From: Micromonospora aurantiaca ATCC 27029
GTDB lineage: Bacteria > Actinomycetota > Actinomycetes > Mycobacteriales > Micromonosporaceae
Length of the DNA stretch: 64,000 bases
Assembly: GCF_000145235.1 (NCBI RefSeq)
Contig: NC_014391.1
Coordinates: 5,723,501 to 5,787,500 of the forward strand
Reading direction: 5' to 3'
Shown piece after piece: positions 1-64,000 of the stretch (position 1 is the stretch's first letter; each line of letters opens with the position of its first letter). The notes under the pieces are model-generated. The model worked only from the letters and a program-made list of their open reading frames with translations. It did not search any database and had not been told where the DNA came from. The translations under genes and the position numbers were made by a program.

Positions 1-341
1 ACCGGAGTGGGCGGCGGTTCCGGCAGCCGCGCCTCCCAGTCGATCGGCTGCATCGGCGAGCGGGCGGTCCGCCGCGCGGCCCGCATCCGCACCACCGCGT
101 CGGAGGAGACGTAGAGACCGCGCCGCGGGACGGTCACGATCAGACCCTGCTCCATGAGCCGGTCGTACGCGGTCAGCACGGTGTTCCGGGAGACGCCGAG
201 CGCCTCGGCCAGGCGGCGCGTGCTGGGCAGCGGGCCGTCGTCGTACTGCCCCGCGAGGATGGCGTCCTCGAGCCCGGTGATGATCTGCTCGTAGAGCGGA
301 ACCGTGCTCTGCGGGTTGACCGGCAGCAGGAAATCCGCCAC
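1..341 (-). CDS. GntR-family (MocR-like) transcriptional regulator, N-terminal part, cut by window edge
   Basis: The reverse strand encodes the first 113 or so residues of a GntR-type winged-helix DNA-binding domain. It opens MADFLLPVNP and continues PLYEQI, then LPSTRRLAEALGVSRNTV, which is the helix-turn-helix, then VLTAYDRLMEQGLI. The reading frame remains open to base 1, so the C-terminal half lies outside the window. The linker after the HTH (about 35 visible residues, Pro-rich) fits a MocR-type protein, which would carry an aminotransferase-like domain, but that part cannot be seen. The GTG at 341 was chosen because GGAGG lies 5 nt upstream; the frame is open further upstream, with a GTG at 398 that lacks a comparable ribosome site. 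It is divergent from the LeuB-like gene and may regulate it. Confidence 0.75.
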   Translation of the reverse strand, partial: MADFLLPVNPQSTVPLYEQIITGLEDAILAGQYDDGPLPSTRRLAEALGVSRNTVLTAYDRLMEQGLIVTVPRRGLYVSSDAVVRMRAARRTARSPMQPIDWEARLPEPPPTP

Positions 342-526
342 CTCGACCTCCCACTCCCGCGGGGGTCTCGCCTCGTCCCGTCGTCGTACGCCCTGCACAC
401 GCCCTGTGCGTCCCGCTGGTACTAGCCTAGCCGGAGACCTGGACCTGTTGCGGAGGGCCCGTTCCCGCCACGCTTGGCCGGGCGATGGCAGGTGACGGTC
501 TCCTGCACGCGGACAGGGGTGGACTC

Positions 527-1615
527 ATGAGCGCCCAGCGAATCGCGCTGGTGCCCGGCGACGGCATCGGACCGGAGGTCACCGCGCAGGCGGTCAAGGC
601 GTGCGACGCCGCCGCCCGACGGTTCGGGATCGACCTGGTCTGGGAGGACTACGAACTCGGCGCGGACTACTGGCGGATAACCGGCCAGGTCGTACCGCCG
701 GACGTGGAACAGGAACTGGCCAAGGCGGACGCCATTCTCTTCGGGGCCGTCGGTGACCCGTCGGTGCCGCCCGGCGTGCTGGAACGCGGCCTGGTCATCC
801 ACCTGCGGACCGCGTTCGACCAGTACGTGAACCTGCGGCCGGTCAAGCTGCTGCCAGGCGTGCCCACGCCCATCGGCGGGCTCCGCCCGGAGCAGTGCGA
901 CCTGGTGATCCTGCGGGAGAACACCGAGGGCGCCTACGTCGGCGCCGGCGGCTTCATCCACCGGGGCGGGCCGGACGAGATCGCCACCCAGGAGTCGGTG
1001 AACACCCGCAAGGGCGTCGAACGCCTCATCCGGCACGGCTTCCGGCTGGCCCTGAGCCGCCGCAAGCACGTCACCCTGGTGCACAAGGCGAACATCCTCA
1101 CGTACGCCGGCGACCTGTGGCAGCGGACCTTCGCGGAGGTCGCCGCGGAGTATCCGGACATCGAGGTGGACTACGTGCACGTCGACGCGATGTGCCTCTA
1201 CCTGGTGACGCAGCCGGAGCGGTTCGACGTCGTGGTCACCGACAACCTGTTCGGCGACATCATCACCGACCTGGGCGCGGCCGTGCAGGGCGGTCTCGGC
1301 CTGGCCGCGAGCGGCAACCTCAACCCGACCGGGTCAGCGCCGAGCATGTTCGAGCCGGTGCACGGTTCCGCGCCGGACATCGCCGGCCGCGGCTGGGCCA
1401 ACCCCGCCGGGTCGATCCTCAGCGCCGCGCTGATGCTGGAGCACCTGGGTCACCCCGAGGCGGCCCGCTGCCTGGAGGACGGGGTGAAGGCGGTGCTGCC
1501 GCGCCTGGGCGCCATGCGCGGGCCGGAGATGGGCATGTCGACCGAGGACTTCGGCGACGCGGTCGCCGCCGTCATCGGCGAGGGCGCGTACCAGGCGGAC
1601 GCCCTGCCGGCGTGA
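527..1615 (+). CDS. Isopropylmalate/isocitrate dehydrogenase family enzyme (LeuB-like)
   Basis: Predicted NAD-dependent beta-decarboxylating dehydrogenase of 362 residues. Seen: N-terminal LVPGDGIGPEV nucleotide/substrate loop, ERGLVIHLR and VNLRP arginine segments, LRENTEGAYVG, the catalytic Tyr region, HKANILTY with the catalytic Lys, and TDNLFGDIITDL with the metal-binding Asp residues. Length fits LeuB (about 350). The motif LRENTEGAY differs from the REGTEGPY I associate with housekeeping actinobacterial LeuB, and no other leucine genes are near, so a tartrate or homoisocitrate-type substrate is possible. The ATG at 527 has AGGGGTGG close upstream and matches the family N-terminus; an upstream in-frame ATG at 485 has no such site. 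The FGE gene starts 7 nt after its stop codon, so the two are probably cotranscribed. Confidence 0.85.
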   Translation: MSAQRIALVPGDGIGPEVTAQAVKACDAAARRFGIDLVWEDYELGADYWRITGQVVPPDVEQELAKADAILFGAVGDPSVPPGVLERGLVIHLRTAFDQYVNLRPVKLLPGVPTPIGGLRPEQCDLVILRENTEGAYVGAGGFIHRGGPDEIATQESVNTRKGVERLIRHGFRLALSRRKHVTLVHKANILTYAGDLWQRTFAEVAAEYPDIEVDYVHVDAMCLYLVTQPERFDVVVTDNLFGDIITDLGAAVQGGLGLAASGNLNPTGSAPSMFEPVHGSAPDIAGRGWANPAGSILSAALMLEHLGHPEAARCLEDGVKAVLPRLGAMRGPEMGMSTEDFGDAVAAVIGEGAYQADALPA

Positions 1616-1622
1616 CACGGAT

Positions 1623-2585
1623 GTGAGCACCGAACCGGTCGATCCGGGCGACGGCGGGGGCACTCCCCCGCCGTCGCCGTGTTGCGCGCCGCGACGCCCG
1701 CCCGCCGCCGCCGACACCGGCGCCGCGGCGGGCGCGAGCGCCGTCCGCTCACCATTCCGGGGTACGGACGACCTGATCGCGCTGCCCGGCGGCACCTTCC
1801 TCATGGGCACCGACGACCCGGAGGGCTTCCCGGAGGACCTGGAGGGACCGGTCCGGCCGGTGGCTGTGGCCCCGTTCGCGATCGCCGCGACACCGGTGAC
1901 GAACCGGCAGTTCGCCCGCTTCGTCGACGCCACCGGCTACCGCACGGACGCGGAACGGTACGGCTGGTCGTTCGTCTTCCACCTGTTGCTGGCGCCGTCC
2001 GCGCACCGGTACGTGCTGGACGCGTCGGTGCCGCAGGCGCCGTGGTGGCTGGCGGTCGAGGGAGCGCACTGGGCCGCCCCGGACGGGCCCGGTTCGGACG
2101 TACGCGGGCGCGAGCGGCACCCCGTCGTGCACGTCTCCCACCGGGACGCCGAGGCGTACTGCCTGTGGTCCGGCACCCGGTTGGCCACCGAGGCCGAGTG
2201 GGAGTACGCGGCGCGCGGCGGCCTGTCCCAGGCGCGCTACGCCTGGGGCGACGAGCTGACCCCGGACGGGCGGCACCTGTGCAACATCTGGCAGGGTGCC
2301 TTCCCTGCTGTCAACACCGCTGAAGACGGGTTCGCAGGCACCTCTCCGGTGACCGCGTTTCCGCCGAACGGCTACGGCCTGTACGACGTCGCGGGCAACG
2401 TTTGGGAACTCACGGCCGAACCCTGGCGCGACCGCCGCGGCCGTATCTCACCAGGTGAGAGCGTCATCAGGGGTGGTTCGTACCTGTGCCACGACTCTTA
2501 TTGCAACCGTTACCGCGTGGCAGCACGGAGTCGGACCACCGTTGACTCCTCAAGTGGCAACACCGGGTTCCGCGTGGCGCGGTAG
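1623..2585 (+). CDS. Formylglycine-generating enzyme (sulfatase-modifying factor family)
   Basis: Predicted copper-dependent oxidase that turns a Cys in the CxPxR motif of sulfatases into formylglycine. Seen: LPGGTFLMGTDD at about residue 55, TPVTNRQFARFV, RHPVVHVSHRDAEAYCLW, TEAEWEYAARGG, CNIWQG, NTAEDG and the C-terminal GGSYLCHDSYCNRYR. The two cysteines of that last motif, C289 and C294, are spaced as in the catalytic pair of Streptomyces coelicolor FGE, so it should be active. The N-terminus (about 50 residues) is Pro/Ala-rich and carries a CCAPRRPP segment; its role is unknown. GTG start at 1623 is 7 nt after the LeuB-like gene. No sulfatase with CxPxR was seen in the window, so its substrate is elsewhere. 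The last 290 bases have visibly more A/T at third positions than the rest. Confidence 0.9.
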   Translation: MSTEPVDPGDGGGTPPPSPCCAPRRPPAAADTGAAAGASAVRSPFRGTDDLIALPGGTFLMGTDDPEGFPEDLEGPVRPVAVAPFAIAATPVTNRQFARFVDATGYRTDAERYGWSFVFHLLLAPSAHRYVLDASVPQAPWWLAVEGAHWAAPDGPGSDVRGRERHPVVHVSHRDAEAYCLWSGTRLATEAEWEYAARGGLSQARYAWGDELTPDGRHLCNIWQGAFPAVNTAEDGFAGTSPVTAFPPNGYGLYDVAGNVWELTAEPWRDRRGRISPGESVIRGGSYLCHDSYCNRYRVAARSRTTVDSSSGNTGFRVAR

Positions 2586-2709
2586 TCCGGCGCTGATTGG
2601 TACCTGCCGACCCCGCTGAACTGGCCCTTTTGCATCGGGTAGCACGCTCATAGTGTCCCGCCTCACAGGCTACGAGCGCCCTTGGCGTTCTTCGCGATGG
2701 GACACACGA

Positions 2710-4227
2710 ATGAATCGGCTGAAGATAACGCTGCCCGCCGTGCTGCTCGCCACGGCGCTGGCTCTGACCGCGTGCAGTAGCGATGGTGACTCGGAGACCA
2801 CCACCGGCGGTGGTTCCGGCAACGGTACGGTCACCCTCGGCGCCTACCTGGAGCCGGTGAGCCTCGACCTGACCGCCGAGGCCGGCGCCGCGATCCCGCA
2901 GGTCCTGCTCTACAACGTGTACGAGGGCCTGGTGCGCCAGAACGCCGGCACCGGCGAGGTGGAGCCGCTGCTGGCCAGCGAGTGGAAGGTGTCCGACGAC
3001 GGCACCAAGTACTCGTTCAAGCTGCGCGACGGCGTGACCTTCCACGACGGCCAGAAGCTCACCGCGCAGGACGTGGTGTGGAGCTTCAAGCGGGTCACCG
3101 CCGAGGGCTCGACGAACCCGTTCAAGTCGCAGATGACAGTCGTGAAGACCGTCGAGGCGCCTGATGCCTCCACCGTGGACGTGACGCTGTCCCGGCCCAG
3201 CCAGAGCTGGCTGTTCGACGTCGCCGGCCGCGTCGGCGTGGTGCTCAAGGAGAACGCCACCGACCTGGGGACGAAGCCGAACGGCACCGGTCCGTTCAAG
3301 TTCGACAAGTGGAACCGCGGCGACAGCATCACGCTGGTGCGCAACGACGGCTACTGGGGTGAGAAGGCCAAGGTCGGCACCGCCGTCTTCCGGTACATCA
3401 CCGACGCCAACGCGCTGAACAACGCGATGCTCTCCGGTCAGCTCGACATCGTGGCCAACATCCAGGCGCCGCAGCTGCTCGAGGTGTTCAAGGGCAACAA
3501 GCAGTTCGAGGTGGTCGAGGGCAAGACGACCGGTGAGGTCGTCCTGGCGATGAACAACGCCAAGGGCCCGCTGGCCGACGCCCGGGTGCGCCAGGCCATC
3601 CGCCACGCGATCGACCACGACGCGCTCATCAAGACCGTCTGGTCCGGGTACGGCACGAAGATCGGCAGCATGGTGCCGCCGAGCGACCCGTGGTACGAGG
3701 ACCGCACCGGAGACTTCCCGCACGACCCCGCCAAGGCCAAGCAGCTGCTCGCCGAGGCCGGCCACGCCAACGGGCTCACCCTGACCATGGACGTCCCGCC
3801 GCCCGGCTACGCCCGCGCCTCCGCGCAGTTCGTCGCCTCGCAGCTCGCCGAGGTCGGCATCAAGGTGACCCAGAACAACGTCGAGATGCCGCAGTGGCTC
3901 GACAAGGTGCTCGGCAAGGCCAACTACGACCTGTCCATCATCGCCCACGTCGAGCCGCGTGACCTGGTCCGCTACAGCCAGCCGGAGTACTACTACCGCT
4001 ACAAGAACCCGGCCGTCACGCAGCTCATGAACGAGGCCGACACGGCTCTGGACGCGGCGACCCGGGACAAGAAGTTCGCCGAGGCCGCGAAGGTCATCTC
4101 GCAGGAGGCCGCCAGCGACTGGCTGTTCCTGCTGCCGAACCTCGCGGTGATCCGCGACGGCGTCGAGGGTTACCCGAAGGACGCGGTGACCCAGTCCTTC
4201 GACGTCACCAAGGTGTCCAAGAAGTAG
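2710..4227 (+). CDS. ABC transporter substrate-binding lipoprotein, peptide/nickel (family 5) type
   Basis: Extracytoplasmic solute receptor of 505 residues. A lipoprotein signal is visible: MNRLKI basic start, hydrophobic LPAVLLATALAL, then lipobox LTAC with the lipidated Cys near residue 20, followed by a Ser/Gly/Thr linker. The mature part shows family 5 features: EPVSLDLT, LVRQNAGTGEVEPLLASEW, KLRDGVTFHDGQKLTAQDVVWSFKR, GTGPFKF, VRQAIRHAIDH and VPPSDPW. Such proteins bind oligopeptides, nickel chelates or sugars, and the ligand cannot be read from sequence. No permease or ATPase genes are adjacent, so it is an orphan receptor in this window. The ATG at 2710 was chosen because the signal peptide begins there. 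A strong hairpin follows the stop codon. Confidence 0.9.
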   Translation: MNRLKITLPAVLLATALALTACSSDGDSETTTGGGSGNGTVTLGAYLEPVSLDLTAEAGAAIPQVLLYNVYEGLVRQNAGTGEVEPLLASEWKVSDDGTKYSFKLRDGVTFHDGQKLTAQDVVWSFKRVTAEGSTNPFKSQMTVVKTVEAPDASTVDVTLSRPSQSWLFDVAGRVGVVLKENATDLGTKPNGTGPFKFDKWNRGDSITLVRNDGYWGEKAKVGTAVFRYITDANALNNAMLSGQLDIVANIQAPQLLEVFKGNKQFEVVEGKTTGEVVLAMNNAKGPLADARVRQAIRHAIDHDALIKTVWSGYGTKIGSMVPPSDPWYEDRTGDFPHDPAKAKQLLAEAGHANGLTLTMDVPPPGYARASAQFVASQLAEVGIKVTQNNVEMPQWLDKVLGKANYDLSIIAHVEPRDLVRYSQPEYYYRYKNPAVTQLMNEADTALDAATRDKKFAEAAKVISQEAASDWLFLLPNLAVIRDGVEGYPKDAVTQSFDVTKVSKK

Positions 4228-4243
4228 CCCAGCACCACGCACA

Positions 4244-4279
4244 GAAGGACCTGGTGGGCTCCCGCCCACCAGGTCCTTC
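4244..4279 (+). terminator. Rho-independent-type terminator after the binding-protein gene
   Basis: A perfect 15-bp stem (GAAGGACCTGGTGGG and its complement at 4265-4279) with a 6-nt loop begins 16 nt after the stop codon. No clear U tract follows, which is common in high-GC actinobacteria. Confidence 0.85.
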
Positions 4280-4318
4280 CGTCATTCCCCCGCTCCCCCT
4301 CCCCGCTCCCCCTCCCCG

Positions 4319-4388
4319 CGATCTTGCACTTGCTGCCCCTGGTGCGGGGGATTTGACCCCGTTCGTCGGGACACCAAGTGCAAGATCG
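4319..4388. repeat. Palindromic repeat, GATCTTGCACTTG type (copy 1)
   Basis: A 70-bp element with 14-bp perfect inverted ends: CGATCTTGCACTTG read from the right end, CAAGTGCAAGATCG at 4375-4388. The left end starts C-G-A-T-C at 4319. The core is GC-rich and not symmetrical. A related copy is at 43367-43439. No target-site duplication is visible. Confidence 0.85.
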
Positions 4389-4613
4389 ACGGTCCAGGAG
4401 GGCCGGGGTTGTCCGGGAGCCGTGGTCGGTGCGCAGTGGACTGTCGCAGTCGAGGTGTGTCGCCTCCGTGAAACCCTGCGCGCCCGGGGGCTCGGGGCGT
4501 CGACACAACGCACGGCCGAGTGAGGGCTGAACCGCGGGCGAACGCGTTCCACCCGCCCGACGACCACGCCCAGCCCTACGGTGTGGCCTCTGTGCTCTGC
4601 GCCAGCGCGACGC

Positions 4614-4638
4614 AACGAGCTGCCGAGGGCAGCTCGTT
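4614..4638. repeat. Short hairpin in the gap
   Basis: AACGAGCTGCC and its exact complement flank a 3-nt loop (GAG). It is not next to a stop codon. It might belong to an untranslated RNA or be a remnant of a repeat; no function is assigned. Confidence 0.6.
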
Positions 4639-4704
4639 CCCGCTCCCTCGGCACACCGAAGGGCTGACGTGCTGCCAAGTGGCTCGGCTTTGAACGCCCT
4701 CCTC

Positions 4705-4780
4705 CGTCGATCTTGGAGTTGTGGCGCCTGGGATGCGCTGTATGCGAGCTGTGCGAGGTGCCACAACTCCAAGATAGACG
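4705..4780. repeat. Palindromic repeat, GATCTTGGAGTTGTGGC type (copy 1)
   Basis: A 76-bp element with 21-bp inverted ends, CGTCGATCTTGGAGTTGTGG(C) against 4760-4780, with a single mismatch, around a 34-bp core. A second copy with the same ends lies at 43462-43532. As at that locus, it sits beside a GATCTTGCA-type element. Confidence 0.85.
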
Positions 4781-4828
4781 GTCATACCGGGCGCGGACGA
4801 TCCACCGGCCGGCGACCTGGGAACGACG

Positions 4829-4866
4829 CGAGGCGGGCCCCGTCCGGGTGGACGGAACCCGCCTCG
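4829..4866 (-). terminator. Terminator of the peptidase gene
   Basis: Nested stem: CGAGGCGGG pairs with CCCGCCTCG, and inside it CCGTCC pairs with GGACGG across a GGGT loop. It lies 47 bp past the stop codon of the minus-strand peptidase gene. Confidence 0.75.
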
Positions 4867-4913
4867 ATCGTCACGCGCCTACTGTGCCGGCGCGAGGTGA
4901 GACAGCGTGTGTG

Positions 4914-6386
4914 TCAGCTGAGCCGGGCGGACGGCGCCCGGCGGCGTCCCCGCAGGTGCATGCCCAGCAGGCCGACACCGAGGACGGCGGCGGCCAGCAG
5001 GCCCGTGGTCACGCCCGTCGAGAGCGTGGGGCCACCGGTGTTGCCGGAGGCGAGAACCATGCCGTTCTGCGACTCCTGACCGGCGTCGTTCGTGGTGTTG
5101 CCCGCCGGAGCGGCGTTCGGCTTGCCCTTGCCCTTGTCCTTGCCCTTGTCGGCACCGGCCGGCGCGGGGACCGGCGTCTGCTGCAGCGCCTGGGTCGCCT
5201 GGGCGAAGGTCTCCGGCGTCACGTCCGGGGCGTTGCCCTGCGTACGCCACTGCTTGAGCTGCTTCATGCCCTTGCAGGCCGAGGGGTAGCGGTCGCAGTA
5301 GCTGGTGGTGTTGCCGATGCTCTCGGACGAGAGGACCGCCTTCGCGATGGCACGGGCGAGCGTGCTGGCGCCGGCGTTGAAGATGGCGTTGAGCTGGCGG
5401 CTGTCGGCCGGGTCGTTGATCTGGAGCGCCTCGCCCTTGCCGGTGGACACCGCGAACACGGTGTCGCCGTCGCCGAGCGTGTGGATCGGGCTGATCGCGC
5501 GGGCCATGCCGTCGTGCGCGTTGCCGGACATGCGCTGCGCGGCGGCCTTCTCCAGCGGGGCGTTGGTGGCCACCACGGCGATCGTGGTGTTGGCCGGCTG
5601 CTCGGCGGCGGCGGCCGGCGGGGTCGGCGGGTTGCACTCCTTCTTCTTGGGAGCCTTGTACCCGGCGAACTCGTTGCCGATGCCGTACTTGACGCCGTAC
5701 AGGGTGCAGTCGGCCGGGTCGACCGGGGAGCCGGCCGGGTTCACGATCACCATCGCGCCGACGTAGATACCGTCGCCGAGGTGGACGCTCGCGGTGCCGA
5801 CGCCGCCGCGCATGCCGCCGCCACGGGCGCCGGTGCCGCCGCCGACGCCGCCCTGGCGAACGGGACCGTCCGAGGTGGCCTGTGCCGCGAGGTAACCCCA
5901 CTCGGCGGAGGTGCGGGCCTTCGGGTCGCCGCCGCGGCCGAGGTCGAAGATGTCCGCGGCCGGCACGATCGGGGCCACGCCGCCGGCGCCGACGCGTACG
6001 CCCTCGCCCCGGTCCTCCAGCCAGCGGATGATGCCGTTGGTGGCCGACAGCCCGTACATGCTGCTGCCGCCGAGCTGGATCGCGTTGACGCCCGGGTTGG
6101 AGTTGAGCGGGCTGAGCAGGTCGGTCTCCTTGGTGGCGGGGGCGCCACCACGCTGGTCCACACTCGCCACGGACATCTGCGGCATGTAGACGACCGAGGT
6201 GCCGGTCAGGTACGGAGCGGTGTCGGACTGGACCTGGCCGACCTGGATGCCGGGAACGTCGGTGATGGCGTTGTGGGCACCCGGTGCGCCGGCGGCGGGG
6301 TTGGCCGACGCGGGCGACGCGACGAGCACGAGTCCCGGACAGACCAGGGCTGCCGCGGCGAGCGCGGCGAATCTGGACGACTTCAT
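4914..6386 (-). CDS. Secreted, C-terminally anchored P1-family (DmpA/NylC-type) N-terminal nucleophile peptidase
   Basis: Predicted self-processing hydrolase of 490 residues related to the DmpA aminopeptidase and nylon-oligomer hydrolase families. A signal peptide is visible (MKSSRFAALAAAALV to ASPASA, about residue 28). Family features: ITDVPGIQVGQ, GGSSMYGLSATNGI, GTGARGGGMRGGVGTAS near 185-200, and PANTTIAVVATNAPL, where cleavage between N266 and T267 would free a Thr nucleophile. A Lys/Gly/Pro linker and a C-terminal membrane segment with Arg-rich tail (GLLAAAVLGVGLLGMHLRGRRR) follow, so the domain should be tethered outside the cell; no LPxTG motif is seen. ATG at 6386 was chosen because GGGAGAA precedes it and the signal peptide starts there. 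The natural substrate is unknown. Confidence 0.85.
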   Translation of the reverse strand: MKSSRFAALAAAALVCPGLVLVASPASANPAAGAPGAHNAITDVPGIQVGQVQSDTAPYLTGTSVVYMPQMSVASVDQRGGAPATKETDLLSPLNSNPGVNAIQLGGSSMYGLSATNGIIRWLEDRGEGVRVGAGGVAPIVPAADIFDLGRGGDPKARTSAEWGYLAAQATSDGPVRQGGVGGGTGARGGGMRGGVGTASVHLGDGIYVGAMVIVNPAGSPVDPADCTLYGVKYGIGNEFAGYKAPKKKECNPPTPPAAAAEQPANTTIAVVATNAPLEKAAAQRMSGNAHDGMARAISPIHTLGDGDTVFAVSTGKGEALQINDPADSRQLNAIFNAGASTLARAIAKAVLSSESIGNTTSYCDRYPSACKGMKQLKQWRTQGNAPDVTPETFAQATQALQQTPVPAPAGADKGKDKGKGKPNAAPAGNTTNDAGQESQNGMVLASGNTGGPTLSTGVTTGLLAAAVLGVGLLGMHLRGRRRAPSARLS

Positions 6387-6494
6387 GCAGCTTCTCCCAT
6401 GCGAAGCGGTGCGACCTCCGCCCCGATCCGGGGCGGTCGATGCATTGGGCAACTGGTGGTCCCCCGTGGTACACGACGAGATGTGGGGGAGGCT

Positions 6495-6509
6495 ACTGGT
6501 CAGACCAGT
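6495..6509. promoter_or_regulatory. Candidate FadR/GntR-type operator
   Basis: ACTGGTCAGACCAGT is a perfect 7-bp inverted repeat around one base. It has the TGGTnnnACCA core typical of FadR-subfamily GntR operators. It lies about 110 bp upstream of the peptidase start and next to the FCD-domain regulator gene, which suggests that regulator controls the peptidase. Confidence 0.6.
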
Positions 6510-6540
6510 TGAAGGGAAGAGCCTGCTCAGCTGATGGCCG

Positions 6541-6557
6541 CCTCGGATAATCCGAGG
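6541..6557 (-). terminator. Hairpin after the FCD-domain regulator gene
   Basis: CCTCGGAT and ATCCGAGG form an 8-bp perfect stem around one base, 20 bp beyond the stop codon of the minus-strand GntR gene. A weak terminator or a second operator are both possible. Confidence 0.5.
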
Positions 6558-6577
6558 TCAGGCCACATCAGGCGGAT

Positions 6578-7330
6578 TCAGAGCAATACGTCCACCATCG
6601 AGCGCCGCGCCTCCGGCACGTACTCGGCGTAGTAGTGGTGCAGTTCCTGGCGGGTCAGCCGGGCCACCTCGTCGGCCTCGCCCGCGCGCATCGCGTCGAT
6701 GACCCGGCGGTGGTGCGCGAGCGTGCGCTCCATCAGCGCCTCACGATCCGGGGCCTCCGCGAGCTTCGTGGAGATCAGATCGAGCACCATGCTGCGGACC
6801 GCGTCGAGGCAGAGCACCAGAAGTTCGTTCCCGGACAGGCGGGCGACGTGCTCGTGGAAGCGGACGTCCGCCGCGCTGAACGCCTCGTAGCCGTCGGCCA
6901 CCGCGTCCCGCATGCCCGCCAGCGCCTGCTCCAGTTCGTCCAACTCGGACGGTGACGCCTGCCGGGCCGCGACCGATCCCGCCGCCGATTCGATGATCAT
7001 GCGGAACTGGAGCAGCTCCGCCACGCCGAGCCGCCGGCTGTCCACGACCCGGGCGAACAGCTTGCGCATCGCCGAGGCGGTCGAGGCGATCACCTGGGGC
7101 CCGAGCGGGTCACCGGGGCGCGAGCGGACCAGGCCGCTGCTCTCCAGCACGCGCAGCGCCTCACGCACGGTCGACCGGCTGACGTCGAACTGGGTCGTCA
7201 GCTCGCGCTCGCTGGGCAGCCGGTCCCCCGGCCGCAGATCGCCGGCGGCGATCCGCTCCTCGACCTGCCGGACGATCCCCTCGTACGCCCTCACGGTTCG
7301 CACTGGAGCGAACGAGACAGCCTTCGGCAT
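6578..7330 (-). CDS. FadR-subfamily GntR transcriptional regulator (FCD domain)
   Basis: A 250-residue regulator. The winged helix is at about residues 14-80 (EGIVRQVEERIAAGDLRPG, RLPSERELTTQFDVSRSTVREALRVLESSGLV). The helical FCD ligand domain follows, with the metal-site pattern: DVRFHEHVARLSGN, then AHHRRVIDAM and ELHHYY near the C-terminus. FCD regulators usually sense organic acids or acyl-CoAs. The ATG at 7330 has GGGAGG 6 nt upstream. Its likely target is the peptidase gene, through the dyad at 6495-6509; this is inferred from position and site type. Confidence 0.9.
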   Translation of the reverse strand: MPKAVSFAPVRTVRAYEGIVRQVEERIAAGDLRPGDRLPSERELTTQFDVSRSTVREALRVLESSGLVRSRPGDPLGPQVIASTASAMRKLFARVVDSRRLGVAELLQFRMIIESAAGSVAARQASPSELDELEQALAGMRDAVADGYEAFSAADVRFHEHVARLSGNELLVLCLDAVRSMVLDLISTKLAEAPDREALMERTLAHHRRVIDAMRAGEADEVARLTRQELHHYYAEYVPEARRSMVDVLL

Positions 7331-7408
7331 GGCGAACCTCCCGACGCACGGCGGCCTCGCGCCGCTGGGAACAACGGTACGGGTCGTCTGCCCGCCGGAG
7401 GGGCAGGG

Positions 7409-7819
7409 TCAGGCGGCAGGAGGCGGCGAGCCCATCGCCACGTCGTCGACCTTGATGTTGATCTCGTCGACCCGCAGCCCGTACGCCTCGACGGCGGACG
7501 CGACAGCGGCCCGCACCTCGTCGGTGACCTGCGGAACCGGGTGACCGGCCGCGATCACGAGGACCAGGTTGATCACCGCCGCGCCGTTCGTGACGTGGGC
7601 CGAGCAGCCCCGGCGGGCGTCGCCGACCTGATCGAGCCCGACCCGGTCGAGCACCGCGTTGAAGAACCGGGCCACGTCACCGCCCAGCTCGGCCACCCCG
7701 GGCACCCCGCGGGTGGCGGCCACCGCGATCTTCTCCACCACCTCGTCGGAGACGTGCGTGGTCCCGCCCGCCACCGCGTCCGGCGTGATCGACAGTTCCT
7801 GGGTCGCCTCGTCAGCCAT
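7409..7819 (-). CDS. Asp23/Gls24 family envelope stress response protein
   Basis: A 136-residue protein matching the Asp23/Gls24 family: SDEVVEKIAVAATRGVPGVAEL, then VNLVL-like NLVLVIAAGHPVPQVTDEVRAAVASAVEAYGLRVDEINIKVDDV. Members are abundant cytoplasmic proteins, membrane-associated through partners in staphylococci, and tied to cell-envelope stress. The body between residues 45 and 75 is an atypical insert with a Cys (RRGCSAHVTNG). ATG at 7819 has GGGAGAGC directly upstream. It stands alone; no AmaP-like membrane partner is beside it. Confidence 0.85.
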   Translation of the reverse strand: MADEATQELSITPDAVAGGTTHVSDEVVEKIAVAATRGVPGVAELGGDVARFFNAVLDRVGLDQVGDARRGCSAHVTNGAAVINLVLVIAAGHPVPQVTDEVRAAVASAVEAYGLRVDEINIKVDDVAMGSPPPAA

Positions 7820-7910
7820 GCTCTCCCACCCGTCGCACCGCCCCGCGCCGACGGCGTGGGGCGGTGCGAGCGTACTAGGCGCGGGCGCTCCGCAGTGGAC
7901 GGAGCCCGGT

Positions 7911-10046
7911 TCAGCGCGCCCCGGCCGGCGCCGGCTCGCCGACGATCCCGTCCAGCCCGCCGGAGGTGTCCGGCGCCGGGTGCGGCCCGGTTCCGCCGGC
8001 CGTCCGCTCCCGGCGCCGGAGCCACCAGTCGACGCCGAGGTTGAGCAGCAGGCCGACCGCTGCCCAGATCGCCACGACGGCGAGGTTCCGCCCGACGCCG
8101 ACGCCGTCGAAGTAGGTGAGCGACCGGGCCGTGTCCACGGCGGCGGGCAGCGGCAGGACGCCCTGGAGCGTCCGGAAGAACTCCGGCACCATGTAGATCG
8201 ACAGGCCGCCGCCGGAGGCCGGTACGCCGGCCATCATCAGCACCACCATCATCGGGACGATCGCGGCGAGGCCGAAGGTGCGGGTGAAGACCCCGGTCAC
8301 CGACGACACGGCGAAGATGGTGAGGGCCCCGAAACCGATCATCTCCAGGGCGCTCCCGTCGACCGCGCCGATGATCACGTCGAACAGCAGCCACAGCCAG
8401 GTGGCCATGCCGATCGCCCAGCCGCCGAGGATCGGCAGGAACTGGCGCAGCCGCCGCAGGTGCGGTGCCCCGCCCCGGAGCACGGCGAGCATCAGGAACC
8501 CGGACATGATCCAGGACATGCCGACGTACAGGCTGTTGCTGCCCATCGTGTCGGTCCTGCTGAGCGGCGCCACGTCGGTGACCGCCAGCGGCGTCTGCTG
8601 CCCGGCGGCGACCTGGCGGAACATGGTCTGCACCATCATGTGCTGGCTGGAACCGGCGGCCGACGACGAGTACAGGGTCGCCTCGCCGCCCGGTGTCGCG
8701 GGCAGCACGTACGCGGCGACCAGGTCCTGGGCGAGGATGCGCTCCCTCGCCTCGTCCACCGACGCGGCCACGGAGATGTCGGCGACCCCGCCGAGACCGG
8801 CCCGCAGGCCGGCGGCGACCTGCTCCGCCTGCTCGGGGACGGCGGCGACCACGGCTACCGGGATGTCGTGCGGCTCGGGCTTGTGCATGGAGAAGCTCAT
8901 CAGGCCCACCACGGCGACCAGGATGCTCAGCGGGAACGCCGCCACCGTCACGTACCGGAACCGCTTGGACCGCGGCGGGCCGCCGGCGAGCGCGGGCAGC
9001 GGCGTGTCCGGGCCGTCGACCTGCGGCGCCTGCGGGATCGGCGCCCCGCCGCGCTCCTTGAGCAGGCAGAGCAGCACGGCGGCGACGATCCAGGCGGCGA
9101 GCGTCAGCAGGTGGACGCCGATGCCCCGGCCGTCGAAGTAGAGCGCCGACCGCAGCGCCTCACCGGCCGCCGGCAGGGGCAGCACCCCGTGCAGGAACTG
9201 AAAGAAGCCGGGCATCGTGTCGACCGGCAGCGCCAGGTTCGACGCGGGCATGCCGAGCACGACGAAGAACAGCATCCCGAGCAGGACCGCCAGCGGCCCC
9301 ATCACCTTGGTGAAGAGCAGCTGGGCGAGACCGACGGCACCGGTCGTGAGCATGCCGACGCCGAGGAACGTGAGGTAGTGGCCGTCGACCGCGCCCACAC
9401 CGGGTCCGAGGATCAGCCAGATGATCGTGCTGGTCAGCGCCGACCAGCCGGCCGCCAGCGGAACGAACCGCCGCAGGCGCAGCAGGTGCGGGGTGGCCAT
9501 CAGGAGCATGCTCAGCGGTACGTAGCCGGCGAGCATCATGCCCATCGCGGCGAACAGCACCGAGATGCCGGCCCGGTCGTCGTCGGGCAGCGGCGCGACG
9601 TCCTCGGTGGTGGACGCCCACTGCTGCTGCACGGCGACCGGGGCGAGGAGCTGTTGCGCGGTGCCGGCGCGGGAGGCGCCGGCCGCCGACGCGGTGATGA
9701 TCGTCGCCTGGTCCGAACCCGCCGCCGGGAGCTGCAACGCGCCGCTGATCTCCCGGTCCCGCAGGAGTTCCACGGCGGCGTCCCGGGACGCGACCAGCCG
9801 GGCCTCGACCGGCTCGCCGGCTGTGGCGTTCAACGCGTCGACGACGCCCTGGGCCTCGGCGCCGCTGCCGATCACCGCCACCGGCATCTGGCGGGGGTGC
9901 GGCGAGTGCATCGTTCCCACGTAGGTCGCGAACATCATCGTGACCATGAGGAACGGCATGACGAAGAGGGCGACCGAGCGGATGATCCGCTCCTTGCGGT
10001 CGGCGGCGGTCGGCTCGGCGGGCGCCGGGTCGTTGGAGGGCGGCAC
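7911..10046 (-). CDS. Tandem-duplicated YhgE/Pip-type (DUF3533-like) membrane protein
   Basis: A 711-residue membrane protein made of two similar halves. Each half has an N-terminal transmembrane helix (residues about 24-45 and 370-390), an external domain of roughly 130 residues, then five membrane helices. Each half ends with nearly the same motif: LHGVLPLPAAGEALRSALYFDG in the first and LQGVLPLPAAVDTARSLTYFDG in the second. Family members resemble ABC-2 permeases but lack an ATPase; roles in envelope biology or solute export have been proposed. GTG at 10046 is the only sensible start. It is divergent from a TetR gene with a perfect operator between them, so it is probably a repressed export-like function. 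No ATPase lies next to it. Confidence 0.85.
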   Translation of the reverse strand: MPPSNDPAPAEPTAADRKERIIRSVALFVMPFLMVTMMFATYVGTMHSPHPRQMPVAVIGSGAEAQGVVDALNATAGEPVEARLVASRDAAVELLRDREISGALQLPAAGSDQATIITASAAGASRAGTAQQLLAPVAVQQQWASTTEDVAPLPDDDRAGISVLFAAMGMMLAGYVPLSMLLMATPHLLRLRRFVPLAAGWSALTSTIIWLILGPGVGAVDGHYLTFLGVGMLTTGAVGLAQLLFTKVMGPLAVLLGMLFFVVLGMPASNLALPVDTMPGFFQFLHGVLPLPAAGEALRSALYFDGRGIGVHLLTLAAWIVAAVLLCLLKERGGAPIPQAPQVDGPDTPLPALAGGPPRSKRFRYVTVAAFPLSILVAVVGLMSFSMHKPEPHDIPVAVVAAVPEQAEQVAAGLRAGLGGVADISVAASVDEARERILAQDLVAAYVLPATPGGEATLYSSSAAGSSQHMMVQTMFRQVAAGQQTPLAVTDVAPLSRTDTMGSNSLYVGMSWIMSGFLMLAVLRGGAPHLRRLRQFLPILGGWAIGMATWLWLLFDVIIGAVDGSALEMIGFGALTIFAVSSVTGVFTRTFGLAAIVPMMVVLMMAGVPASGGGLSIYMVPEFFRTLQGVLPLPAAVDTARSLTYFDGVGVGRNLAVVAIWAAVGLLLNLGVDWWLRRRERTAGGTGPHPAPDTSGGLDGIVGEPAPAGAR

Positions 10047-10088
10047 AGGCAGGCTCCGGAGGGGTTCACGGCTGCGTCGGCAGCCAAA

Positions 10089-10108
10089 CGTAAGTCAAGT
10101 GACTTACG
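10089..10108. promoter_or_regulatory. TetR-type operator between divergent genes
   Basis: CGTAAGTCA and TGACTTACG form a perfect 9-bp inverted repeat around AG. It is 43 bp from the membrane protein start and 90 bp from the TetR start. The placement fits repression of both by the adjacent TetR protein. Confidence 0.8.
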
Positions 10109-10197
10109 AAGTGTAGGTGACGCGGTCGCCGGAGGACGAAACGACTAGGTTTGGCCTGCGCCACAGCTGGGCGCCGGTCCAGGGGAAGAGAGGGTTC

Positions 10198-10845
10198 ATG
10201 GCACGGTCGGAGGCGGCCCGTACCGCGCTGCTCGACGCCGCCGAACGCCTGTTCGCCGAGACGGGGATCGCGCAGGTCTCCGACCGCAGGATCGCCGAGG
10301 TCGCGGGCAACACGAACCACTCCGCGGTGCGGTACTACTTCGGCGGCCGGGAGGGCCTGCTCCGGGCACTGGTCGCCCGGCACATGGACGCCCTGGCCGA
10401 ACCCCGCCGGGCGATGCCCGCGCAACCCGACTCGGTGCTCGGCGACGTCCGCAGCCTCGTACAGCCGTCCATGGCGGTGCTCGCCGGCCTGCCCCGGCCG
10501 AGCTGGCGGGCACGTTTCCTCGCCCAGGCCCTGCACGACCCGACGCTGCGGGTGCTGATGCGCGAGGCGTTCGAGTCGGCCTTCGTCGACCTGCCGGTCC
10601 GCGCCTCACTGGCGTCCCGCCTGGCGCACCTCGATCCGGGGGTGGTGGCCGGCCGGGCAGCCCTGATCGCCCGCATCGTCATGACCGCCACCGCCGAGGT
10701 CGAGGCCCGCGCCGAACAGGACGGGCAGGACCCGCGCTGGCTGGACGTCGGGGACTTCCTCGCCGACGCCATCGCCGGCATGCTGGCGGCCCCGGTCAGC
10801 CGGGCCGCCGGAACCGCCAACCCGCTCACCGAAGCGGAACTCTGA
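10198..10845 (+). CDS. TetR-family transcriptional repressor
   Basis: A 215-residue regulator. The N-terminal HTH is clear: AARTALLDAAERLFAETG, then ISDRRIAEVAG-like VSDRRIAEVAGNTNHSAVRYYFGGREGLL. The remainder is a helical ligand domain with no recognisable specificity. The ATG at 10198 has GAGAGGG a few bases upstream; a longer frame starting at 10117 has no ribosome site and would run through the promoter region. Its probable targets are its own gene and the duplicated membrane protein, through the 10089-10108 dyad. Confidence 0.9.
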   Translation: MARSEAARTALLDAAERLFAETGIAQVSDRRIAEVAGNTNHSAVRYYFGGREGLLRALVARHMDALAEPRRAMPAQPDSVLGDVRSLVQPSMAVLAGLPRPSWRARFLAQALHDPTLRVLMREAFESAFVDLPVRASLASRLAHLDPGVVAGRAALIARIVMTATAEVEARAEQDGQDPRWLDVGDFLADAIAGMLAAPVSRAAGTANPLTEAEL

Positions 10846-10847
10846 GA

Positions 10848-10873
10848 GGCCGGCCGGGGCGACCCGGCCGGCC
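10848..10873. terminator. Bidirectional terminator between tetR and meaB
   Basis: GGCCGGCCGGG and its complement form a perfect 11-bp stem with a 4-nt loop (GCGA), filling the 33-bp gap between two convergent genes. Confidence 0.85.
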
Positions 10874-10878
10874 GCGCC

Positions 10879-11880
10879 TCAGGAGCCGAGCTGGGAGAGC
10901 AGTTCCTCCGCCGCGGCGTACGGATCGATGGCGCCCTCGGCCACCTTGGCCGCGAGCGTCGGGAGCTGCGTACCGTCGCGCAGTGAGCCGATCCGGGCGC
11001 GCAGCACGCCCAGCGCGATGGCCTCGATCTCGGCGGCGGCCCGCGCCTCCCGGCGGCGGCGCAGCTCGCCGTGGCGCTCCAGCCAGTCGCGGTGCTTGTC
11101 GATCGCGGCGGCGATGTCGTCGATGCCCTCGGCGCGGGCGGCGATCGAGCGCACCACCTGCGGCCGCCACTCCCCCGGCCCGCGCTCGCCGAGCGCGATC
11201 ATGCCCTGGATGTCGCGGACGGTGGCGTCCGCGCCGTCCCGGTCGGCCTTGTTCACCACGAAGACGTCGGCGATCTCCAGGATGCCGGCCTTGACCGCCT
11301 GGATCGCGTCGCCCATGCCCGGCGCGAGCAGCACGAGCGTGGTGTCGGCCAGCGAGGCCACCTCCACCTCGGCCTGCCCGACGCCGACGGTCTCGACGAG
11401 CACCACGTCGCAGCCGGCGCCCTCCAGCACCCGCACCGCCTGCGGCGTCGCCGCAGAGAGACCGCCCAGGTGGCCCCGGCTGGACATCGAGCGGATGTAG
11501 ACGCCCGGGTCGGTCGCGTGGTCCTGCATCCGGACCCGGTCACCGAGGATCGCGCCGCCGGTGAACGGGCTGGACGGGTCGATGGCCAGCACGCCGACCC
11601 GGTGACCGCGCGCCCGCAGCGCCCGGACCAGCTCGTTCGTGGTCGTCGACTTGCCCACGCCGGGCGAGCCGGTCAGGCCGACCACCTGGGCGTGCCCGGC
11701 GTACGGCGCGAGCGCCGCCGCCACCTGCGGCAACACCTCGTCGCCGGACTCGACCAGGGTGATCAGCCGGGCCACCGCGCGGGGGTCACCCGCGCGGGCC
11801 CGTTCCACCAGCATGGGTACGTCCCGGCTGCGGCGCACCGGGCCGGTGGCCGCCGCCGGGGCGTTACTCGCGTCGTTCAA
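10879..11880 (-). CDS. meaB: MeaB/ArgK-type GTPase, chaperone of B12-dependent acyl-CoA mutases
   Basis: A 333-residue G3E-type GTPase that protects and reloads methylmalonyl-CoA-type mutases with adenosylcobalamin. Seen: P-loop GLTGSPGVGKST (about 68-79), LAIDPSSPFTGGAILGDRVRM, VETVGVGQAEVEVA, APGMGDAIQAVKAGI, and the NKADRDGA base-recognition motif. The C-terminal helical arm is typical. A TTG at 11880, five bases after the thiolase stop codon, is the earliest start; ATG at 11814 is an alternative that leaves the family N-terminus VERARAGDPRAVARLI intact. It is probably cotranscribed with the thiolase. Its client could be Ecm at 30607-32610 or a methylmalonyl-CoA mutase elsewhere. Confidence 0.9.
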   Translation of the reverse strand: MNDASNAPAAATGPVRRSRDVPMLVERARAGDPRAVARLITLVESGDEVLPQVAAALAPYAGHAQVVGLTGSPGVGKSTTTNELVRALRARGHRVGVLAIDPSSPFTGGAILGDRVRMQDHATDPGVYIRSMSSRGHLGGLSAATPQAVRVLEGAGCDVVLVETVGVGQAEVEVASLADTTLVLLAPGMGDAIQAVKAGILEIADVFVVNKADRDGADATVRDIQGMIALGERGPGEWRPQVVRSIAARAEGIDDIAAAIDKHRDWLERHGELRRRREARAAAEIEAIALGVLRARIGSLRDGTQLPTLAAKVAEGAIDPYAAAEELLSQLGS

Positions 11881-11885
11881 GACAA

Positions 11886-13079
11886 TCAGCTCTCGGCGCC
11901 GTTCGGTACGTGGATGATCAGCGCGTCGCCCTGCCCGCCACCGCCGCAGAGCGCGGCCGCGCCGGTGCCGCCGCCGCGCCGCTTCAGCTCCATCGCGAGC
12001 GTGAGGACGAGGCGGGCGCCGGACATGCCGATCGGGTGGCCGAGCGCGATCGCGCCGCCGTTGACGTTGACCTTGTCGGGGCTGATGCCGAGGTCACGGG
12101 TGGACTGGATGCCCACCGCCGCGAACGCCTCGTTGATCTCGATGAGGTCGAGGTCCTCGATGCTCAGGCCACCCTTCTTCAGGGCGTGGTTGATCGCGTT
12201 CGACGGCTGCGAGTGCAGGGAGTTGTCCGGGCCGGCCACGTTGCCGTGGGCGCCGATCTCGGCCAGCCAGGTCAGGCCCAGTTCCTTGGCCTTGGCCTTG
12301 CTCATCACGACCACGGCGGCGGCGCCGTCGGAGATCGGCGAGGAGCTGCCGGCGGTGATGGTGCCGTCCTTGGCGAAGGCGGGACGCAGCTTGCCGAGCG
12401 ACTCGGCGGTGGTGTCCGGGCGGATGCCCTCGTCCTCGCTGATCACCAGCGGGTCGCCCTTGCGCTGCGGGATGACCACCGGGGTGATCTCGTCGCCGAA
12501 GTGGCCGTTCTTCTGCGCGGCGGCGGCGCGCTGGTGGCTGGCCGCGGAGAACGCGTCCTGCTCCTCGCGGGTGATGCCGTGCTTCGCGCCGTGGCGCTCG
12601 GTGGACTCGCCCATCGAGCAGCAGTCCCAGGCGTCGGTGAGGCCGTCGAGGGCCATGTGGTCCTTGACGGTCACGTCGCCGTACTTGTAGCCGGAGCGCT
12701 GACCGAGCAGCAGGTGCGGGGCGTTCGTCATGGACTCCATGCCGCCGGCCACCACGACGTCGAACTCACCGGCCCGGATGAGCTGGTCGGCGAGCGCGAT
12801 CGCGTCCAGCCCGGAGAGGCAGACCTTGTTGATGGTCAGCGCCGGGGTGGACATCGGGATGCCGGCCTCGACGGCCGCCTGCCGGGCCGGGATCTGCCCG
12901 GCGCCGGCCTGGAGCACCTGGCCCATGATCACGTACTGGACCTGCTCGGGCGCGACGCCGGCGCGCTCCAGGGCCGCCTTGATCGCGATGCCACCCAGCT
13001 TGGTCGCGGGGAGGTCCTTGAGGTTGCCCAGCAGGCGCCCCATGGGGGTCCGCGCGCCGCTGACGATCACCGAAGCCAT
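11886..13079 (-). CDS. atoB: Acetyl-CoA acetyltransferase (biosynthetic-type thiolase)
   Basis: Condenses two acetyl-CoA to acetoacetyl-CoA or does the reverse. 397 residues, the family norm. The acylated Cys is C87 in [12 protein letters not shown]; the C-terminal catalytic pair is seen in [17 protein letters not shown] and [18 protein letters not shown] and the [12 protein letters not shown] loop are also present. The ATG at 13079 has GGAGG 7 nt upstream. It is the first gene of a two-gene unit with meaB and is divergent from the epimerase. As the first step toward crotonyl-CoA it fits the Ccr/Ecm genes nearby. Confidence 0.95.
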
Positions 13080-13141
13080 TGCCTGCCTCCGAGGGGGTGC
13101 CGACCTGTACGCCTTAACGATTGTTCGGTCAGACTAGCGTC

Positions 13142-13606
13142 ATGGCTGAGAACTCCCCCGTCGAGCCCGCTGCCGAGTTTGTCACAGACATCGGCCTGCG
13201 CCGCATCGACCACGTCGGGATCGCCGTCGGCGACCTGGACGCCGCGATCGACTTCTACCAGCGCACGTTCGGGATGCGCTGCGTGCACACCGAGACCAAC
13301 GCCGAGCAGGGCGTACGCGAGGCGATGCTCGCGGTCGGCCCGGACGCCTCCGGCGGCATGGTGCAGCTGCTCGCCCCGCTCTCGCCGGACACCACGATCG
13401 GCAAGTTCCTGGACAAGCGTGGTCCCGGCATCCAGCAGGTGGCGTACACGGTGGCGGACATCGACGTGGCCTGCGCGGCGCTGCGCGAGCGCGGCGTCCG
13501 GCTGCTCTACGACGCGCCCCGGCGCGGCACCTCGGACTCCCGGGTCAACTTCGTGCACCCCAAGGACGCCGGCGGTGTGCTGATCGAGCTGGTCCAGCCC
13601 GCCTGA
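13142..13606 (+). CDS. mce: Methylmalonyl-CoA/ethylmalonyl-CoA epimerase
   Basis: A 154-residue VOC-fold enzyme that racemises 2-methyl- or 2-ethylmalonyl-CoA. Seen: RIDHVGIAVGDLDAAIDFYQRTFG with the first metal His, GMVQLLAPL with the second ligand region, GPGIQQVAYTVADID, and the C-terminal NFVHPKDAGGVLIELVQ holding the last His and Glu ligands. Start at ATG 13142 has no ribosome site; CAGACT lies 6 nt upstream, so it may be leaderless. It is divergent from the thiolase and followed by ccrA. In Streptomyces the recalled order filP-epimerase-thiolase-meaB is the same apart from ccrA. Confidence 0.92.
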   Translation: MAENSPVEPAAEFVTDIGLRRIDHVGIAVGDLDAAIDFYQRTFGMRCVHTETNAEQGVREAMLAVGPDASGGMVQLLAPLSPDTTIGKFLDKRGPGIQQVAYTVADIDVACAALRERGVRLLYDAPRRGTSDSRVNFVHPKDAGGVLIELVQPA

Positions 13607-13610
13607 GCCG

Positions 13611-13664
13611 CAAGGAAGGGCCCCTTCTTAACAGACGTCTGTTAAGAAGGGGCCCTTCCTAACA
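13611..13664. repeat. GGGCCC stop-codon repeat, inverted variant (copy 1)
   Basis: A 54-bp element starting 4 nt after the epimerase stop codon. Two AAGGAAGGGCCCCTTCTTAAC halves face each other around AGACGTCT, giving a 24-bp perfect inverted repeat. Three other copies in the window have the halves in direct order. It can also act as a terminator. Confidence 0.9.
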
Positions 13665-13760
13665 CGTGGGAACACGCGCGGCAGTGCGCGCTTGCACGTT
13701 CCCACGGACACCTCCACGCATCGGTGGATGCAGTTTTTCACAGAGGGGTTCCCGCTTTAG

Positions 13761-13774
13761 CTACCGTTCAGTAA
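13761..13774. promoter_or_regulatory. Candidate operator shared by ccrA and ecm (site 1)
   Basis: CTACCGTTCAGTAA, about 130 bp before ccrA. The same 13 bases TACCGTTCAGTAA occur 14 bp upstream of the ecm start (32625-32638). The degenerate form TTACYGWWCRGTAA is a dyad, as expected for a dimeric regulator. Confidence 0.6.
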
Positions 13775-13906
13775 CGTCCGCCCGAACAGCAGCGGCGACC
13801 GGTGCCGGAAGTGTCGATTGCCGACATGGCGGTCCCGTCGCACCGGCGCCGACGATGGCAGCACCCCTGCCCGCGTCGTGCGGGTGTGGACTAACGGGAG
13901 GTCACC

Positions 13907-15262
13907 GTGCAGGACATCCTCGAAGCGATCATGGCGGCGGAGGGTTCGTCGCAGCCGGAGCGGGAGCTCGGCGGCCTCGCCGGACTGCCCGTGCCGGAGA
14001 GCTACCGGGGCGTGGTGGTGCGTGCCGAGGACACCCGCATGTTCGAGGGCATGGCCACCCGCGACAAGGACCCGCGCAAGGCGCTGCACGTGCAGGAGGT
14101 GCCCACCCCCGAGCTGGGCCCGGGTGAGGCGCTCGTCGCGGTGATGGCCAGCGCGATCAACTACAACACGGTGTGGACGAGCATCTTCGAGCCGCTGCCC
14201 ACGTTCAAGTTCCTCCAGCGCTACGGCCGGCTCTCCGAGCTGACCCGCCGCCACGACCTGCCGTACCACGTGGTCGGCTCGGACGCCGCGGGCGTGGTGC
14301 TGCGCACCGGGCCGGGCGTGACCAAGTGGAAGGCCGGCGACGAGGTGGTGGCGCACTGCCTGTCGGTCGAGCTGGAGGACTCCGCCGGTCACGACGACAC
14401 GATGCTCGACCCGCAGCAGCGGATCTGGGGCTTCGAGACCAACTTCGGCGGCCTGGCCGAGCTGGCGATCGTCAAGGCCAACCAGCTGATGCCGAAGCCG
14501 CGCCACCTGAGCTGGGAGGAGGCGGCCAGCCCGGGGCTGGTCAACTCCACCGCGTACCGGCAGCTCGTCTCGCACCACGGCGCGAACATGAAGCAGGGCG
14601 ACGTGGTGCTGATCTGGGGCGCCTCCGGCGGCCTCGGCGGGTACGCCACCCAGATGGCCCTCAACGGCGGCGCGATCCCGGTCTGCGTGGTCTCCTCCCC
14701 GGAGAAGGCCGAGCTGTGCCGCAAGATGGGCGCCGAGCTGGTCATCGACCGCACCGCCGAGGGGTTCAAGTTCTGGTCCGACGAGCAGACCCAGGACCAG
14801 GACGAGTGGCGCCGCTTCGGTGAGCGCATCCGCGAGCTGACCGGCGGCGAGGACCCGGACATCGTCTTCGAGCACCCGGGCCGGGAGACGTTCGGCGCCA
14901 GCGTCTACGTCGCCAAGAAGGGCGGCACGATCGTCACCTGCGCCTCCACCAGCGGCTTCAACCACCAGTACGACAACCGCTACCTGTGGATGCACCTCAA
15001 GCGGATCGTCGGCAGCCACTTCGCCAACTACCACGAGGCGTGGCAGGCCAACCGGCTGGTCGCGCTCGGCAAGGTGCACCCGACCGTGTCGAAGACGTAC
15101 GCGCTGGAGCAGACCGGCCAGGCCGCGTACGAGGTGCACCGCAACGCGCACCAGGGCAAGGTCGGCGTGCGGTGCCTCGCCCCCACCGACGGGCTCGGCG
15201 TCCGCGACATCGAGATGCGTTCGCGCCACGAAAGCGCCATCAACCGGTTCCGCGGTCACTGA
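13907..15262 (+). CDS. ccrA: Crotonyl-CoA carboxylase/reductase
   Basis: Reductive carboxylation of crotonyl-CoA with CO2 and NADPH to ethylmalonyl-CoA, the key step of the ethylmalonyl-CoA pathway and a source of polyketide extender units. 451 residues of the MDR family. The NADPH fold is at IWGASGGLGGYATQMA (about 236-251). The CO2-site residues known from the Kitasatospora enzyme (Asn81, Phe170, Glu171, His365) align with N87 in INYNTVW, F176 and E177 in WGFETNFGG, and H371 in GSHFANYHE, all at a constant offset of 6. So carboxylase activity is expected. GTG at 13907 has GGGAGG 6 nt upstream. It sits between the epimerase and the coiled-coil pair, and a strong terminator follows. Confidence 0.97.
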   Translation: MQDILEAIMAAEGSSQPERELGGLAGLPVPESYRGVVVRAEDTRMFEGMATRDKDPRKALHVQEVPTPELGPGEALVAVMASAINYNTVWTSIFEPLPTFKFLQRYGRLSELTRRHDLPYHVVGSDAAGVVLRTGPGVTKWKAGDEVVAHCLSVELEDSAGHDDTMLDPQQRIWGFETNFGGLAELAIVKANQLMPKPRHLSWEEAASPGLVNSTAYRQLVSHHGANMKQGDVVLIWGASGGLGGYATQMALNGGAIPVCVVSSPEKAELCRKMGAELVIDRTAEGFKFWSDEQTQDQDEWRRFGERIRELTGGEDPDIVFEHPGRETFGASVYVAKKGGTIVTCASTSGFNHQYDNRYLWMHLKRIVGSHFANYHEAWQANRLVALGKVHPTVSKTYALEQTGQAAYEVHRNAHQGKVGVRCLAPTDGLGVRDIEMRSRHESAINRFRGH

Positions 15263-15326
15263 CCGTACGGTCGCCCCGGATTGCCTTTCCGGCCGACCCG
15301 GTCACCATTCGACTGACGTACGCAAC

Positions 15327-15358
15327 AAAGGGCCGCGGGTTCCGACCCGCGGCCCTTT
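15327..15358 (+). terminator. Terminator after ccrA
   Basis: AAAGGGCCGCGGGT and its perfect 14-bp complement flank a TCCG loop, ending in CCCTTT. It lies 64 bp past the ccrA stop codon. Confidence 0.9.
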
Positions 15359-15525
15359 CGCGCCACCTTCCCCGGTGACGTCCCACTCGACCGACCCGCG
15401 CGGGAGCTGCCAAGATCGCCGATTGGTCCGGTCCGCACGGCCGACGGAGTTGACCATGTAAACCGGACGCGAAAGCTGCCGACCACTCTTGCGAACCACC
15501 CTGGGGGGTCTGCGAGTATGTCCCA

Positions 15526-16776
15526 ATGCCCCAGCAGCAGTCCTCCCCTCTTGCGTTCTTCGATAACGCGAACTCACAGCCCGATTTCACCGTTGGCCTG
15601 CGTGGTTACAACACCAACCAGGTCGACGACTTCATCGGCCGCCTCAGCGCCGCCCTGAGCCAGTCCGAGCAGGCCCGTGCCGAGGCCGAGCAGCGGATGA
15701 ACGACGCGCAGCGCCGGCTGCGGCAGGCCGAGCAGCGCCAGAGCGCGCTGGAGCAGAAGCTCACCGAGACCAACAAGCAGCTCGAGGAGAACAGCCGGCC
15801 GACGCTCTCCGGCCTGGGCACTCGCGTCGAGCAGATCCTGCGGCTGGCCGAGGAGCAGGCCAACGACCACCGCAACGAGGCCAAGCGCGAGTCGGAGGGC
15901 ATCCTCTCCGCCGCCCGCCTCGAGGCGCGTGAGATCACCGACAAGGCCCGCGCCGAGGCCGCCGCCATGAAGGCGACCGCCGAGCGCGAGGCCGGCAGCG
16001 TCCGCACCGCCGCCGAGCGCGAGGCCGCCGAGGTCCGGGTGCAGGCCCGCCGTGAGGCCGACACGCTGCGCGCCGACGCCGACCGCGAGACCAAGCAGCT
16101 GCGTACGGTCACCGCGCACGAGGTGGCCGAGCTGAAGTCGACTGTCGAGCGCGAGGTCGCCACGCTGCGCGCCACCGCCGAGCGGGAGATCACCCAGCAG
16201 CGGGCCAAGGCCGCCCGGGAGGCCGAGGAGAAGCGCGCCGAGGCGACCAAGCTGCTCACCGACGCACGCGACAAGCGCGACAAGGACCTCCAGGCCCTGG
16301 AGCTCCAGCTCGCCGAGCGGCGGGAGAAGGCCGAGCGCGAGGAGTCGGAGCGGCACGCCGCCCAGGTCGCGCAGACCCAGAAGCTGGTGAACGAGGCCGA
16401 GCAGCGGGCCCGTGCCGCGCAGGAGCGCGCCAAGGAGATCGAGCAGCGGGCCGAGGCCCGGCGGGTCGAGTCCGAGCGCACCGCCAACGAGACCGTCGAC
16501 AAGGCCAAGGCGCTGGCCGACAAGACGCTCAACGAGGCCCGTGCCGAGGCGCAGCGGGTGCTCAACGAGGCCCGCACCGAGGCCGAGCTGACCACGCAGG
16601 CGGCCCGTCGCGAGGTCGAGGACCTGACCCGCCAGAAGGACGCGGTCACCTCGCAGCTCGGCCAGATGCTGTCCGGCCTGGCCGGCATCGTGCCGGGCGT
16701 GCCGGCCGGCGGCAAGGCCGAGACGCCGAAGGCGGACGCCGCCGGGCAGAAGGTGACGGCCGAGTCGGCCGGCTGA
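15526..16776 (+). CDS. FilP-like DivIVA-domain coiled-coil cytoskeletal protein
   Basis: A 416-residue structural protein. An N-terminal DivIVA-like motif (VGLRGYNTNQVDDFIGRL, about 23-40) is followed by almost continuous coiled coil from 45 to 375 and a short disordered Gly/Pro/Ala tail. Residues 154-241 are exactly eight 11-residue repeats, each starting R/H-E (REAGSVRTAAE, REAAEVRVQAR and so on), a hendecad pattern that gives a right-handed or nearly straight coil. The order with the next gene, and the epimerase-thiolase-meaB genes nearby, recalls Streptomyces filP/scy, which organise polar growth. Assignment to FilP rather than another DivIVA-like protein rests on that gene order. ATG at 15526 is the first in frame. 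Confidence 0.8.
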   Translation: MPQQQSSPLAFFDNANSQPDFTVGLRGYNTNQVDDFIGRLSAALSQSEQARAEAEQRMNDAQRRLRQAEQRQSALEQKLTETNKQLEENSRPTLSGLGTRVEQILRLAEEQANDHRNEAKRESEGILSAARLEAREITDKARAEAAAMKATAEREAGSVRTAAEREAAEVRVQARREADTLRADADRETKQLRTVTAHEVAELKSTVEREVATLRATAEREITQQRAKAAREAEEKRAEATKLLTDARDKRDKDLQALELQLAERREKAEREESERHAAQVAQTQKLVNEAEQRARAAQERAKEIEQRAEARRVESERTANETVDKAKALADKTLNEARAEAQRVLNEARTEAELTTQAARREVEDLTRQKDAVTSQLGQMLSGLAGIVPGVPAGGKAETPKADAAGQKVTAESAG

Positions 16777-16806
16777 TCGGCACACCCGCTGTCGGGGGCA
16801 TGAGCC

Positions 16807-16850
16807 ACGGCGCGGGGTGACACCGGGTGACCGGTGTCGCCCCGCGCCGT
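16807..16850 (+). terminator. Terminator between the two coiled-coil genes
   Basis: A 20-bp stem with one mismatch (ACGGCGCGGGG... pairing with ...CCCCGCGCCGT) around a GTGA loop. It suggests the second coiled-coil gene has its own promoter. Confidence 0.85.
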
Positions 16851-16948
16851 CATGCTTGTGCGGCCCGTTTCGCCAGGAGGGTGAAGTAGCTCCCAGAAGG
16901 GGCGTCCGTATCGCCCCAGCAGAGCCGGATGCGTGTGAGGATGGGGGC

Positions 16949-19045
16949 ATGTCGCACGGCGAGGAACTGTTCGCGCTCGGCGGGGACGTGACGACGGAGC
17001 CCAGCTTCGAGTCCGCCCTGCGGGGATACGAGAAACGACAGGTCGACCGCTACGTCGCTCGCGCGGAGCACGAGATCGCGGCGTTGACCACCGAGCGGGA
17101 ACAGGCGTACACCCAGATCCACAAGCTGGCCGGTCAGGTCGAGGTGCTCCAGCGCGACCTGGCCCAGGTGCGCAAGCAGGCGGCGGTCGTGGACCGGGCG
17201 TCGTTCCGGCACCTGGGTCCGCGCGTCGAGCAGATCCTCACCATGGCCGAGGAGCAGGCCGACGAGATCCTGGCCGCCGCGAACGAGGAGATCGAGGCCC
17301 GTCGCGCCGCCGCCGAGCACATCGTCGAGGAGGCCCGGGAGCAGGCCGCCCAGGCGCTCAAGGACTTCGAGATCGCGCTGGCGGCCCGCCGGACCGAGGA
17401 GGAGCGGCACACCGCCGCCCGCAAGGCCGAGGCCGAAGCCACGCTGAAGGCCGCCAAGGACGAGTCGGCGAAGCTGCGCAAGGACGCGCAGGACGAGTCG
17501 ACGAGGCTGCGGACGGCGGCCCAGGACGAGGCCGAGAAGCTGCGCCGGACCGCCCAGGACGCGCTGGCGAAGGCCCAGCAGGAGGCCACCCAGCTCCGCG
17601 ACACCGCCAAGGAGATCCACTCCCGGGCACAGCAGGAGGCCGCGCGGCTGCGCGAGGCGGCCAAGGAGGCGCTGGCCAAGGCCCAGCAGGAGGCGAGCCA
17701 GCTCCGCGAGGCGGCCAAGGAGGTGCACGCCAAGGGCCAGCAGGAGGCCAAGCGGCTCACCGACGCCGCCGCCGAGGCCGGCCGGGCCACGCACGCCAAG
17801 GCGCTGGCCGAGGCCAAGAAGATCGTGGACGACGCGGAGGAGGCCGCCAAGGCCACCCGCGGCCGGGCCCGCAGCGAGGCCAACCGGCTCACCACCGAGG
17901 CCGCCGACGCCGGCAAGCGCAACCGCGCCGAGGTCGAGGCGTACGTGCAGCGCATGCGCACCGAGACCGAGGCGTACGTGCAGCAGGCCCGCGCGCAGAC
18001 CCAGCAGGAGCTGGGCGCGTGGCGGGCCGGGGTGGAGAAGGAGGTCACGGAGCGGCGGGACGGCGCGGAGAAGGAGCTGGCCCAGCGCCGGGCCGCCGCC
18101 GAGCAGGAGTTCGCCAAGCGCCGCGACGAGCTGGACAAGCAGCACGCCAAGCGGCAGGAGGAGTTGGAGCAGGCGTACACCACGCGGCGCGACGAGATCG
18201 AGCGCACCGCCGCCGACGTCCGGCAGGCCGCCGAGGCCGACGCGCTGAGCATGCGGCAGCAGGCCGAGCTGGAGGCCGCCGAGCTGCTGCGCCGCGCCGA
18301 GGCGGACGCCGGCGCGCAGCGCCGCAAGGCCGACGAGCACGTCGCGGCCTCGCGACGCCAGTTCGAGGAGTACGCGGCCACGACCCAGCAGCACCTCGCC
18401 ACCACGCAGCAGCACCTGGCCGCCACCCAGCAGGAGGTGGCCGCCGGCCGGCAGCAGCTCGCCGGCGTGATGCTGGAGATCGCCAAGGCTCAGCAGGAGC
18501 TGGCCGACCTGCGTACCGAGACGTGGAAGTCGCGGCAGGAGTCCGACGACCTGCAACGCCGCCTCACCGACCTGCGGCGCGACGCCGACTCGGCCGGGAT
18601 CGCGGCCACCCCGGTCGACCCGGACGATCTCGCCGCCGCCTCCACCGGCCGGTCCACCGGCGACGGCACGCCGGCGGGCGAGGGCACGCCGGTCACCAGC
18701 GGCGCGGAGAGCCCCGGCGACACCCCGGCCGGCGGCGGTGCGCCGGTGGCCGCGAAGGGCACCGCCACCGCGGTCCCCAACGGCGCCGGGCCGGCCAAGG
18801 GTGACGGCGAGCCCGCCGACGCGGGCAAGGCGAAGCCGGTCGGCGAACCGGTGACCACGATGGACTCCCCCGGCGGAGCAGGCGTCGACGGCGAGCCCAC
18901 AGTGGCTGCCGTGCCGGGTGAGGGCGGCCGGGGCGCCACCCCCACGAAGATCACCAGCACCGGTGAGAACGGCAAGCGCCCGACAAAGCCGACCACCGAC
19001 GAGCGCAGCGCCAAGCCCAGCACGGTGACGGTCGACAAGGACTGA
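16949..19045 (+). CDS. Scy-like DivIVA-domain coiled-coil scaffold protein
   Basis: A 698-residue protein with a DivIVA-like start (ESALRGYEKRQVDRYVARAEHEI, 21-43), a coiled coil from about 45 to 550, and a disordered Gly/Pro/Thr-rich tail. Residues 171-203 are three 11-residue repeats (DESAKLRKDAQ type). Residues 204-275 alternate 7- and 11-residue units, an 18-residue period such as AQQEATQLRDTAKEIHSR. Long mixed heptad/hendecad repeats mark the Scy class of polar-growth scaffolds in Streptomyces, although Scy there is nearly twice as long. ATG at 16949 has GAGGATGGGGG upstream; the longer frame from 16817 crosses the terminator. It probably assembles with the upstream FilP-like protein at the hyphal tip. 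Confidence 0.8.
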   Translation: MSHGEELFALGGDVTTEPSFESALRGYEKRQVDRYVARAEHEIAALTTEREQAYTQIHKLAGQVEVLQRDLAQVRKQAAVVDRASFRHLGPRVEQILTMAEEQADEILAAANEEIEARRAAAEHIVEEAREQAAQALKDFEIALAARRTEEERHTAARKAEAEATLKAAKDESAKLRKDAQDESTRLRTAAQDEAEKLRRTAQDALAKAQQEATQLRDTAKEIHSRAQQEAARLREAAKEALAKAQQEASQLREAAKEVHAKGQQEAKRLTDAAAEAGRATHAKALAEAKKIVDDAEEAAKATRGRARSEANRLTTEAADAGKRNRAEVEAYVQRMRTETEAYVQQARAQTQQELGAWRAGVEKEVTERRDGAEKELAQRRAAAEQEFAKRRDELDKQHAKRQEELEQAYTTRRDEIERTAADVRQAAEADALSMRQQAELEAAELLRRAEADAGAQRRKADEHVAASRRQFEEYAATTQQHLATTQQHLAATQQEVAAGRQQLAGVMLEIAKAQQELADLRTETWKSRQESDDLQRRLTDLRRDADSAGIAATPVDPDDLAAASTGRSTGDGTPAGEGTPVTSGAESPGDTPAGGGAPVAAKGTATAVPNGAGPAKGDGEPADAGKAKPVGEPVTTMDSPGGAGVDGEPTVAAVPGEGGRGATPTKITSTGENGKRPTKPTTDERSAKPSTVTVDKD

Positions 19046-19165
19046 TCCACCCCGAACTGGCGGGCCCAGCGCCACGTCGGCGAAGTGGCGGCATCCCACC
19101 CACCCGGACCACACCACCTCCCCGAACTGGCGGGCGACCCGCGCCAGGGCGGCCTGCCGGGACGG

Positions 19166-19187
19166 CCCGGCGGGGCGGCCCGCCGGG
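19166..19187 (+). terminator. Possible terminator after the Scy-like gene
   Basis: CCCGGCGGG and CCCGCCGGG form a perfect 9-bp stem around GCGG, inside a locally repetitive GC-rich stretch (CGGGACGGCCCGGCGGG occurs twice). It is 120 bp past the stop codon. Confidence 0.5.
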
Positions 19188-19311
19188 ACGGCCCGGCGGG
19201 TGGCGGTGGTGGGATGGTCGGGGCGGACGGCGGCGACTACCCTGCGGGCAGAGGGCCGCGCGTCGGCCGGGGACGGCACCGGCGGGCGAGCCGGGCAGCG
19301 GGGAGGCACGG

Positions 19312-20562
19312 GTGTCACAGGAGGGTTCCGCCGCCCGGGACGACGAGGCCGCGGACGTGAACACCTCCGGCTCCCCCACCGGCGACGCGAGGCCCGCAAG
19401 CGGCACCACGGGCACCGCGAGTGAGACCACGCGCACCGCGGAGCACACGCGGACCGGCACCGGCATGAGCGGCGAGCGGCCCGTCGACGTCGAGCCGGGT
19501 GAGTTCGAGCCGAGCGGGCGCTTCGGCGTACCGGGGCGGCCACTGCGGCGCAGCGCCTTCCTGGTCGGGTTTACCGGCGCGCTCGGCGTGCTGCTGGCGT
19601 ACGCGTTGTTCCTGGGCATCCGCAACGCCGCCGGCATCCTGGTGCTCGTGGTGATCGCGCTGTTCCTCGCGGTCGGCCTGCACCCGGCGGTGGTCCGGCT
19701 GCGCAAGTGGGGCCTGCCGCGCGGGCTGGCGGTGGCGGTGGTGACGCTCACCGTGGTGCTGCTGATCGTCGCCGGCCTGCTGGCGCTGGTGCCGCCGGTG
19801 GTGACCCAGTCCGGCCAGTTCCTCCAGCAGCTACCCGGCTACGTCGAGGAGCTGCGCCGCAATCCCACTGTCAACGACCTGGTGATCCGGTACGACGTGA
19901 TGGAGCGGGTCCAGGCGGCGGCGAACGCGGACACGATCGGGCGGGCGCTCGGCGGCGTGCTCGGCGGGGCACAACTGATCTTCGGGACGATCTTCCGCCT
20001 GCTCACGGTGCTGGTGCTGACGATCTACTTCCTGGCGTACTTCGACAAGCTGCGCGAACTCGGGTACGCGATGGTGCCGCGCTCGCGCCGGCAGCGGGTC
20101 CGGCTGATCGGCGACGAGATCCTCACCCGGGTCGGCGCGTACATGGTCGGCGCGCTCGCCATCGCAGTGCTGGCCGGGGTGACGACGTTCGTGTTCGCGC
20201 TGGCGGTCGGCCTGCCGTACCCGTTCGCCCTCGCCGTGGTGGTCGCGGTGACCGACCTGATCCCGCAGATCGGCGCGACACTCGGCGCGGTGGTGGTGAC
20301 GCTCGTCGGGCTCGCCACGGACCTGCCGGTGGGCATCGCCTGCCTGGTGTTCTTCGTGCTCTACCAGCAGGTGGAGAACTACCTGATCTACCCGAAGATC
20401 ATGCGCCGGGCGGTGTCGGTCAACGAGGTGGCGGCGTTGCTCGCCGCGCTGCTCGGGGTGGCGCTGCTGGGCGTGGTGGGCGCGCTCATCGCGATCCCCA
20501 CCGTGGCCGCGTTGCAGCTGATCCTGCGCGAGGTGGTGCTACCCCGCCAGGACGCCCGCTGA
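19312..20562 (+). CDS. AI-2E family transporter
   Basis: A 416-residue integral membrane protein. After an acidic, Thr/Ser-rich cytoplasmic N-terminus of about 80 residues come about eight membrane helices, including FLVGFTGALGVLLAYALFL, VVTLTVVLLIVAGLLALVPPVV, LLTVLVLTIYFLAYFDKL and the C-terminal LLAALLGVALLGVVGALIAIPTVAALQL. The motifs VTDLIPQIGATLGA and YQQVENYLIYPKIM are family hallmarks. Members export AI-2 or act as sodium/proton antiporters, and the substrate here is unknown. GTG at 19312 has GGGGAGG 6 nt upstream. It ends 4 bp from the convergent hydrolase gene. Confidence 0.9.
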   Translation: MSQEGSAARDDEAADVNTSGSPTGDARPASGTTGTASETTRTAEHTRTGTGMSGERPVDVEPGEFEPSGRFGVPGRPLRRSAFLVGFTGALGVLLAYALFLGIRNAAGILVLVVIALFLAVGLHPAVVRLRKWGLPRGLAVAVVTLTVVLLIVAGLLALVPPVVTQSGQFLQQLPGYVEELRRNPTVNDLVIRYDVMERVQAAANADTIGRALGGVLGGAQLIFGTIFRLLTVLVLTIYFLAYFDKLRELGYAMVPRSRRQRVRLIGDEILTRVGAYMVGALAIAVLAGVTTFVFALAVGLPYPFALAVVVAVTDLIPQIGATLGAVVVTLVGLATDLPVGIACLVFFVLYQQVENYLIYPKIMRRAVSVNEVAALLAALLGVALLGVVGALIAIPTVAALQLILREVVLPRQDAR

Positions 20563-20566
20563 GCGG

Positions 20567-21376
20567 TTACTCGGCGCGCCGCTGGGCCGGGCCGGGAACC
20601 GGGGTGTCCGCGAACGCGGCGACGGTGCGGTCGGCGTACGCGCTGACGTCGCCGGTCTCCATCGGGCCGTCCCAGGTGGTCGGCAGCGGCAGCGGTACGC
20701 CGGGGGCGACCCGCCGGACGATCTCGTCCAGCACCTTCTCCGCGTCGCCGACCCAGAGGTGCTTGGCGCCGTCCACGCCCACCACCTCGGCCTGCGGCAC
20801 GGCGGTGAACCGCTCCCGGGCCTCCTCCGGGCGCAGGTAGTCGTCGAACTCGGGGACCAGCGCGGTGAGCGGCTTACCCGTCTCGGCCCAGACCCCCAGG
20901 TCCTCCGGCGCGGAGTAGCGCAGCGGCGGGGAGAGCAGGATCGCGCCGGCCACCGCCGGGTCGCAGCCGTACTTCAGCGCCAGGTCGGTGCCGAACGACC
21001 ACCCGACCAGCCAGATGTTCGGCAGCTCGTGGAACTCGGCGTACTCGATCGCGGCGGCCACGTCGAACTTCTCGCCGACCGCGCCGTCGAACGTTCCCTC
21101 GCTGGTGCCGCGGACGCTGCTGGTCCCCCGGGTGTTGAACCGGAGCACTGCGAGGCCGGCCAGCGCGGGCAGCCGCCAGGCCGCCTTGCGGAACACGTGG
21201 CTGTCCATCATCCCGCCGTGGGTGGGCAGCGGGTGCAGGCAGACGAGCGTGGCGGCCGGTTCGCGGTCCAGCGGCCGGGCCAGCTCGCCGACGAGCGTCA
21301 GCCCGTCGGCGGTGTGCAGCTCGATGTCCTCCCGGCGACCGGGCAGGATCGACGACGCGCGAATCGGAGTGCTCAC
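20567..21376 (-). CDS. Alpha/beta hydrolase
   Basis: A 269-residue cytoplasmic hydrolase with the fold of the dienelactone/UPF0227-type group. Seen: LVCLHPLPTHGGMMDSHVFRKAAW, the oxyanion-hole region, the nucleophile elbow VGWSFGTDLAL, an Asp region near PEFDDYLRPEEA, and the catalytic His in GAKHLWVGD. The substrate is not predictable. The GTG at 21376 starts a sensible N-terminus. It forms no clear operon, since the next minus-strand gene upstream is 67 bp away. Confidence 0.85.
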   Translation of the reverse strand: MSTPIRASSILPGRREDIELHTADGLTLVGELARPLDREPAATLVCLHPLPTHGGMMDSHVFRKAAWRLPALAGLAVLRFNTRGTSSVRGTSEGTFDGAVGEKFDVAAAIEYAEFHELPNIWLVGWSFGTDLALKYGCDPAVAGAILLSPPLRYSAPEDLGVWAETGKPLTALVPEFDDYLRPEEARERFTAVPQAEVVGVDGAKHLWVGDAEKVLDEIVRRVAPGVPLPLPTTWDGPMETGDVSAYADRTVAAFADTPVPGPAQRRAE

Positions 21377-21443
21377 GCCTGCCAGTCTCCCGCGTCGGCG
21401 GCCCCGCCGCCCAGCGGGACGGGAACCGGGTGATCCAGATCGC

Positions 21444-21770
21444 TCAGCCGTAGCGCGGGGCGCCCCGGCCGCGCTGGAGGTTCGGCCCGCGCCGGTCCCG
21501 GGCCCGCCAGCAGCCGGAGTGCCAGTGCCGGCGGTCGGTCAGGTCACCCCGGTCGTCGGCCGGCCAGGCCACCAGATGTGCCACGCCGGGACGGATCTCC
21601 TGGTCACAGCCGGGACAGCGGTACGTCTTGACTGATGCCCCGCCGCTGATCGCGCGTACCTGCCAGTCGCCGTCGCGCCACTGCTGCACGGTCGGCACGC
21701 CGTGGCGGGCACGTTCGGCGTCCAGGCCGGGGTTCTCCTCCCGGCGAGGGCGGTTGCGACGAGGGCTCAC
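21444..21770 (-). CDS. Small conserved actinobacterial Cys/His zinc-binding-like protein
   Basis: A 108-residue basic protein resembling a conserved actinobacterial family often labelled ATP/GTP-binding protein without clear reason. Seen: SPRRNRPRREENPG, VRAISGGASVKTYRCPGCDQEIRPGVAHLVAW, then RRHWHSGCWRARDRR. The CPGC pair with the HWHSGC motif looks like a zinc site (Cys2 plus His/Cys). I see no nucleotide-binding loop. GTG at 21770 is favoured, with another GTG at 21776; a longer open frame upstream is a shadow of the next gene. The function is unknown. Confidence 0.75.
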   Translation of the reverse strand: MSPRRNRPRREENPGLDAERARHGVPTVQQWRDGDWQVRAISGGASVKTYRCPGCDQEIRPGVAHLVAWPADDRGDLTDRRHWHSGCWRARDRRGPNLQRGRGAPRYG

Positions 21771-21838
21771 GGTCACCAAGCGTACGGTCCGCCGGCCGGA
21801 CCGGCCCGGGTCGGGCGGTCCGGCCGACGGGCGGCCGC

Positions 21839-22891
21839 TCAGTCCCAGGTCTCCGGACGGGTCGGGTCCGGCGCCACCTGCACGCCACCCAGCACGAGCG
21901 CCGCGTCGAGTTTGTCGAACCCCTGCTCCGGCCAGCCGTAATCGGCGAGCAGGCGCGACTTCGGCACGCCCAGCAGCTCGACCCGGCCCTGTTCCGGGTA
22001 GAGGTGGGCGGGCCGCCCGGCGATCGTCATGTTGCCGTCCACCGTGCGGGGCGAGATCTCGGCCGCGTACTGGTAGGAGACGCTCATCGTCCGGGTGGAG
22101 GTGCCGACGATGCCGAACCGGGCGGTCACCAGCCGCGGGAAGCCGGTCACGTCGACCCGGCAGCCGGCAACCCGGGCGCCGTCCGGCACGGTCGTGAGGC
22201 GGACGGGCGCACCGCAGCGGCGCGCCTCGGTCAGCCGCAACGCCTCCACCGCGACGGTCAGCGCCGTGTCCTGCGGCGCCCACACGCTGGCCCGCGCGTA
22301 CAGGCCGGGGGCCGGCTTCCACTGCCGGACCTGGATCGGCAGCCCGTCGACGGTCGTGCTGCTGGTCCGGCCGTCGAACGCCGCTTCCTCGGCGAACATA
22401 CTGATCTTGAAGGGCACCCCCTCGGCGCCGGACTCCCGTAGCGTCCGCGACGAGCGCGCCAGCTCGACGGTGACCTTTCGCCCGCCGCCGACGTCCAGCT
22501 GGGCGCTCTCCAGGCCCTGCGCCACCTCCCAGCGCAGGTAGCGGACCTTGGTGGTGTCGACGCCGAAGTGCAGCACTCCGGCATCGGTGCCGACGACCTC
22601 CGGCGCGGCCGCCGCTCCCGGCGCGGCCGGCATCAGCGGTGGCGCCGCCTCGGCCGGGATGGCCGGGGCAGCCGGGCCGGTGAACGGCCGGTCCAGGCCC
22701 GGCAGGGCCGGGACGACGGCGAGGCCGCCGAGCAGCGCGACCAGGGCGAGACCGCCACCGAGCACGGCCCGGCGACGGCGTAGCCGACGACGGCCACCCG
22801 TCACGGCCCCGGCGGTCAGCCGGTCGATGTCCACGTCTCCTTCGGCCTGCTCCCGCAGCACCGAGGCGATCCGCTGGTCGAGGTCGGTCAC
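21839..22891 (-). CDS. Membrane-anchored protein coupled to an ECF sigma factor (putative anti-sigma partner)
   Basis: A 350-residue protein with a cytoplasmic N-terminus of about 40 residues (VTDLDQRIASVLREQAEGDVDIDRL), one membrane helix (VLGGGLALVALLGGLAVVPAL), a Pro/Ala linker and an external domain with no recognised family. Two Cys (RRCGAPV and AGCRVDV) lie in the external part. Its GTG start overlaps the sigma factor stop codon (GTGA), which suggests translational coupling. Position and topology fit an anti-sigma or sigma-linked sensor, but no zinc-binding anti-sigma motif is visible, so that role is inferred. Confidence 0.8.
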   Translation of the reverse strand: MTDLDQRIASVLREQAEGDVDIDRLTAGAVTGGRRRLRRRRAVLGGGLALVALLGGLAVVPALPGLDRPFTGPAAPAIPAEAAPPLMPAAPGAAAAPEVVGTDAGVLHFGVDTTKVRYLRWEVAQGLESAQLDVGGGRKVTVELARSSRTLRESGAEGVPFKISMFAEEAAFDGRTSSTTVDGLPIQVRQWKPAPGLYARASVWAPQDTALTVAVEALRLTEARRCGAPVRLTTVPDGARVAGCRVDVTGFPRLVTARFGIVGTSTRTMSVSYQYAAEISPRTVDGNMTIAGRPAHLYPEQGRVELLGVPKSRLLADYGWPEQGFDKLDAALVLGGVQVAPDPTRPETWD

Positions 22892-23382
22892 GGCCGGCTC
22901 CCCTTGGTCATCGGGACGCCGCAGCGCTCCCGGAGGTGGGCGAGCGCCCGCATCGCGTGGGTGCGGACGGTGACCGGGGAGCAGTCGAGGATCTGGGCGA
23001 TCGTGGCGTCGTCGAGATCCTCGTAGTAGCGCAGCACCAGCACGGCGCGCTGGCGGTCCGGGAGGGCGCGGATCAGCCCCCACATCTCGTCCCGGTCCGC
23101 CGCCTCGCCACCGAGGTCGCCGCGCTGGGGCCGGTCGGCGAACGTGTCCACCGCCAGCTCGCGGTTGGACCGCCGCCGCCACCAGGACGTGTTCGCGTTG
23201 ACGAGCATCCGGCGCACGTACACGTCGGGCCGGTCGGCCCGGGCGATCCTCCGCCAGTGCACGTACGCGCGGGCCAGCACGTCCTGCGTCAGGTCCTCGG
23301 CCCGGTGTGTGTCGCCGGTGAGCAGCCGGGCCAGGCGCAACAGCGCCGGGCCGCGGCTGCCGACGTACTCCTCGAATGTCAC
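22888..23382 (-). CDS. SigE-family ECF RNA polymerase sigma factor
   Basis: A 164-residue group 4 sigma factor. Region 2 is at about 5-75 (FEEYVGSRGPALLRLARLLTG, AEDLTQDVLARAYVHW, DVYVRRMLVNANTSWWRRR). Region 4 is at about 105-155 (LPDRQRAVLVLRYYEDLDDATIAQIL, then SPVTVRTHAMRALAHLRE). It matches the actinobacterial SigE-type subfamily, not the Streptomyces SigE regulon protein specifically. GTG at 23382 is the likely start. The following membrane protein overlaps it by 4 nt. Its regulon cannot be deduced. Confidence 0.92.
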   Translation of the reverse strand: MTFEEYVGSRGPALLRLARLLTGDTHRAEDLTQDVLARAYVHWRRIARADRPDVYVRRMLVNANTSWWRRRSNRELAVDTFADRPQRGDLGGEAADRDEMWGLIRALPDRQRAVLVLRYYEDLDDATIAQILDCSPVTVRTHAMRALAHLRERCGVPMTKGSRP

Positions 23383-23422
23383 ACCAGGAAGACGCCGTCA
23401 CCGCCGCCGGGCGTTGACCGGA

Positions 23423-25213
23423 TCAGCGCCGGGTGTGGTCGCGGAAGCCCCGGCCGGACTTGCGGCCCAGGTAGCCGGCCGTGACCAGGTGCTCCAGCAG
23501 CGGGGCCGGGGCGAAGCCGGGCTCGCGCAGCTCCAGGTACAGCTCCCGCTGGATGGCCAGCGAGACGTCCAGGCCGACCACGTCGAGCAGCTCGAACGGA
23601 CCCATCGGGTAGCCGCAGCCCAGCTTCATCGCGTAGTCGATGTCGTCGGCGGTCGAGTAGCTGGCCTCCAGCATCTTCACCGCGTCGTTCAGGTACGGGA
23701 ACAGCAGCGCGTTGACGATGAAGCCGGACCGGTCGCCGCAGACCACGCCGGTCTTGCCGAGCTTCGCGCAGACCGCGCGGGCGGTGGCCGACGTCTCGGC
23801 GGAGGTGCGGATGGTCTGCACGATCTCCACCAGCGGCATGATCGGCGCCGGGTTGAAGAAGTGCAGGCCGACCACGTCGGCCGGGCGCTGGGTCGCCATC
23901 GCCACGTCGATCACCGGCAGCGACGAGGTGGTGGTGGCGAGCACGACGCCCGGCTTGCAGATCTCGTCGAGGCTGGCGAACAGCGCCTTCTTGACGCTCA
24001 GCTCCTCGATCACGGCCTCCACCACCAGGTCGACGTCGGCCAGGTGCTCCAGCGTCGCGGACCAGGTGATCCGGCCCAGCGCGTCGTCCCGGTCGGTCTC
24101 GCTGAGCTTGCCCCGCACCACGCCCTTGTTCAGCGAGGTCTTGACCGCCTCGCAGACCTTCGCGGACTTCTCCGCGCCCCGGGTCACCGAGATGACCTCG
24201 TACCCGGCCTTGGCGAACACCTCGATGATGCCGGTGGCCATGGTGCCGGAGCCGACCACGCCGACCTTCGCGATGGCGCAGGCGCCGTCGGCGAGCGCGG
24301 CGTCCGCGGCGAGCGGCGTGTACTCGTCGGGTACGACCTTCGGCGAGCCCGGCCGCTCGTAGGTGTAGAAGCCGCGGCCGGACTTGCGGCCCAGCAGCCC
24401 GGCGGTGACCATCTGCTTGAGCAGCGGGGCGGGGGCGTGCCGCCGGTCCCGGCCGCCGCGCCGGTACATGGTGTCGAGGATCTCGTACGCGGTGTCCAGG
24501 CCGATCAGGTCCATCAGCGCCAGCGGGCCCATCGGCAGGCCGCAGCCGAGCTTCATGGCGGCGTCGATGTCCTCGCGGGTGGCGTAGCGGGCCTCGAACA
24601 TGCCGACCGCGTGGTTCAGGTAGCCGAACAGCAGCGCGTTGGCGATGAAGCCGGCCCGGTCGCTGATCGTCACGTCGACCTTGCCGAGCCGCTCGCAGAG
24701 CGCCTCCACGTCGGCGACCACGTCGGCGGAGGTGACCACCGTGCGGACCACCTCGACCAGCTTCATCACCGGGGCCGGGTTGAAGAAGTGGATACCGATG
24801 ACCTGGTTGGGCCGGGTGGTGGCGACGGAGATCTCGGTGACGCTCAGCGAGGACGTGTTGGTGGCCAGGATCGCCTCGGGCTTGCAGACCCGGTCCAGCT
24901 CGGCGAAGATCCGCTGCTTGAGGTCCAGGTGCTCGGGCACCGCCTCGATCACCAGGTCCACGTCGTGCAGAGCGTCCAGCCCGACCCGGAAGTCGACCCG
25001 CGCGAGCAGGGCGTCCCGCTCGGCCTCGGCGAGCTTGCCCTTGGCGACCGCCCGGTCGGTGGAGCCGGTGAGCGTGGCCCGGCCGCGTTCCAGCGCCGCG
25101 TCGGAGATCTCGACGGCTGTGACGTCGACGCCGTTGCGGGCGAACACCTCCACGATGCCGGCACCCATGGTGCCCAGACCCACCACGCCCACCCTGGTGA
25201 ACTCCCGCGCCAC
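23423..25213 (-). CDS. Two-domain 3-hydroxyacyl-CoA (3-hydroxybutyryl-CoA) dehydrogenase
   Basis: A 596-residue protein with two complete dehydrogenase units in tandem. Each has an NAD loop (RVGVVGLGTMGAGI near residue 7; KVGVVGSGTMATGI near 315), a catalytic His-Glu region (GIHFFNPAPVMKLVEV; GLHFFNPAPIMPLVEI), and a C-terminal dimer domain ending in LGRKSGRGF. Both appear catalytically intact. Such head-to-tail enzymes occur in other actinomycetes. GTG at 25213 was chosen because GGGGAGG lies 6 nt upstream; the ATG at 25252 has no site. It supplies the acetoacetyl-CoA to 3-hydroxybutyryl-CoA step or beta-oxidation. No crotonase lies next to it. Confidence 0.92.
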   Translation of the reverse strand: MAREFTRVGVVGLGTMGAGIVEVFARNGVDVTAVEISDAALERGRATLTGSTDRAVAKGKLAEAERDALLARVDFRVGLDALHDVDLVIEAVPEHLDLKQRIFAELDRVCKPEAILATNTSSLSVTEISVATTRPNQVIGIHFFNPAPVMKLVEVVRTVVTSADVVADVEALCERLGKVDVTISDRAGFIANALLFGYLNHAVGMFEARYATREDIDAAMKLGCGLPMGPLALMDLIGLDTAYEILDTMYRRGGRDRRHAPAPLLKQMVTAGLLGRKSGRGFYTYERPGSPKVVPDEYTPLAADAALADGACAIAKVGVVGSGTMATGIIEVFAKAGYEVISVTRGAEKSAKVCEAVKTSLNKGVVRGKLSETDRDDALGRITWSATLEHLADVDLVVEAVIEELSVKKALFASLDEICKPGVVLATTTSSLPVIDVAMATQRPADVVGLHFFNPAPIMPLVEIVQTIRTSAETSATARAVCAKLGKTGVVCGDRSGFIVNALLFPYLNDAVKMLEASYSTADDIDYAMKLGCGYPMGPFELLDVVGLDVSLAIQRELYLELREPGFAPAPLLEHLVTAGYLGRKSGRGFRDHTRR

Positions 25214-25336
25214 GACCGGCCTCCCCTGGCTCGACTCCGCCGTCCGCGACATGAACGGCCGCTAAGGTTATGCGCCGGAGTCTGCCACGTGACGCTGTGT
25301 TGTCGAGACGCCGTGGGATATTTCACGCACCGCGCC

Positions 25337-26401
25337 TCACCCGGTGGCGTTCTCCCCGGCCAGCGCCAGCAGTTCGGCGACGAACTCCGCCGGCCGCTCC
25401 AGGTGCGGGCTGTGCCCGCAGCCGGGCAGCACCACCTCGCGGTACGTCCCGCCGGCCGCCGCGTACCGGTCCAGCACCGCGCGGGTCTGCCCCACCATCG
25501 GCTGCGGCGGGCACTCCGCCTCACCCGGCCAGCCGGGCACCACACCGAGCCGGCCGAGGTACGCCAGGTCGAACAGCGAGGTGTCCGAGACGATCACGTC
25601 GGCGTCCCCGCGTACCCAGGTCACCGGCGGCTTGACCGGCACGGCGACCAGTTCGTCGGCGAGCCGGAAGTGGGCCGGGGCCAGCGCGTTGAGGACGCCG
25701 CGCGGCCCGGCGGCGGTCCCCGGCCAGTGCGCCGAGGCGACGGCCGTGCCCGGGTAGTTGTCGTCGCCGGTGGCGGTGGTCAGCATGCTCTCCAGCAGCA
25801 GGTCCTCGTCGTCGCCGAGTGACGCCGGGTCGGCCACGTACGCGGCGCGCAGCACCGCCCGCGGGCTGGTCGGGCCGTCCGCGCTCCGGTCACCGGCGGC
25901 GAGCCGGGCCACGAAGTCGGGGTTCGCGCCGCCGGCGCCGGTGCCGGCGAAGTCGGGCGTGGTGGGGGTGCCGTCGAGGTCCCGGGTGCCGCCGAAGCCG
26001 TACGGGGACACCGGCGCCTCCAGCAGCAGCGCGGCCACCCGCTCGGGGTGGCCGACGAGCAGCCGCATCGCCACGCCGCCGCCCAGCGAGTGCCCGGCCA
26101 CCACCGGCCGGGCGCCGGGCGCGAACAGCCCCGGGGCGTCCAGCAGCGCGGCCACGTCGTCGGCGAAGTCGTCGAGCCCTCGGGTGGCGTCGACCGGCGC
26201 GGTGTCGGTCTCGCCGTAGCCGCGCAGGTCGGGGGCGACCACCCGCAGCGTCTCCGGCAGCCGGGCGAGCAGCGGTTCCCAGAAGGCGGAGGAGGAGACG
26301 TTGCCGTGCACCAGCAGCACCGGTACGCCGTCCGGTGGACCGGCCACGCGGACCGCCTGGGTGATGCCGTTGGCCTGGACGGTGAGCCGTGCGCTGCGCA
26401 T
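25337..26401 (-). CDS. Alpha/beta hydrolase
   Basis: A 354-residue hydrolase of the canonical type. Seen: VPVLLVHGNVSSSAFWEPLLARL with the HGN oxyanion motif, VVAPDLRGYGET, the nucleophile elbow VAGHSLGGGVAMRL, TWVRGDADVIVSD with the acid, and GCGHSPHLERPAEFV with the catalytic His. It is longer than the typical 280 residues because of a lid insert around residues 150-240. The substrate is unknown. ATG at 26401 has no ribosome site, so translation may be leaderless. A 61-bp palindromic repeat lies about 100 bp upstream. Confidence 0.88.
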   Translation of the reverse strand: MRSARLTVQANGITQAVRVAGPPDGVPVLLVHGNVSSSAFWEPLLARLPETLRVVAPDLRGYGETDTAPVDATRGLDDFADDVAALLDAPGLFAPGARPVVAGHSLGGGVAMRLLVGHPERVAALLLEAPVSPYGFGGTRDLDGTPTTPDFAGTGAGGANPDFVARLAAGDRSADGPTSPRAVLRAAYVADPASLGDDEDLLLESMLTTATGDDNYPGTAVASAHWPGTAAGPRGVLNALAPAHFRLADELVAVPVKPPVTWVRGDADVIVSDTSLFDLAYLGRLGVVPGWPGEAECPPQPMVGQTRAVLDRYAAAGGTYREVVLPGCGHSPHLERPAEFVAELLALAGENATG

Positions 26402-26501
26402 CCGCGCATGCTGGCACGGGCACCGGCCCCCGGTCCATGTGCCCCACCGACACACCGGCCCGCCGAGAGGTGGGCGCCGGACCACCCCGCCCCCTCACCG
26501 C

Positions 26502-26562
26502 GTCGATCATGAGGTTGACGGCGACATATCGGACGCAGAACACCGCCAACTTCATGATCGAC
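26502..26562. repeat. Palindromic repeat, GTCGATCATGAAGTTG type (copy 1)
   Basis: A 61-bp element with 19-bp inverted ends (GTCGATCATGAGGTTGACG against 26544-26562, two mismatches). Copy 2 at 43163-43223 has the same length and a similar core (GACA...CGGAC...AACACCGC). It lies in the gap between the hydrolase and FHA genes. Confidence 0.88.
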
Positions 26563-26619
26563 CGGGCCTGGGAGCCCAACCCATCAGCGGCCCCGAGGGC
26601 CCGGCGGATGCCCGGAGGT

Positions 26620-27066
26620 CTAGCTGACGTCGGCCGGCTGCGCCTCGCGCGCCTCGATCGGCTGGCGCGGCCCGGGGACGGGCAGCGGCAGGGTGGGACG
26701 CTGGTCGCGGCGCAGCGCGCCGAAGCTCATCCCGACCGGGTCGGTCCGGGCCACGCCCGGGTCGTAGAGGCGCAGGTCGGTGCGGCCCAGCCGGACCACG
26801 TCGCCGTCGGCGATCGCCACGCTGCCGGTGACCCGGGTGTCGTTGAGCCAGGTGCCGTTGGTCGAGCCGAGGTCGGTGAGCATCACCCCCTCCGGGGTGG
26901 CCCGGACGGTGGCGTGCCGCCGGCTCAGGTGCGGGTCGGCGAGCACGATGTCGGCGGTCGGCGCACGGCCGATCACCTGCGCGTCCTGGCCGACCCGGAA
27001 CGTGAGCCCCCGCATCGCCCCGCCCGACACCGTCAGCAACGGCATCAGCTCAGGATGCTCCTCCAT
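26620..27066 (-). CDS. FHA-domain protein
   Basis: A 148-residue phosphothreonine-binding protein. The FHA signature is complete: VIGRAPTADIVLADPHLSRRHATV, then LTDLGSTNGTWLN, with the Arg, Ser-Arg-Arg-His and Asn-Gly residues that bind pThr. The last 40 residues are a Pro/Arg-rich tail. FHA proteins read Ser/Thr kinase signals; no kinase lies in the window. ATG at 27066 has GGAGG upstream, though with a long spacing of 10 nt. Confidence 0.9.
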   Translation of the reverse strand: MEEHPELMPLLTVSGGAMRGLTFRVGQDAQVIGRAPTADIVLADPHLSRRHATVRATPEGVMLTDLGSTNGTWLNDTRVTGSVAIADGDVVRLGRTDLRLYDPGVARTDPVGMSFGALRRDQRPTLPLPVPGPRQPIEAREAQPADVS

Positions 27067-27272
27067 GGACAGTCGACCTCCACCCCACATCGCCCCGCGG
27101 CGTCAGCCTGCCACCTCACCGTAGTGGCTTGCACCACCGCGCGGTCACCCCCGCGACCCCGGCCGGTCATCTCCCGTTCGCCGTTTCGGACGGCACTTCC
27201 GTCGATGCGACGGCTGATCGTCGGCGCAGCGTACGGCGCGTTCGACACCTACCGGCGAGTAATCCTCGGGTC

Positions 27273-27278
27273 TAGACT
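27273..27278 (+). promoter_or_regulatory. Candidate -10 box of a leaderless transcript
   Basis: TAGACT ends 6 nt before the ATG of the aldehyde dehydrogenase gene and no ribosome site is present, as expected for a leaderless message. Confidence 0.45.
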
Positions 27279-27284
27279 TCGGCC

Positions 27285-28787
27285 ATGACCGCTGTACACG
27301 TGCCGGGCGCCCCGCTCATCTCCGAGGGTCTATTGGTCTCGACCAGCCCGGCCACCGGCGCCGAGGCAGGCAGATTCCCGCTGGCCGACGAGGCGGACGT
27401 GCGTGCCGCTGTCGACCGCGCCCGGGCGGCCGGCGACTGGTGGGCCGGGCTCGGCTTCGCCGGCCGGCGGGACCGCCTCCAGCGCTGGCGCGGCGTGCTC
27501 GCCCGGCGGATCGACGAGCTGGCCGACCTGATGCACACCGAGGGCGGCAAGCCGGTCGGTGACGCCGTGGTGGAGATCCTCACCGCGCTGGAGCACATCG
27601 ACTGGGCGGCCCGCAACGCTCAGCGGGTGCTCGGGCCGCGCCGGGTCCGCTCCCGCCTGATCCTCGCCGAGTTCACCGGTCACCTCGAATACCAGCCGTA
27701 CGGCGTGGTCGGCGTCATCGGCCCGTGGAACTACCCGGTCTTCACGCCGATCGGCTCCGCCGCGTACGCGCTCGCGGCCGGCAACGCCGTGGTGTTCAAG
27801 CCGAGCGAGTACACCCCGGCGGTCGGTCAGTGGCTGGTCGACCGGTTCGTCGAGGTGGTGCCGGAGCAGCCGGTGTTCCAGGCGGTGCACGGCTTCGGCG
27901 CGGTCGGTGCCGCGCTGTGCCGCTCCGGGGTCGGCAAGGTCGCGTTCACCGGCTCGACCGCCACCGCGAAGCGGGTGATGGCCGCCTGCGCCGAGTCGCT
28001 CACGCCGGTGCTGCTGGAGGCCGGCGGCAAGGACGCGATGATCGTGGACACGGACGCCGACCTGGACGCCGCGGCGGAGGCGTGCGTGTGGGGCGGGCTC
28101 ACCAACGCCGGCCAGACGTGCATCGGCATCGAGCGGGTCTACGCGGTCGACCAGGTCTTCGACACCTTCGTGGAGAAGGTGGTGGCGAAGGCCGGGCGGC
28201 TCACTGTGGGCGCCGACGGGTCCGACCTCGGCCCGATCACCATGCCGTCGCAGATCGACATCATCCGCCGGCACATCGACGACGCGCTCAGCCGGGGCGG
28301 CCGGGCCGTGCTCGGCGGCCCGGAGGCGGTCCAGCCGCCGTACGTGCACCCGACGGTGCTCGTCGACGTGCCGGAGGACTCGGCCGCCGTGCAGGAGGAG
28401 ACGTTCGGCCCGACGCTCGTGGTCAACCGCGTCCGCGACGTGGACGAGGCGGTCGAGCGGGCCAACGCGCTGCCGTACGGGCTCGGGGGTTCGGTCTTCG
28501 GCCGGGCGCGGGCGGTGGCGGTGGCGCGGCGGCTGCGTTCCGGGATGGCCTCGGTCAACTCGGCACTGACGTTCGCCGGGATGTCGACGCTGCCGTTCGG
28601 CGGCACCGGCGAGTCCGGCTTCGGCCGCATCCACGGCGAGGAGGGGCTGCGCGAGTTCGGCCGGCCCAAGTCGGTCACCCGCCGCCGGGCCCGGTCGCTG
28701 CTGCCGGCGATGACGTTCGAGCGCACCCCGGCCGACGTCGCCCGCCTGGTCAAGATCGCCAAGCTGATGTACGGCCGGGGCCGCTGA
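27285..28787 (+). CDS. NAD(P)-dependent aldehyde dehydrogenase
   Basis: A 500-residue member of the aldehyde dehydrogenase superfamily. Seen: GVVGVIGPWNYPVFTP, NAVVFKPSEYTP, the cofactor region KVAFTGSTATAKRVM, the catalytic Glu in LLEAGGKDAMIV, the catalytic Cys in NAGQTCIGIERV, and EETFGPTLVVNR. The C-terminus has an extra 30 residues (LPAMTFERTPADVARLVKIAKLMYG). The motif set is near that of succinate-semialdehyde and long-chain aldehyde dehydrogenases, so the substrate is uncertain. ATG at 27285 follows a TAGACT box by 6 nt. The next gene is convergent. Confidence 0.9.
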   Translation: MTAVHVPGAPLISEGLLVSTSPATGAEAGRFPLADEADVRAAVDRARAAGDWWAGLGFAGRRDRLQRWRGVLARRIDELADLMHTEGGKPVGDAVVEILTALEHIDWAARNAQRVLGPRRVRSRLILAEFTGHLEYQPYGVVGVIGPWNYPVFTPIGSAAYALAAGNAVVFKPSEYTPAVGQWLVDRFVEVVPEQPVFQAVHGFGAVGAALCRSGVGKVAFTGSTATAKRVMAACAESLTPVLLEAGGKDAMIVDTDADLDAAAEACVWGGLTNAGQTCIGIERVYAVDQVFDTFVEKVVAKAGRLTVGADGSDLGPITMPSQIDIIRRHIDDALSRGGRAVLGGPEAVQPPYVHPTVLVDVPEDSAAVQEETFGPTLVVNRVRDVDEAVERANALPYGLGGSVFGRARAVAVARRLRSGMASVNSALTFAGMSTLPFGGTGESGFGRIHGEEGLREFGRPKSVTRRRARSLLPAMTFERTPADVARLVKIAKLMYGRGR

Positions 28788-28796
28788 GGCGGCGCC

Positions 28797-29456
28797 TCAG
28801 AACAGCGTCAGCTCGTCGCGCTCGATGCCGCGCAGCTTGTCGTAGTCGACCACCACGCACCGGATCCCCCGGTCGGTGGCGAGCACCCGCGCCTGCGGCT
28901 TGATCTCCTGCGCGGCGAACACGCCGGCCACCGGCGCGAGCAGCGGATCGCGGTTCATCAGCTCCAGGTAGCGGGTGAGCTGCTCCACGCCGTCGATCTC
29001 GCCGCGCCGCTTCACCTCCACCGCCACCGCGCCGCCGACCGCGTCCCGGCAGAGCAGGTCGACCGGCCCGATCGCGGTCATGTACTCGCGCCGGACCAGC
29101 GTGTACCCCTCCCCCAGCGTCGCCGGGTTCGCGGCGAGCAGCTCCTGGAGGTGCGCCTCGACGCCGTCCTTGCGCAGGCCCGGGTCCACGCCCAGCTCGT
29201 ACGAGGTGTCCTGGAAGATCTCCTCCAGGGTGATGCGCAGCTCCTCGCCGGCCTTGTTCACCACCCGCCAGACGCCGGGCGCCTCCTCCAGCCGGCAGGG
29301 CGGGCTCATCCAGTTCAACGGCTTGTAGGCCCGGTCGTCCGCATGGATCGACACCGACCCGTCCGCCTTCACCATGAGCAACCGGGTAGCCGGGGGCAGG
29401 TGGGCCGAGAGCCGTCCGACATAGTCCACCGAGCACTTCGCAATCACCAACCGCAC
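28797..29456 (-). CDS. nucS: Endonuclease NucS (non-canonical mismatch repair)
   Basis: A 219-residue mismatch-specific endonuclease that replaces MutS/MutL repair in many actinobacteria. Nearly every block resembles mycobacterial Nuc[74 protein letters not shown], the nuclease core [21 protein letters not shown] and [12 protein letters not shown]. The C-terminus ELTLF matches the sliding-clamp-binding tail. GTG at 29456 gives the family start. A divergent DUF4126 gene follows after 71 bp. Confidence 0.95.
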
Positions 29457-29527
29457 CCGCCGAGGGTAGCCGAGGCCCCGGCGGACGCCGACGAGCGCCA
29501 CTGGCGTACCGGTGCCATATTGAGATC

Positions 29528-30145
29528 GTGCTCGAAGTCCTCACCGGTTCCGGCCTGGCCGCCTCGGCGGGCCTGAACGCCTACATCCCGCTGCTGCTGA
29601 TGGGGCTGCTGTCCCGCTACACCGATCTGGTCGAGCTGCCGAGCGGCTGGCAGTGGCTCGGCAACGGCTGGGTGGTGCTGATCCTCGCCGTGCTGCTCGC
29701 GGTCGAGGTGGTGGCCGACAAGGTGCCAGTGGTCGACCACGTCAACGACGTGGTGCAGACGGTGGTCCGGCCGACCGCGGGCGGGCTCGCGTTCGGCGCG
29801 GGCGCCGGCTCGGAGACGGTCACCGTGAGCGACCCGGACACGTTCTTCTCCACCCATCAGTGGGTGCCGGTGGTGGTCGGCGTGCTGATCGCGCTCGGCG
29901 TACACCTGCTCAAGGCCGCCGCGCGGCCGGTCATCAACGCGACCACGGCCGGGGTGGGCGCGCCGGTGGCCAGCACCGCCGAGGACGCGACGAGCGTGGT
30001 CATGTCGGTGGTGGCGCTGCTGCTGCCGGTGCTGGTGCTGGTGTTCCTGGTCGCCCTGGTGTTCTTCGTACCGTGGCTGTTCCGCCGCCGCCGGGAGCGG
30101 CGCCGCGAGCGCGCCGCGGCCCGCGCGGCCGGCTTCCGCGTCTGA
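29528..30145 (+). CDS. DUF4126 family membrane protein
   Basis: A 205-residue membrane protein: [53 protein letters not shown], and two C-terminal membrane helices followed by a strongly basic tail. These fit DUF4126, whose function is unknown. Its ATG at 29528 is 71 bp from the divergent nucS start, so the two may share a promoter region. Confidence 0.85.
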
Positions 30146-30204
30146 CCCGCACCGACTCCCGAAACCCCTAAAATCGGGTCAAGAAACCCAAGGAGGTACG
30201 GGAG

Positions 30205-30501
30205 ATGACCGCGTCGTTGGAGATGCCCCGGGTCCAGGAGTGCGCCGTCCGGTCCTGCGCCTACAACCACACGAACGACTGCCACGCGTTCGCCATCACG
30301 ATCGGCAGCAGCGACCACGCGCACTGCCACACGTTCGTGGAGATGCCGGTGCGCGGCGGCCTCGACCAGTTGGTCGCGCAGGTGGGCGCGTGCTCGCGCG
30401 CCGACTGCCGGCACAACGCCGACCTGGAGTGTCACGCCCCGGCCATCACCGTCGGCCCCGACATGGACATGGCCGACTGCATGACCTACGAGAGCCGCTG
30501 A
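30205..30501 (+). CDS. Cys-rich small protein with two DUF1540-like units
   Basis: A 98-residue protein made of two similar metal-binding-like units: CAVRSCAYNHTNDCHAFAI ... HCHTF, then CSRADCRHNADLECHAPAI ... DCMTY. Each has a Cys-x4-Cys-x7-Cys pattern plus a later Cys, the DUF1540 layout. A structural or metal role is likely; none is known. AAGGAGGT sits 7 nt before the ATG, a very strong ribosome site that suggests high expression. Confidence 0.85.
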   Translation: MTASLEMPRVQECAVRSCAYNHTNDCHAFAITIGSSDHAHCHTFVEMPVRGGLDQLVAQVGACSRADCRHNADLECHAPAITVGPDMDMADCMTYESR

Positions 30502-30516
30502 CCCACCCGCGCGGAC

Positions 30517-30540
30517 GCGGCGCCTGCTTGCGGGCGCCGC
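30517..30540 (+). terminator. Terminator after the Cys-rich small gene
   Basis: GCGGCGCC and GGCGCCGC form an 8-bp stem around an 8-nt loop, followed by TTTCG, 16 bp past the stop codon. Confidence 0.75.
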
Positions 30541-30554
30541 TTTCGCGCGCGGTT

Positions 30555-30606
30555 GTTAAGAAGGGGCCCCTTGCCTACCGGAGGCGTTAATAAGGGGCCC
30601 TTCCTT
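30555..30606. repeat. GGGCCC stop-codon repeat (copy 2)
   Basis: A 52-bp element that abuts the stop codon of ecm. Read on the minus strand it goes from TGA directly into AAGGAAGGGCCCC, then TTAACGCCTCCGGTAGG, then a second GGGGCCCCTTCTTAAC half. Same orientation relative to its gene as the copies at 13611, 37844 and 63652. Confidence 0.9.
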
Positions 30607-32610
30607 TCACGACAGGGTGTTCGCCTCGCGGATCACTGTGACCAGCTCGTCGATGATGCCGGTGAGCGCGAAGTCCTTCGGCGTGAACACCCGGGCCACC
30701 CCGGCGGCCCGCAGCGCCTCGGCGTCGGCGGCCGGGATGATCCCGCCCACCACCACCGGCAGGTCGCCCCGCCCGGCCGCGCGCAGCCCGTCCAGCACCG
30801 CCGGCACGGCGGCCAGGTGCGAGCCGGAGAGCACGGAGAGGCCGACCAGGTCGACGTCCTCCTCCACCGCGGCCGCCACGATCTGCCCGGCGGTCAGGCG
30901 GATGCCCTGGTAGACCACCTCGAAGCCGGCGTCGCGGGCGCGTACCGCGATCTGCTCCGCGCCGTTGGAGTGCCCGTCCAGCCCCGGCTTGCCGACCAGC
31001 AGCCGCAGCCGCCCGCTGCCCAGCTCCCGGGCGGTCGCGACGACCCGCTCCCGCACCCCGGCGAGGGTCGCGTCACCGGCTGTGCCGACCGCCCCGGCCA
31101 GGCCGGTCGGCGCGCGGTACTCGCCGTACACCCGGCGCAGCGCGCCCGCCCACTCGCCGGTGGTGACACCGGCCCTGACACATCCGAGCGTCGCCGGCAT
31201 CAGGTTCGCCGTGGTGGCGGCATCGGCGCGCAGCCGGTCCAGCGCCGCCTCGACCGCCGCCGCGTCCCGGTCGGCCCGCCACCGGCGTACGCCGTCGGTG
31301 GCCGCCTCCTCGACGGCCGGGTCCACCTGCTCGATCGCCTCCGCGCCGGCCGCTGTGAGCGGCGACGGCTCGGTCTCGGTGAACCGGTTGACGCCGACCA
31401 CCACGTCCGAGCCGGACTCCATCCGGCGGCGCCGGTCGGCGAGCGAGGCCACCAGCGCGCTCTTGAGGTAGCCGGACTCGACGGCCGTGACCACGCCGCC
31501 CATCTCCAGCACCTTCTCCAGCTCGACCCGGGCACCGGAGACGATCTCGTCGACCAGCGCGGTCATCACGTGCGAGCCGGCGAACAGGTCCGGATACTCC
31601 AGCAGGTCCGACTCGTACGCCAGCACCTGCTGCATGCGCAGCGACCACTGCTGGTCCCACGGGCGGGGCAGGCCCAGCGCCTCGTTCCAGGCGGGCAGCT
31701 GCACCGCGCGGGCACGGGCGTCGCGGGACAGCGTGACGCCGAGCATCTCCAGCACGATCCGCTGGATGTTGTTCTCCGGCTGCGCCTCGGTCAGGCCCAG
31801 CGAGTTGACCTGGACGCCGTAGCGGAACCGGCGCTGCTTCGGGTTCTCCACGCCGTAGCGGTCGCGGGTGATCTCGTCCCAGAGCGCGCCGAACGCGCGC
31901 ATCTTGGCGATCTCCTCGACGAAGCGCACCCCGGCGTTGACGAAGAACGAGATCCGCTGGACGACGTCGCCCATCCGCTCGGGCGGCACCTGACCGGAGT
32001 CGCGCACGGTGTCCAGCACGGCGACGGCGGTGGCCAGCGCGAAGCCGACCTCCTGCACCGGCGTCGCGCCGGCCTCCTGGAGGTGGTACGAGCAGATGTT
32101 CACCGGGTTCCACCGGGGCATCTCGCGCAGCGTGTACGCGATCACGTCGGCGGTCAGCCGCAGCGAGGCCGCCGGCGGGAAGATGTACGTCCCCCGGGAC
32201 AGGTACTCCTTGATGATGTCGTTCTGCGTGGTGCCGGCGCAGCGGCTCAGCTCCGCGCCCTGCTCGGCGGCGACGGTGCCGTAGAGGCCGAGCAGCCACA
32301 TCGCCGGGGCGTTGATGGTCATCGAGGTGTTCATCTCGGCCAGCGGGATGCCCTCGAACAGCGCCCGCATGTCACCCAGGTGCGCCACCGGCACGCCGAC
32401 CCGGCCCACCTCGCCGGCGGCCAGCTCGTGGTCCGGGTCGTACCCGGTCTGGGTGGGCAGGTCGAAGGCGACCGACAGGCCGGTCTGCCCCTTCGCCAGG
32501 TTGCGGCGGAAGAGCGCGTTGGTGGCCGCGGCGGAGGAGTGCCCGGCGTACGTGCGCATCACCCACGGGCGGTCCCGCTCGGGCAGCCGTCCCGGCATCG
32601 CGTCGTCCAT
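30607..32610 (-). CDS. ecm: Ethylmalonyl-CoA mutase, adenosylcobalamin-dependent
   Basis: Isomerises ethylmalonyl-CoA to methylsuccinyl-CoA. 667 residues. The acyl-CoA TIM barrel is seen in YAGHSSAAATNALFRRNLAKG, VAFDLPTQTGYDP, MNTSMTINAPAMWLL and NICSYHLQEAGATPVQE. The C-terminal B12 domain carries DGHSNG at 545-550 with the cobalt-binding His at 547. The block structure closely resembles Streptomyces MeaA, now known as Ecm, more than methylmalonyl-CoA mutase. ATG at 32610 is the first in frame after the putative operator; the ribosome site is weak. With ccrA, thiolase, dehydrogenases and epimerase in the window it forms an ethylmalonyl-CoA set, although it stands in its own transcription unit. 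Confidence 0.93.
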   Translation of the reverse strand: MDDAMPGRLPERDRPWVMRTYAGHSSAAATNALFRRNLAKGQTGLSVAFDLPTQTGYDPDHELAAGEVGRVGVPVAHLGDMRALFEGIPLAEMNTSMTINAPAMWLLGLYGTVAAEQGAELSRCAGTTQNDIIKEYLSRGTYIFPPAASLRLTADVIAYTLREMPRWNPVNICSYHLQEAGATPVQEVGFALATAVAVLDTVRDSGQVPPERMGDVVQRISFFVNAGVRFVEEIAKMRAFGALWDEITRDRYGVENPKQRRFRYGVQVNSLGLTEAQPENNIQRIVLEMLGVTLSRDARARAVQLPAWNEALGLPRPWDQQWSLRMQQVLAYESDLLEYPDLFAGSHVMTALVDEIVSGARVELEKVLEMGGVVTAVESGYLKSALVASLADRRRRMESGSDVVVGVNRFTETEPSPLTAAGAEAIEQVDPAVEEAATDGVRRWRADRDAAAVEAALDRLRADAATTANLMPATLGCVRAGVTTGEWAGALRRVYGEYRAPTGLAGAVGTAGDATLAGVRERVVATARELGSGRLRLLVGKPGLDGHSNGAEQIAVRARDAGFEVVYQGIRLTAGQIVAAAVEEDVDLVGLSVLSGSHLAAVPAVLDGLRAAGRGDLPVVVGGIIPAADAEALRAAGVARVFTPKDFALTGIIDELVTVIREANTLS

Positions 32611-32624
32611 GGCCGGAGTTTAAG

Positions 32625-32638
32625 TTACCGTTCAGTAA
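32625..32638. promoter_or_regulatory. Candidate operator shared by ccrA and ecm (site 2)
   Basis: TTACCGTTCAGTAA lies 14 bp before the ecm start codon. TTAC and GTAA ends and the inner bases fit the dyad TTACYGWWCRGTAA; 13 of 14 bases are identical to the site before ccrA. Confidence 0.65.
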
Positions 32639-32676
32639 AAGGGAGTGTGGAAAACCACACAACCCGATGCCCGCAC

Positions 32677-32705
32677 CGGTGGGCCGGCGGGCGGTCGGCC
32701 CACCG
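32677..32705 (-). terminator. Terminator after the FtsX-like permease gene
   Basis: CGGTGGGCC and GGCCCACCG form a perfect 9-bp stem around an 11-nt loop, just past the permease stop codon. A second small hairpin (GTGTGG/CCACAC, 32645-32660) lies closer to ecm. Confidence 0.65.
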
Positions 32706-32711
32706 TACGGG

Positions 32712-34865
32712 TCATTCGCTGCGGGCGGTCTCCGGGCCGGTGATCCGTTCCAGCAGCGGCAGGGTGGCGGCGACGACCGCGAGGCAGCCCAGGACGCCGA
32801 GGGCCGTCACCGCGGCGAACCCTATCCCCGGCAGGCGCAGGTCGTACTGCATCTGCGCGCGCAGGAACAACTGTGCGGCGACCAGTCCCATCCCGACCGC
32901 GACCACGGCGACGGTCAGCAGCGGCACCACGCTCTCCACTGCTACCACCCGGCGCAGCAGCCGTACCGGGGCGCCGCTGAGCCGGAGCAGGCTGAACGGC
33001 CGCTTCCGTTCACTGAGGCCGGCCGCCACTGCGACGGCCAGGCTGCATCCGGCGAGCACGAGACCGGCCACCACGACGATGTCGGCCAGCCGCTGCCAGC
33101 CCCGCATGGTGTCGGCGAAGTCGGCCTCGAAGTCGCCTGGCACGTTCGGCGCCACGAAGAAGGCGGGGAACGCCGCTTCGAGGACCGTCCGGGCCCGCTC
33201 CACAGCGACCGGGTCCGCCGCCTCGACCGCCACCGAGCCCGCCGGGAGCCCCGCGAGGGCCGCCGGGTCCACCGGGGACGACGGCCAGATCCGGTCGGCC
33301 GAGGCGGCCCCCCGCCAGGGGATCAGGTCCGGCGGCACCTCGGCGACGCTCGCCCCCGGAGCGCACCGTCCGTAGGCGGGCGGGATGTCCGCGCAGGCGA
33401 TCACGCCGAAGTCGCGGCCGTTCTCGCGTACCGGGTTCTCCCGCACGAGCACCGGGTTGCGGACGCCGGGAATCGCCGCCAGGTCGGCCGGCAGCGTGCC
33501 GGGTACCGGCGGGTCGTCCGTCAGCACCATCGACAGCCGGCCGGCCTCCAGGGAACCCCGGGGTGCGGGACCGCGCTCGTACGTGATCGTCCCCATCACC
33601 CCGACCGCCACCGTCGTGACGAACAGCGCGAGCATCACCCCGCCCACCGCGCGGAACCCGGCGGCCGGATTGTCGGCGAGCCGGCGCGCGGCGATGAGCG
33701 CGGCGGGCCGGCCGGCGCGAGCGGCCATCGCCCGGGCGCCGACCATGGTCAGCCACGGCCCGCCCGCGATCAGCCCGACCATGACCAGCAACAGCGCGGG
33801 CAGGAACAGCGCGGTCTGACCGTCCGAGGTGGGCGGCCGGTACACCAGGGCGAAGCCCAGCCCGGCCAGGCCGAGCGCGAGCGGGATCAGCCGGTACGCA
33901 CGGGGCGGCCGGGGCGTGACCCGGCGGGTGACGCCGAGCGGGGAGATCCGGACCCGGCGCAGCGCGATCCAGGCCGCGGCCGCCGCGCCCGCCGGCACGC
34001 CCACCGCCACCACGAGGGCCTCCGGCGCCCCGACGGCCATGTCCTCCGGGAAGAACGGCATGCCGGTGAACGGGATGCCGGCGAGCTGCCCGCGGAGCGC
34101 GAAGAACACCGCGAAGCCGACCGCCGCCCCGGCCGCCGCCGCGAGCGCGGCCTCGACGGCCGCGATGGCCGAGATCTGCCGGGGCGTGGCACCGACCAGC
34201 CGCATGGCGGCGAACCGCTGCTCCCGGCGGGCGGCGCCGAGCCGGGTCGCCGTGCCGATGAAGACGAGTACGGGGAACAGCAGGCCGCCCGCCACCACGC
34301 CGAGGATGAGGTCGACCGTGGCCCCGGGCAGCGGAGCGCTGTTGCCGTCGAGCCGGGTGACCTTCCGGACCTGGTCGAGCCCGCCCACCTGCTCCGGCGT
34401 GCCGCCGACCAGGACGAGCAGGGTGTCCGGCGAGGTGAGCGCCGCCGGCCCGACGGCGCCGAGGTCCCGGCCCGGATAGCGGTCGGCGAGCTGGTCGGCG
34501 GGGACGGTCGCCAGCAGCTTCCGCAGCGCCGGGGAGGCGTAGAACTCCCCAGGCCCCGGGGCTCGGGGAACACCGACCGGCGTGGGCGCGTCCGGGCCGG
34601 TCGCGGCGACGTCGACGCGGATGATCTGGTCGCCCCGGAAGTAGTCGGTCCGGGTGGACCACAGCAGCGGGTCGGCGGCCCCGTCGGCCGTCTCCTGCGG
34701 GTACATCGACGCGTACCGGGTGAGCTGGGCGTCGGCGGCGTGCACACCGGCGAGCGTGGTGAGCAGCAGCCCGGTGCCCACAGCGACGGCGGCGGCGATG
34801 GCGACCAGCCGGACCAGCGCCTCCCGCCCACCGGCGACGGCGAGCCGGAGCGCGAGCCCGATCAC
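32712..34865 (-). CDS. FtsX-like ABC transporter permease
   Basis: A 717-residue membrane protein with two FtsX-like membrane cores: a first near 190-300 (GVVAGGLLFPVLVFIGTATRLGAARREQRFAAMRLVGATP) and a second near the C-terminus, plus external loops and an extra set of helices in the middle, as in the 10-helix permeases of the antimicrobial-resistance/lipoprotein-release type. ATG at 34865 overlaps the ATPase stop by 4 nt, so they are translationally coupled. The full unit reads padR, ATPase, permease on the minus strand. Export or sensing of an envelope-active compound is likely. Confidence 0.88.
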   Translation of the reverse strand: MIGLALRLAVAGGREALVRLVAIAAAVAVGTGLLLTTLAGVHAADAQLTRYASMYPQETADGAADPLLWSTRTDYFRGDQIIRVDVAATGPDAPTPVGVPRAPGPGEFYASPALRKLLATVPADQLADRYPGRDLGAVGPAALTSPDTLLVLVGGTPEQVGGLDQVRKVTRLDGNSAPLPGATVDLILGVVAGGLLFPVLVFIGTATRLGAARREQRFAAMRLVGATPRQISAIAAVEAALAAAAGAAVGFAVFFALRGQLAGIPFTGMPFFPEDMAVGAPEALVVAVGVPAGAAAAAWIALRRVRISPLGVTRRVTPRPPRAYRLIPLALGLAGLGFALVYRPPTSDGQTALFLPALLLVMVGLIAGGPWLTMVGARAMAARAGRPAALIAARRLADNPAAGFRAVGGVMLALFVTTVAVGVMGTITYERGPAPRGSLEAGRLSMVLTDDPPVPGTLPADLAAIPGVRNPVLVRENPVRENGRDFGVIACADIPPAYGRCAPGASVAEVPPDLIPWRGAASADRIWPSSPVDPAALAGLPAGSVAVEAADPVAVERARTVLEAAFPAFFVAPNVPGDFEADFADTMRGWQRLADIVVVAGLVLAGCSLAVAVAAGLSERKRPFSLLRLSGAPVRLLRRVVAVESVVPLLTVAVVAVGMGLVAAQLFLRAQMQYDLRLPGIGFAAVTALGVLGCLAVVAATLPLLERITGPETARSE

Positions 34866-35542
34866 GAGACGACCCCGGCGGGGGCGTTGACCCGGCCGTC
34901 GCGCACCATGACCTCGCGGTCGGCGTACGCGGCGATGCGCGCCTCGTGCGTCACCAGGACGACAGTGGTGCCACGCTCGCGGGCGGCGTCCACGAGCAGC
35001 GTCATCACCTCCTCGCCGGTGAGCGAGTCGAGCGCGCCGGTGGGCTCGTCGGCGAACAGCAGACGGGGCTCGGCGACCAGACCGCGGGCCAGCGCGACCC
35101 GCTGGGCCTGCCCGCCGGACAGTTCGCCGGACCGGCGGTGCTCCAGGCCGGCCAGGCCGAGCCGCTCGAACCAGCCCCGGGCGGCGCGCAGCGCCGGAGT
35201 GCGGCGGACGCCGCGCAGCAGCAGTGGCAACGCCACGTTCTCCGCCGCGGTGAGTTCCGGCACGAGCTGCCCGAACTGGAAGACGAAGCCGAAGCTGTCG
35301 CGGCGCAGCGTGCTGCGGTCGGCCTCGCCGAGGGTGTCGATCCGGGTGCCGTCGAACCGGACCTCGCCGGAGTCGGGGCGCAGGATGCCGGCCAGGCAGT
35401 GCAGCAGCGTCGACTTGCCGGAGCCGCTCGGTCCCATCACGGCGACGACCTCACCGGCCGACACGGCGAGGCTCGCGCCGCGCAGGGCGGGTGTCTCGCC
35501 GAACGCGTACGTGACGTCCCGGGCCTCGATCATCGGGCTCAT
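34862..35542 (-). CDS. ABC transporter ATP-binding protein (LolD/MacB type)
   Basis: A 226-residue ATPase with Walker A GPSGSGKSTLLHCLAG, Q-loop VFQFGQLVPELTAAENV, signature ELSGGQAQRVALARGL, Walker B RLLFADEPTGALDS and the switch His in LVTHEARIAA. The pattern is of the MacB/LolD class that pairs with FtsX-like permeases. ATG at 35542 overlaps the padR stop codon and has AAGGCGG upstream. It should energise the following permease. Confidence 0.93.
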   Translation of the reverse strand: MSPMIEARDVTYAFGETPALRGASLAVSAGEVVAVMGPSGSGKSTLLHCLAGILRPDSGEVRFDGTRIDTLGEADRSTLRRDSFGFVFQFGQLVPELTAAENVALPLLLRGVRRTPALRAARGWFERLGLAGLEHRRSGELSGGQAQRVALARGLVAEPRLLFADEPTGALDSLTGEEVMTLLVDAARERGTTVVLVTHEARIAAYADREVMVRDGRVNAPAGVVS

Positions 35543-36063
35543 GGCCGAACCGCCTTTCTCAGGGCGTCCAGCCGGGCGCCCGTCGTCTCGATCCACCGCA
35601 GGTCCGCCTCCAGGTGGTAGAGGCCGTGGTCGGCGAGCATCACGTCGACGAGTTCGCCGCTGCGTTTGATCTCGGTGAGTTCGCGCATCCGGCGCAGGTG
35701 GGCGGCGCGCTGGGTGTCCAGGTACTCCTCGGCCGGGCGGTCGAGCATCAGCGCGAGCACGACCTTGGTGAACAACAGGGTCTGGAGGTGCGGTTCCGGC
35801 TCGACCGGCTCGGTCAGCCAGTGCTCGACCTCGGTGGCGCCCCGGTCGGTGATGACGTAGCGCTTGCGGTCCGGCCCGGCGCCGGGAGCGACGTCACCGA
35901 CCACCACCTTGCCGTCGCGGGCCAGCCGGCTCAGCGTCGAGTAGACCTGCCCGTACGGCAGCGGCTTGCCGCGCCCGAAGAAGGTGTCGTAGTCGCGCTT
36001 GAGGTCGTAGCCGTGGCTCGGTTCGCGTTCGAGCAGCCCGAGCAGGGTCAGGGGAACCGTCAT
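35539..36063 (-). CDS. PadR-family transcriptional regulator
   Basis: A 174-residue regulator. The winged helix (LTLLGLLEREPSHGYDLKRDYDTFFG, then LPYGQVYSTLSRLARDGKV, and RKRYVITDRGATEVEHWL) is typical of PadR. The C-terminal half is a Virulence activator alpha-like helical domain (PHLQTLLFTKVVLALML, EEYLDTQRAAHLRRM). It heads the operon with the ATPase and FtsX-like permease, which is the usual layout for PadR control of a drug-efflux pump. A dyad at 36085-36099 lies directly upstream of its start. Confidence 0.92.
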   Translation of the reverse strand: MTVPLTLLGLLEREPSHGYDLKRDYDTFFGRGKPLPYGQVYSTLSRLARDGKVVVGDVAPGAGPDRKRYVITDRGATEVEHWLTEPVEPEPHLQTLLFTKVVLALMLDRPAEEYLDTQRAAHLRRMRELTEIKRSGELVDVMLADHGLYHLEADLRWIETTGARLDALRKAVRP

Positions 36064-36084
36064 GACCAGAGACTACACTGAGTG

Positions 36085-36099
36085 TATACCCCGCGTATA
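36085..36099. promoter_or_regulatory. Candidate PadR operator between two ABC operons
   Basis: TATAC and GTATA form an inverted repeat around CCCGC. It lies 22 bp before padR and about 50 bp before the divergent DrrA-like gene, so PadR could control both. Confidence 0.55.
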
Positions 36100-36149
36100 T
36101 AGCTGACCCGGCAGTGGAACGGGCGACCGCACGACGCACACTTGACGTC

Positions 36150-36998
36150 ATGGAGAACGAGCTCGCGATTTCCGTGCGAGGGCTGCGCAAGGCGTACGGC
36201 GACAACGTCGCGGTCGCGTCGGTGGACCTGGACGTCCGCCGGGGCGAGGTGTTCGCTCTGCTCGGTCCCAACGGCGCCGGCAAGACCACCACGGTCGAGA
36301 TCCTGGAGGGCTACCGGCAGCGCGACGCCGGCGAGGTACGCGTCCTCGGCGCCGACCCCGCCCACCCCGACGCCGGCTGGCGCTCCCGCGTCGGCATCGT
36401 GCTCCAGGGCACCGGCGAGTTCGACGAGCTCACAGTCGGCGAGGTGGTCCGCCACTTCTCCGGCTTCTATCCCGACGCCGACGACCCGGACAAGGTGGTC
36501 GAGCGGGTCGGGCTGGGGGCCAAGGCCAAGGCGCGTACGCACACGCTCTCCGGCGGGCAGAAGCGCCGCCTCGACGTGGCGCTGGGCATCATCGGCCGCC
36601 CCGAGCTGCTCTTCCTCGACGAGCCGACCACCGGCTTCGACCCGGAGGCCCGGCGCGAGTTCTGGGAGCTGATCCGGGACCTGTCCGCCGCGGGCACCAC
36701 GATCGTGCTCACCACCCACTACCTGGACGAGGCCGAGGCGCTCGCCGACCGGGTCGGCGTGATCGCCGCCGGACGGGTGATCGAGGTCGCCCCGCCGAAC
36801 GCGCTGGGCAACCGGCAGGAGTCGCTCGCGACCGTCTCCTGGCGTACCCCCGACGGGACGCCGGCCTCGGCGGAGACCGCGACGCCGACGGCGCTGGTGG
36901 CCGACCTGGCCGCGCGCTTCGGCGGCGAGGTGCCCGGCCTGACGGTGACCCGGCCGACCCTGGAAGACGTCTACCTGCGGATGATCGGACACTCATGA
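36150..36998 (+). CDS. ABC transporter ATP-binding protein (DrrA type)
   Basis: A 282-residue ATPase of the daunorubicin-resistance type. Walker A GPNGAGKTTTVEILEGY, signature LSGGQKRRLDVALGI, Walker B LLFLDEPTTGFDPEARREFW, switch LTTHYLDEAEALADR. The C-terminal 80 residues form the extra regulatory domain common to DrrA-like ATPases. ATG at 36150 was chosen for its fit to the family; no ribosome site is visible. It is coupled to the next gene by a 4-nt overlap. Divergent from the padR operon. Confidence 0.93.
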   Translation: MENELAISVRGLRKAYGDNVAVASVDLDVRRGEVFALLGPNGAGKTTTVEILEGYRQRDAGEVRVLGADPAHPDAGWRSRVGIVLQGTGEFDELTVGEVVRHFSGFYPDADDPDKVVERVGLGAKAKARTHTLSGGQKRRLDVALGIIGRPELLFLDEPTTGFDPEARREFWELIRDLSAAGTTIVLTTHYLDEAEALADRVGVIAAGRVIEVAPPNALGNRQESLATVSWRTPDGTPASAETATPTALVADLAARFGGEVPGLTVTRPTLEDVYLRMIGHS

Positions 36999-37840
36999 CC
37001 ACCACGACGAAGCCGGCGGCCCCGGTCGCCGCCACCTCCGCCCGGCGGTCCGGGGCGGGCGCGCTGGCACTGCGTCAGGGGCGGCTGGAGATCACCCAGT
37101 TCCTGCGCAGCCGGGAGTCCGTCGTGTTCACGATGGGCTTCCCGATCATCATGATCCTGATCTTCGCGGCGATCTTCAGCGACGAGATCGCGCCCGGGGT
37201 CAGCTACACCCAGTACTTCATCACCGGCATGATCGCGACCGGCCTGATGACCGTGAGCTTCCAGAACCTCGGCATCTGGATCCCGATCGAGCGGGACCGG
37301 GGCGTGCTCAAGCGCTACCGCGGCACGCCGATGCCGAAATGGGTCTGGTTCGCCGGCAAGGTGATCATGGTGGTGGTCATCGGCATCGCCGAGACCGCGC
37401 TGCTGCTCGCCGTCTCGGTGGCGATGTTCGACCTGCAACTGCCGCAGACCACCGGCAAGTGGCTGACGTTCGCCTGGGTCGCTGTCCTCGGCGTCACCGC
37501 CTGCACGCTGTGCGGTATCGCCATCTCGTCGCTGGCCCGCACCGCCCGCAGCGGCTCGGCCGTGGTCACCCCGGTCGCGCTGGTGCTCCAGTTCATCTCC
37601 GGCGTGTTCTTCGTCTTCACCAGCCTGCCCACCTGGATGCAGCAGGTCGCGGCGATCTTCCCGCTCAAGTGGATGTGCCAGGGGCTGCGCTCGGTCTTCC
37701 TGCCGGACAGCTTCGGCGCCCGGGAGCCGGGCGGCTCGTTCGAGCTGGGCACCGTCGCGCTGGTGCTGGGCGCGTGGTGCGTCATCGGCCTGGTGCTCTG
37801 CCTGACCACGTTCCGCTGGACCACCAAGCGCGACGGCTGA
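36995..37840 (+). CDS. ABC-2 type permease (DrrB type)
   Basis: A 281-residue membrane protein with about six helices: VVFTMGFPIIMILIFAAIFSDEI, YFITGMIATGLMTVSFQNLGIWI, IERDRGVLKRYRGTPMPKWVWFAGKVIMVVVIGIAE, and the C-terminal VVTPVALVLQFISGVFFVF with LPTWMQQVAAIFPLKWM. These are typical of ABC-2 drug exporters. Its ATG overlaps the ATPase stop codon. The pair forms an exporter of unknown substrate. A GGGCCC repeat starts 3 nt past its stop codon. Confidence 0.92.
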   Translation: MTTTTKPAAPVAATSARRSGAGALALRQGRLEITQFLRSRESVVFTMGFPIIMILIFAAIFSDEIAPGVSYTQYFITGMIATGLMTVSFQNLGIWIPIERDRGVLKRYRGTPMPKWVWFAGKVIMVVVIGIAETALLLAVSVAMFDLQLPQTTGKWLTFAWVAVLGVTACTLCGIAISSLARTARSGSAVVTPVALVLQFISGVFFVFTSLPTWMQQVAAIFPLKWMCQGLRSVFLPDSFGAREPGGSFELGTVALVLGAWCVIGLVLCLTTFRWTTKRDG

Positions 37841-37843
37841 GGT

Positions 37844-37897
37844 GTAAGGAAGGGCCCCCTCTTAACGCCTGCGGTAGAGGAAGGGCCCCTTCTTAAC
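37844..37897. repeat. GGGCCC stop-codon repeat (copy 3)
   Basis: A 54-bp element 3 nt after the permease stop codon: GTAAGGAAGGGCCCCC, TCTTAACGCCTGCGGTAGAG, then GAAGGGCCCCTTCTTAAC. The two halves are direct copies separated by a conserved GCCTSCGGTAGAG spacer. Confidence 0.92.
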
Positions 37898-37926
37898 GCG
37901 CGCCTCGCGGTGGCACACTCGCCGGC

Positions 37927-38736
37927 ATGGCATCGACGCTGACCCGGCGTACCCTGCTCGGCGCCGCCGCCGGCGTGGCCGGCGCCGCGGTGGTCGGCGG
38001 CCTGGCCGCCCGGCAGCTCTCCGGCCCTCGCCCGGGACCGGCACCGGCCCTGCCGGACGCGCCGGCCGGCGACGAACGGCTCATCCGCATCGCGTCCGGC
38101 GCGCGCGGCCGCGAGGTGGACTTCTGGACGGCCGTGCCCGACGGGTACGGCGACGGCCGCGGCCTGCCCGTCTGCCTGGTGCTGCACGGCGCATCGGCCA
38201 CCCCGCGCGACTACGGCCGGTTCGGGCTGGCCCGCTTCCTCACCGACGCGGTACGCCGCGGCGCCCCACCGTTCGCGCTCGCGGGCGCCACCGGCGGGCG
38301 GCTGTCCTGGCGCGCCGCCGGTGACGACGACCCGCAGCGGATGGTGCGCGAGGAGGTGCCCACCTGGTGCGCCCGGCGCGGGTTCGACAGCAGCCGGCTG
38401 GCCGTGTGGGGCTGGTCGATGGGCGGCTTCGGCGCGTTGCTGCTCGCCGAGACGTACCCGAAGTGGCTGCGGATGACCGCGGCCTTCTCCCCCGCGGTCA
38501 GCGCCGGCGACGCGGTCTTCACCGGCGTGGAGAGGCTGCGCGGCACCCCGGTCGGGCTCTGGTGCGGGCGGCAGGACAATTTCCTGAAGGACGTGCGCGC
38601 GCTGGCCCGGGCGCTGCCCGAGGAGCCGGTACGCGCCGCCTGGGCCGACGGGCGGCACAACTTCGGCTACTGGGGCACAGTCATCCCGGACGCGTTCGCG
38701 CTGATCGGCGCCGCGCTCAACCCGCCCCGGACGTGA
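37927..38736 (+). CDS. Exported alpha/beta hydrolase (esterase-like), Tat-type signal
   Basis: A 269-residue secreted hydrolase. The N-terminus [25 protein letters not shown] has the twin-arginine pattern and a hydrophobic stretch, then a Pro/Ala linker. The catalytic domain shows CLVLHGASATPRDYGRFG, the nucleophile elbow AVWGWSMGGFGALLLAETYP, and a C-terminal His in ADGRHNFGYW. This is the esterase D/mycolyltransferase-like group. Its substrate is unknown. The ATG at 37927 is the first fitting start. It follows the GGGCCC repeat. Confidence 0.85.
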   Translation: MASTLTRRTLLGAAAGVAGAAVVGGLAARQLSGPRPGPAPALPDAPAGDERLIRIASGARGREVDFWTAVPDGYGDGRGLPVCLVLHGASATPRDYGRFGLARFLTDAVRRGAPPFALAGATGGRLSWRAAGDDDPQRMVREEVPTWCARRGFDSSRLAVWGWSMGGFGALLLAETYPKWLRMTAAFSPAVSAGDAVFTGVERLRGTPVGLWCGRQDNFLKDVRALARALPEEPVRAAWADGRHNFGYWGTVIPDAFALIGAALNPPRT

Positions 38737-38755
38737 ACCGGCACCGCACGTGAAC

Positions 38756-38782
38756 CGCCCCCGGCCGCGCGGGCCGGGGGCG
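38756..38782. terminator. Bidirectional terminator
   Basis: CGCCCCCGGCC and GGCCGGGGGCG form a perfect 11-bp stem with a 5-nt loop, between the convergent hydrolase and 3-hydroxybutyryl-CoA dehydrogenase genes. Confidence 0.85.
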
Positions 38783-38793
38783 GGACGGGTTGG

Positions 38794-39642
38794 TCAGTAC
38801 GAGTAGAAGCCCTGGCCGGTCTTGCGGCCCAGGTCGCCGGCGGTCGCCATGCGCTGGAGCAGCTCCGGCGGGAAGAACTTCTCGTCGGCGGTGTCGGTGT
38901 AGATGTTGCGGGTGGCGTTGAGCAGCACGTCCACGCCGGTCAGGTCGACCGTCGCGAGCGGGCCCATGGCGTGGCCGAAGCCCAGCTTGCAGGCGGTGTC
39001 CAGGTCCTCGGCGGAGATCACGCCGGACTCGACGAGCTTGACCGCCTCCATCGCCAGCGCGCAGATCAGCCGGGTGGTGACGAAGCCGGCGATGTCCCGG
39101 TTGACCACCACGACGGTCTTGCCGATCTCCTCGGCGAACGACTTGACCGTCTCCATGGTCGCGTCGCTGGTCTTGTAGCCGCGTACCAACTCGCAGAGCT
39201 TCATCATCGGCACCGGCGAGAAGAAGTGCGTGCCGACGACCGACTCCGGGCGCTCGGTGGCGGTGGCGATCTGGGTCACCGGGATGGCCGACGTGTTGGT
39301 GGCGAGCACCGCGTCCGCCTTGCAGATCTTGTCGAGCGCGCGGAACACCTCGTGCTTGATCTCGATCTTCTCGAAGACCGCCTCGACCACGATGTCCGCG
39401 TCGGCGGCGGCCTCCAGGTCGGTGGTCGGGGTGATCCGGCCCAGCGTCGCCTCGACGTCGGACGCCTCGATCTTGCCCTTCTCGGCGAACTTCGTCAGCG
39501 ACTTCCGGATGCCGTCCACACCGCGCTTCGTGGCCGCGTCGTCGATGTCGCGCAGCGTCACCTGCCAGCCCGCCTGCGCCGCCACCTGGGCGATGCCCGA
39601 GCCCATCAGCCCGGCACCGACGACCGCGAGTCGACCCGCCAT
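38794..39642 (-). CDS. 3-hydroxybutyryl-CoA dehydrogenase
   Basis: A 282-residue single-domain enzyme interconverting acetoacetyl-CoA and 3-hydroxybutyryl-CoA. Seen: RLAVVGAGLMGSGIAQVAAQAG (NAD loop), DIVVEAVFEKIEIKHEVF, LATNTSAIPVTQIA, the catalytic His in GTHFFSPVPMMKLCELV, and the C-terminal MGPLATVDLTGVDV with LGRKTGQGFYSY. ATG at 39642 has GGGAGAAG upstream; the open frame extends nine codons further. It is the second such enzyme in the window. It probably supplies the Ccr branch or poly-3-hydroxybutyrate/beta-oxidation. Confidence 0.93.
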   Translation of the reverse strand: MAGRLAVVGAGLMGSGIAQVAAQAGWQVTLRDIDDAATKRGVDGIRKSLTKFAEKGKIEASDVEATLGRITPTTDLEAAADADIVVEAVFEKIEIKHEVFRALDKICKADAVLATNTSAIPVTQIATATERPESVVGTHFFSPVPMMKLCELVRGYKTSDATMETVKSFAEEIGKTVVVVNRDIAGFVTTRLICALAMEAVKLVESGVISAEDLDTACKLGFGHAMGPLATVDLTGVDVLLNATRNIYTDTADEKFFPPELLQRMATAGDLGRKTGQGFYSY

Positions 39643-39711
39643 CTGCTTCTCCCTCGCCGTGTTCTGCAACGTCTGGGAGAACCCTACTTAACGAGGGATA
39701 AGCCCCGGCCG

Positions 39712-41133
39712 TCAGATGGCCAGGTCCGGCTCCTCCGGCGCGGTGCCGCGCTCCACCTCGACGCCGAGCGCCCGCAGGTCGGCCACGAAGTCCGGATAGC
39801 CCCTGTCGACGTGGTGCACGTGCGAGACCTCGGTGAGGCCGTCGGCGCAGAGCCCGGCGATGATCAGGCCGGCACCGGCCCGGATGTCGGTGGCGCGTAC
39901 CGGGGCGCCGGACAGCCGCTCCCGGCCGCACACCAGGGCGTGGTGACCGTCGGTACGGATCTCCGCGCCCAGCCGCATCATCTCGTTGGCGAACATGAAC
40001 CGGCCGTCGAAGATGTTCTCGGTGATCAGCGAGCCGCCCTCGCTGACCGCCGCCAGCCCGATCGCCATCGGCAGCAGGTCGGTGGCGAAGCCCGGGTAGG
40101 GCAGCGTGACCACGTCGACCGCCCTCGGGCGGTCGTCCATGCGTACCCGGAAGGCGTCGCCTCGCGTCTCCACCAGGCCGCCGGCCGCGACCAGCTTGTC
40201 CAGCGCGACCTCCAGGTACGCCGGGTCCAGGCCGGTCACCGTCACGTCGCCGCGGGTCATCGCGGCGGCGAACGCCCACGTGCCGGCCACGATCCGGTCC
40301 CCCACCGTGGCGTGCCGGACCGGCCGCAGCTCGGGTACGCCGACGATGTGCAGCGTCGACGTGCCGGCCCCCTCGATCCGCGCGCCCATCCGGTTCAGCA
40401 TCGTGCAGATGTCGACGATCTCCGGCTCCCGGGCCGCGTTGTCGATCGTCGTGGCGCCCCGGGCCAGCACCGCCGCCATGACCAGGTTCTCGGTCGCGCC
40501 CACGCTCGGGAAGTCCAGCACGATGTCGGCGCCGTGCAGCCCGCCCGGCGCCTCGGCGATGACGAAGCCGTGCTCACCGGAGATCTCCGCGCCCATCCGG
40601 GCCAGCCCGGCGATGTGCATGTCCAGACCGCGCGAGCCGATGGCGTCGCCGCCCGGGTGGGCCACCCGGACGTACCCCCGGCGGGCCAGCAGCGGGCCGA
40701 GTACGCAGATCGACGCGCGCAGCCGCCGCACCAGGTCGTAGTCGGCTTCCGCGCCGGGCCGCTCCGGCACGTCGATGAGCACCGACCGGGACCGCTCCAC
40801 ACCGCCGTGCGCCACCATCGGGTCGACCGGGTCGTCCGGCCCGAACCGTACGCCGCAACCGAGCCGCCGCAGCACCTCGCCCATGATCGCGATGTCGGTG
40901 ATCCGGGGCACGTTGGTGATCAGGCTGCGGCCGGGCGCGAGCAGCGCGGCGGCCATCAGCTTCAGCGCGGAGTTCTTCGCACCCACCACGTGCACGGTGC
41001 CGGCGAGCCGGGCGTCACCGCGTACCCGGATGACGTCGACGTCGTTGACCGCCGGATCTCCCGCGTCCCCCGGCCCCACCGGGCTCGGCCGGGCCGGGAT
41101 GGTCAGGTCCGGTATCCGTAGGCTGTGCGTCAT
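39712..41133 (-). CDS. murA: UDP-N-acetylglucosamine 1-carboxyvinyltransferase, Asp-type
   Basis: First committed step of peptidoglycan synthesis: transfer of enolpyruvate to UDP-GlcNAc. 473 residues from ATG 41133. Seen: [86 protein letters not shown] and [14 protein letters not shown]-like segments. The catalytic-loop Cys of most MurA proteins is replaced by Asp (D163 in [15 protein letters not shown]), as in mycobacteria, which predicts intrinsic fosfomycin resistance. The family core begins near residue 33, so the first 30 residues are extra; GTG at 41079 is an alternative start. Its start codon overlaps that of the divergent adenosyltransferase. Confidence 0.93.
41119..41124 (+). promoter_or_regulatory. 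Candidate -10 box of a leaderless cobalamin adenosyltransferase transcript
   Basis: TAGGCT is followed by 7 nt and then the ATG of the adenosyltransferase, with no ribosome site. The promoter lies within the murA coding region. Confidence 0.45.
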
Positions 41134-41704
41134 GGCCGTCCACCTCACGCGCATCTACACCAAGGCCGGCGACGCCGGCATGACCAGGCTGAGCAACAAC
41201 GAGCAGGTGCCGAAGACCGATCCGCGCATCGCCGCGTACGCGGACGTGGACGAGTGCAACGCCTCGATCGGCGTCGCGCTCGCCCTGGGGCAGCTCCCGG
41301 ACGAGCTGCGGGCCGTGCTGGAATCCGTGCAGAACGACATGTTCGACGTCGGCGCGGACCTGGCGACGCCTGTGGAGCCGGATCCGAAGTACCCGCCGCT
41401 GCGGGTGACCGAGGAGTACGTCGAGCGCCTCGAGGGCTGGTGCGACGAGTACAACGCGCGCCTGAGCAAGCTCGACTCCTTCATCCTCCCCGGCGGCACC
41501 GCGGGCGCGGCACTGCTGCACGTGGCACGGACGACCGCCCGGCGCGCCGAGCGTGCGGCATGGGCGCTGGTCACACACGACCCCGATCGGACCAGTCCCC
41601 TCCCGGCAAAGTATCTCAACCGGCTCTCCGATTTGCTCTTTATCCTGTCAAGAACGGCAAATCCGGACGGCGACGTGCTATGGGTGCCGGGCGGGAAGCG
41701 CTGA
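41132..41704 (+). CDS. Cob(I)alamin adenosyltransferase, PduO type
   Basis: A 190-residue ATP:cob(I)alamin adenosyltransferase making the cofactor needed by Ecm and other mutases. Seen: [16 protein letters not shown] with the ATP loop, [60 protein letters not shown] (the helix with the ATP-binding Arg residues) and [17 protein letters not shown]. Length and motifs match the PduO class. ATG at 41132 starts exactly where family members start. The 3' end has fewer G/C third positions than its neighbours. The next gene overlaps it by 25 nt. Confidence 0.94.
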
Positions 41705-42096
41705 CCATCGGCGGCCTCCATCACGTGGAGGTGTGGGTACCCGACCTGGCAGCGGCCAGTCGTTCCTGGGGCTGGCTTCTCGGCGAACTGGGCTGGACGC
41801 CGTACCAGGACTGGCCCGCCGGCCGCTCCTGGCGGCTCGGCGCCACATACGTCGTGCTGGAGGAGTCACCCGCGCTCACCGGCCGCACCCACGACAGGTG
41901 CGCGCCCGGCCTGAACCACCTGGCCTTCCACGCCGGCCCGCCGGCCGCCGTCGAACGCCTGGTCGCTGCCGCTGGAGAGTACGGCTGGACGCTGCTGTTC
42001 CCGGACCGGCACCCACACGCGGGTGGCCCGGACAGCTACGCCGCCTACCTCACCGACGGGCAGGGGTACGAGGTCGAGTTGGTCGCGGAGACGTGA
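41680..42096 (+). CDS. VOC-superfamily (glyoxalase-like) protein
   Basis: A 138-residue metalloenzyme-fold protein: IGGLHHVEVWVPDLAAASRSWGWLLGELGW, CAPGLNHLAFHAGPP and DSYAAYLTDGQGYEVELVA show the paired betaalphabetabetabeta units with the usual His, His and Glu metal ligands. Substrate unknown; members include dioxygenases, glyoxalases and antibiotic-binding proteins. The ATG at 41680 lies inside the end of the adenosyltransferase gene, which suggests coupled translation. A terminator follows directly. Confidence 0.85.
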   Translation: MGAGREALTIGGLHHVEVWVPDLAAASRSWGWLLGELGWTPYQDWPAGRSWRLGATYVVLEESPALTGRTHDRCAPGLNHLAFHAGPPAAVERLVAAAGEYGWTLLFPDRHPHAGGPDSYAAYLTDGQGYEVELVAET

Positions 42097-42134
42097 GAAG
42101 GCCGGCACCCCGTTGGTTCGGGGTGCCGGCCTTC
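42097..42134. terminator. Terminator between convergent genes
   Basis: GAAGGCCGGCACCCC and its perfect 15-bp complement flank an 8-nt loop, immediately after the VOC stop codon, with CAGCTTGGTCTTGCTT following. It serves the VOC gene and probably also the minus-strand gene at 42157. Confidence 0.9.
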
Positions 42135-42156
42135 AGCTTGGTCTTGCTTGTTGGTC

Positions 42157-42732
42157 TTAGCTGTTCCAGTGCTGGGCGACGAGGTCGGCGGCCTGCTGCT
42201 CCCACTGGGCGTAGTGGTCCGGGTAGGCCGACACCTGGACGGTCTGGGCGGCCTTGGTCAGGGGCATGTCCTGCCAGCCGTCGACCTGCTTCAGACCCTT
42301 CAGGAACGCCGTCGTGGAGTACTCCGGGTCGGTGATCTGCTCCACCGTTCCCCAACCACTGGACGGGCGCTGCTGGAACAGGCCCTGCGAGTCGTGGTCG
42401 TTACGGTCACCGAGGTGGCCGAGGTTCTCCAGCTTCGACTCCTGCAGCGCCGTGGCGATGGAGACGACGGCGGCACGCTCGTCCATGCCGGCCTTCTTGG
42501 TGGCGGCGATGATGGCCTTGACGTTGGCGGTCTGCTCGTCGTTCAGGTCGATGCGCGACTGGTTGCCCTGCACGCCGTGCGGGATCAGCTTGTCACCCTG
42601 CACGCTCACACTGACCGGCTTCGCCACGTGCGTGGTCTCCGCCGCGTGAGCGGCCACCGGGCCGGCGAACACGCCACCGGTGAAAGCCAGACCAGCAACA
42701 CCCAGAATGCTCTTACGCAGAATCGTGTTCAT
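42157..42732 (-). CDS. Secreted transglycosylase-like protein
   Basis: A 191-residue exported protein. Signal peptide: MNTILRKSILGVAGLAFTGGVFAGPVAAHAA, cut near residue 31. The mature region has NDEQTANVKAIIAATKKAGMDERAAVVSIATALQESKLENLGHLGD, then DSQGLFQQRPSSGWGTVEQ and ASYPDHYAQWEQQAADLV-like segments. The Glu in ATALQES and the GLFQQRP motif resemble lysozyme-fold muralytic enzymes of the Rpf/transglycosylase type common in Micromonospora. Activity is inferred. ATG at 42732 has GGAG just upstream. The long repeat-filled gap upstream may hold its control region. Confidence 0.8.
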   Translation of the reverse strand: MNTILRKSILGVAGLAFTGGVFAGPVAAHAAETTHVAKPVSVSVQGDKLIPHGVQGNQSRIDLNDEQTANVKAIIAATKKAGMDERAAVVSIATALQESKLENLGHLGDRNDHDSQGLFQQRPSSGWGTVEQITDPEYSTTAFLKGLKQVDGWQDMPLTKAAQTVQVSAYPDHYAQWEQQAADLVAQHWNS

Positions 42733-42849
42733 GGGGGGCTCCATTCGGGGGTAGACACACCCCGCAGGGGGACGGGGATGCGTGGGCACCGTCAGGCGCT
42801 CAAGAAAGTCTTCGGGGGATCCGGCTGCTCGCGAGGGCAGGGGGGCCTC

Positions 42850-42880
42850 GTCGCGGCGCCGGAAGCATGTTCAACGACCC
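42850..42880. repeat. Direct repeat upstream of the secreted protein gene, unit 1
   Basis: GTCGCGGCGCCGGAAGCATG continues into TTCAACGACC. The same pattern returns 86 bp away at 42936-42966 with five differences in 30 bases. Confidence 0.7.
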
Positions 42881-42935
42881 ACCACCCGCCACCATTCCCG
42901 GAGGCGCCACACGCCACCGGAGAGCAGGCGCGGGG

Positions 42936-42966
42936 GTCACGTCGTCGGAACCGTGTTCAACGACCA
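42936..42966. repeat. Direct repeat upstream of the secreted protein gene, unit 2
   Basis: Second copy of the 31-bp repeat (GTCACGTCGTCGGAACCGTG, then TTCAACGACC). On the transcribed strand both read GGTCGTTGAACA, then a CTTCCG- or GTTCCG-type stretch. Confidence 0.7.
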
Positions 42967-43162
42967 GCCGGCCAGGATGATTCCCAGGCTTGCGGACACC
43001 GCCCCGCTCGCAGGGCGCGCCGCCGACGCTCGGTCGTTCACCCGGTTACAACGCCACCCACCCGCCCGCGATTCCACCCTCAGAGTGCCACCCACCACCC
43101 CCGAACCAGACACCCCCGCCCAGGTCAGCACGGATCGCACCACACGCACCCGCCCCCGCGCC

Positions 43163-43223
43163 GTCGATCATGAAGTTGACGCCGACAAACCGGACACCAA
43201 ACACCGCTAACTTCATGATCGAC
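43163..43223. repeat. Palindromic repeat, GTCGATCATGAAGTTG type (copy 2)
   Basis: A 61-bp element with 19-bp inverted ends (GTCGATCATGAAGTTGACG against 43205-43223, one mismatch-like difference). Length and core match copy 1 at 26502-26562. Confidence 0.88.
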
Positions 43224-43266
43224 CCGAACCAGGCAGGGCTGACCCGGAGCGGGCTGACCCAGGGCA

Positions 43267-43327
43267 GGGCTGGCCCGAGCGGGGCTGGCCCGAGCGGGGC
43301 TGGCCCGAGCGGGGCTGGCTCGGTGCG
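43267..43327. repeat. 15-bp tandem repeat array
   Basis: Three exact copies of GGGCTGGCCCGAGCG and a fourth degenerate one, preceded by two weaker GGGCTGACCC units at about 43238-43262. It is the kind of array that varies in copy number. Confidence 0.85.
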
Positions 43328-43366
43328 GGGGCGCGACGCCAATCGGGTCGCCCGCACGACCACCCG

Positions 43367-43439
43367 CGCGATCTTGCAGTTCGAGCCCTCTGGGCGTCTC
43401 ATTTGCGAGGTTTGCCGGGCACCAAAGTGCAAGATCGCG
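43367..43439. repeat. Palindromic repeat, GATCTTGCA type (copy 2)
   Basis: A 73-bp element with CGCGATCTTGCA and TGCAAGATCGCG perfect 12-bp ends. The right end extends AAAGTGCAAGATC like copy 1 at 4319-4388. Confidence 0.83.
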
Positions 43440-43461
43440 GGAGGTGCCGGGAAGGGTGCGG

Positions 43462-43532
43462 CGATCTTGGAGTTGTGGTGCCTCACTAACGGCGCGAACC
43501 GGGCATTTCCCGGCGCCACAACTCCAAGATCG
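43462..43532. repeat. Palindromic repeat, GATCTTGGAGTTGTGGC type (copy 2)
   Basis: A 71-bp element with CGATCTTGGAGTTGTGGTG(CC) and its 21-bp complement at 43512-43532, one mismatch. It lies 22 bp after the GATCTTGCA element, the same pairing as at 4.3-4.8 kb. Confidence 0.85.
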
Positions 43533-43594
43533 GCGTCAGCGGCGGCGACCCGGCACGACCCCCGTGACCCGTTGACGGGGTGTTGGGGTGAGGG

Positions 43595-44050
43595 TCAGGC
43601 GGCGGGCCAGTCCTGGGAGGCCAGACGCGGCGAGGCCGCCCCGGGTGGGGCGGCCTCGAGCCAGGACAGGAATCCGGTGACCGTGGATCGCGCCATGGCG
43701 ATCTCGATCGGCGCGTGGTGGCTGGTACAGCGCAGGATCACCCACTCGGCGGGCATCGACATGCGCTCCTGCCCCTCGGGCAGCCGGCGGCGCTCGACCG
43801 CCAGCCCCTTGCGGGAGAGCACCCGCTTGGGGCGCAGCGCGAAGCTGAACATGCGGTACCAGCGGAGTTCGTCGCCCACGAAGCGACCGAACCCGGGTGA
43901 CCAGCCACGACCGTCGAGGATCGTGTTGACCCGGACGCTCAGCCGGATGATGCCACCGCTACGCGTGAACAGGGCCCGCCGGATGAAGAGGATCAGAAGC
44001 GCGACGACGACGATCGCGACGCCGATTCCGATCCCTTCGACGATCTCCAT
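43595..44050 (-). CDS. DUF2550 family membrane-anchored protein
   Basis: A 151-residue protein with one N-terminal membrane helix (GIGIGVAIVVVALLILFIRRALF) and a cytoplasmic domain with RGWSPGFGRFVGDELRWYRMFSFALRPKRVLSR, followed by ERRRLPEGQE and CTSHHAPIEIAM. It matches DUF2550, a family usually found just after atpC in actinobacteria. It is 12 bp downstream of atpC here, so they are likely cotranscribed. Function unknown. Confidence 0.88.
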   Translation of the reverse strand: MEIVEGIGIGVAIVVVALLILFIRRALFTRSGGIIRLSVRVNTILDGRGWSPGFGRFVGDELRWYRMFSFALRPKRVLSRKGLAVERRRLPEGQERMSMPAEWVILRCTSHHAPIEIAMARSTVTGFLSWLEAAPPGAASPRLASQDWPAA

Positions 44051-44062
44051 CGGCGGGTCGGC

Positions 44063-44341
44063 TCAGCGGGCCGGGGTGGCGGGGGTTGCGCTCTCGGCGA
44101 GGACTGTGACGCCCTCACCGGTCACCGACAGGAAGCCGCCGGCCACGTCGTACGCGATCTGCTGGCCACCGGCCTGCTTGATGCGTACCTGGCTGGGTTC
44201 GGCGAGCTGGCCGAGCAGCGGTGCGTGCCCAGGCAGCACACCGAGCTCACCCTCGGTCGTCCGGGCGACGACCATCTCGGCCTCGCCGGTCCAGACCTTC
44301 TCCTCGACGGCTACGAGCTCGACGTGAAGCTGCTGTGCCAC
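44063..44341 (-). CDS. atpC: F1Fo ATP synthase epsilon subunit
   Basis: A 92-residue central-stalk subunit with only the beta-sandwich domain: QLHVELVAVEEKVWTGEAEMVVARTTEGELGVLPGHAPLLGQL, then YDVAGGFLSVTGEGVTVLAESA. The C-terminal helical domain of many bacteria is missing, so ADP-dependent inhibition by that arm would be absent. GTG at 44341 has AAGGAG 6 nt upstream. It is separated from atpD by an LCP gene, and a promoter-like pair lies just upstream. Confidence 0.93.
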   Translation of the reverse strand: MAQQLHVELVAVEEKVWTGEAEMVVARTTEGELGVLPGHAPLLGQLAEPSQVRIKQAGGQQIAYDVAGGFLSVTGEGVTVLAESATPATPAR

Positions 44342-44374
44342 GCTGTCTCCTTGCTGCGGCGGCGGATTGCCGAA

Positions 44375-44404
44375 AGTCTAGTCGCGACCCCGCAGCCCAC
44401 CCAA
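44375..44404 (-). promoter_or_regulatory. Candidate promoter for atpC
   Basis: Read on the minus strand: TTGGGT, an 18-bp spacer, then TAGACT, 33 bp upstream of the atpC start codon. It would let atpC be transcribed apart from the rest of the atp genes. Confidence 0.4.
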
Positions 44405-44450
44405 CGCGGGTGGTGAGAGCCGGACCACCACGGTCCCGCACCCGCTCAGG

Positions 44451-45602
44451 CTACTTGGTCTTCTGCTTGAAGTCGGGGTGCTCCAGCAGGAATGCGTCGA
44501 GCTGTTCGGTACGCAGGGCGGTGAAGAAGTCCTCCGCCGGTTCGAGCAGTTGCTCACCCCGGTAGTTGCTGCCGGTCCCGATCGGGCCGCCCGGCAGCTT
44601 GATCGTCTCGATCGCCTCGGGCCGGATGTCCTTCAGGGCCAGCCCGAAGTCGACCACGCTGTTGCCGCGGCCGTTGAACACCAGCGACTTCCCGGCGGCG
44701 CGCAGCACCCGGTCCAGCTTGACCGGGTTGGCCACCACGTCGGCGCTGAACGCCTGGCTCACCATCGCCTTGACGAACTGCTGCTGGTGCCGCTGCCGGC
44801 CGTAGTCGGCGTCCGGCACGCCGTTCTTCGGGTAGCGCTGCCGGACGTAGTCCAGCGCCTGCCAGCCCTTGAGGTGGGCGTTGCCCTTCTTGTACACGGC
44901 CTGCGGCCCGAGGTAGCCACCACCGCCGGGCTTGAGCTGGCGCGGCGTGCCGTCCGGCTGGAGGTGCTCCGAGCGCACCTCCCGCTCGATGTACATGTCG
45001 ACGCCGCCCATGGCGTCGACGATCTTCTTGAACCCGCTGAAGTTGATGATCGCACCGGCGTCGAAGCGCTTGATGCCGGTGACCTCCTGCACGGTGTTGG
45101 CGAGCAGCTCGAAGCCCTGCGGGGTGCTGGGGTTCTGCCCCGGCACGTTGCTGCCGTGCGACATGGCCGCGTTGAGCCGGTCGTTGGCGCCCGAGTAGTC
45201 GGCCTTGGGGAACTCCGGGATGTCTACCCGCAGGTCACGCGGCAGCGAGAAGAGGTAGCCGCGGTCCATGGTGGCGGGCACGTGCAGGACCATGATCGAG
45301 TCGGCGAGCGGGCGGGCGGTCGCGGTCCGGGGGTCCACGCCGACGAGCAGGATGTTGAGCGGGCCCTTGATGTCGCTCTTCTTCTCGTTGGCGCCGGCGG
45401 CCTGGTCACCGAAGAGGTCGGCCTTGCCCACCGATCCCTCGTAGCGGGCGACGAGGGCGCGCGAGCCGATCAGCACGGAGCCGCTGAGCACCACCATGAC
45501 GATGCCCAGGATCGTGCAGACGCGGGCCCACCGGGGCACGCCGCGCCACATGGACCGCTTCCCGCGATCCGCGCCGCCCTTACCGCCCACGAGCATCTCC
45601 AA
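44451..45602 (-). CDS. LytR-CpsA-Psr (LCP) family cell-wall ligase
   Basis: A 383-residue membrane-anchored enzyme that attaches polymers such as teichoic or arabinogalactan-like glycans to peptidoglycan. A short cytoplasmic N-terminus, one helix (VCTILGIVMVVLSGSVLIGSRAL), then the LCP domain: ILLVGVDPRTATARPLADSIMVLHV, SLPRDLRVDIPE, NDRLNAAMSHG, GGVDMYIEREV, and YVRQRYPKNGVPDADYGRQRHQQQFV. The conserved Asp and Arg residues are present. It sits between atpD and atpC on the same strand, which is not the standard atp order. No LytR_C domain is present. The start shown is the first in-frame ATG; ATG at 45551 (MWRGVPRW) is an alternative. Confidence 0.92.
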   Translation of the reverse strand: MEMLVGGKGGADRGKRSMWRGVPRWARVCTILGIVMVVLSGSVLIGSRALVARYEGSVGKADLFGDQAAGANEKKSDIKGPLNILLVGVDPRTATARPLADSIMVLHVPATMDRGYLFSLPRDLRVDIPEFPKADYSGANDRLNAAMSHGSNVPGQNPSTPQGFELLANTVQEVTGIKRFDAGAIINFSGFKKIVDAMGGVDMYIEREVRSEHLQPDGTPRQLKPGGGGYLGPQAVYKKGNAHLKGWQALDYVRQRYPKNGVPDADYGRQRHQQQFVKAMVSQAFSADVVANPVKLDRVLRAAGKSLVFNGRGNSVVDFGLALKDIRPEAIETIKLPGGPIGTGSNYRGEQLLEPAEDFFTALRTEQLDAFLLEHPDFKQKTK

Positions 45603-45760
45603 TCGTCGCGCCCACGGGTAGGAAGACGGGCGCGGGGGTCCGTTTGGTTGCAGAGATCAACGGCCGGATGTGAAGTCGTGTCAGGAACGGTACCGCGCGA
45701 TCCGGCGAACTGCTTGCCGGAGAACCGGGCATCTGGTAGTGCAGTGCCCGGAAAAGGCGA

Positions 45761-45791
45761 AGGCCGCCCCGGCTTTCACCGGGACGGCCCT
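45761..45791 (-). terminator. Terminator after atpD
   Basis: AGGCCGCCCCGG pairs with CCGGGACGGCCT across a 6-nt loop, with one C-A mismatch. It lies 20 bp past the atpD stop, before the LCP gene, and would end the main atp transcript. Confidence 0.7.
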
Positions 45792-45810
45792 CGTGGGTGT
45801 GAGCGGGCTC

Positions 45811-48185
<2,375 letters not shown>

Positions 48186-48189
48186 CGGA

Positions 48190-49842
48190 TCAGCTCTCGG
48201 CCGGGCGGTCGGTGGTGCCGTCGCGGAAGCGGGTCACCGTCTCGCGGGTCTCCTCGCCCTCCAGCGGCTTGGCCGGCGCGTCGTTGACCCGGACCTCGTC
48301 CTCCTTGCCCAGGAAGACCTGCTTGAACTCACTGATCGCGGAGTCGAGCGAGGAGATGATCTCGTCGTCCCACTTGTTGTCGGCGATTCCGGCCAGGACG
48401 CCCTCGTGCTTGTGGCGGAGGTACTGGAGGAACTCGGACTCGAAGCGGCGGACCTCGCCGACCGGGACGTCGTCCAGCTTGCCCTCGGTGCCGGCCCAGA
48501 CGGAGACGACCTGCTCCTGCACCGGGTACGGCGAGTAGTTCGGCTGCTTGAGCAGCTCGACCAGGCGGGAACCCCGGTCCAGCTGGGCGCGGGAGGCCCG
48601 GTCCAGGTCGGAGGCGAAGGCGGCGAACGCCTCCAGCTCGCGGTACTGGGCCAGGTTCAGCCGCAGCGAGCCGGCGACCTTCTTCATCGGCTTCACCTGC
48701 GCGGCGCCACCGACCCGGGAGACCGAGGTGCCGACGTTGATGGCCGGCCGGACGCCCTGGTTGAACAGGTCGGTCTCGAGGAAGATCTGGCCGTCGGTGA
48801 TGGAGATGACGTTGGTCGGGATGAACGCCGAGATGTCGTTCGCCTTGGTCTCGATGATCGGCAGACCGGTCATCGAGCCGCCGCCCAGCTCGTCGGAGAG
48901 CTTGGCGCAGCGCTCCAGCAGACGCGAGTGCAGGTAGAAGACGTCACCCGGGTAGGCCTCGCGGCCCGGCGGGCGGCGCAGCAGCAGCGACACGGCGCGG
49001 TACGCCTCGGCCTGCTTGCTCAGGTCGTCGAAGACGATCAGGACGTGCTTGCCGCCGTACATCCAGTGCTGCCCGATGGACGAGCCGGTGTAGGGGGCGA
49101 GGTACTTGAAGCCGGCCGGGTCGGAGGCCGGGGAGGCGACGATGGTGGTGTACTCCATCGCGCCCGCCTCCTCCAGCGTCCCCTTGATGGAGGCGATGGT
49201 GGAGGCCTTCTGGCCGATCGCGACGTAGATGCAGCGGACCTGCTTCTTCGGGTCGCCGGAGCGCCAGTTCTCGCGCTGGTTGAGGATGGTGTCCAGGGCG
49301 ACAGTGGTCTTGCCGGTCTTGCGGTCACCGATGATCAGCTGGCGCTGGCCACGGCCGATCGGGGTCATCGCGTCGACGGCCTTGATGCCCGTCTGCAGCG
49401 GCTCGTCGACCGACTTGCGGGACATCACGTTCGGGGCCTGGAGCTCCAGCTCGCGGAAGCCCTCGTTGGCGATGTCGCCGAGGCCGTCGATCGGCTCGCC
49501 GAGCGCGTTCACCACGCGGCCGAGGAACGCGTCGCCGACGGGCACGGAGAGCACCCGGCCGGTGCGCTTGACGCGCTGACCCTCTTCGATCCCGCCGAAG
49601 TCACCGAGGACGACGACACCGATCTCCCGGACGTCGAGGTTCAGCGCCACGCCGAGCGTGCCGTCCTCGAACTCCAGGAGCTCGTTGGTCATGGTCGAGG
49701 GGAGACCCTCGACGTGGGCGATGCCGTCACCGGCGTCGGCGACGGTGCCGACCTCCTCGCGGGAGACGTCGGCCGTGTAGGAGGAGACGTAGCGCTCCAG
49801 GGCGCCGCGGATCTCCTCCGTCGAGATGGTCAGCTCGGCCAT
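48190..49842 (-). CDS. atpA: F1Fo ATP synthase alpha subunit
   Basis: Non-catalytic nucleotide-binding F1 subunit of 550 residues. Walker [21 protein letters not shown], the region [45 protein letters not shown], and [27 protein letters not shown] with the arginine finger. An extra 35-residue C-terminal tail ([20 protein letters not shown] and after) resembles the mycobacterial alpha extension known to lower ATP hydrolysis. ATG 49842 has AAGGAAGCAGAGG upstream. Confidence 0.97.
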
Positions 49843-49927
49843 CCTCTGCTTCCTTAAGTATCAGGGGCCCGGGATACCTAGTACCGACCGGTCCGATGGC
49901 GTCGAATCAGGGCTGCTAAGACGCTGG

Positions 49928-50749
49928 TCAGCGCTTCGCGAGCGCGTTGCGGGTCTCGTTGAGGCGGCGCAGGACGGTCCCGTCGTACAGGTCGGATCCG
50001 ACCCGCACGCGCACTCCGCCGAGCACGTCGGGGTCGACCGTCTGCTTGACGGAGACCTCCCGACCGTACATCTGGGAGAGGCGGGCGCCGAGGCGTCGCT
50101 CCTCCTCGTCGTTCAGCGGAGCCGCCACGGTCACGTACGCGACCTGACGGTCCCGCCGGTCGGCGGCCAGCTCGACCAGCCGGGTGAGCGCACCGGTGAA
50201 GGAGCGTCCCCCGAAGCCGGCGAGCGCGGCCTCGACGAGGCGGACGGTGACCGGCCGGGCCTTGCCGGCCAGCAGCTGCTGGGCCAGTTCGGCCCGCCGC
50301 TGCACCGGGGCCATCGGGTCGGAGAGCGCGTTGGACAGCTCGCCGGAACCGGAGACGACCTTCCCGAAGCGGAACAGCTCGTCCTCGACCTCGCCCAGAT
50401 CGCCGGTCGAGTCGGCGCTCGCGAGGAGCGCCTCCACGCCGATCCGCTCGACGCCGTCGAGCAGCTCCGACGGGGCCGACCAGCGACCGGAGACCAGCGT
50501 GGTGAGCAGGTCGAGCGCGTCCGCGCCGACCTTCCCGCCCAGGATCCCGGTGAGCAGAGCCGCGCGGTCCTCACCCGAGCGCGCCGGGTCGGCCAGCGCC
50601 CGGCGCAGCCGCGGCTCGCGCCGCAGCAGGTCGGCGACGGAGAGGATGTCGTCGGCGGTGGAGGCCACCGCCGACGGCTCCGCGCCGCGGGCGTACGCGT
50701 CGAGGCGCTCGGCCCCGGCGGAGTACGACTCCCGGCTGGCGGCCTGCAT
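49928..50749 (-). CDS. atpH: F1Fo ATP synthase delta subunit
   Basis: Peripheral-stalk subunit of 273 residues, with an N-terminal helical domain (SRESYSAGAERLDAYARG, SVADLLRREPRLRRALADPARSGEDRAALL) and C-terminal SLKQTVDPDVLGGVRVRVGSDLYDGTVLRRL-type segment. It is longer than the roughly 180-residue E. coli protein because of a duplicated helical part, as in many actinobacteria. ATG at 50749 overlaps the atpF stop codon (TGATG). Confidence 0.95.
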   Translation of the reverse strand: MQAASRESYSAGAERLDAYARGAEPSAVASTADDILSVADLLRREPRLRRALADPARSGEDRAALLTGILGGKVGADALDLLTTLVSGRWSAPSELLDGVERIGVEALLASADSTGDLGEVEDELFRFGKVVSGSGELSNALSDPMAPVQRRAELAQQLLAGKARPVTVRLVEAALAGFGGRSFTGALTRLVELAADRRDRQVAYVTVAAPLNDEEERRLGARLSQMYGREVSVKQTVDPDVLGGVRVRVGSDLYDGTVLRRLNETRNALAKR

Positions 50750-51288
50750 CAGCGGGCCCCCGTGCTCTCGAGACCGCTCAGGAACCGGTCGACGGTGCCC
50801 TTGCGACGCGCCTCGTCGGCCAGCGACTCACCGACGATCTTGCTGGCCAGGTCCACCGCGATGGTGCCGACCTCGGTGCGCAGCTCGCGCACGATGGTGG
50901 CCCGCTCCGCGGCGAGCTGCTCCTTGCCGGCGGCGATGATCCGGTCGGACTCCTCGCGCGCCTTGGCGAGGATGTCCTGGCGGATGCCCTCGGCGTCGGC
51001 CCGGGCGTCGTCCCGGATCTTGGCGGCGTCGGTACGCGCCTCGGCGAGCTGGGCCCGGTACTGCTCGAGCAGCTGGTTCGCCTCGGCCTGCGCGGCCTCG
51101 GCGCGCTTGATGCCGCCCTCGATCGCGTCGACCCGGGCCTGGAACGTCTGCTCCATGCGCGGGAAGACGAACTTCATCAGCACGAAGCAGAGCACGATGA
51201 AGGCGATCCCACCGACCACGATCTCCTGCCAGACAGGGATGATCGGGTTGTGGGTCGTCTCACCACCCTCAGCGGCGAGGAAGTACAT
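50749..51288 (-). CDS. atpF: F1Fo ATP synthase b subunit
   Basis: Peripheral-stalk subunit of 179 residues: an N-terminal membrane helix (EIVVGGIAFIVLCFVLMKFVF), a long charged helix (ARVDAIEGGIKRAEAAQAEANQLLEQYRAQLAEARTDAAKIRDD), and a C-terminal delta-binding portion. It is a separate b subunit, without the b-delta fusion found in mycobacteria. Confidence 0.95.
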   Translation of the reverse strand: MYFLAAEGGETTHNPIIPVWQEIVVGGIAFIVLCFVLMKFVFPRMEQTFQARVDAIEGGIKRAEAAQAEANQLLEQYRAQLAEARTDAAKIRDDARADAEGIRQDILAKAREESDRIIAAGKEQLAAERATIVRELRTEVGTIAVDLASKIVGESLADEARRKGTVDRFLSGLESTGAR

Positions 51289-51315
51289 CGGAAACCTCCC
51301 GGTCTCAGGGCCGAA

Positions 51316-51582
<267 letters not shown>

Positions 51583-51619
51583 TCACGCGGGACGACAACG
51601 GTTGGTGCGAAAGATCGGA

Positions 51620-52417
51620 TCAGTGCTCGTCGGCGAGGGCGCCCTGCACGTAGCTGGCGGTCAGCACCGTGAAGACGTACGCCTGCAGACAGATCACCAG
51701 GAACTCGAGGAAGGTCAGCGCCACAGTCATCGTCCAGGACAGCACCGAGACCGGTGCCAGCCAGGCGTTGGCGCTGATCATGGCGAACCCGCCGAGCGTG
51801 AAGACCAGCAGGAGCATGTGGCCGGCGAACATGTTCGCGAAGAGACGGACGGCCAGCGAGAACGGCCGGACGATGAAGGTCGAGAACAGCTCGATCGGGA
51901 TCAGCAGCGGCAGGATGAACCAGGGCGCCGGCGGGACCAGAGCGTTCTTGAAGTACTTCACGAAGCCGTGGTGCCGGATGCCGACGTAGTTGAACATCAC
52001 GTAGCTGATCACGGCGAGGAAGGCCGGGAAGGCGATGTGCGAGTTCGGCGAGATCTGGAAGAACGGCACGATCGCGAAGAAGTTCGTCAGCAGGATGAAG
52101 CAGAAGAGCGTGGTGAAGTACGGCGCGAACCGCACTCCCGCGTGACCGATCATGTCCACGGCGATGTTGTTGCGCACGAAGCCGTAGATCGACTCGGCCA
52201 GCCACTGCTTCTTGGTGGGGACCAGCTGCGGCTTCCGGTACGTGGCCAGGAAGAAGATGATCAGCACGCCGACGGCGATCCACACCATCGCCGTGATCTT
52301 GGTGAACCAGTACGAGTTCTCCGCACCCCAGGGCAGGATGCTGGGCAGGTAGAAGTCCCCCACGCTCGGTGGGAATTCCGCCTGGCCCTGAGCCAGGACG
52401 TTCGCCTGTCCGAACAC
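51620..52417 (-). CDS. atpB: F1Fo ATP synthase a subunit
   Basis: A 265-residue proton-channel subunit. Helices: ITAMVWIAVGVLIIFFLA, FTTLFCFILLTNFFAIVPFF, IPIELFSTFIVRPFSLAVRLFANMFAGHMLLLVFT with the essential Arg of helix 4 in SLAVRLFANM, and a C-terminal LEFLVICLQAYVFTVLTASYVQGA. GTG at 52417 was chosen because AGGAAGG lies 7 nt upstream; an open frame extends far beyond it. It follows a small atpI/Z-like gene. Confidence 0.95.
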   Translation of the reverse strand: MFGQANVLAQGQAEFPPSVGDFYLPSILPWGAENSYWFTKITAMVWIAVGVLIIFFLATYRKPQLVPTKKQWLAESIYGFVRNNIAVDMIGHAGVRFAPYFTTLFCFILLTNFFAIVPFFQISPNSHIAFPAFLAVISYVMFNYVGIRHHGFVKYFKNALVPPAPWFILPLLIPIELFSTFIVRPFSLAVRLFANMFAGHMLLLVFTLGGFAMISANAWLAPVSVLSWTMTVALTFLEFLVICLQAYVFTVLTASYVQGALADEH

Positions 52418-52428
52418 CGCGTCCCTTC

Positions 52429-52665
52429 CTAAGTAGGCGTGCCAAGTCGGCGGACGACCAGGATGATCCCCCCGGCCATGCCGAGCACGACCCCGATACC
52501 GGTGGCGATGCCGCCGGTGTCGAGCCAACGGTCGACCAGCCAGCCGATGAAACCCCAGACGAGCATGCCCCCGATGAGGTATGAGAGCGCGGTCCAACCC
52601 TGACCGGCACCGGACGGAACGTCGCCCGAGCCGCCAGTGTTGGGGGGTTTCTGGTCACCGGCCAT
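52429..52665 (-). CDS. Small two-helix membrane protein (AtpZ/AtpI-like)
   Basis: A 78-residue protein with a Gly/Pro/Ser N-terminus and two helices (WTALSYLIGGMLVWGFIGWLVDRWLD and GIATGIGVVLGMAGGIILVVRRLG). It fits the small AtpZ/AtpI-like proteins that precede atpB and act in c-ring assembly or Mg2+ import. ATG at 52665 has no obvious ribosome site. It is 11 bp upstream of atpB. Confidence 0.82.
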   Translation of the reverse strand: MAGDQKPPNTGGSGDVPSGAGQGWTALSYLIGGMLVWGFIGWLVDRWLDTGGIATGIGVVLGMAGGIILVVRRLGTPT

Positions 52666-52839
52666 GACGGGGCGAACGATATCAGTCGAGCAGAAGAGGT
52701 TGTGCCTCACCCCCCGCACAACCTGGTTGTGTGGGACACGGGCGGGCGAAGTCGTCTGGAGGAACGGTACTCCTCCCCCGCCACTGAGAGAATGACCGAT
52801 CGCGGACAGAACCACGCGTCGCCCGAAGGGTGGGACGGC

Positions 52840-53271
52840 TCAGCGCAGCATCCGTCGGGCATGGACGGTCGTGAGCCACCAGACGTGCACGCCGGTCCAG
52901 ACCACCACGCCCGCGGCGATGCCGAAACAGAACGGGATCAGTCCCGGCCAGCCGGTCGAGGCCACCAGCACCATCACCCCGCCGAGCGCGGTGATCTTGG
53001 CGACGTAGAGGCCCAGCCCGAACGGCAGCACGAGCTGCGGATCCTTCGAGTCCGCCCAGGCAAGCACCACTGTGGTGAGCGTGTAGCTCGCAGCCGTGAC
53101 GGCCACCCCGGCCGCCGCGCCGAGCGCGCCGTCCGCGCCGCGCCACACCCCGCCGACCACCGCGGCGACAGCGGCCAGCACCGCCACCGCGGCCAGCAGC
53201 ACCGGCAGATGGCGCAGTCGCCAGCCGCGGTCCGCCGTCGCCTCCGCCGCGCGCGTCCCGGGCTCAGCCAC
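52840..53271 (-). CDS. AtpI-like membrane protein
   Basis: A 143-residue protein with four membrane helices: [65 protein letters not shown] and [23 protein letters not shown]. Position and topology fit the actinobacterial AtpI-like proteins preceding the atp genes. GTG at 53271 overlaps the glyA 3' end by 8 nt. Function is inferred. Confidence 0.8.
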
Positions 53272-54553
53272 GGGGGTACGCCGGGAACTCGGTGACCAGC
53301 TCGGTCACGTCGGCGGCGATCCGGGTCAGCTCGTCGCCGCCCCCGGGGGACTCCGGATCGGTCCGCACCGCCCGACCGATCAACGTGGCGATCCGGCGCA
53401 TCTCCCCTTCCCGCATGCCCTGGGTGGTGACGCTCGGCGAGCCCACCCGGATGCCGGAGGCCACCGCCGGCGGCTGCGGGTCGTACGGGACGGCGTTCTT
53501 GTTCAGCGTGATGCCGGCGGCGTCGCAGCGGGCCTCGGCCTGGGCGCCGGTCACACCGGTCTCGCGCAGGTCGAGCAGGGCCAGGTGGGTGTCGGTGCCG
53601 CCGGAGACCGCCGGCAGTCCCTCCGCGGCCAGCCCGTCGGCGAGCGCGCGGGCGTTGGTGACCACCTGGGCGGCGTACGTGCGGAACTCGGGCTGCGCGG
53701 CCTCGCGCAGCGCGACCGCCTTGGCGGCGACGGCGTGCATCAGCGGGCCGCCCTGGGTGAACGGGAAGACCGCCTTGTCGATCCGGGCCGCCAGCGGCTC
53801 CCGGCAGAGGATCATGCCGCCGCGCGGGCCGCGCAGCACCTTGTGGGTGGTCGCGGTGACCACGTCGGCGTACGGCACGGGCGACGGGATCGCGCCGCCG
53901 GCCACCAGGCCGATGAAGTGCGCGGCGTCCACCATCAGGTACGCGTCGACCTCGTCGGCGATCTCCCGGAAGCGGGCGAAGTCGATCAGCCGCGGGTACG
54001 CCGTCGCGCCGCAGATGATCATCTTCGGCCGGTGCGCGCGGGCCAGGTCGCGTACCTCGTCGTAGTCGATCGTCCCGGTGTCCCGCCGGACGGTGTAGCC
54101 GACCGGGTGGAACCACTTGCCGGAGAAGTTCACCCGGCTGCCGTGGGTCAGGTGCCCGCCGTGCGGCAGGTCCATCGCCAGCACCGTGTCACCCGGCTGC
54201 ACCAGGGCGGCGTACGCGGCCAGGTTGGCGCTCGCCCCGGAGTGCGGCTGGACGTTCGCGTGCTCGGCGCCGAACAGCTCCTTCGCCCGGGAGATCGCCA
54301 GTTCCTCGGCCCGGTCCACCTCGGCGCAGCCGCCGTAGTAGCGCCGCCCCGGGTAGCCCTCGGCGTACTTGTTGGTGAGCGTGGAGCCCAGCGCGGCCAG
54401 CACCGCGGGCGAGGTGAGGTTCTCGCTGGCGATCAGTTGCAGGCCGCCGCGCAGCCGGTCCAGCTCACCCAGCACCACCTCGGCGATCTCCGGGTCGACG
54501 GTACTGAGCTGCTGAAAGTCCGGCCCCCAGAAGGTGTCCCTCGCGTTCTCCAC
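53264..54553 (-). CDS. glyA: Serine hydroxymethyltransferase
   Basis: PLP enzyme that makes glycine and methylene-tetrahydrofolate from serine. 429 residues. Seen: [70 protein letters not shown], the PLP Lys in [16 protein letters not shown], and [14 protein letters not shown]. The sequence [15 protein letters not shown] is diagnostic. GTG at 54553 was chosen because TAGACT lies 8 nt upstream with no ribosome site, so the message may be leaderless. An AtpI-like gene overlaps its end, and it is divergent from an SDR gene. Confidence 0.96.
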
Positions 54554-54561
54554 AGCGAAGG

Positions 54562-54567
54562 AGTCTA
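54562..54567 (-). promoter_or_regulatory. Candidate -10 box of a leaderless glyA transcript
   Basis: TAGACT on the minus strand, 8 nt before the glyA GTG. Confidence 0.4.
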
Positions 54568-54588
54568 CGGAGCCGCACACTGGATGCC

Positions 54589-56055
54589 GTGAGATGCCTC
54601 GTCACCGGTGCGACCGGCTACATCGGCGGACGCCTCGCGCCCCGGCTGCTGGCCGAGGGGCACACCGTACGCTGCCTGGCCCGCACCGCCGGACGGCTGC
54701 GGGACGTGCCGTGGGCGGCCGAGGCGGAGGTCGTCGAGGGCGACCTCCGCCGGCCGGAGACGCTGCCGGCCGTGTTCGCAGGCGTGGAGGTGGCGTACTA
54801 CCTGGTCCACTCGCTGGGCCAGCGCGGGTTCGAGGCGGCCGACCGGGAGGCCGCGACGAACTTCGCCGAGGCGGCGCGCGCCGCGGGCGTACGCCGGATC
54901 GTGTATCTCGGCGGGCCGGAGCCGGCGGAGCGCGACGGCCTGCCCTCGGCGCACCTGCGCTCCCGGACAGAGGTCGCGCGGATCCTGCTGGACAGCGGCG
55001 TGCCCACTGCGGTGCTGCGCGCCGCCGTGATCATCGGATCCGGTTCGGCCTCGTTCGAGATGCTGCGCCACCTGACCGAGCGGCTCCCGGCGATGGTCAC
55101 CCCGCGCTGGGTGCGCAACCGGATCCAGCCGATCGCGGTCCGGGACGTGCTGCGCTACCTGGCCGGCTGCGCGCACCTGCCGGCCGACGTCAACCGGGCC
55201 TTCGACATCGGCGGCCCGGACGTGCTGACGTTCTCCGAGATGATGCAGCGGTACGCCCGGGTGGCCGGGCTGCGGCGCCGGGTCATCCTGCCGGTACGTC
55301 CGCTCACCCCGTCGCTCTCCTCGCACTGGGTCGGCCTGATCACGCCGGTGCCGAACGCGATCGCCCGGCCGCTCGTGGAGAGCCTGGTGCACGAGGCGGT
55401 GGCGCACGAGCACGACATCGCCCGGTACGTGCCGGACCCGCCGGACGGGCTGATCGGCTTCGACCAGGCGGTCGCGCTGGCGCTGACCAAGGTGCGGGAC
55501 GCGGAGGTGGAGACGCGCTGGTCGAACGCGAGCGGGCCGGACGCGCCCGCCGAGCCGCTGCCGTCGGATCCGCACTGGTCCGGCGGCACCGCGTACACCG
55601 ATCTGCGGGAGCGGACGGTGGACGCGCCACCGGCGGCGTTGTGGCGGGTCATCGAGGGCGTCGGCGGCGAGAACGGCTGGTACTCGTTCCCGCTCGCCTG
55701 GTCGGTGCGCGGCTGGATGGACCGCCTGATCGGCGGCGTCGGGCTGCGCCGGGGCCGGCGCGACCCGCACCGGCTCCAGGTCGGCGAGGCGCTGGACTTC
55801 TGGCGGGTCGAGGAGATCGTCCCGGGTGAGCTGCTGCGGCTGCGCGCCGAGATGCGGCTGCCCGGGCGGGCCTGGCTGGAGATGCGCGCCGAGCCGGACG
55901 GGGACGGCCGCAGCAGGTACGTCCAGCGGGCCGTGTTCCTCCCGCGCGGCCTGCCCGGCCACCTCTACTGGGCCTCGGTGGCCCCCTTCCACGCCGTCGT
56001 CTTCGGCGGCATGGCCCGCAACATCGCCCGGGGCGCCGAACACCCCGCCGGTTAG
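54589..56055 (+). CDS. NAD(P)-binding SDR-type protein with DUF2867 domain
   Basis: A 488-residue protein. An atypical short-chain dehydrogenase fold comes first: [24 protein letters not shown] (the GxxGxxG loop), [22 protein letters not shown] and [11 protein letters not shown]. The C-terminal 150 residues match DUF2867 ([48 protein letters not shown]). The YxxxK catalytic pair is not evident, so it may be a sensor or nucleotide-sugar-type protein. GTG at 54589 is 35 bp from the divergent glyA start. Its stop codon overlaps that of the convergent SDR gene by 4 bases. Confidence 0.88.
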
Positions 56056-56834
56056 GACGGAGAGCCGTTCTTCAGTGCGGGGCCGAGGAGCAGCCCTCCG
56101 TCGATGACGTACTCGGCGCCGGTGATGAAGGCCGCGTCCGGCGACGTGAGGAACAACAGTAGCGCGGTGATGTCGGTGGGCTGCCCGAGTCGCGGGACGG
56201 CGAACGGCTCGGGCGAGTAGAAGTCGGCGATCGGGGCGTCGCTGCCGGCCGCCGGCTCGGTGATGAACGGGGTGGCGACCACGCCGGGGTGGATCGCGTT
56301 GACGCGGATGTTGTCGCGGCCCAGTTCGAGGGCGGCGGTCCGGGTGAGCCCTCGAACCGCCCACTTGCCGGCGACGTAGGGCGCGTAGAGGGCGGTACCG
56401 CCGAGGCCCGTGGTGGAGCCGATGTTGACGATCGTTCCTCCCCCCGCGCGCCGCAGCGCCGGGGCGGCTGCCCTGATGCCGAGGAACGTGCCGGTGAGGT
56501 TGACGTCGAGGATGCGGGCCCACGTGGCCAGGTCGGTGGACTCGATGACGGCCGGCGGGTTCTGCACCCCGGCGTTGTTGACGAGGATCGTGAGCGCACC
56601 GAACGCCTCCTCGGTCTCCGCGACGGCGGCGGCCCACGACTCCTCCCGGGTGACGTCCAGGCGGACGGAGAGGGCCCGGTGTCCCAGCTCGGCGGCGAGG
56701 CCGGCGCCACGGTCGGCGTCGATGCCACCGATGACGACGTTGGCGCCTTCGGCGTGCAGGGCGCGGACGTGGCTGGCCCCCTGCCCGCCGCTGCCTCCGG
56801 TGACGAGAACTGTCTGATCGGCGAAACGGGACAT
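56052..56834 (-). CDS. Short-chain dehydrogenase/reductase
   Basis: A 260-residue classical SDR: QTVLVTGGSGGQGASHVRAL (cofactor loop), ILVNNAGVQN, the catalytic Ser in NIGSTTGLGG, Tyr and Lys in APYVAGKWAVRGL, and C-terminal FITGAEYVIDGGLLLGP. The substrate is unknown; it resembles glucose or 3-ketoacyl-type reductases. ATG at 56834 has CCGGAGG upstream. A TetR regulator with two operator-like sites lies just upstream, so it is likely inducible. Confidence 0.9.
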   Translation of the reverse strand: MSRFADQTVLVTGGSGGQGASHVRALHAEGANVVIGGIDADRGAGLAAELGHRALSVRLDVTREESWAAAVAETEEAFGALTILVNNAGVQNPPAVIESTDLATWARILDVNLTGTFLGIRAAAPALRRAGGGTIVNIGSTTGLGGTALYAPYVAGKWAVRGLTRTAALELGRDNIRVNAIHPGVVATPFITEPAAGSDAPIADFYSPEPFAVPRLGQPTDITALLLFLTSPDAAFITGAEYVIDGGLLLGPALKNGSPS

Positions 56835-56874
56835 CGGATCCTCCGGTACGTACGGGACGACCACCCGGGACGGG

Positions 56875-56896
56875 TGGTGAGTCGAGCGACTCACCA
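56875..56896. promoter_or_regulatory. TetR operator 1, between the SDR and tetR genes
   Basis: TGGTGAGTC and GACTCACCA form a perfect 9-bp inverted repeat around GAGC. It lies about 40 bp before the SDR start. Confidence 0.8.
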
Positions 56897-56919
56897 TCCG
56901 AAGCTACGCCCCCGCAGAT

Positions 56920-56939
56920 GGTGAGTCAACCCACTCACC
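56920..56939. promoter_or_regulatory. TetR operator 2, over the tetR promoter
   Basis: GGTGAGT and ACTCACC flank CAACCC, matching operator 1 half-sites. It covers the region upstream of a TATGAT box (56944-56949) that ends 6 nt before the tetR ATG, so it should block tetR transcription. Confidence 0.78.
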
Positions 56940-56943
56940 TCGC

Positions 56944-56949
56944 TATGAT
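56944..56949 (+). promoter_or_regulatory. -10 box of leaderless tetR transcript
   Basis: TATGAT followed by GGGCGC and then the ATG at 56956. The spacing fits a transcript beginning at the start codon. Confidence 0.6.
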
Positions 56950-56955
56950 GGGCGC

Positions 56956-57582
56956 ATGACCCCAGCGCCGTCGGCCTATCACCAGCGCGTGGCGGAGGAG
57001 AAGCGCGCGCTGATCCTGCAGGCCGCCACCGAGCTCTTCCTGGAGTCGGGCTACGACCGGGCGTCACTGGCGCGTATCGCCGAGAGCGCCGGCGTGTCGA
57101 AGGCGACGCTGTTCAAGCAGTTCCCGACGAAGGCGGCACTGTTCGATGCCATCGTCATCGACTCCTGGGCCCGCAACGACGTCGCCGACGTGCCGCCCGC
57201 CGGTGACCTGACGGCCGGTCTCACGGTTCTCGGGCGGCACTACGCGACGCTGTTGAGCCGGCCGGAGATGACCGATCTGTTCCGCATCGTGATCGCCGAA
57301 CTGCCACGCTTTCCCGAACTGGCCCGAGCGCACTTCTCCCAGGGCAAACTGCCGTACTTCGAGTCCGTCCGGACCTACCTCGTGGCCGAGCACGAGGCGG
57401 GAGCCGCGGACGTCGACGACCCGGAGATGGCCGCTACGCAGTTCCTCGGGATGATCTCCAATTACCTGTTCTGGCCGCGCCTGGTCCTGCCGGACTGGAC
57501 GGTCACCCCCGACCGCACGACAGCGGTGGTGGACGAAGCCGTCCGGACCACTGTCGCGCGGTACGGCAGGTCGACGAGCTGA
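56956..57582 (+). CDS. TetR-family transcriptional repressor
   Basis: A 208-residue regulator. HTH: KRALILQAATELFLESGYDRASLARIAESAGVSKATLFKQFPTKAALFDAIV. A helical ligand domain follows (AHFSQGKLPYFESVRTYL). It is divergent from the SDR gene with two matching dyads between them, the usual arrangement for autoregulation and control of a neighbouring enzyme. The ligand is unknown. It ends 10 bp before the convergent PBP gene. Confidence 0.93.
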   Translation: MTPAPSAYHQRVAEEKRALILQAATELFLESGYDRASLARIAESAGVSKATLFKQFPTKAALFDAIVIDSWARNDVADVPPAGDLTAGLTVLGRHYATLLSRPEMTDLFRIVIAELPRFPELARAHFSQGKLPYFESVRTYLVAEHEAGAADVDDPEMAATQFLGMISNYLFWPRLVLPDWTVTPDRTTAVVDEAVRTTVARYGRSTS

Positions 57583-57592
57583 CGGAAGTCTC

Positions 57593-59701
57593 TCAGTTGC
57601 CGGTGCGCGGGCTGGTGTGCTGGAAGGCCACCGCCTGGCCGGGCGGGACGAAGTCGCGTACCGGCTCGTCGCGCAGCGACCACGCGAGGATGCGGCCCAC
57701 GGCGGCGATCTGCCGCTTCTGCACGCCGCCGCCGACCGCGTCCCGGGGGTCGTCCGGGTTCGCGGCGATCGTCGCCACCGACAGCTGCGGGGTGAACGCG
57801 ACGACCGTCTCGGTGGCGTTCCGCTCCGAGCTGCCGGTCTTGCCCGCCACCGGCCGGCGCAGACCAGGGGCCAGTTCCTCGGCGGTGCCGCCGTCGCAGC
57901 GCCGGTACATCGACTGGTCGCCGACCGGGCAGCGACTGGCGTCGGCCGCCGCGCGGGCCACCTCGGTGTCGAGCACCTGCCGGCAGTCGGTGTTCCCGGC
58001 CGGCACCGTCCGGCCGCCCGGATCGGTGATCGAGGTGACCGGCGTGGGCCGGCACCAGGTGCCCTCGGCGGCCACCGCGGCGTACGCGCCGGCCAGGTCC
58101 AGCGGCGTGGTGGCGGAGACCCCGAGCGTGAACGGTCCCCAGCTCTTGGCGCCCTCGCGGGCCATCCGGGCGTCCGCCGGGGCACGGAAGACGATGCCCA
58201 GCCGCTGGGCCATCTCGACCACCCGGTCCGCGCCGACGCGCTCGGTCAGCCACGCGAAGTACGTGTTCACCGACCGGCCGAACGCGTCCCACATGTCCCG
58301 GTCGCCGTCCATCCAGTAGGTGTTGGCGTTCGCCGGGCACCACCGGCCGCCGCAGCTCGCCGGGCCGGCGCCGACCGGGTACTGCGTCACGTAGACGCGC
58401 GGCGCGTCGAACTCGGTGTCCAGCGGCAGCCCGGACTCCAGCGCGGCCAGCAGGGCGAACAGCTTGAACGTGGAGCCCGCCTGATAGCCGGTGATGCCGC
58501 CACCACCGGCCACCAGCTGGTTGACCGTGTTCGGGTAGTTCTGCTGCCCGTCCGGGTTGGCGGTCGTGCCGTAGGTGCGGTTCACCGCCATGGCCAGCAC
58601 CCGGCCGGTGCCCGGCTGCACCACGGCGGTCGGCGCCGCCCGCGCGATCGTCTCCGGGTAGATCTCCCGCACCTGCTCGCTCGCCTTGGCCTGCACGTCC
58701 GGGTCGAGCGAGGACACGATCTTCCAGCCGCCGCGGCGCAGCGTCCGCTGCCGCTCGTCGACGTTCTCGCCGAACGCCGGCTGGGCGTTCCACCACTGGG
58801 TGAACCAGTCGCAGAAGAAGCCCCAGTCGTTGTGGTCGGCGGGCACCGCGGCGCAGTCGTTCGGTGTGGTGTTGGGCTTGAGGGCCAGCTCCGTTGCCTT
58901 CGCCGTCTCGGCGTCGGCCGCGCTGACCCGGCCGGTCTCCACCATCCGGTCCAGCACGTACGCCCGCCGCTGCCGGGCCGCGTCGGCGTCGCCGTTGATC
59001 GGGTCGTCGGCCGGGGACCGGACCAGCCCGGCGAGCAGCGCGGCCTGGGCCAGCGTGAGCCGCTCCGGGGTGGTGGAGAAGTAGCGCTTGCTGGCGGCGG
59101 CGATGCCGTACGCCCCGGCGCCGAAGTACGCGATGTTCAGGTAGCGCCCGAGGATCTCGTCCTTGCCGATCTGCCGTTCCAGCGTCAGCGCGTACCGCAT
59201 CTCGCGGATCTTGCGCCCGACGGTGATCTCGGTGGCGGCGGCGCGCTGCTCCTCGGTCAGCCGGGGGTCACCGGCGAGCGCGTTGCGCACGTACTGCATG
59301 GTCAGCGTGGAGGCGCCCTGGCGGGTGCCCTCGCGACGGTTGGCCGTGAACGCCCGCGCCACGCCGCGCACGTCGACGCCGTGGTGCTCGTAGAAGCGCA
59401 CGTCCTCGGCGGCCACGATGGCGTCGCGCATCACCGGCGCCACCTCGCCGACCGGCACGTCCACCCGGTCCTCGACGTAGAACGAGGTGATGAGCGTCCG
59501 CCCGTCGTTGGCGTACAGGTTGGACCGCTGCGCCGGCTGCGGCGTCTTGAGCGCCTCCGGCAGCACCGTGTACGGCATCAGGTTCTTCACGCCCAGCCCG
59601 AAGACCAGCGCGGCCGGCAGCGCGGCTGCGGCCAGGGCCAGTCCGGCGAGCACGCCGGCGAGCACAACGGTGAACAGCTTGTCGAGATAGGCCCGGTTCA
59701 T
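57593..59701 (-). CDS. Class A penicillin-binding protein (glycosyltransferase/transpeptidase)
   Basis: A 702-residue bifunctional cell-wall synthase. N-terminal helix (LFTVVLAGVLAGLALAAAALPAALVF). The glycosyltransferase domain has AAEDVRFYEHHGVDVRGVARAF with the catalytic Glu, RQGASTLTMQYVRNAL and RKIREMRYALTLERQ. The transpeptidase domain has the SxxK motif in GSTFKLFALLAAL, SVN in FGRSVNTYF, and KTGSSE in VAGKTGSSERNATE. All three catalytic motifs are intact. No PASTA domain. ATG at 59701 is the first in frame. Confidence 0.94.
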   Translation of the reverse strand: MNRAYLDKLFTVVLAGVLAGLALAAAALPAALVFGLGVKNLMPYTVLPEALKTPQPAQRSNLYANDGRTLITSFYVEDRVDVPVGEVAPVMRDAIVAAEDVRFYEHHGVDVRGVARAFTANRREGTRQGASTLTMQYVRNALAGDPRLTEEQRAAATEITVGRKIREMRYALTLERQIGKDEILGRYLNIAYFGAGAYGIAAASKRYFSTTPERLTLAQAALLAGLVRSPADDPINGDADAARQRRAYVLDRMVETGRVSAADAETAKATELALKPNTTPNDCAAVPADHNDWGFFCDWFTQWWNAQPAFGENVDERQRTLRRGGWKIVSSLDPDVQAKASEQVREIYPETIARAAPTAVVQPGTGRVLAMAVNRTYGTTANPDGQQNYPNTVNQLVAGGGGITGYQAGSTFKLFALLAALESGLPLDTEFDAPRVYVTQYPVGAGPASCGGRWCPANANTYWMDGDRDMWDAFGRSVNTYFAWLTERVGADRVVEMAQRLGIVFRAPADARMAREGAKSWGPFTLGVSATTPLDLAGAYAAVAAEGTWCRPTPVTSITDPGGRTVPAGNTDCRQVLDTEVARAAADASRCPVGDQSMYRRCDGGTAEELAPGLRRPVAGKTGSSERNATETVVAFTPQLSVATIAANPDDPRDAVGGGVQKRQIAAVGRILAWSLRDEPVRDFVPPGQAVAFQHTSPRTGN

Positions 59702-59817
59702 CAGCTCTCCCCGCAGGAGCCGGCCGTACGGACCCGTTCAGAATGACCGGAATGGCCGCTTTCGCCGCCGTCTTCCGCGAAATGCGCAGGAAGTTCGCGA
59801 GGAAGGATGAACCGCGA

Positions 59818-60429
59818 TCAGGGGAGCAGCACGGCAGCCAGCGGCTGCACCGTCTCCTCGATCTCGTCGGCGACCCGGCTGAAGCACTGGTCGCCCCGCC
59901 CCCACGGGTCGTCCAGGTCGTCGGTGGGCAGCGCGGAGGCGTTCTGCCGGGCCGCGTCGACGGCCGCGACGAGGGCGACGCCGCGCGCGTACACGGCGTC
60001 CGGCGTCGGCTCGGCCGGCGGCAGGGCGGACCGGTCCAGCGCGCCGAGCAGGCGGCCGAACTCCCCGAGCACGAACGTGCGGGCGACGGCGTCCGGTCGC
60101 AGCGCCACCACGTACTCCTGCTGGTCGGCGGTGGCGGTGAGCACCAGGTCGGCGGCGTCGATCAGGTCGGAGCGCAGCCGCCGGGCGGCGAACCCGTCGG
60201 TGTCACCGCCGCGCGAGATCACCTGCCGGGCAGCGGGCGGGTTCATCTCCTCCCCCGCGTGCCAGCCGCCGGTGCCGGCGCTGTGGCTGTGCACGAGCGC
60301 GTCCGACCCGGCCGGATCGACGTCGAGGCGGGCCAGCCGCTCCCGGACCGCGAGCAGCAGCAGCCGCTCGGCCATCGGCGACCGGCAGATGTTGCCCATG
60401 CAGACGTGCAGGACGGTGAAGGGCGGCAC
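59818..60429 (-). CDS. Low-molecular-weight protein-tyrosine phosphatase
   Basis: A 203-residue phosphatase. The catalytic P-loop is at the N-terminus: HVCMGNICRSPMAERL, with nucleophile C10 and R16. The general-acid motif DDPWG is near the C-terminus. About 40 residues longer than the usual 160, because of insertions around 40-60 and 120-150. It is transcribed directly after tsaC (the genes abut). Its target kinase or substrate is unknown. Confidence 0.9.
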   Translation of the reverse strand: MPPFTVLHVCMGNICRSPMAERLLLLAVRERLARLDVDPAGSDALVHSHSAGTGGWHAGEEMNPPAARQVISRGGDTDGFAARRLRSDLIDAADLVLTATADQQEYVVALRPDAVARTFVLGEFGRLLGALDRSALPPAEPTPDAVYARGVALVAAVDAARQNASALPTDDLDDPWGRGDQCFSRVADEIEETVQPLAAVLLP

Positions 60430-61074
60430 TCAGACCCCCCGCTCGTCGAGGATGTCCGGCACGACCTCGCGCAGCTTCGCCAGCGTCACCGCGCCCTCGC
60501 GCAGCACCCGCGGCACGTCGCCGGTCAGGTCGACGATGGTGCTCGGCACCGGGTCCACCGCCGGCCCGGCCTCCAGGTACGCCCGGACGCCGTAGCCGAG
60601 CTGGTCACGCGCCTCCTCGGCGGTGAGCGCGGCGGGCTGGCCGATCTTGTTGGCCGACGCGACGGCCATCGGCCCGGTCTCCCGCAGCACCTCCAGCGCG
60701 ACCGGGTGCAGCGGCATCCGCACCGCCACCGTGCCGCTGGAGTCGCCCAGGTCCCAGGCCAGGCTCGGCGAGTGCTCCACCACGATGGTCAACGCGCCGG
60801 GCCAGAACGCCTCGACCAGGTCGCGGGCCGCGCCGGGCAGCGAGAAGACCAGGCCGTCGAGCGTGTGCCGGGAACCGATGAGCACCGGGGGCGCCTGCCG
60901 GGCGCCACCCTTCGTGTCCGCCAGGGCCTTCACCGCGTACGGGGTGAAGGCGTCCGCCCCGATGCCGTAGACCGTGTCGGTCGGCAGGACGACGAGTTCC
61001 CCGTTCTTGACCGCCTCGATGGCAGCGGCGATGCCGCGGTCCCGGTCGGCGGGCGACCGACAGTCGTAGAGCAT
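60430..61074 (-). CDS. tsaC: L-threonylcarbamoyladenylate synthase
   Basis: Makes the TC-AMP intermediate of the t6A37 tRNA modification. 214 residues of the Sua5/YrdC fold: GELVVLPTDTVYGIGADAF, ADTKGGARQAPPVLIG, GTVAVRMPLHPVALEVL and MAVASANKIGQPA with the substrate-binding Lys, Arg and Ser-Ala-Asn. The short form has no Sua5 C-terminal domain. ATG at 61074 overlaps the prmC stop codon (TGATG), so the two are translationally coupled. Confidence 0.94.
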   Translation of the reverse strand: MLYDCRSPADRDRGIAAAIEAVKNGELVVLPTDTVYGIGADAFTPYAVKALADTKGGARQAPPVLIGSRHTLDGLVFSLPGAARDLVEAFWPGALTIVVEHSPSLAWDLGDSSGTVAVRMPLHPVALEVLRETGPMAVASANKIGQPAALTAEEARDQLGYGVRAYLEAGPAVDPVPSTIVDLTGDVPRVLREGAVTLAKLREVVPDILDERGV

Positions 61075-62021
61075 CACGAGGAGTCAGTCTGCCACGCCCG
61101 GGCGGGGTCGGCGTGGGTGCCGTCCGCCCGCCGGGACGCGCTCGCCCAGCGGGGCCGCCCGGCCAGGTCCCGGTGCTCCTCCACCCGGTCGTAGCGGCCG
61201 TCGCCGCGCAGCAGCGCGGGCACCGCCGCCGCGTGCGTGTCGTCGTGCTCGATGCCGATCGCCCCGCCCGGGCGCAGCAACGCGGCGGCCCGGCCGACCA
61301 CCGGACGGATCACGTCCAGCCCGTCCGCGCCGCCGAACACCGCCTCGTCCGGGTCGTGCCCGGCCACCTCCGGCGGCACCGCCACCGACCTCGGCACGTA
61401 CGGCGGGTTGCACAGCAGCACGTCGACCCGTCCGGCCAGGTCGGCCAGCAGGTCCGGATCGGTCACGTCGGCGGCCACCACCTCGACCGGCCGGTCCCCG
61501 GCGGCGGCGCGCCCGGCCGCGTTGCGCCGCAGCCAGGCCAGCGCGGCCGGGGACCGCTCCACCGCCACCACCCGGGCCGCGGGCACCTCCTGCGCGACAG
61601 CGAGGGCGATCGCGCCGGAACCGCTGCACAGGTCGACCACGAGCGGCGCGGCGTGCTCCCGGGCACGCTCGATCCCCCACTCGGCCAGCAGCTCGGTCTC
61701 CGGCCGGGGCACGAAGACGCCCGGCCCGACGGCCAGCTCCAGGTGCCGGAAACCGGCCGAGCCGAGCAGGTGTTGCAACGGCTCGCGGGTCACCCGCCGG
61801 CCGACGAGCGCGTCCAACCGGTCGCGCTGTGCCGGGGTGAAGCCGTCGGCGAGCGCCAGCCGGCCACGCGGCACGTCCAGGACGTACGCGGCGAGCTGCT
61901 CGGCCTCGGCGCGGGGCGCCTCGACGCCCGCCGCGGCGAGCGCGCGCGCCACCCGGATGATCACCAGCGAGGGGCGTTCGCGTTCTGTCCCTTCGGACGG
62001 GTGTTGCGGGAGTGCGGTCAC
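61074..62021 (-). CDS. prmC: Peptide chain release factor N5-glutamine methyltransferase
   Basis: Methylates the Gln of the GGQ motif of release factors. 315 residues. The N-terminal substrate-binding helical domain is at 20-100 (RVARALAAAGVEAPRAEAEQLAAYVLDV). The SAM fold shows VVDLCSGSGAIALAVAQEVP and the catalytic NPPY motif in LLCNPPYVPRS. GTG at 62021 is the start; upstream frames are shadows. It is normally next to prfA, but here a plus-strand GGDEF gene lies between them. Confidence 0.94.
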   Translation of the reverse strand: MTALPQHPSEGTERERPSLVIIRVARALAAAGVEAPRAEAEQLAAYVLDVPRGRLALADGFTPAQRDRLDALVGRRVTREPLQHLLGSAGFRHLELAVGPGVFVPRPETELLAEWGIERAREHAAPLVVDLCSGSGAIALAVAQEVPAARVVAVERSPAALAWLRRNAAGRAAAGDRPVEVVAADVTDPDLLADLAGRVDVLLCNPPYVPRSVAVPPEVAGHDPDEAVFGGADGLDVIRPVVGRAAALLRPGGAIGIEHDDTHAAAVPALLRGDGRYDRVEEHRDLAGRPRWASASRRADGTHADPARAWQTDSS

Positions 62022-62094
62022 GCAATAATCATGAGGCGTCGCGGCCCACCTCACGAGCGGGTGCGTCCGGGCGCACACCGCAGGGAGGTCGCGA

Positions 62095-63648
62095 GTGGGC
62101 TGGCTCGACCAGGTCGAGGACCAGGTTGACGCTCTCCGACGCGCTCGGTCACTCCAGGAGGCCAGCCGGTCCGCGGAGGCGTGTGCCCTGCTCGACCGCG
62201 TCATCCGCACCACCGACGACCCGTACGCCCGCGCCGACGCGCTCGTGCAACGCCTGTCCGCGCTGATCAATCTCGGCCGGACCGCCGAGTTCACCCGGGC
62301 CGTCGAGGACGCCTCCGCCGCCGTACGCGACCTGACCGAGCCCTACCTGCACGGGCACCTCAACGCGCTGGCCGCGCTCGCCGCACACCACCAGGGCGCG
62401 CTGGACCGATGCGTGATGCACCTGGTCCGGGCCGCCCGCGCGCTCAGCGCCGACGACACGCCCGACCGGGACACCGCCTGGGGCTGGCACGACCTGGCGA
62501 TGGCGTACTCGTACCTGAGCTTCCACGGCCACGCGCTCGGCGCGATCGAGCGGGCCCGGGAGGTCGGGCTCAGCGTCGGAATCCCCGAGGAGACGTTCGC
62601 CGCCCCCGGGATCCGGCTGCGCAACGCGGTCGCGCTCGACCACAACGGCGACAGCGACGGCTGCCTGCGGGTGCTGCGCGACGTCGCCGGTGACCTCGCC
62701 CGGTTCCTGCGCGGCGGGGGTGCCGGCAACCTGCGCCCGAGCAGCCTGGCCGCGTACGGCTACGCCGCCGCCCGGCGGGCCGCGCTCGGCGACCGGGTGG
62801 AGTCCGCCGGGGACGCCGACCCGAACCGGCTGCTCGGCCACGGCGGTGACAGTGCCCGCGCCCGCGACCTGCGCCAGCTCGGTCAGGTCTGCCTCGCGGT
62901 GGCCGCCGGCCGCCCGATCGAGGCGGTCACCCGCCTGGACTCGCTGCGGGTATCCGACGAGACGCTCGGCGCGGCCGAGGCACCCCGGCTGCGCAGCGTG
63001 GCGCTGGCCCGGGCCGGTGACCATGCGGGCGCGCACCGGGCCGACCGGCACGCGTTCCGGCTGGCGGCGCGGCGCAGCGACCGGCTGCGGGACGTCTACA
63101 TCGACGGCATCGCCGCCCGGATCGACCACGAGGAGATGCGCCGCGAGGCGGCCCGGTACGAGGGCGAGGCGCTCACCGACCCGCTCACCGGCCTGCCCAA
63201 CCGGCGCCGGCTGGAGCGCTACCTGGGCGCCGTGGTGTCCCGGGGCGAGCGGGTGGTGATCGGCGTCTGCGACCTCGACGGGTTCAAGGCGGTGAACACC
63301 CGGCACGGCCACCACTCCGGGGACCTGGTGCTGCAACGGGTCGCCGGGGTGATCAACCGGGTGATGCGGCGGGGCGACTTCGTGGCGCGCTACGGCGGCG
63401 ACGAGTTCGTCGTGGTGCTGCCCGACACCGGCATGCCGGAGGCGGTCGAGGTGGCCCGCCGGATCGAGGCGGCCGTCCGCACCGAGGACTGGGAGTCCCT
63501 GGTCCCGGGCACGCCGGTCGGGGTGACGATCGGCTTCGCCGAGGTCGACGGCAGCACCACTGTGAGCGTCCGGGAGGCGCTGGGCGCCGCGTTCGAGCTG
63601 GCCGACCGGGAGATGCTGCGCGCCAAGGCGCGGTTGCGGGCGAGCTGA
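62095..63648 (+). CDS. Diguanylate cyclase with TPR-like N-terminal region
   Basis: Predicted c-di-GMP synthase of 517 residues. The first 340 are helical with TPR-like repeats (ADALVQRLSALINLGRTAEF, YLHGHLNALAALAAHHQGALDRC). The GGDEF domain follows: DPLTGLPNRRRLERYL, CDLDGFKAVNTRHGHHSGDLVLQRVA, and RYGGDEFVVVLP with the intact GGDEF at 434-438. The inhibitory I-site RRGD lies exactly five residues before it, so product feedback is expected. GTG at 62095 has GGGAGG 6 nt upstream. It is divergent from prmC. No EAL domain, no membrane helix. Confidence 0.93.
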   Translation: MGWLDQVEDQVDALRRARSLQEASRSAEACALLDRVIRTTDDPYARADALVQRLSALINLGRTAEFTRAVEDASAAVRDLTEPYLHGHLNALAALAAHHQGALDRCVMHLVRAARALSADDTPDRDTAWGWHDLAMAYSYLSFHGHALGAIERAREVGLSVGIPEETFAAPGIRLRNAVALDHNGDSDGCLRVLRDVAGDLARFLRGGGAGNLRPSSLAAYGYAAARRAALGDRVESAGDADPNRLLGHGGDSARARDLRQLGQVCLAVAAGRPIEAVTRLDSLRVSDETLGAAEAPRLRSVALARAGDHAGAHRADRHAFRLAARRSDRLRDVYIDGIAARIDHEEMRREAARYEGEALTDPLTGLPNRRRLERYLGAVVSRGERVVIGVCDLDGFKAVNTRHGHHSGDLVLQRVAGVINRVMRRGDFVARYGGDEFVVVLPDTGMPEAVEVARRIEAAVRTEDWESLVPGTPVGVTIGFAEVDGSTTVSVREALGAAFELADREMLRAKARLRAS

Positions 63649-63651
63649 GCG

Positions 63652-63705
63652 GTAAGGAGGGGGCCCTTGTTAACGCCTCCGGTAGAGGAGGGGCCCCCGC
63701 TTAAC
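63652..63705. repeat. GGGCCC stop-codon repeat (copy 4)
   Basis: A 54-bp element that starts 3 nt after the GGDEF gene stop codon: GTAAGGAGGGGGCCC, TTGTTAACGCCTCCGGTAG, then AGGAGGGGCCCCCGCTTAAC. It lies between two convergent genes (GGDEF and prfA). Confidence 0.9.
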
Positions 63706-63716
63706 ACCCCCGGCGG

Positions 63717-64000
63717 TCAGCGGCGGGACAGCTCGGTCTCGCCGGCCAGCCGGGCCGCGCGGTCCGCCTCGGCCAGCGCGTCGAGCACCCCGTCCAGTTC
63801 GCCGGCCAGCGCCAGGTCCAGGTTGTACGCGGTGTAGCCGATGCGGTGGTCGGTGATCCGGTTCTGCGGGAAGTTGTAGGTGCGGATCCGCTCGGACCGG
63901 TCCACGGTCCGGACCTGCGCCTTGCGGGCGTCCGACGCCGCCGCGTCCGCCTGCTCCTGGGCGGCGGCCAGCAGCCGGGCGCGCAGGATGCGCATGGCCT
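63717..64000 (-). CDS. prfA: Peptide chain release factor 1, 3' part
   Basis: The last 94 codons of RF1: [46 protein letters not shown], preceded by [15 protein letters not shown]. This is the C-terminal domain; the GGQ and PxT motifs are upstream and outside the window. The frame is open to the edge. prmC, which methylates it, is 1.7 kb away across a diguanylate cyclase gene. Confidence 0.95.

Follow-up and report, generated by a model that had tools for sequence, protein, structure and literature searches.

ATP synthase is the textbook example of a single operon tuned to a fixed subunit stoichiometry. In Micromonospora aurantiaca ATCC 27029, a gene of the LCP family stands between atpD and atpC, the genes for the beta and epsilon subunits of F1, and the locus raises the question of whether a wall-polymer enzyme has been placed inside an energy operon, as the original prediction had it, or whether the atpD/atpC junction separates units of transcription. 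The window, meaning the whole 64,000-nucleotide stretch that was analysed, was compared with the equivalent loci of relatives. The reading that we favour from this comparison of sequences, and regard as reasonably probable, is that the junction is a unit boundary and that the LCP gene lies inside it under its own, probably ECF sigma-E-like, control.

Organization of the atp region

Profile matches for atpD, atpC and the intervening LCP gene confirmed the predicted gene order, and all features concerned are on the minus strand (Table 1). Upstream of atpF are atpB and an atpI-like ORF that scores just below cut-off, while the ORF tried there for atpE gave no match. The DUF2550 gene follows atpC after 12 bp, is found beside it in 98 of 99 loci and is probably co-transcribed with it. 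An Rfam search returned no match within positions 38000–56000 of the window. Between beta and epsilon lie a gene, a hairpin resembling a terminator and a box resembling a promoter, so the window departs from the standard single atp operon (cTU), in which epsilon adjoins beta in one unit.

Table 1. Features of the atp region discussed in the text, in window coordinates
Feature	Position	Strand	Remarks
atpF	50749-51288	-	
atpH	49928-50749	-	
atpA	48190-49842	-	
atpG	47256-48185	-	
atpD, F1 beta	45811-47259	-	TIGR01039 793.9 bits; final gene of the predicted first atp unit
Hairpin, putative intrinsic terminator after atpD	45759-45792	-	15 pairs, short U-rich tail GCCTTTTCC
Putative ECF sigma-E-type promoter of LCP gene	45624-45651	-	GCAAC-N18-CGTCT
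LCP-family gene	44451-45602	-	PF03816 107.6 bits (cut-off 24.6)
Putative principal-sigma promoter of atpC	44375-44411	-	ACCCGCGTTGGG ... TAGACT
atpC, F1 epsilon, 92 aa	44063-44341	-	PF02823 93.3 bits
DUF2550 membrane protein gene	43595-44050	-	PF10739 150.6 bits
murA, peptidoglycan precursor gene	39712-41154	-	TIGR01072 488.4 bits; downstream of atpC-DUF2550

The atpC product has no C-terminal helical domain, PF02823 being its only match. A short epsilon was also seen in the family loci examined (one locus with a broken frame was set aside) and in several other families of the class, whatever the operon layout. A link between loss of this domain and decoupling of epsilon was considered from a hint at the level of the order, where strong hairpins occur in families f1, f5 and f13, all with short epsilon. 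It was rejected on the class sample: nine loci with short epsilon (81–94 aa, counted from the match start) have atpD–atpC gaps of −4 to 11 bp and seven of these are without a notable hairpin, and long epsilon often goes with strong hairpins.

Distribution of the atpD–LCP–atpC order

Comparing the locus across the Micromonosporaceae, as the original prediction had proposed, showed that the gene order is not peculiar to this genome. An LCP gene lies between atpD and atpC in all 22 genomes of the genus, window included, and in 17 of 40 genera in a family survey that took one locus per genus. In a further genus (g19), LCP–atpC–DUF2550 forms a block apart from atpD; four genera (g4, g11, g13 and g14) have an atpC without LCP gene and unlinked from atpD, six carry another gene in the gap, and 12 have a gap of 58–431 nt (ORFs were looked for only above 250 nt, and the single gap of that size yielded none that was kept). 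Counted by locus, atpC is unlinked from atpD in eight family loci of five genera, and the distance between the two is 0.3 and 2.7 Mb in two one-contig genomes among g4, g11, g13 and g14. The g19 block (L061, L190) shares a contig with atpD, about 9 kb away, and is in the opposite orientation. Left out were four of 121 family genomes without an atpC match, the paralog locus L159 (from the genus tables), outgroup L122 and class loci L328, L331, L334, L345 and L358, in whose stretches no atpD was detected, and G057, whose atpC frame has a stop and then a fused frame.

At 1e-60, 27 of 200 genomes of the order match the window LCP, namely the 22 of its genus (70–100% identity, window included), one other family member and four of family f13; the f13 matches are 40–41% identical, and atpD and atpC are adjacent without an LCP gene in all three f13 genomes whose atpC locus was taken. 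At 1e-45, two of 88 genomes in the class sample match, the window and another of its genus. Eighty named loci were also collected as the best 80 of 306 relatives, which is not a random sample. Among these an LCP gene is beside atpC in 68: 63 of 64 Micromonospora loci (up to 96% identical to the LCP of the window), both Plantactinospora loci, each with two genes in tandem, and one locus each from Phytohabitans, Allorhizocola (atpD not within reach) and strain KJ-029. In the same best 80 it is absent from Dactylosporangium (0/4), Actinocatenispora (0/2), Stackebrandtia (0/3), Longispora albida (0/1) and one MAG (0/1).

Two variants of the locus were seen. Tandem LCP pairs lie between atpD and atpC in L224, L264, L238 and L073 (Plantactinospora, Micromonospora sp. 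HM5-17 and g32), and also in g28. In L262, from Micromonospora sp. ATA32, transporter-like and epimerase-like genes (by eye) precede atpC–DUF2550–murA in place of atpD–LCP, reflecting either a rearrangement or an assembly break at the same junction.

Where the gap holds something else, its contents vary, which indicates that it is permissive. HIT-like proteins occur in g7, g26 and g40 (a by-eye resemblance, with no Pfam match for two and no NCBIfam match for the third), and g26 additionally has two S66 LD-carboxypeptidases (one of the two scanned). The g44 gap carries an RTX-repeat protein on the opposite strand (one scanned), with look-alikes in the named Dactylosporangium loci L221, L225 and L232, and in g23, g27 and g38 the gap appears, by eye, to encode a membrane protein in the opposite orientation (no match for the two that were scanned). 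In Dactylosporangium sp. AC04546 the gap is occupied by a transposase-like gene, IS110-like by eye. Separately, a GH3 hydrolase gene has been inserted between atpD and atpC in L124, from family f12 of the order.

Lineage of the linked LCP genes

A tree built by a quick method from AtpG, AtpD, AtpC and DUF2550 (75 rows, state by genus) requires at least six changes in the presence of the LCP gene. Unconstrained LCP trees mix linked and unlinked rows, again with at least six changes on a quick 60-row tree. On a more careful tree of 48 rows, from which 12 rows were left out by name, the linked LCPs form one clade (100/99) together with family B, a set of unlinked paralogs, and a further five unlinked copies, and family B nests among the linked rows. 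A tree forcing 24 linked rows and four unlinked copies together was not rejected (p-AU 0.116). A single insertion followed by several losses fits these results, and several insertions are also compatible with them. Because the promoter-like box of atpC described below is present in genera without the LCP gene and in genera with a relocated atpC, the split of the junction is suggested to predate the insertion.

These data bear on how much meaning attaches to the position of the LCP gene. The junction could be nothing but a passive hot spot, a terminator–promoter gap that takes whatever lands there, with the LCP gene kept for a function of its own that is unrelated to its neighbours. We put the chances of this at about even, given the diversity of the inserts (HIT-like, S66 peptidase, RTX-repeat, membrane and transposase-like proteins, and GH3 in another family) and the six or more changes in LCP presence on the one hand, and on the other the great stability of the gene in Micromonospora, with every genome of the genus and all but one of the named loci (best 80 of 306 relatives) retaining it, and the membership of the linked LCPs in one LCP lineage as opposed to random arrivals. 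Such a hot spot overlaps with our reading of the junction as a unit boundary and differs from it only in denying any selected role for the position.

Orthology with the LCP gene next to rho, a position that we assume sco5358 of Streptomyces coelicolor to occupy, was considered and rejected. In an f30 genome, the LCP beside a rho-like motif, which we presumed to mark the rho-side copy, is 27% identical to the linked LCP, and the class-sample matches at 1e-45 were confined, as noted above, to the genus of the window.

A conserved hairpin follows atpD

The terminator-like hairpin that had been predicted 3′ of atpD was recognized by eye in the aligned sequences of all 22 genomes of the genus. Covariation was assessed over 33 sequences, comprising the window and 32 sequences hand-picked for spread from 67 LCP loci of the named set (best 80 of 306 relatives) in which atpD was within reach. 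In these, 98.3% of cells are paired compared with 84.6% in shuffles, a value that none of 500 shuffles reached, and compensatory, two-sided changes occur in 12 of the 15 pairs, with far fewer when the partners are slid. Within the family, dG is below −18 in 41 of 42 LCP-bearing loci (z below −2 in 37), in 20 of 24 other loci with a gap of at least 90 nt (z below −2 in 19) and in all five whose gap is shorter than 90 nt. In the remaining families of the order the hairpin was found in three of 13 contiguous loci, all from f13, and in five of six with wider gaps (three of six by z). The class sample shows z below −2 for 16 of the 20 loci with gaps of at least 70 nt and for seven of the 23 whose gap is smaller. 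Given these strong hairpins in other families, the element is no speciality of the family to which the window belongs.

The U tract beyond the hairpin is short, with CTTTT or TTTTGTTC-like tails, so readthrough is possible. A consensus promoter and terminator scan of the window returned no promoters and a single terminator-like site, at another place and on the opposite strand; it listed neither the hairpin nor the TTGGGT-18-TAGACT pair ahead of atpC, and the case for both signals therefore rests on comparison. This lifts each of them above chance, for which a single genome would be insufficient.

A promoter-like box precedes atpC

That TTGGGT-18-TAGACT pair had been predicted from the window and was found exactly as described, at 44404–44375, and a TAGACT or TAGAAT box is present in all 22 genomes of the genus, window included (by eye on the alignment). 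The upstream regions of atpC in the genus share two conserved blocks around a variable spacer of approximately 17–18 nt; the −10 box starts 39 nt ahead of the start codon, and the −35 element matches the consensus poorly. The block ACCCGCSTTGGG-N15..20-TAGAMT has a single occurrence in the genome of 7.03 Mb, at atpC. A TANNNT −10 at a fixed distance from the start is the pattern of a principal-sigma (HrdB-type) promoter, and we infer that the box is a promoter of this kind.

Family loci with an atpD–atpC gap of at least 90 nt or a relocated atpC have the −10 box in 59 of 74 cases (3.9 expected from shuffles); the other 15 are without it in the fixed interval, several having one further upstream and some none that could be seen. 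It is present in seven of the eight loci where atpC is unlinked from atpD and in none of the five with a gap under 90 nt. Since relatives without the LCP gene also have the box, as do genomes with atpC megabases from atpD, the insertion is not the likely cause of separate epsilon expression. Elsewhere in the order the box was found in six of seven wide-gap or relocated loci and in two of 13 with a gap under 90 nt. The class sample, with box positions relative to the match start and not to a chosen start codon, has it in six of 20 wide-gap loci, four of which are among the five f30 loci, so hairpin and separate promoter need not coincide. In f30, four of five loci have a hairpin with z below −2 and four of five a TAGACT or TAGAAT box, and the gaps of 109–168 nt are too short for an LCP gene, unlike that of the window. 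Both the −10 pattern and the ECF pattern used below were fixed after the alignments had been viewed, so the expected counts understate chance.

An inverted repeat, ACCC-N5-GGGT, overlaps the −35 region at 44399–44411. It is present in most loci of the genus and its near relatives, was not seen in distant genera and could be an operator.

The LCP gene between two predicted transcription units

With a conserved hairpin behind atpD and a conserved box ahead of atpC, epsilon is probably expressed separately from the other subunits. Of the two routes to epsilon named in the original prediction, expression apart from the rest is thus the best reading, and readthrough is possible. The further claim that a wall-polymer enzyme stands inside an energy operon is not supported: the LCP gene is separated from atpD by the hairpin and from atpC by the promoter box, and it has its own promoter-like site. 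In related genera the gap holds other genes or is short, and in several of them atpC is found elsewhere. Most likely the gene is situated between two transcription units. A first unit, ending at atpD, would stop at an intrinsic-type terminator, a second, atpC–DUF2550, would start from its own HrdB-like promoter, and the LCP gene would form a third in between from an ECF sigma-E-type promoter. A junction that was already split would for that reason tolerate both insertions (LCP, HIT-like, LD-carboxypeptidase, RTX-repeat and membrane proteins) and full relocation of atpC.

The strongest facts against a unit boundary are the hairpins without a box in contiguous loci and in many wide-gap loci of the class, and the short U tail. 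The five family loci with gaps under 90 nt have the hairpin and no atpC box that could be found, so that the hairpin would not be a full stop there. The same facts could be accommodated by one long operon, atpD–LCP–atpC–DUF2550, in which the hairpin is a leaky attenuator or an mRNA-stability element that lowers epsilon relative to beta. All genes are co-directional, epsilon would have to be made by readthrough in the short-gap loci with a hairpin and no visible box (5/5 in the family, 3/3 in f13), and most wide-gap loci of the class have the hairpin without the box. We nevertheless consider a long operon unlikely, as in the family of the window the −10 box accompanies larger gaps and relocated atpC genes, and the eight family loci with an unlinked atpC, from five genera, also speak against it.

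A sigma-E-type motif upstream of the LCP gene

Turning to the predicted unit in between, CAAC-N17..19-CGTC is found upstream of the LCP gene in 18 of 21 loci of the genus (0.6 expected), a set without the window, which also carries it, and in 59 of 67 named LCP loci (2.0 expected; best 80 of 306 relatives). In other genera it is present in 11 of 37 loci (0.4 expected) and absent from 26. We read the motif as a putative ECF sigma-E-type promoter. Sigma-E target promoters of S. coelicolor have AAC and CGTC boxes with a 16–17 bp spacer, and the targets listed in the accessible text of that study include the LCP genes sco3044 and sco5358, the latter with TGCAAC-N17-CGTCTG (PMC6767563). Both of those genes combine an LCP product, a CGTCT-type sigma-E promoter and envelope-stress control, and the motif in the window is laid out alike, with a spacing at the upper end, one base longer than in sco5358. 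As far as tested, sco3044 and sco5358 belong to a different LCP lineage from the gene in the window.

A genome-wide search for the sigma-E-type motif gave 34 sites against 21 for a reversed control, a modest excess over a number that chance alone makes high, and most of 30 loci inspected lie inside ORFs, making it uninformative as a regulon test. One SigE-family ECF sigma gene of this genome (L374, TIGR02983) lies about 50 nt downstream of the same GCAAC-N18-CGTCT motif; the sigma factor that it encodes could regulate itself and also serve the LCP gene.

No conserved terminator was found after the LCP gene among the 22 genomes, as z is clearly below −2 in five and −2.0 in one more, with none in the window, so that readthrough from LCP into atpC is possible. 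An envelope-stress link, in which the ECF sigma-E-type promoter fires LCP and transcription continues into atpC–DUF2550, is on present evidence a long shot. If true, wall-polymer attachment and epsilon content (or the level of DUF2550) would rise together with the remaining ATP synthase constant, a wall-to-energy link made by gene position. Still less probable, in our judgement quite improbable, is that selection has kept LCP and epsilon paired because envelope stress should alter wall-polymer attachment as well as the composition of ATP synthase, the LCP promoter contributing to atpC by readthrough. The intact LCP–atpC–DUF2550 block away from atpD in g19 is what such coupling would predict, as is the missing terminator, but 22 of 40 genera do without the LCP–atpC pair and unrelated genes occupy the gap. 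An assembly or annotation artefact is virtually ruled out, as many independent assemblies, including several one-contig genomes, share this gene order.

The LCP protein

The ORF caller starts the LCP gene at TTG 45602 (383 aa); GTG 45590 is the likelier start, as GGAG is placed 6 nt ahead of it (by eye). The gene is one of seven LCP genes in the genome. Its product exceeds the curated cut-offs for the LCP domain (Table 1; TIGR00350 85.5 vs 62.3 bits). TagV entries are its closest solved structures by sequence, and the stretches holding the conserved Asp and Arg residues align with TagV. The protein has the domain and these residues in common with the TagV, TagU and LytR transferases (PDB 6uf3, 3nxh), yet it falls far beneath the equivalog cut-offs of the TagU and LytR models (66.3 vs 441 and 58 vs 450 bits, respectively). 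All 26 linked rows share residues D101, R122, D123, R254, R256, D266, R269 and Q273; all of these except Q273 are Asp and Arg residues that we take to belong to the polyprenyl-phosphate pocket, and for this reason the enzyme is probably active. A hydrophobic stretch at approximately residues 27–49 was recognized by eye in the translation, and the product is predicted to be a membrane-anchored LCP transferase. Its most likely role is to attach a phosphate-linked glycopolymer to peptidoglycan, at levels that would be raised under envelope stress.

Relation to known systems

ATP-synthase genes split into several units (iTUs) are known, and 78.6% of Actinobacteria are reported to have the standard arrangement (PMC5709465). 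As in iTUs, the genes in the window and its relatives would be distributed over several units throughout a lineage; the splits listed in the accessible text of that study include epsilon–beta plus the rest, or F1 plus b-c-a, and none has epsilon alone cut off with a wall gene in between (PMC5709465). In S. coelicolor, HrdB ChIP-seq has epsilon (SCO5374) and delta, beside F0 genes, reported as HrdB-controlled (PMC6344877). Principal-sigma control would be common to that atpC and the one described here, and the accessible part of the S. coelicolor report maps no start at atpC (PMC6344877). A search of open-licence papers turned up no description of any gene, LCP or otherwise, inserted between atpD and atpC in Micromonosporaceae. 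Split atp units and HrdB control of the Streptomyces epsilon are thus known, and the gene between atpD and atpC is new as far as searched.

A large actinomycete family has repeatedly parted epsilon from beta, by other genes in the gap or by an atpC elsewhere on the chromosome. Its members provide natural replicates in which to ask how the dosage of epsilon is matched when it is not co-transcribed, and whether the break in an operon, by terminator and promoter, precedes gene insertion. The comparison also corrects the tempting view of the wall enzyme as a functional part of an energy operon.

Two observations concern the surroundings of the atp genes. Short direct repeats, GGGCTGGCCCGAGCG, lie at 43230–43340 in a poorly coding stretch between the DUF2550 gene and murA (by eye). 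Upstream of the atp genes, a transglycosylase-transpeptidase (penicillin-binding protein) gene is present at 57593–59701, so that with murA downstream there are wall genes on both sides of the ATP-synthase region.
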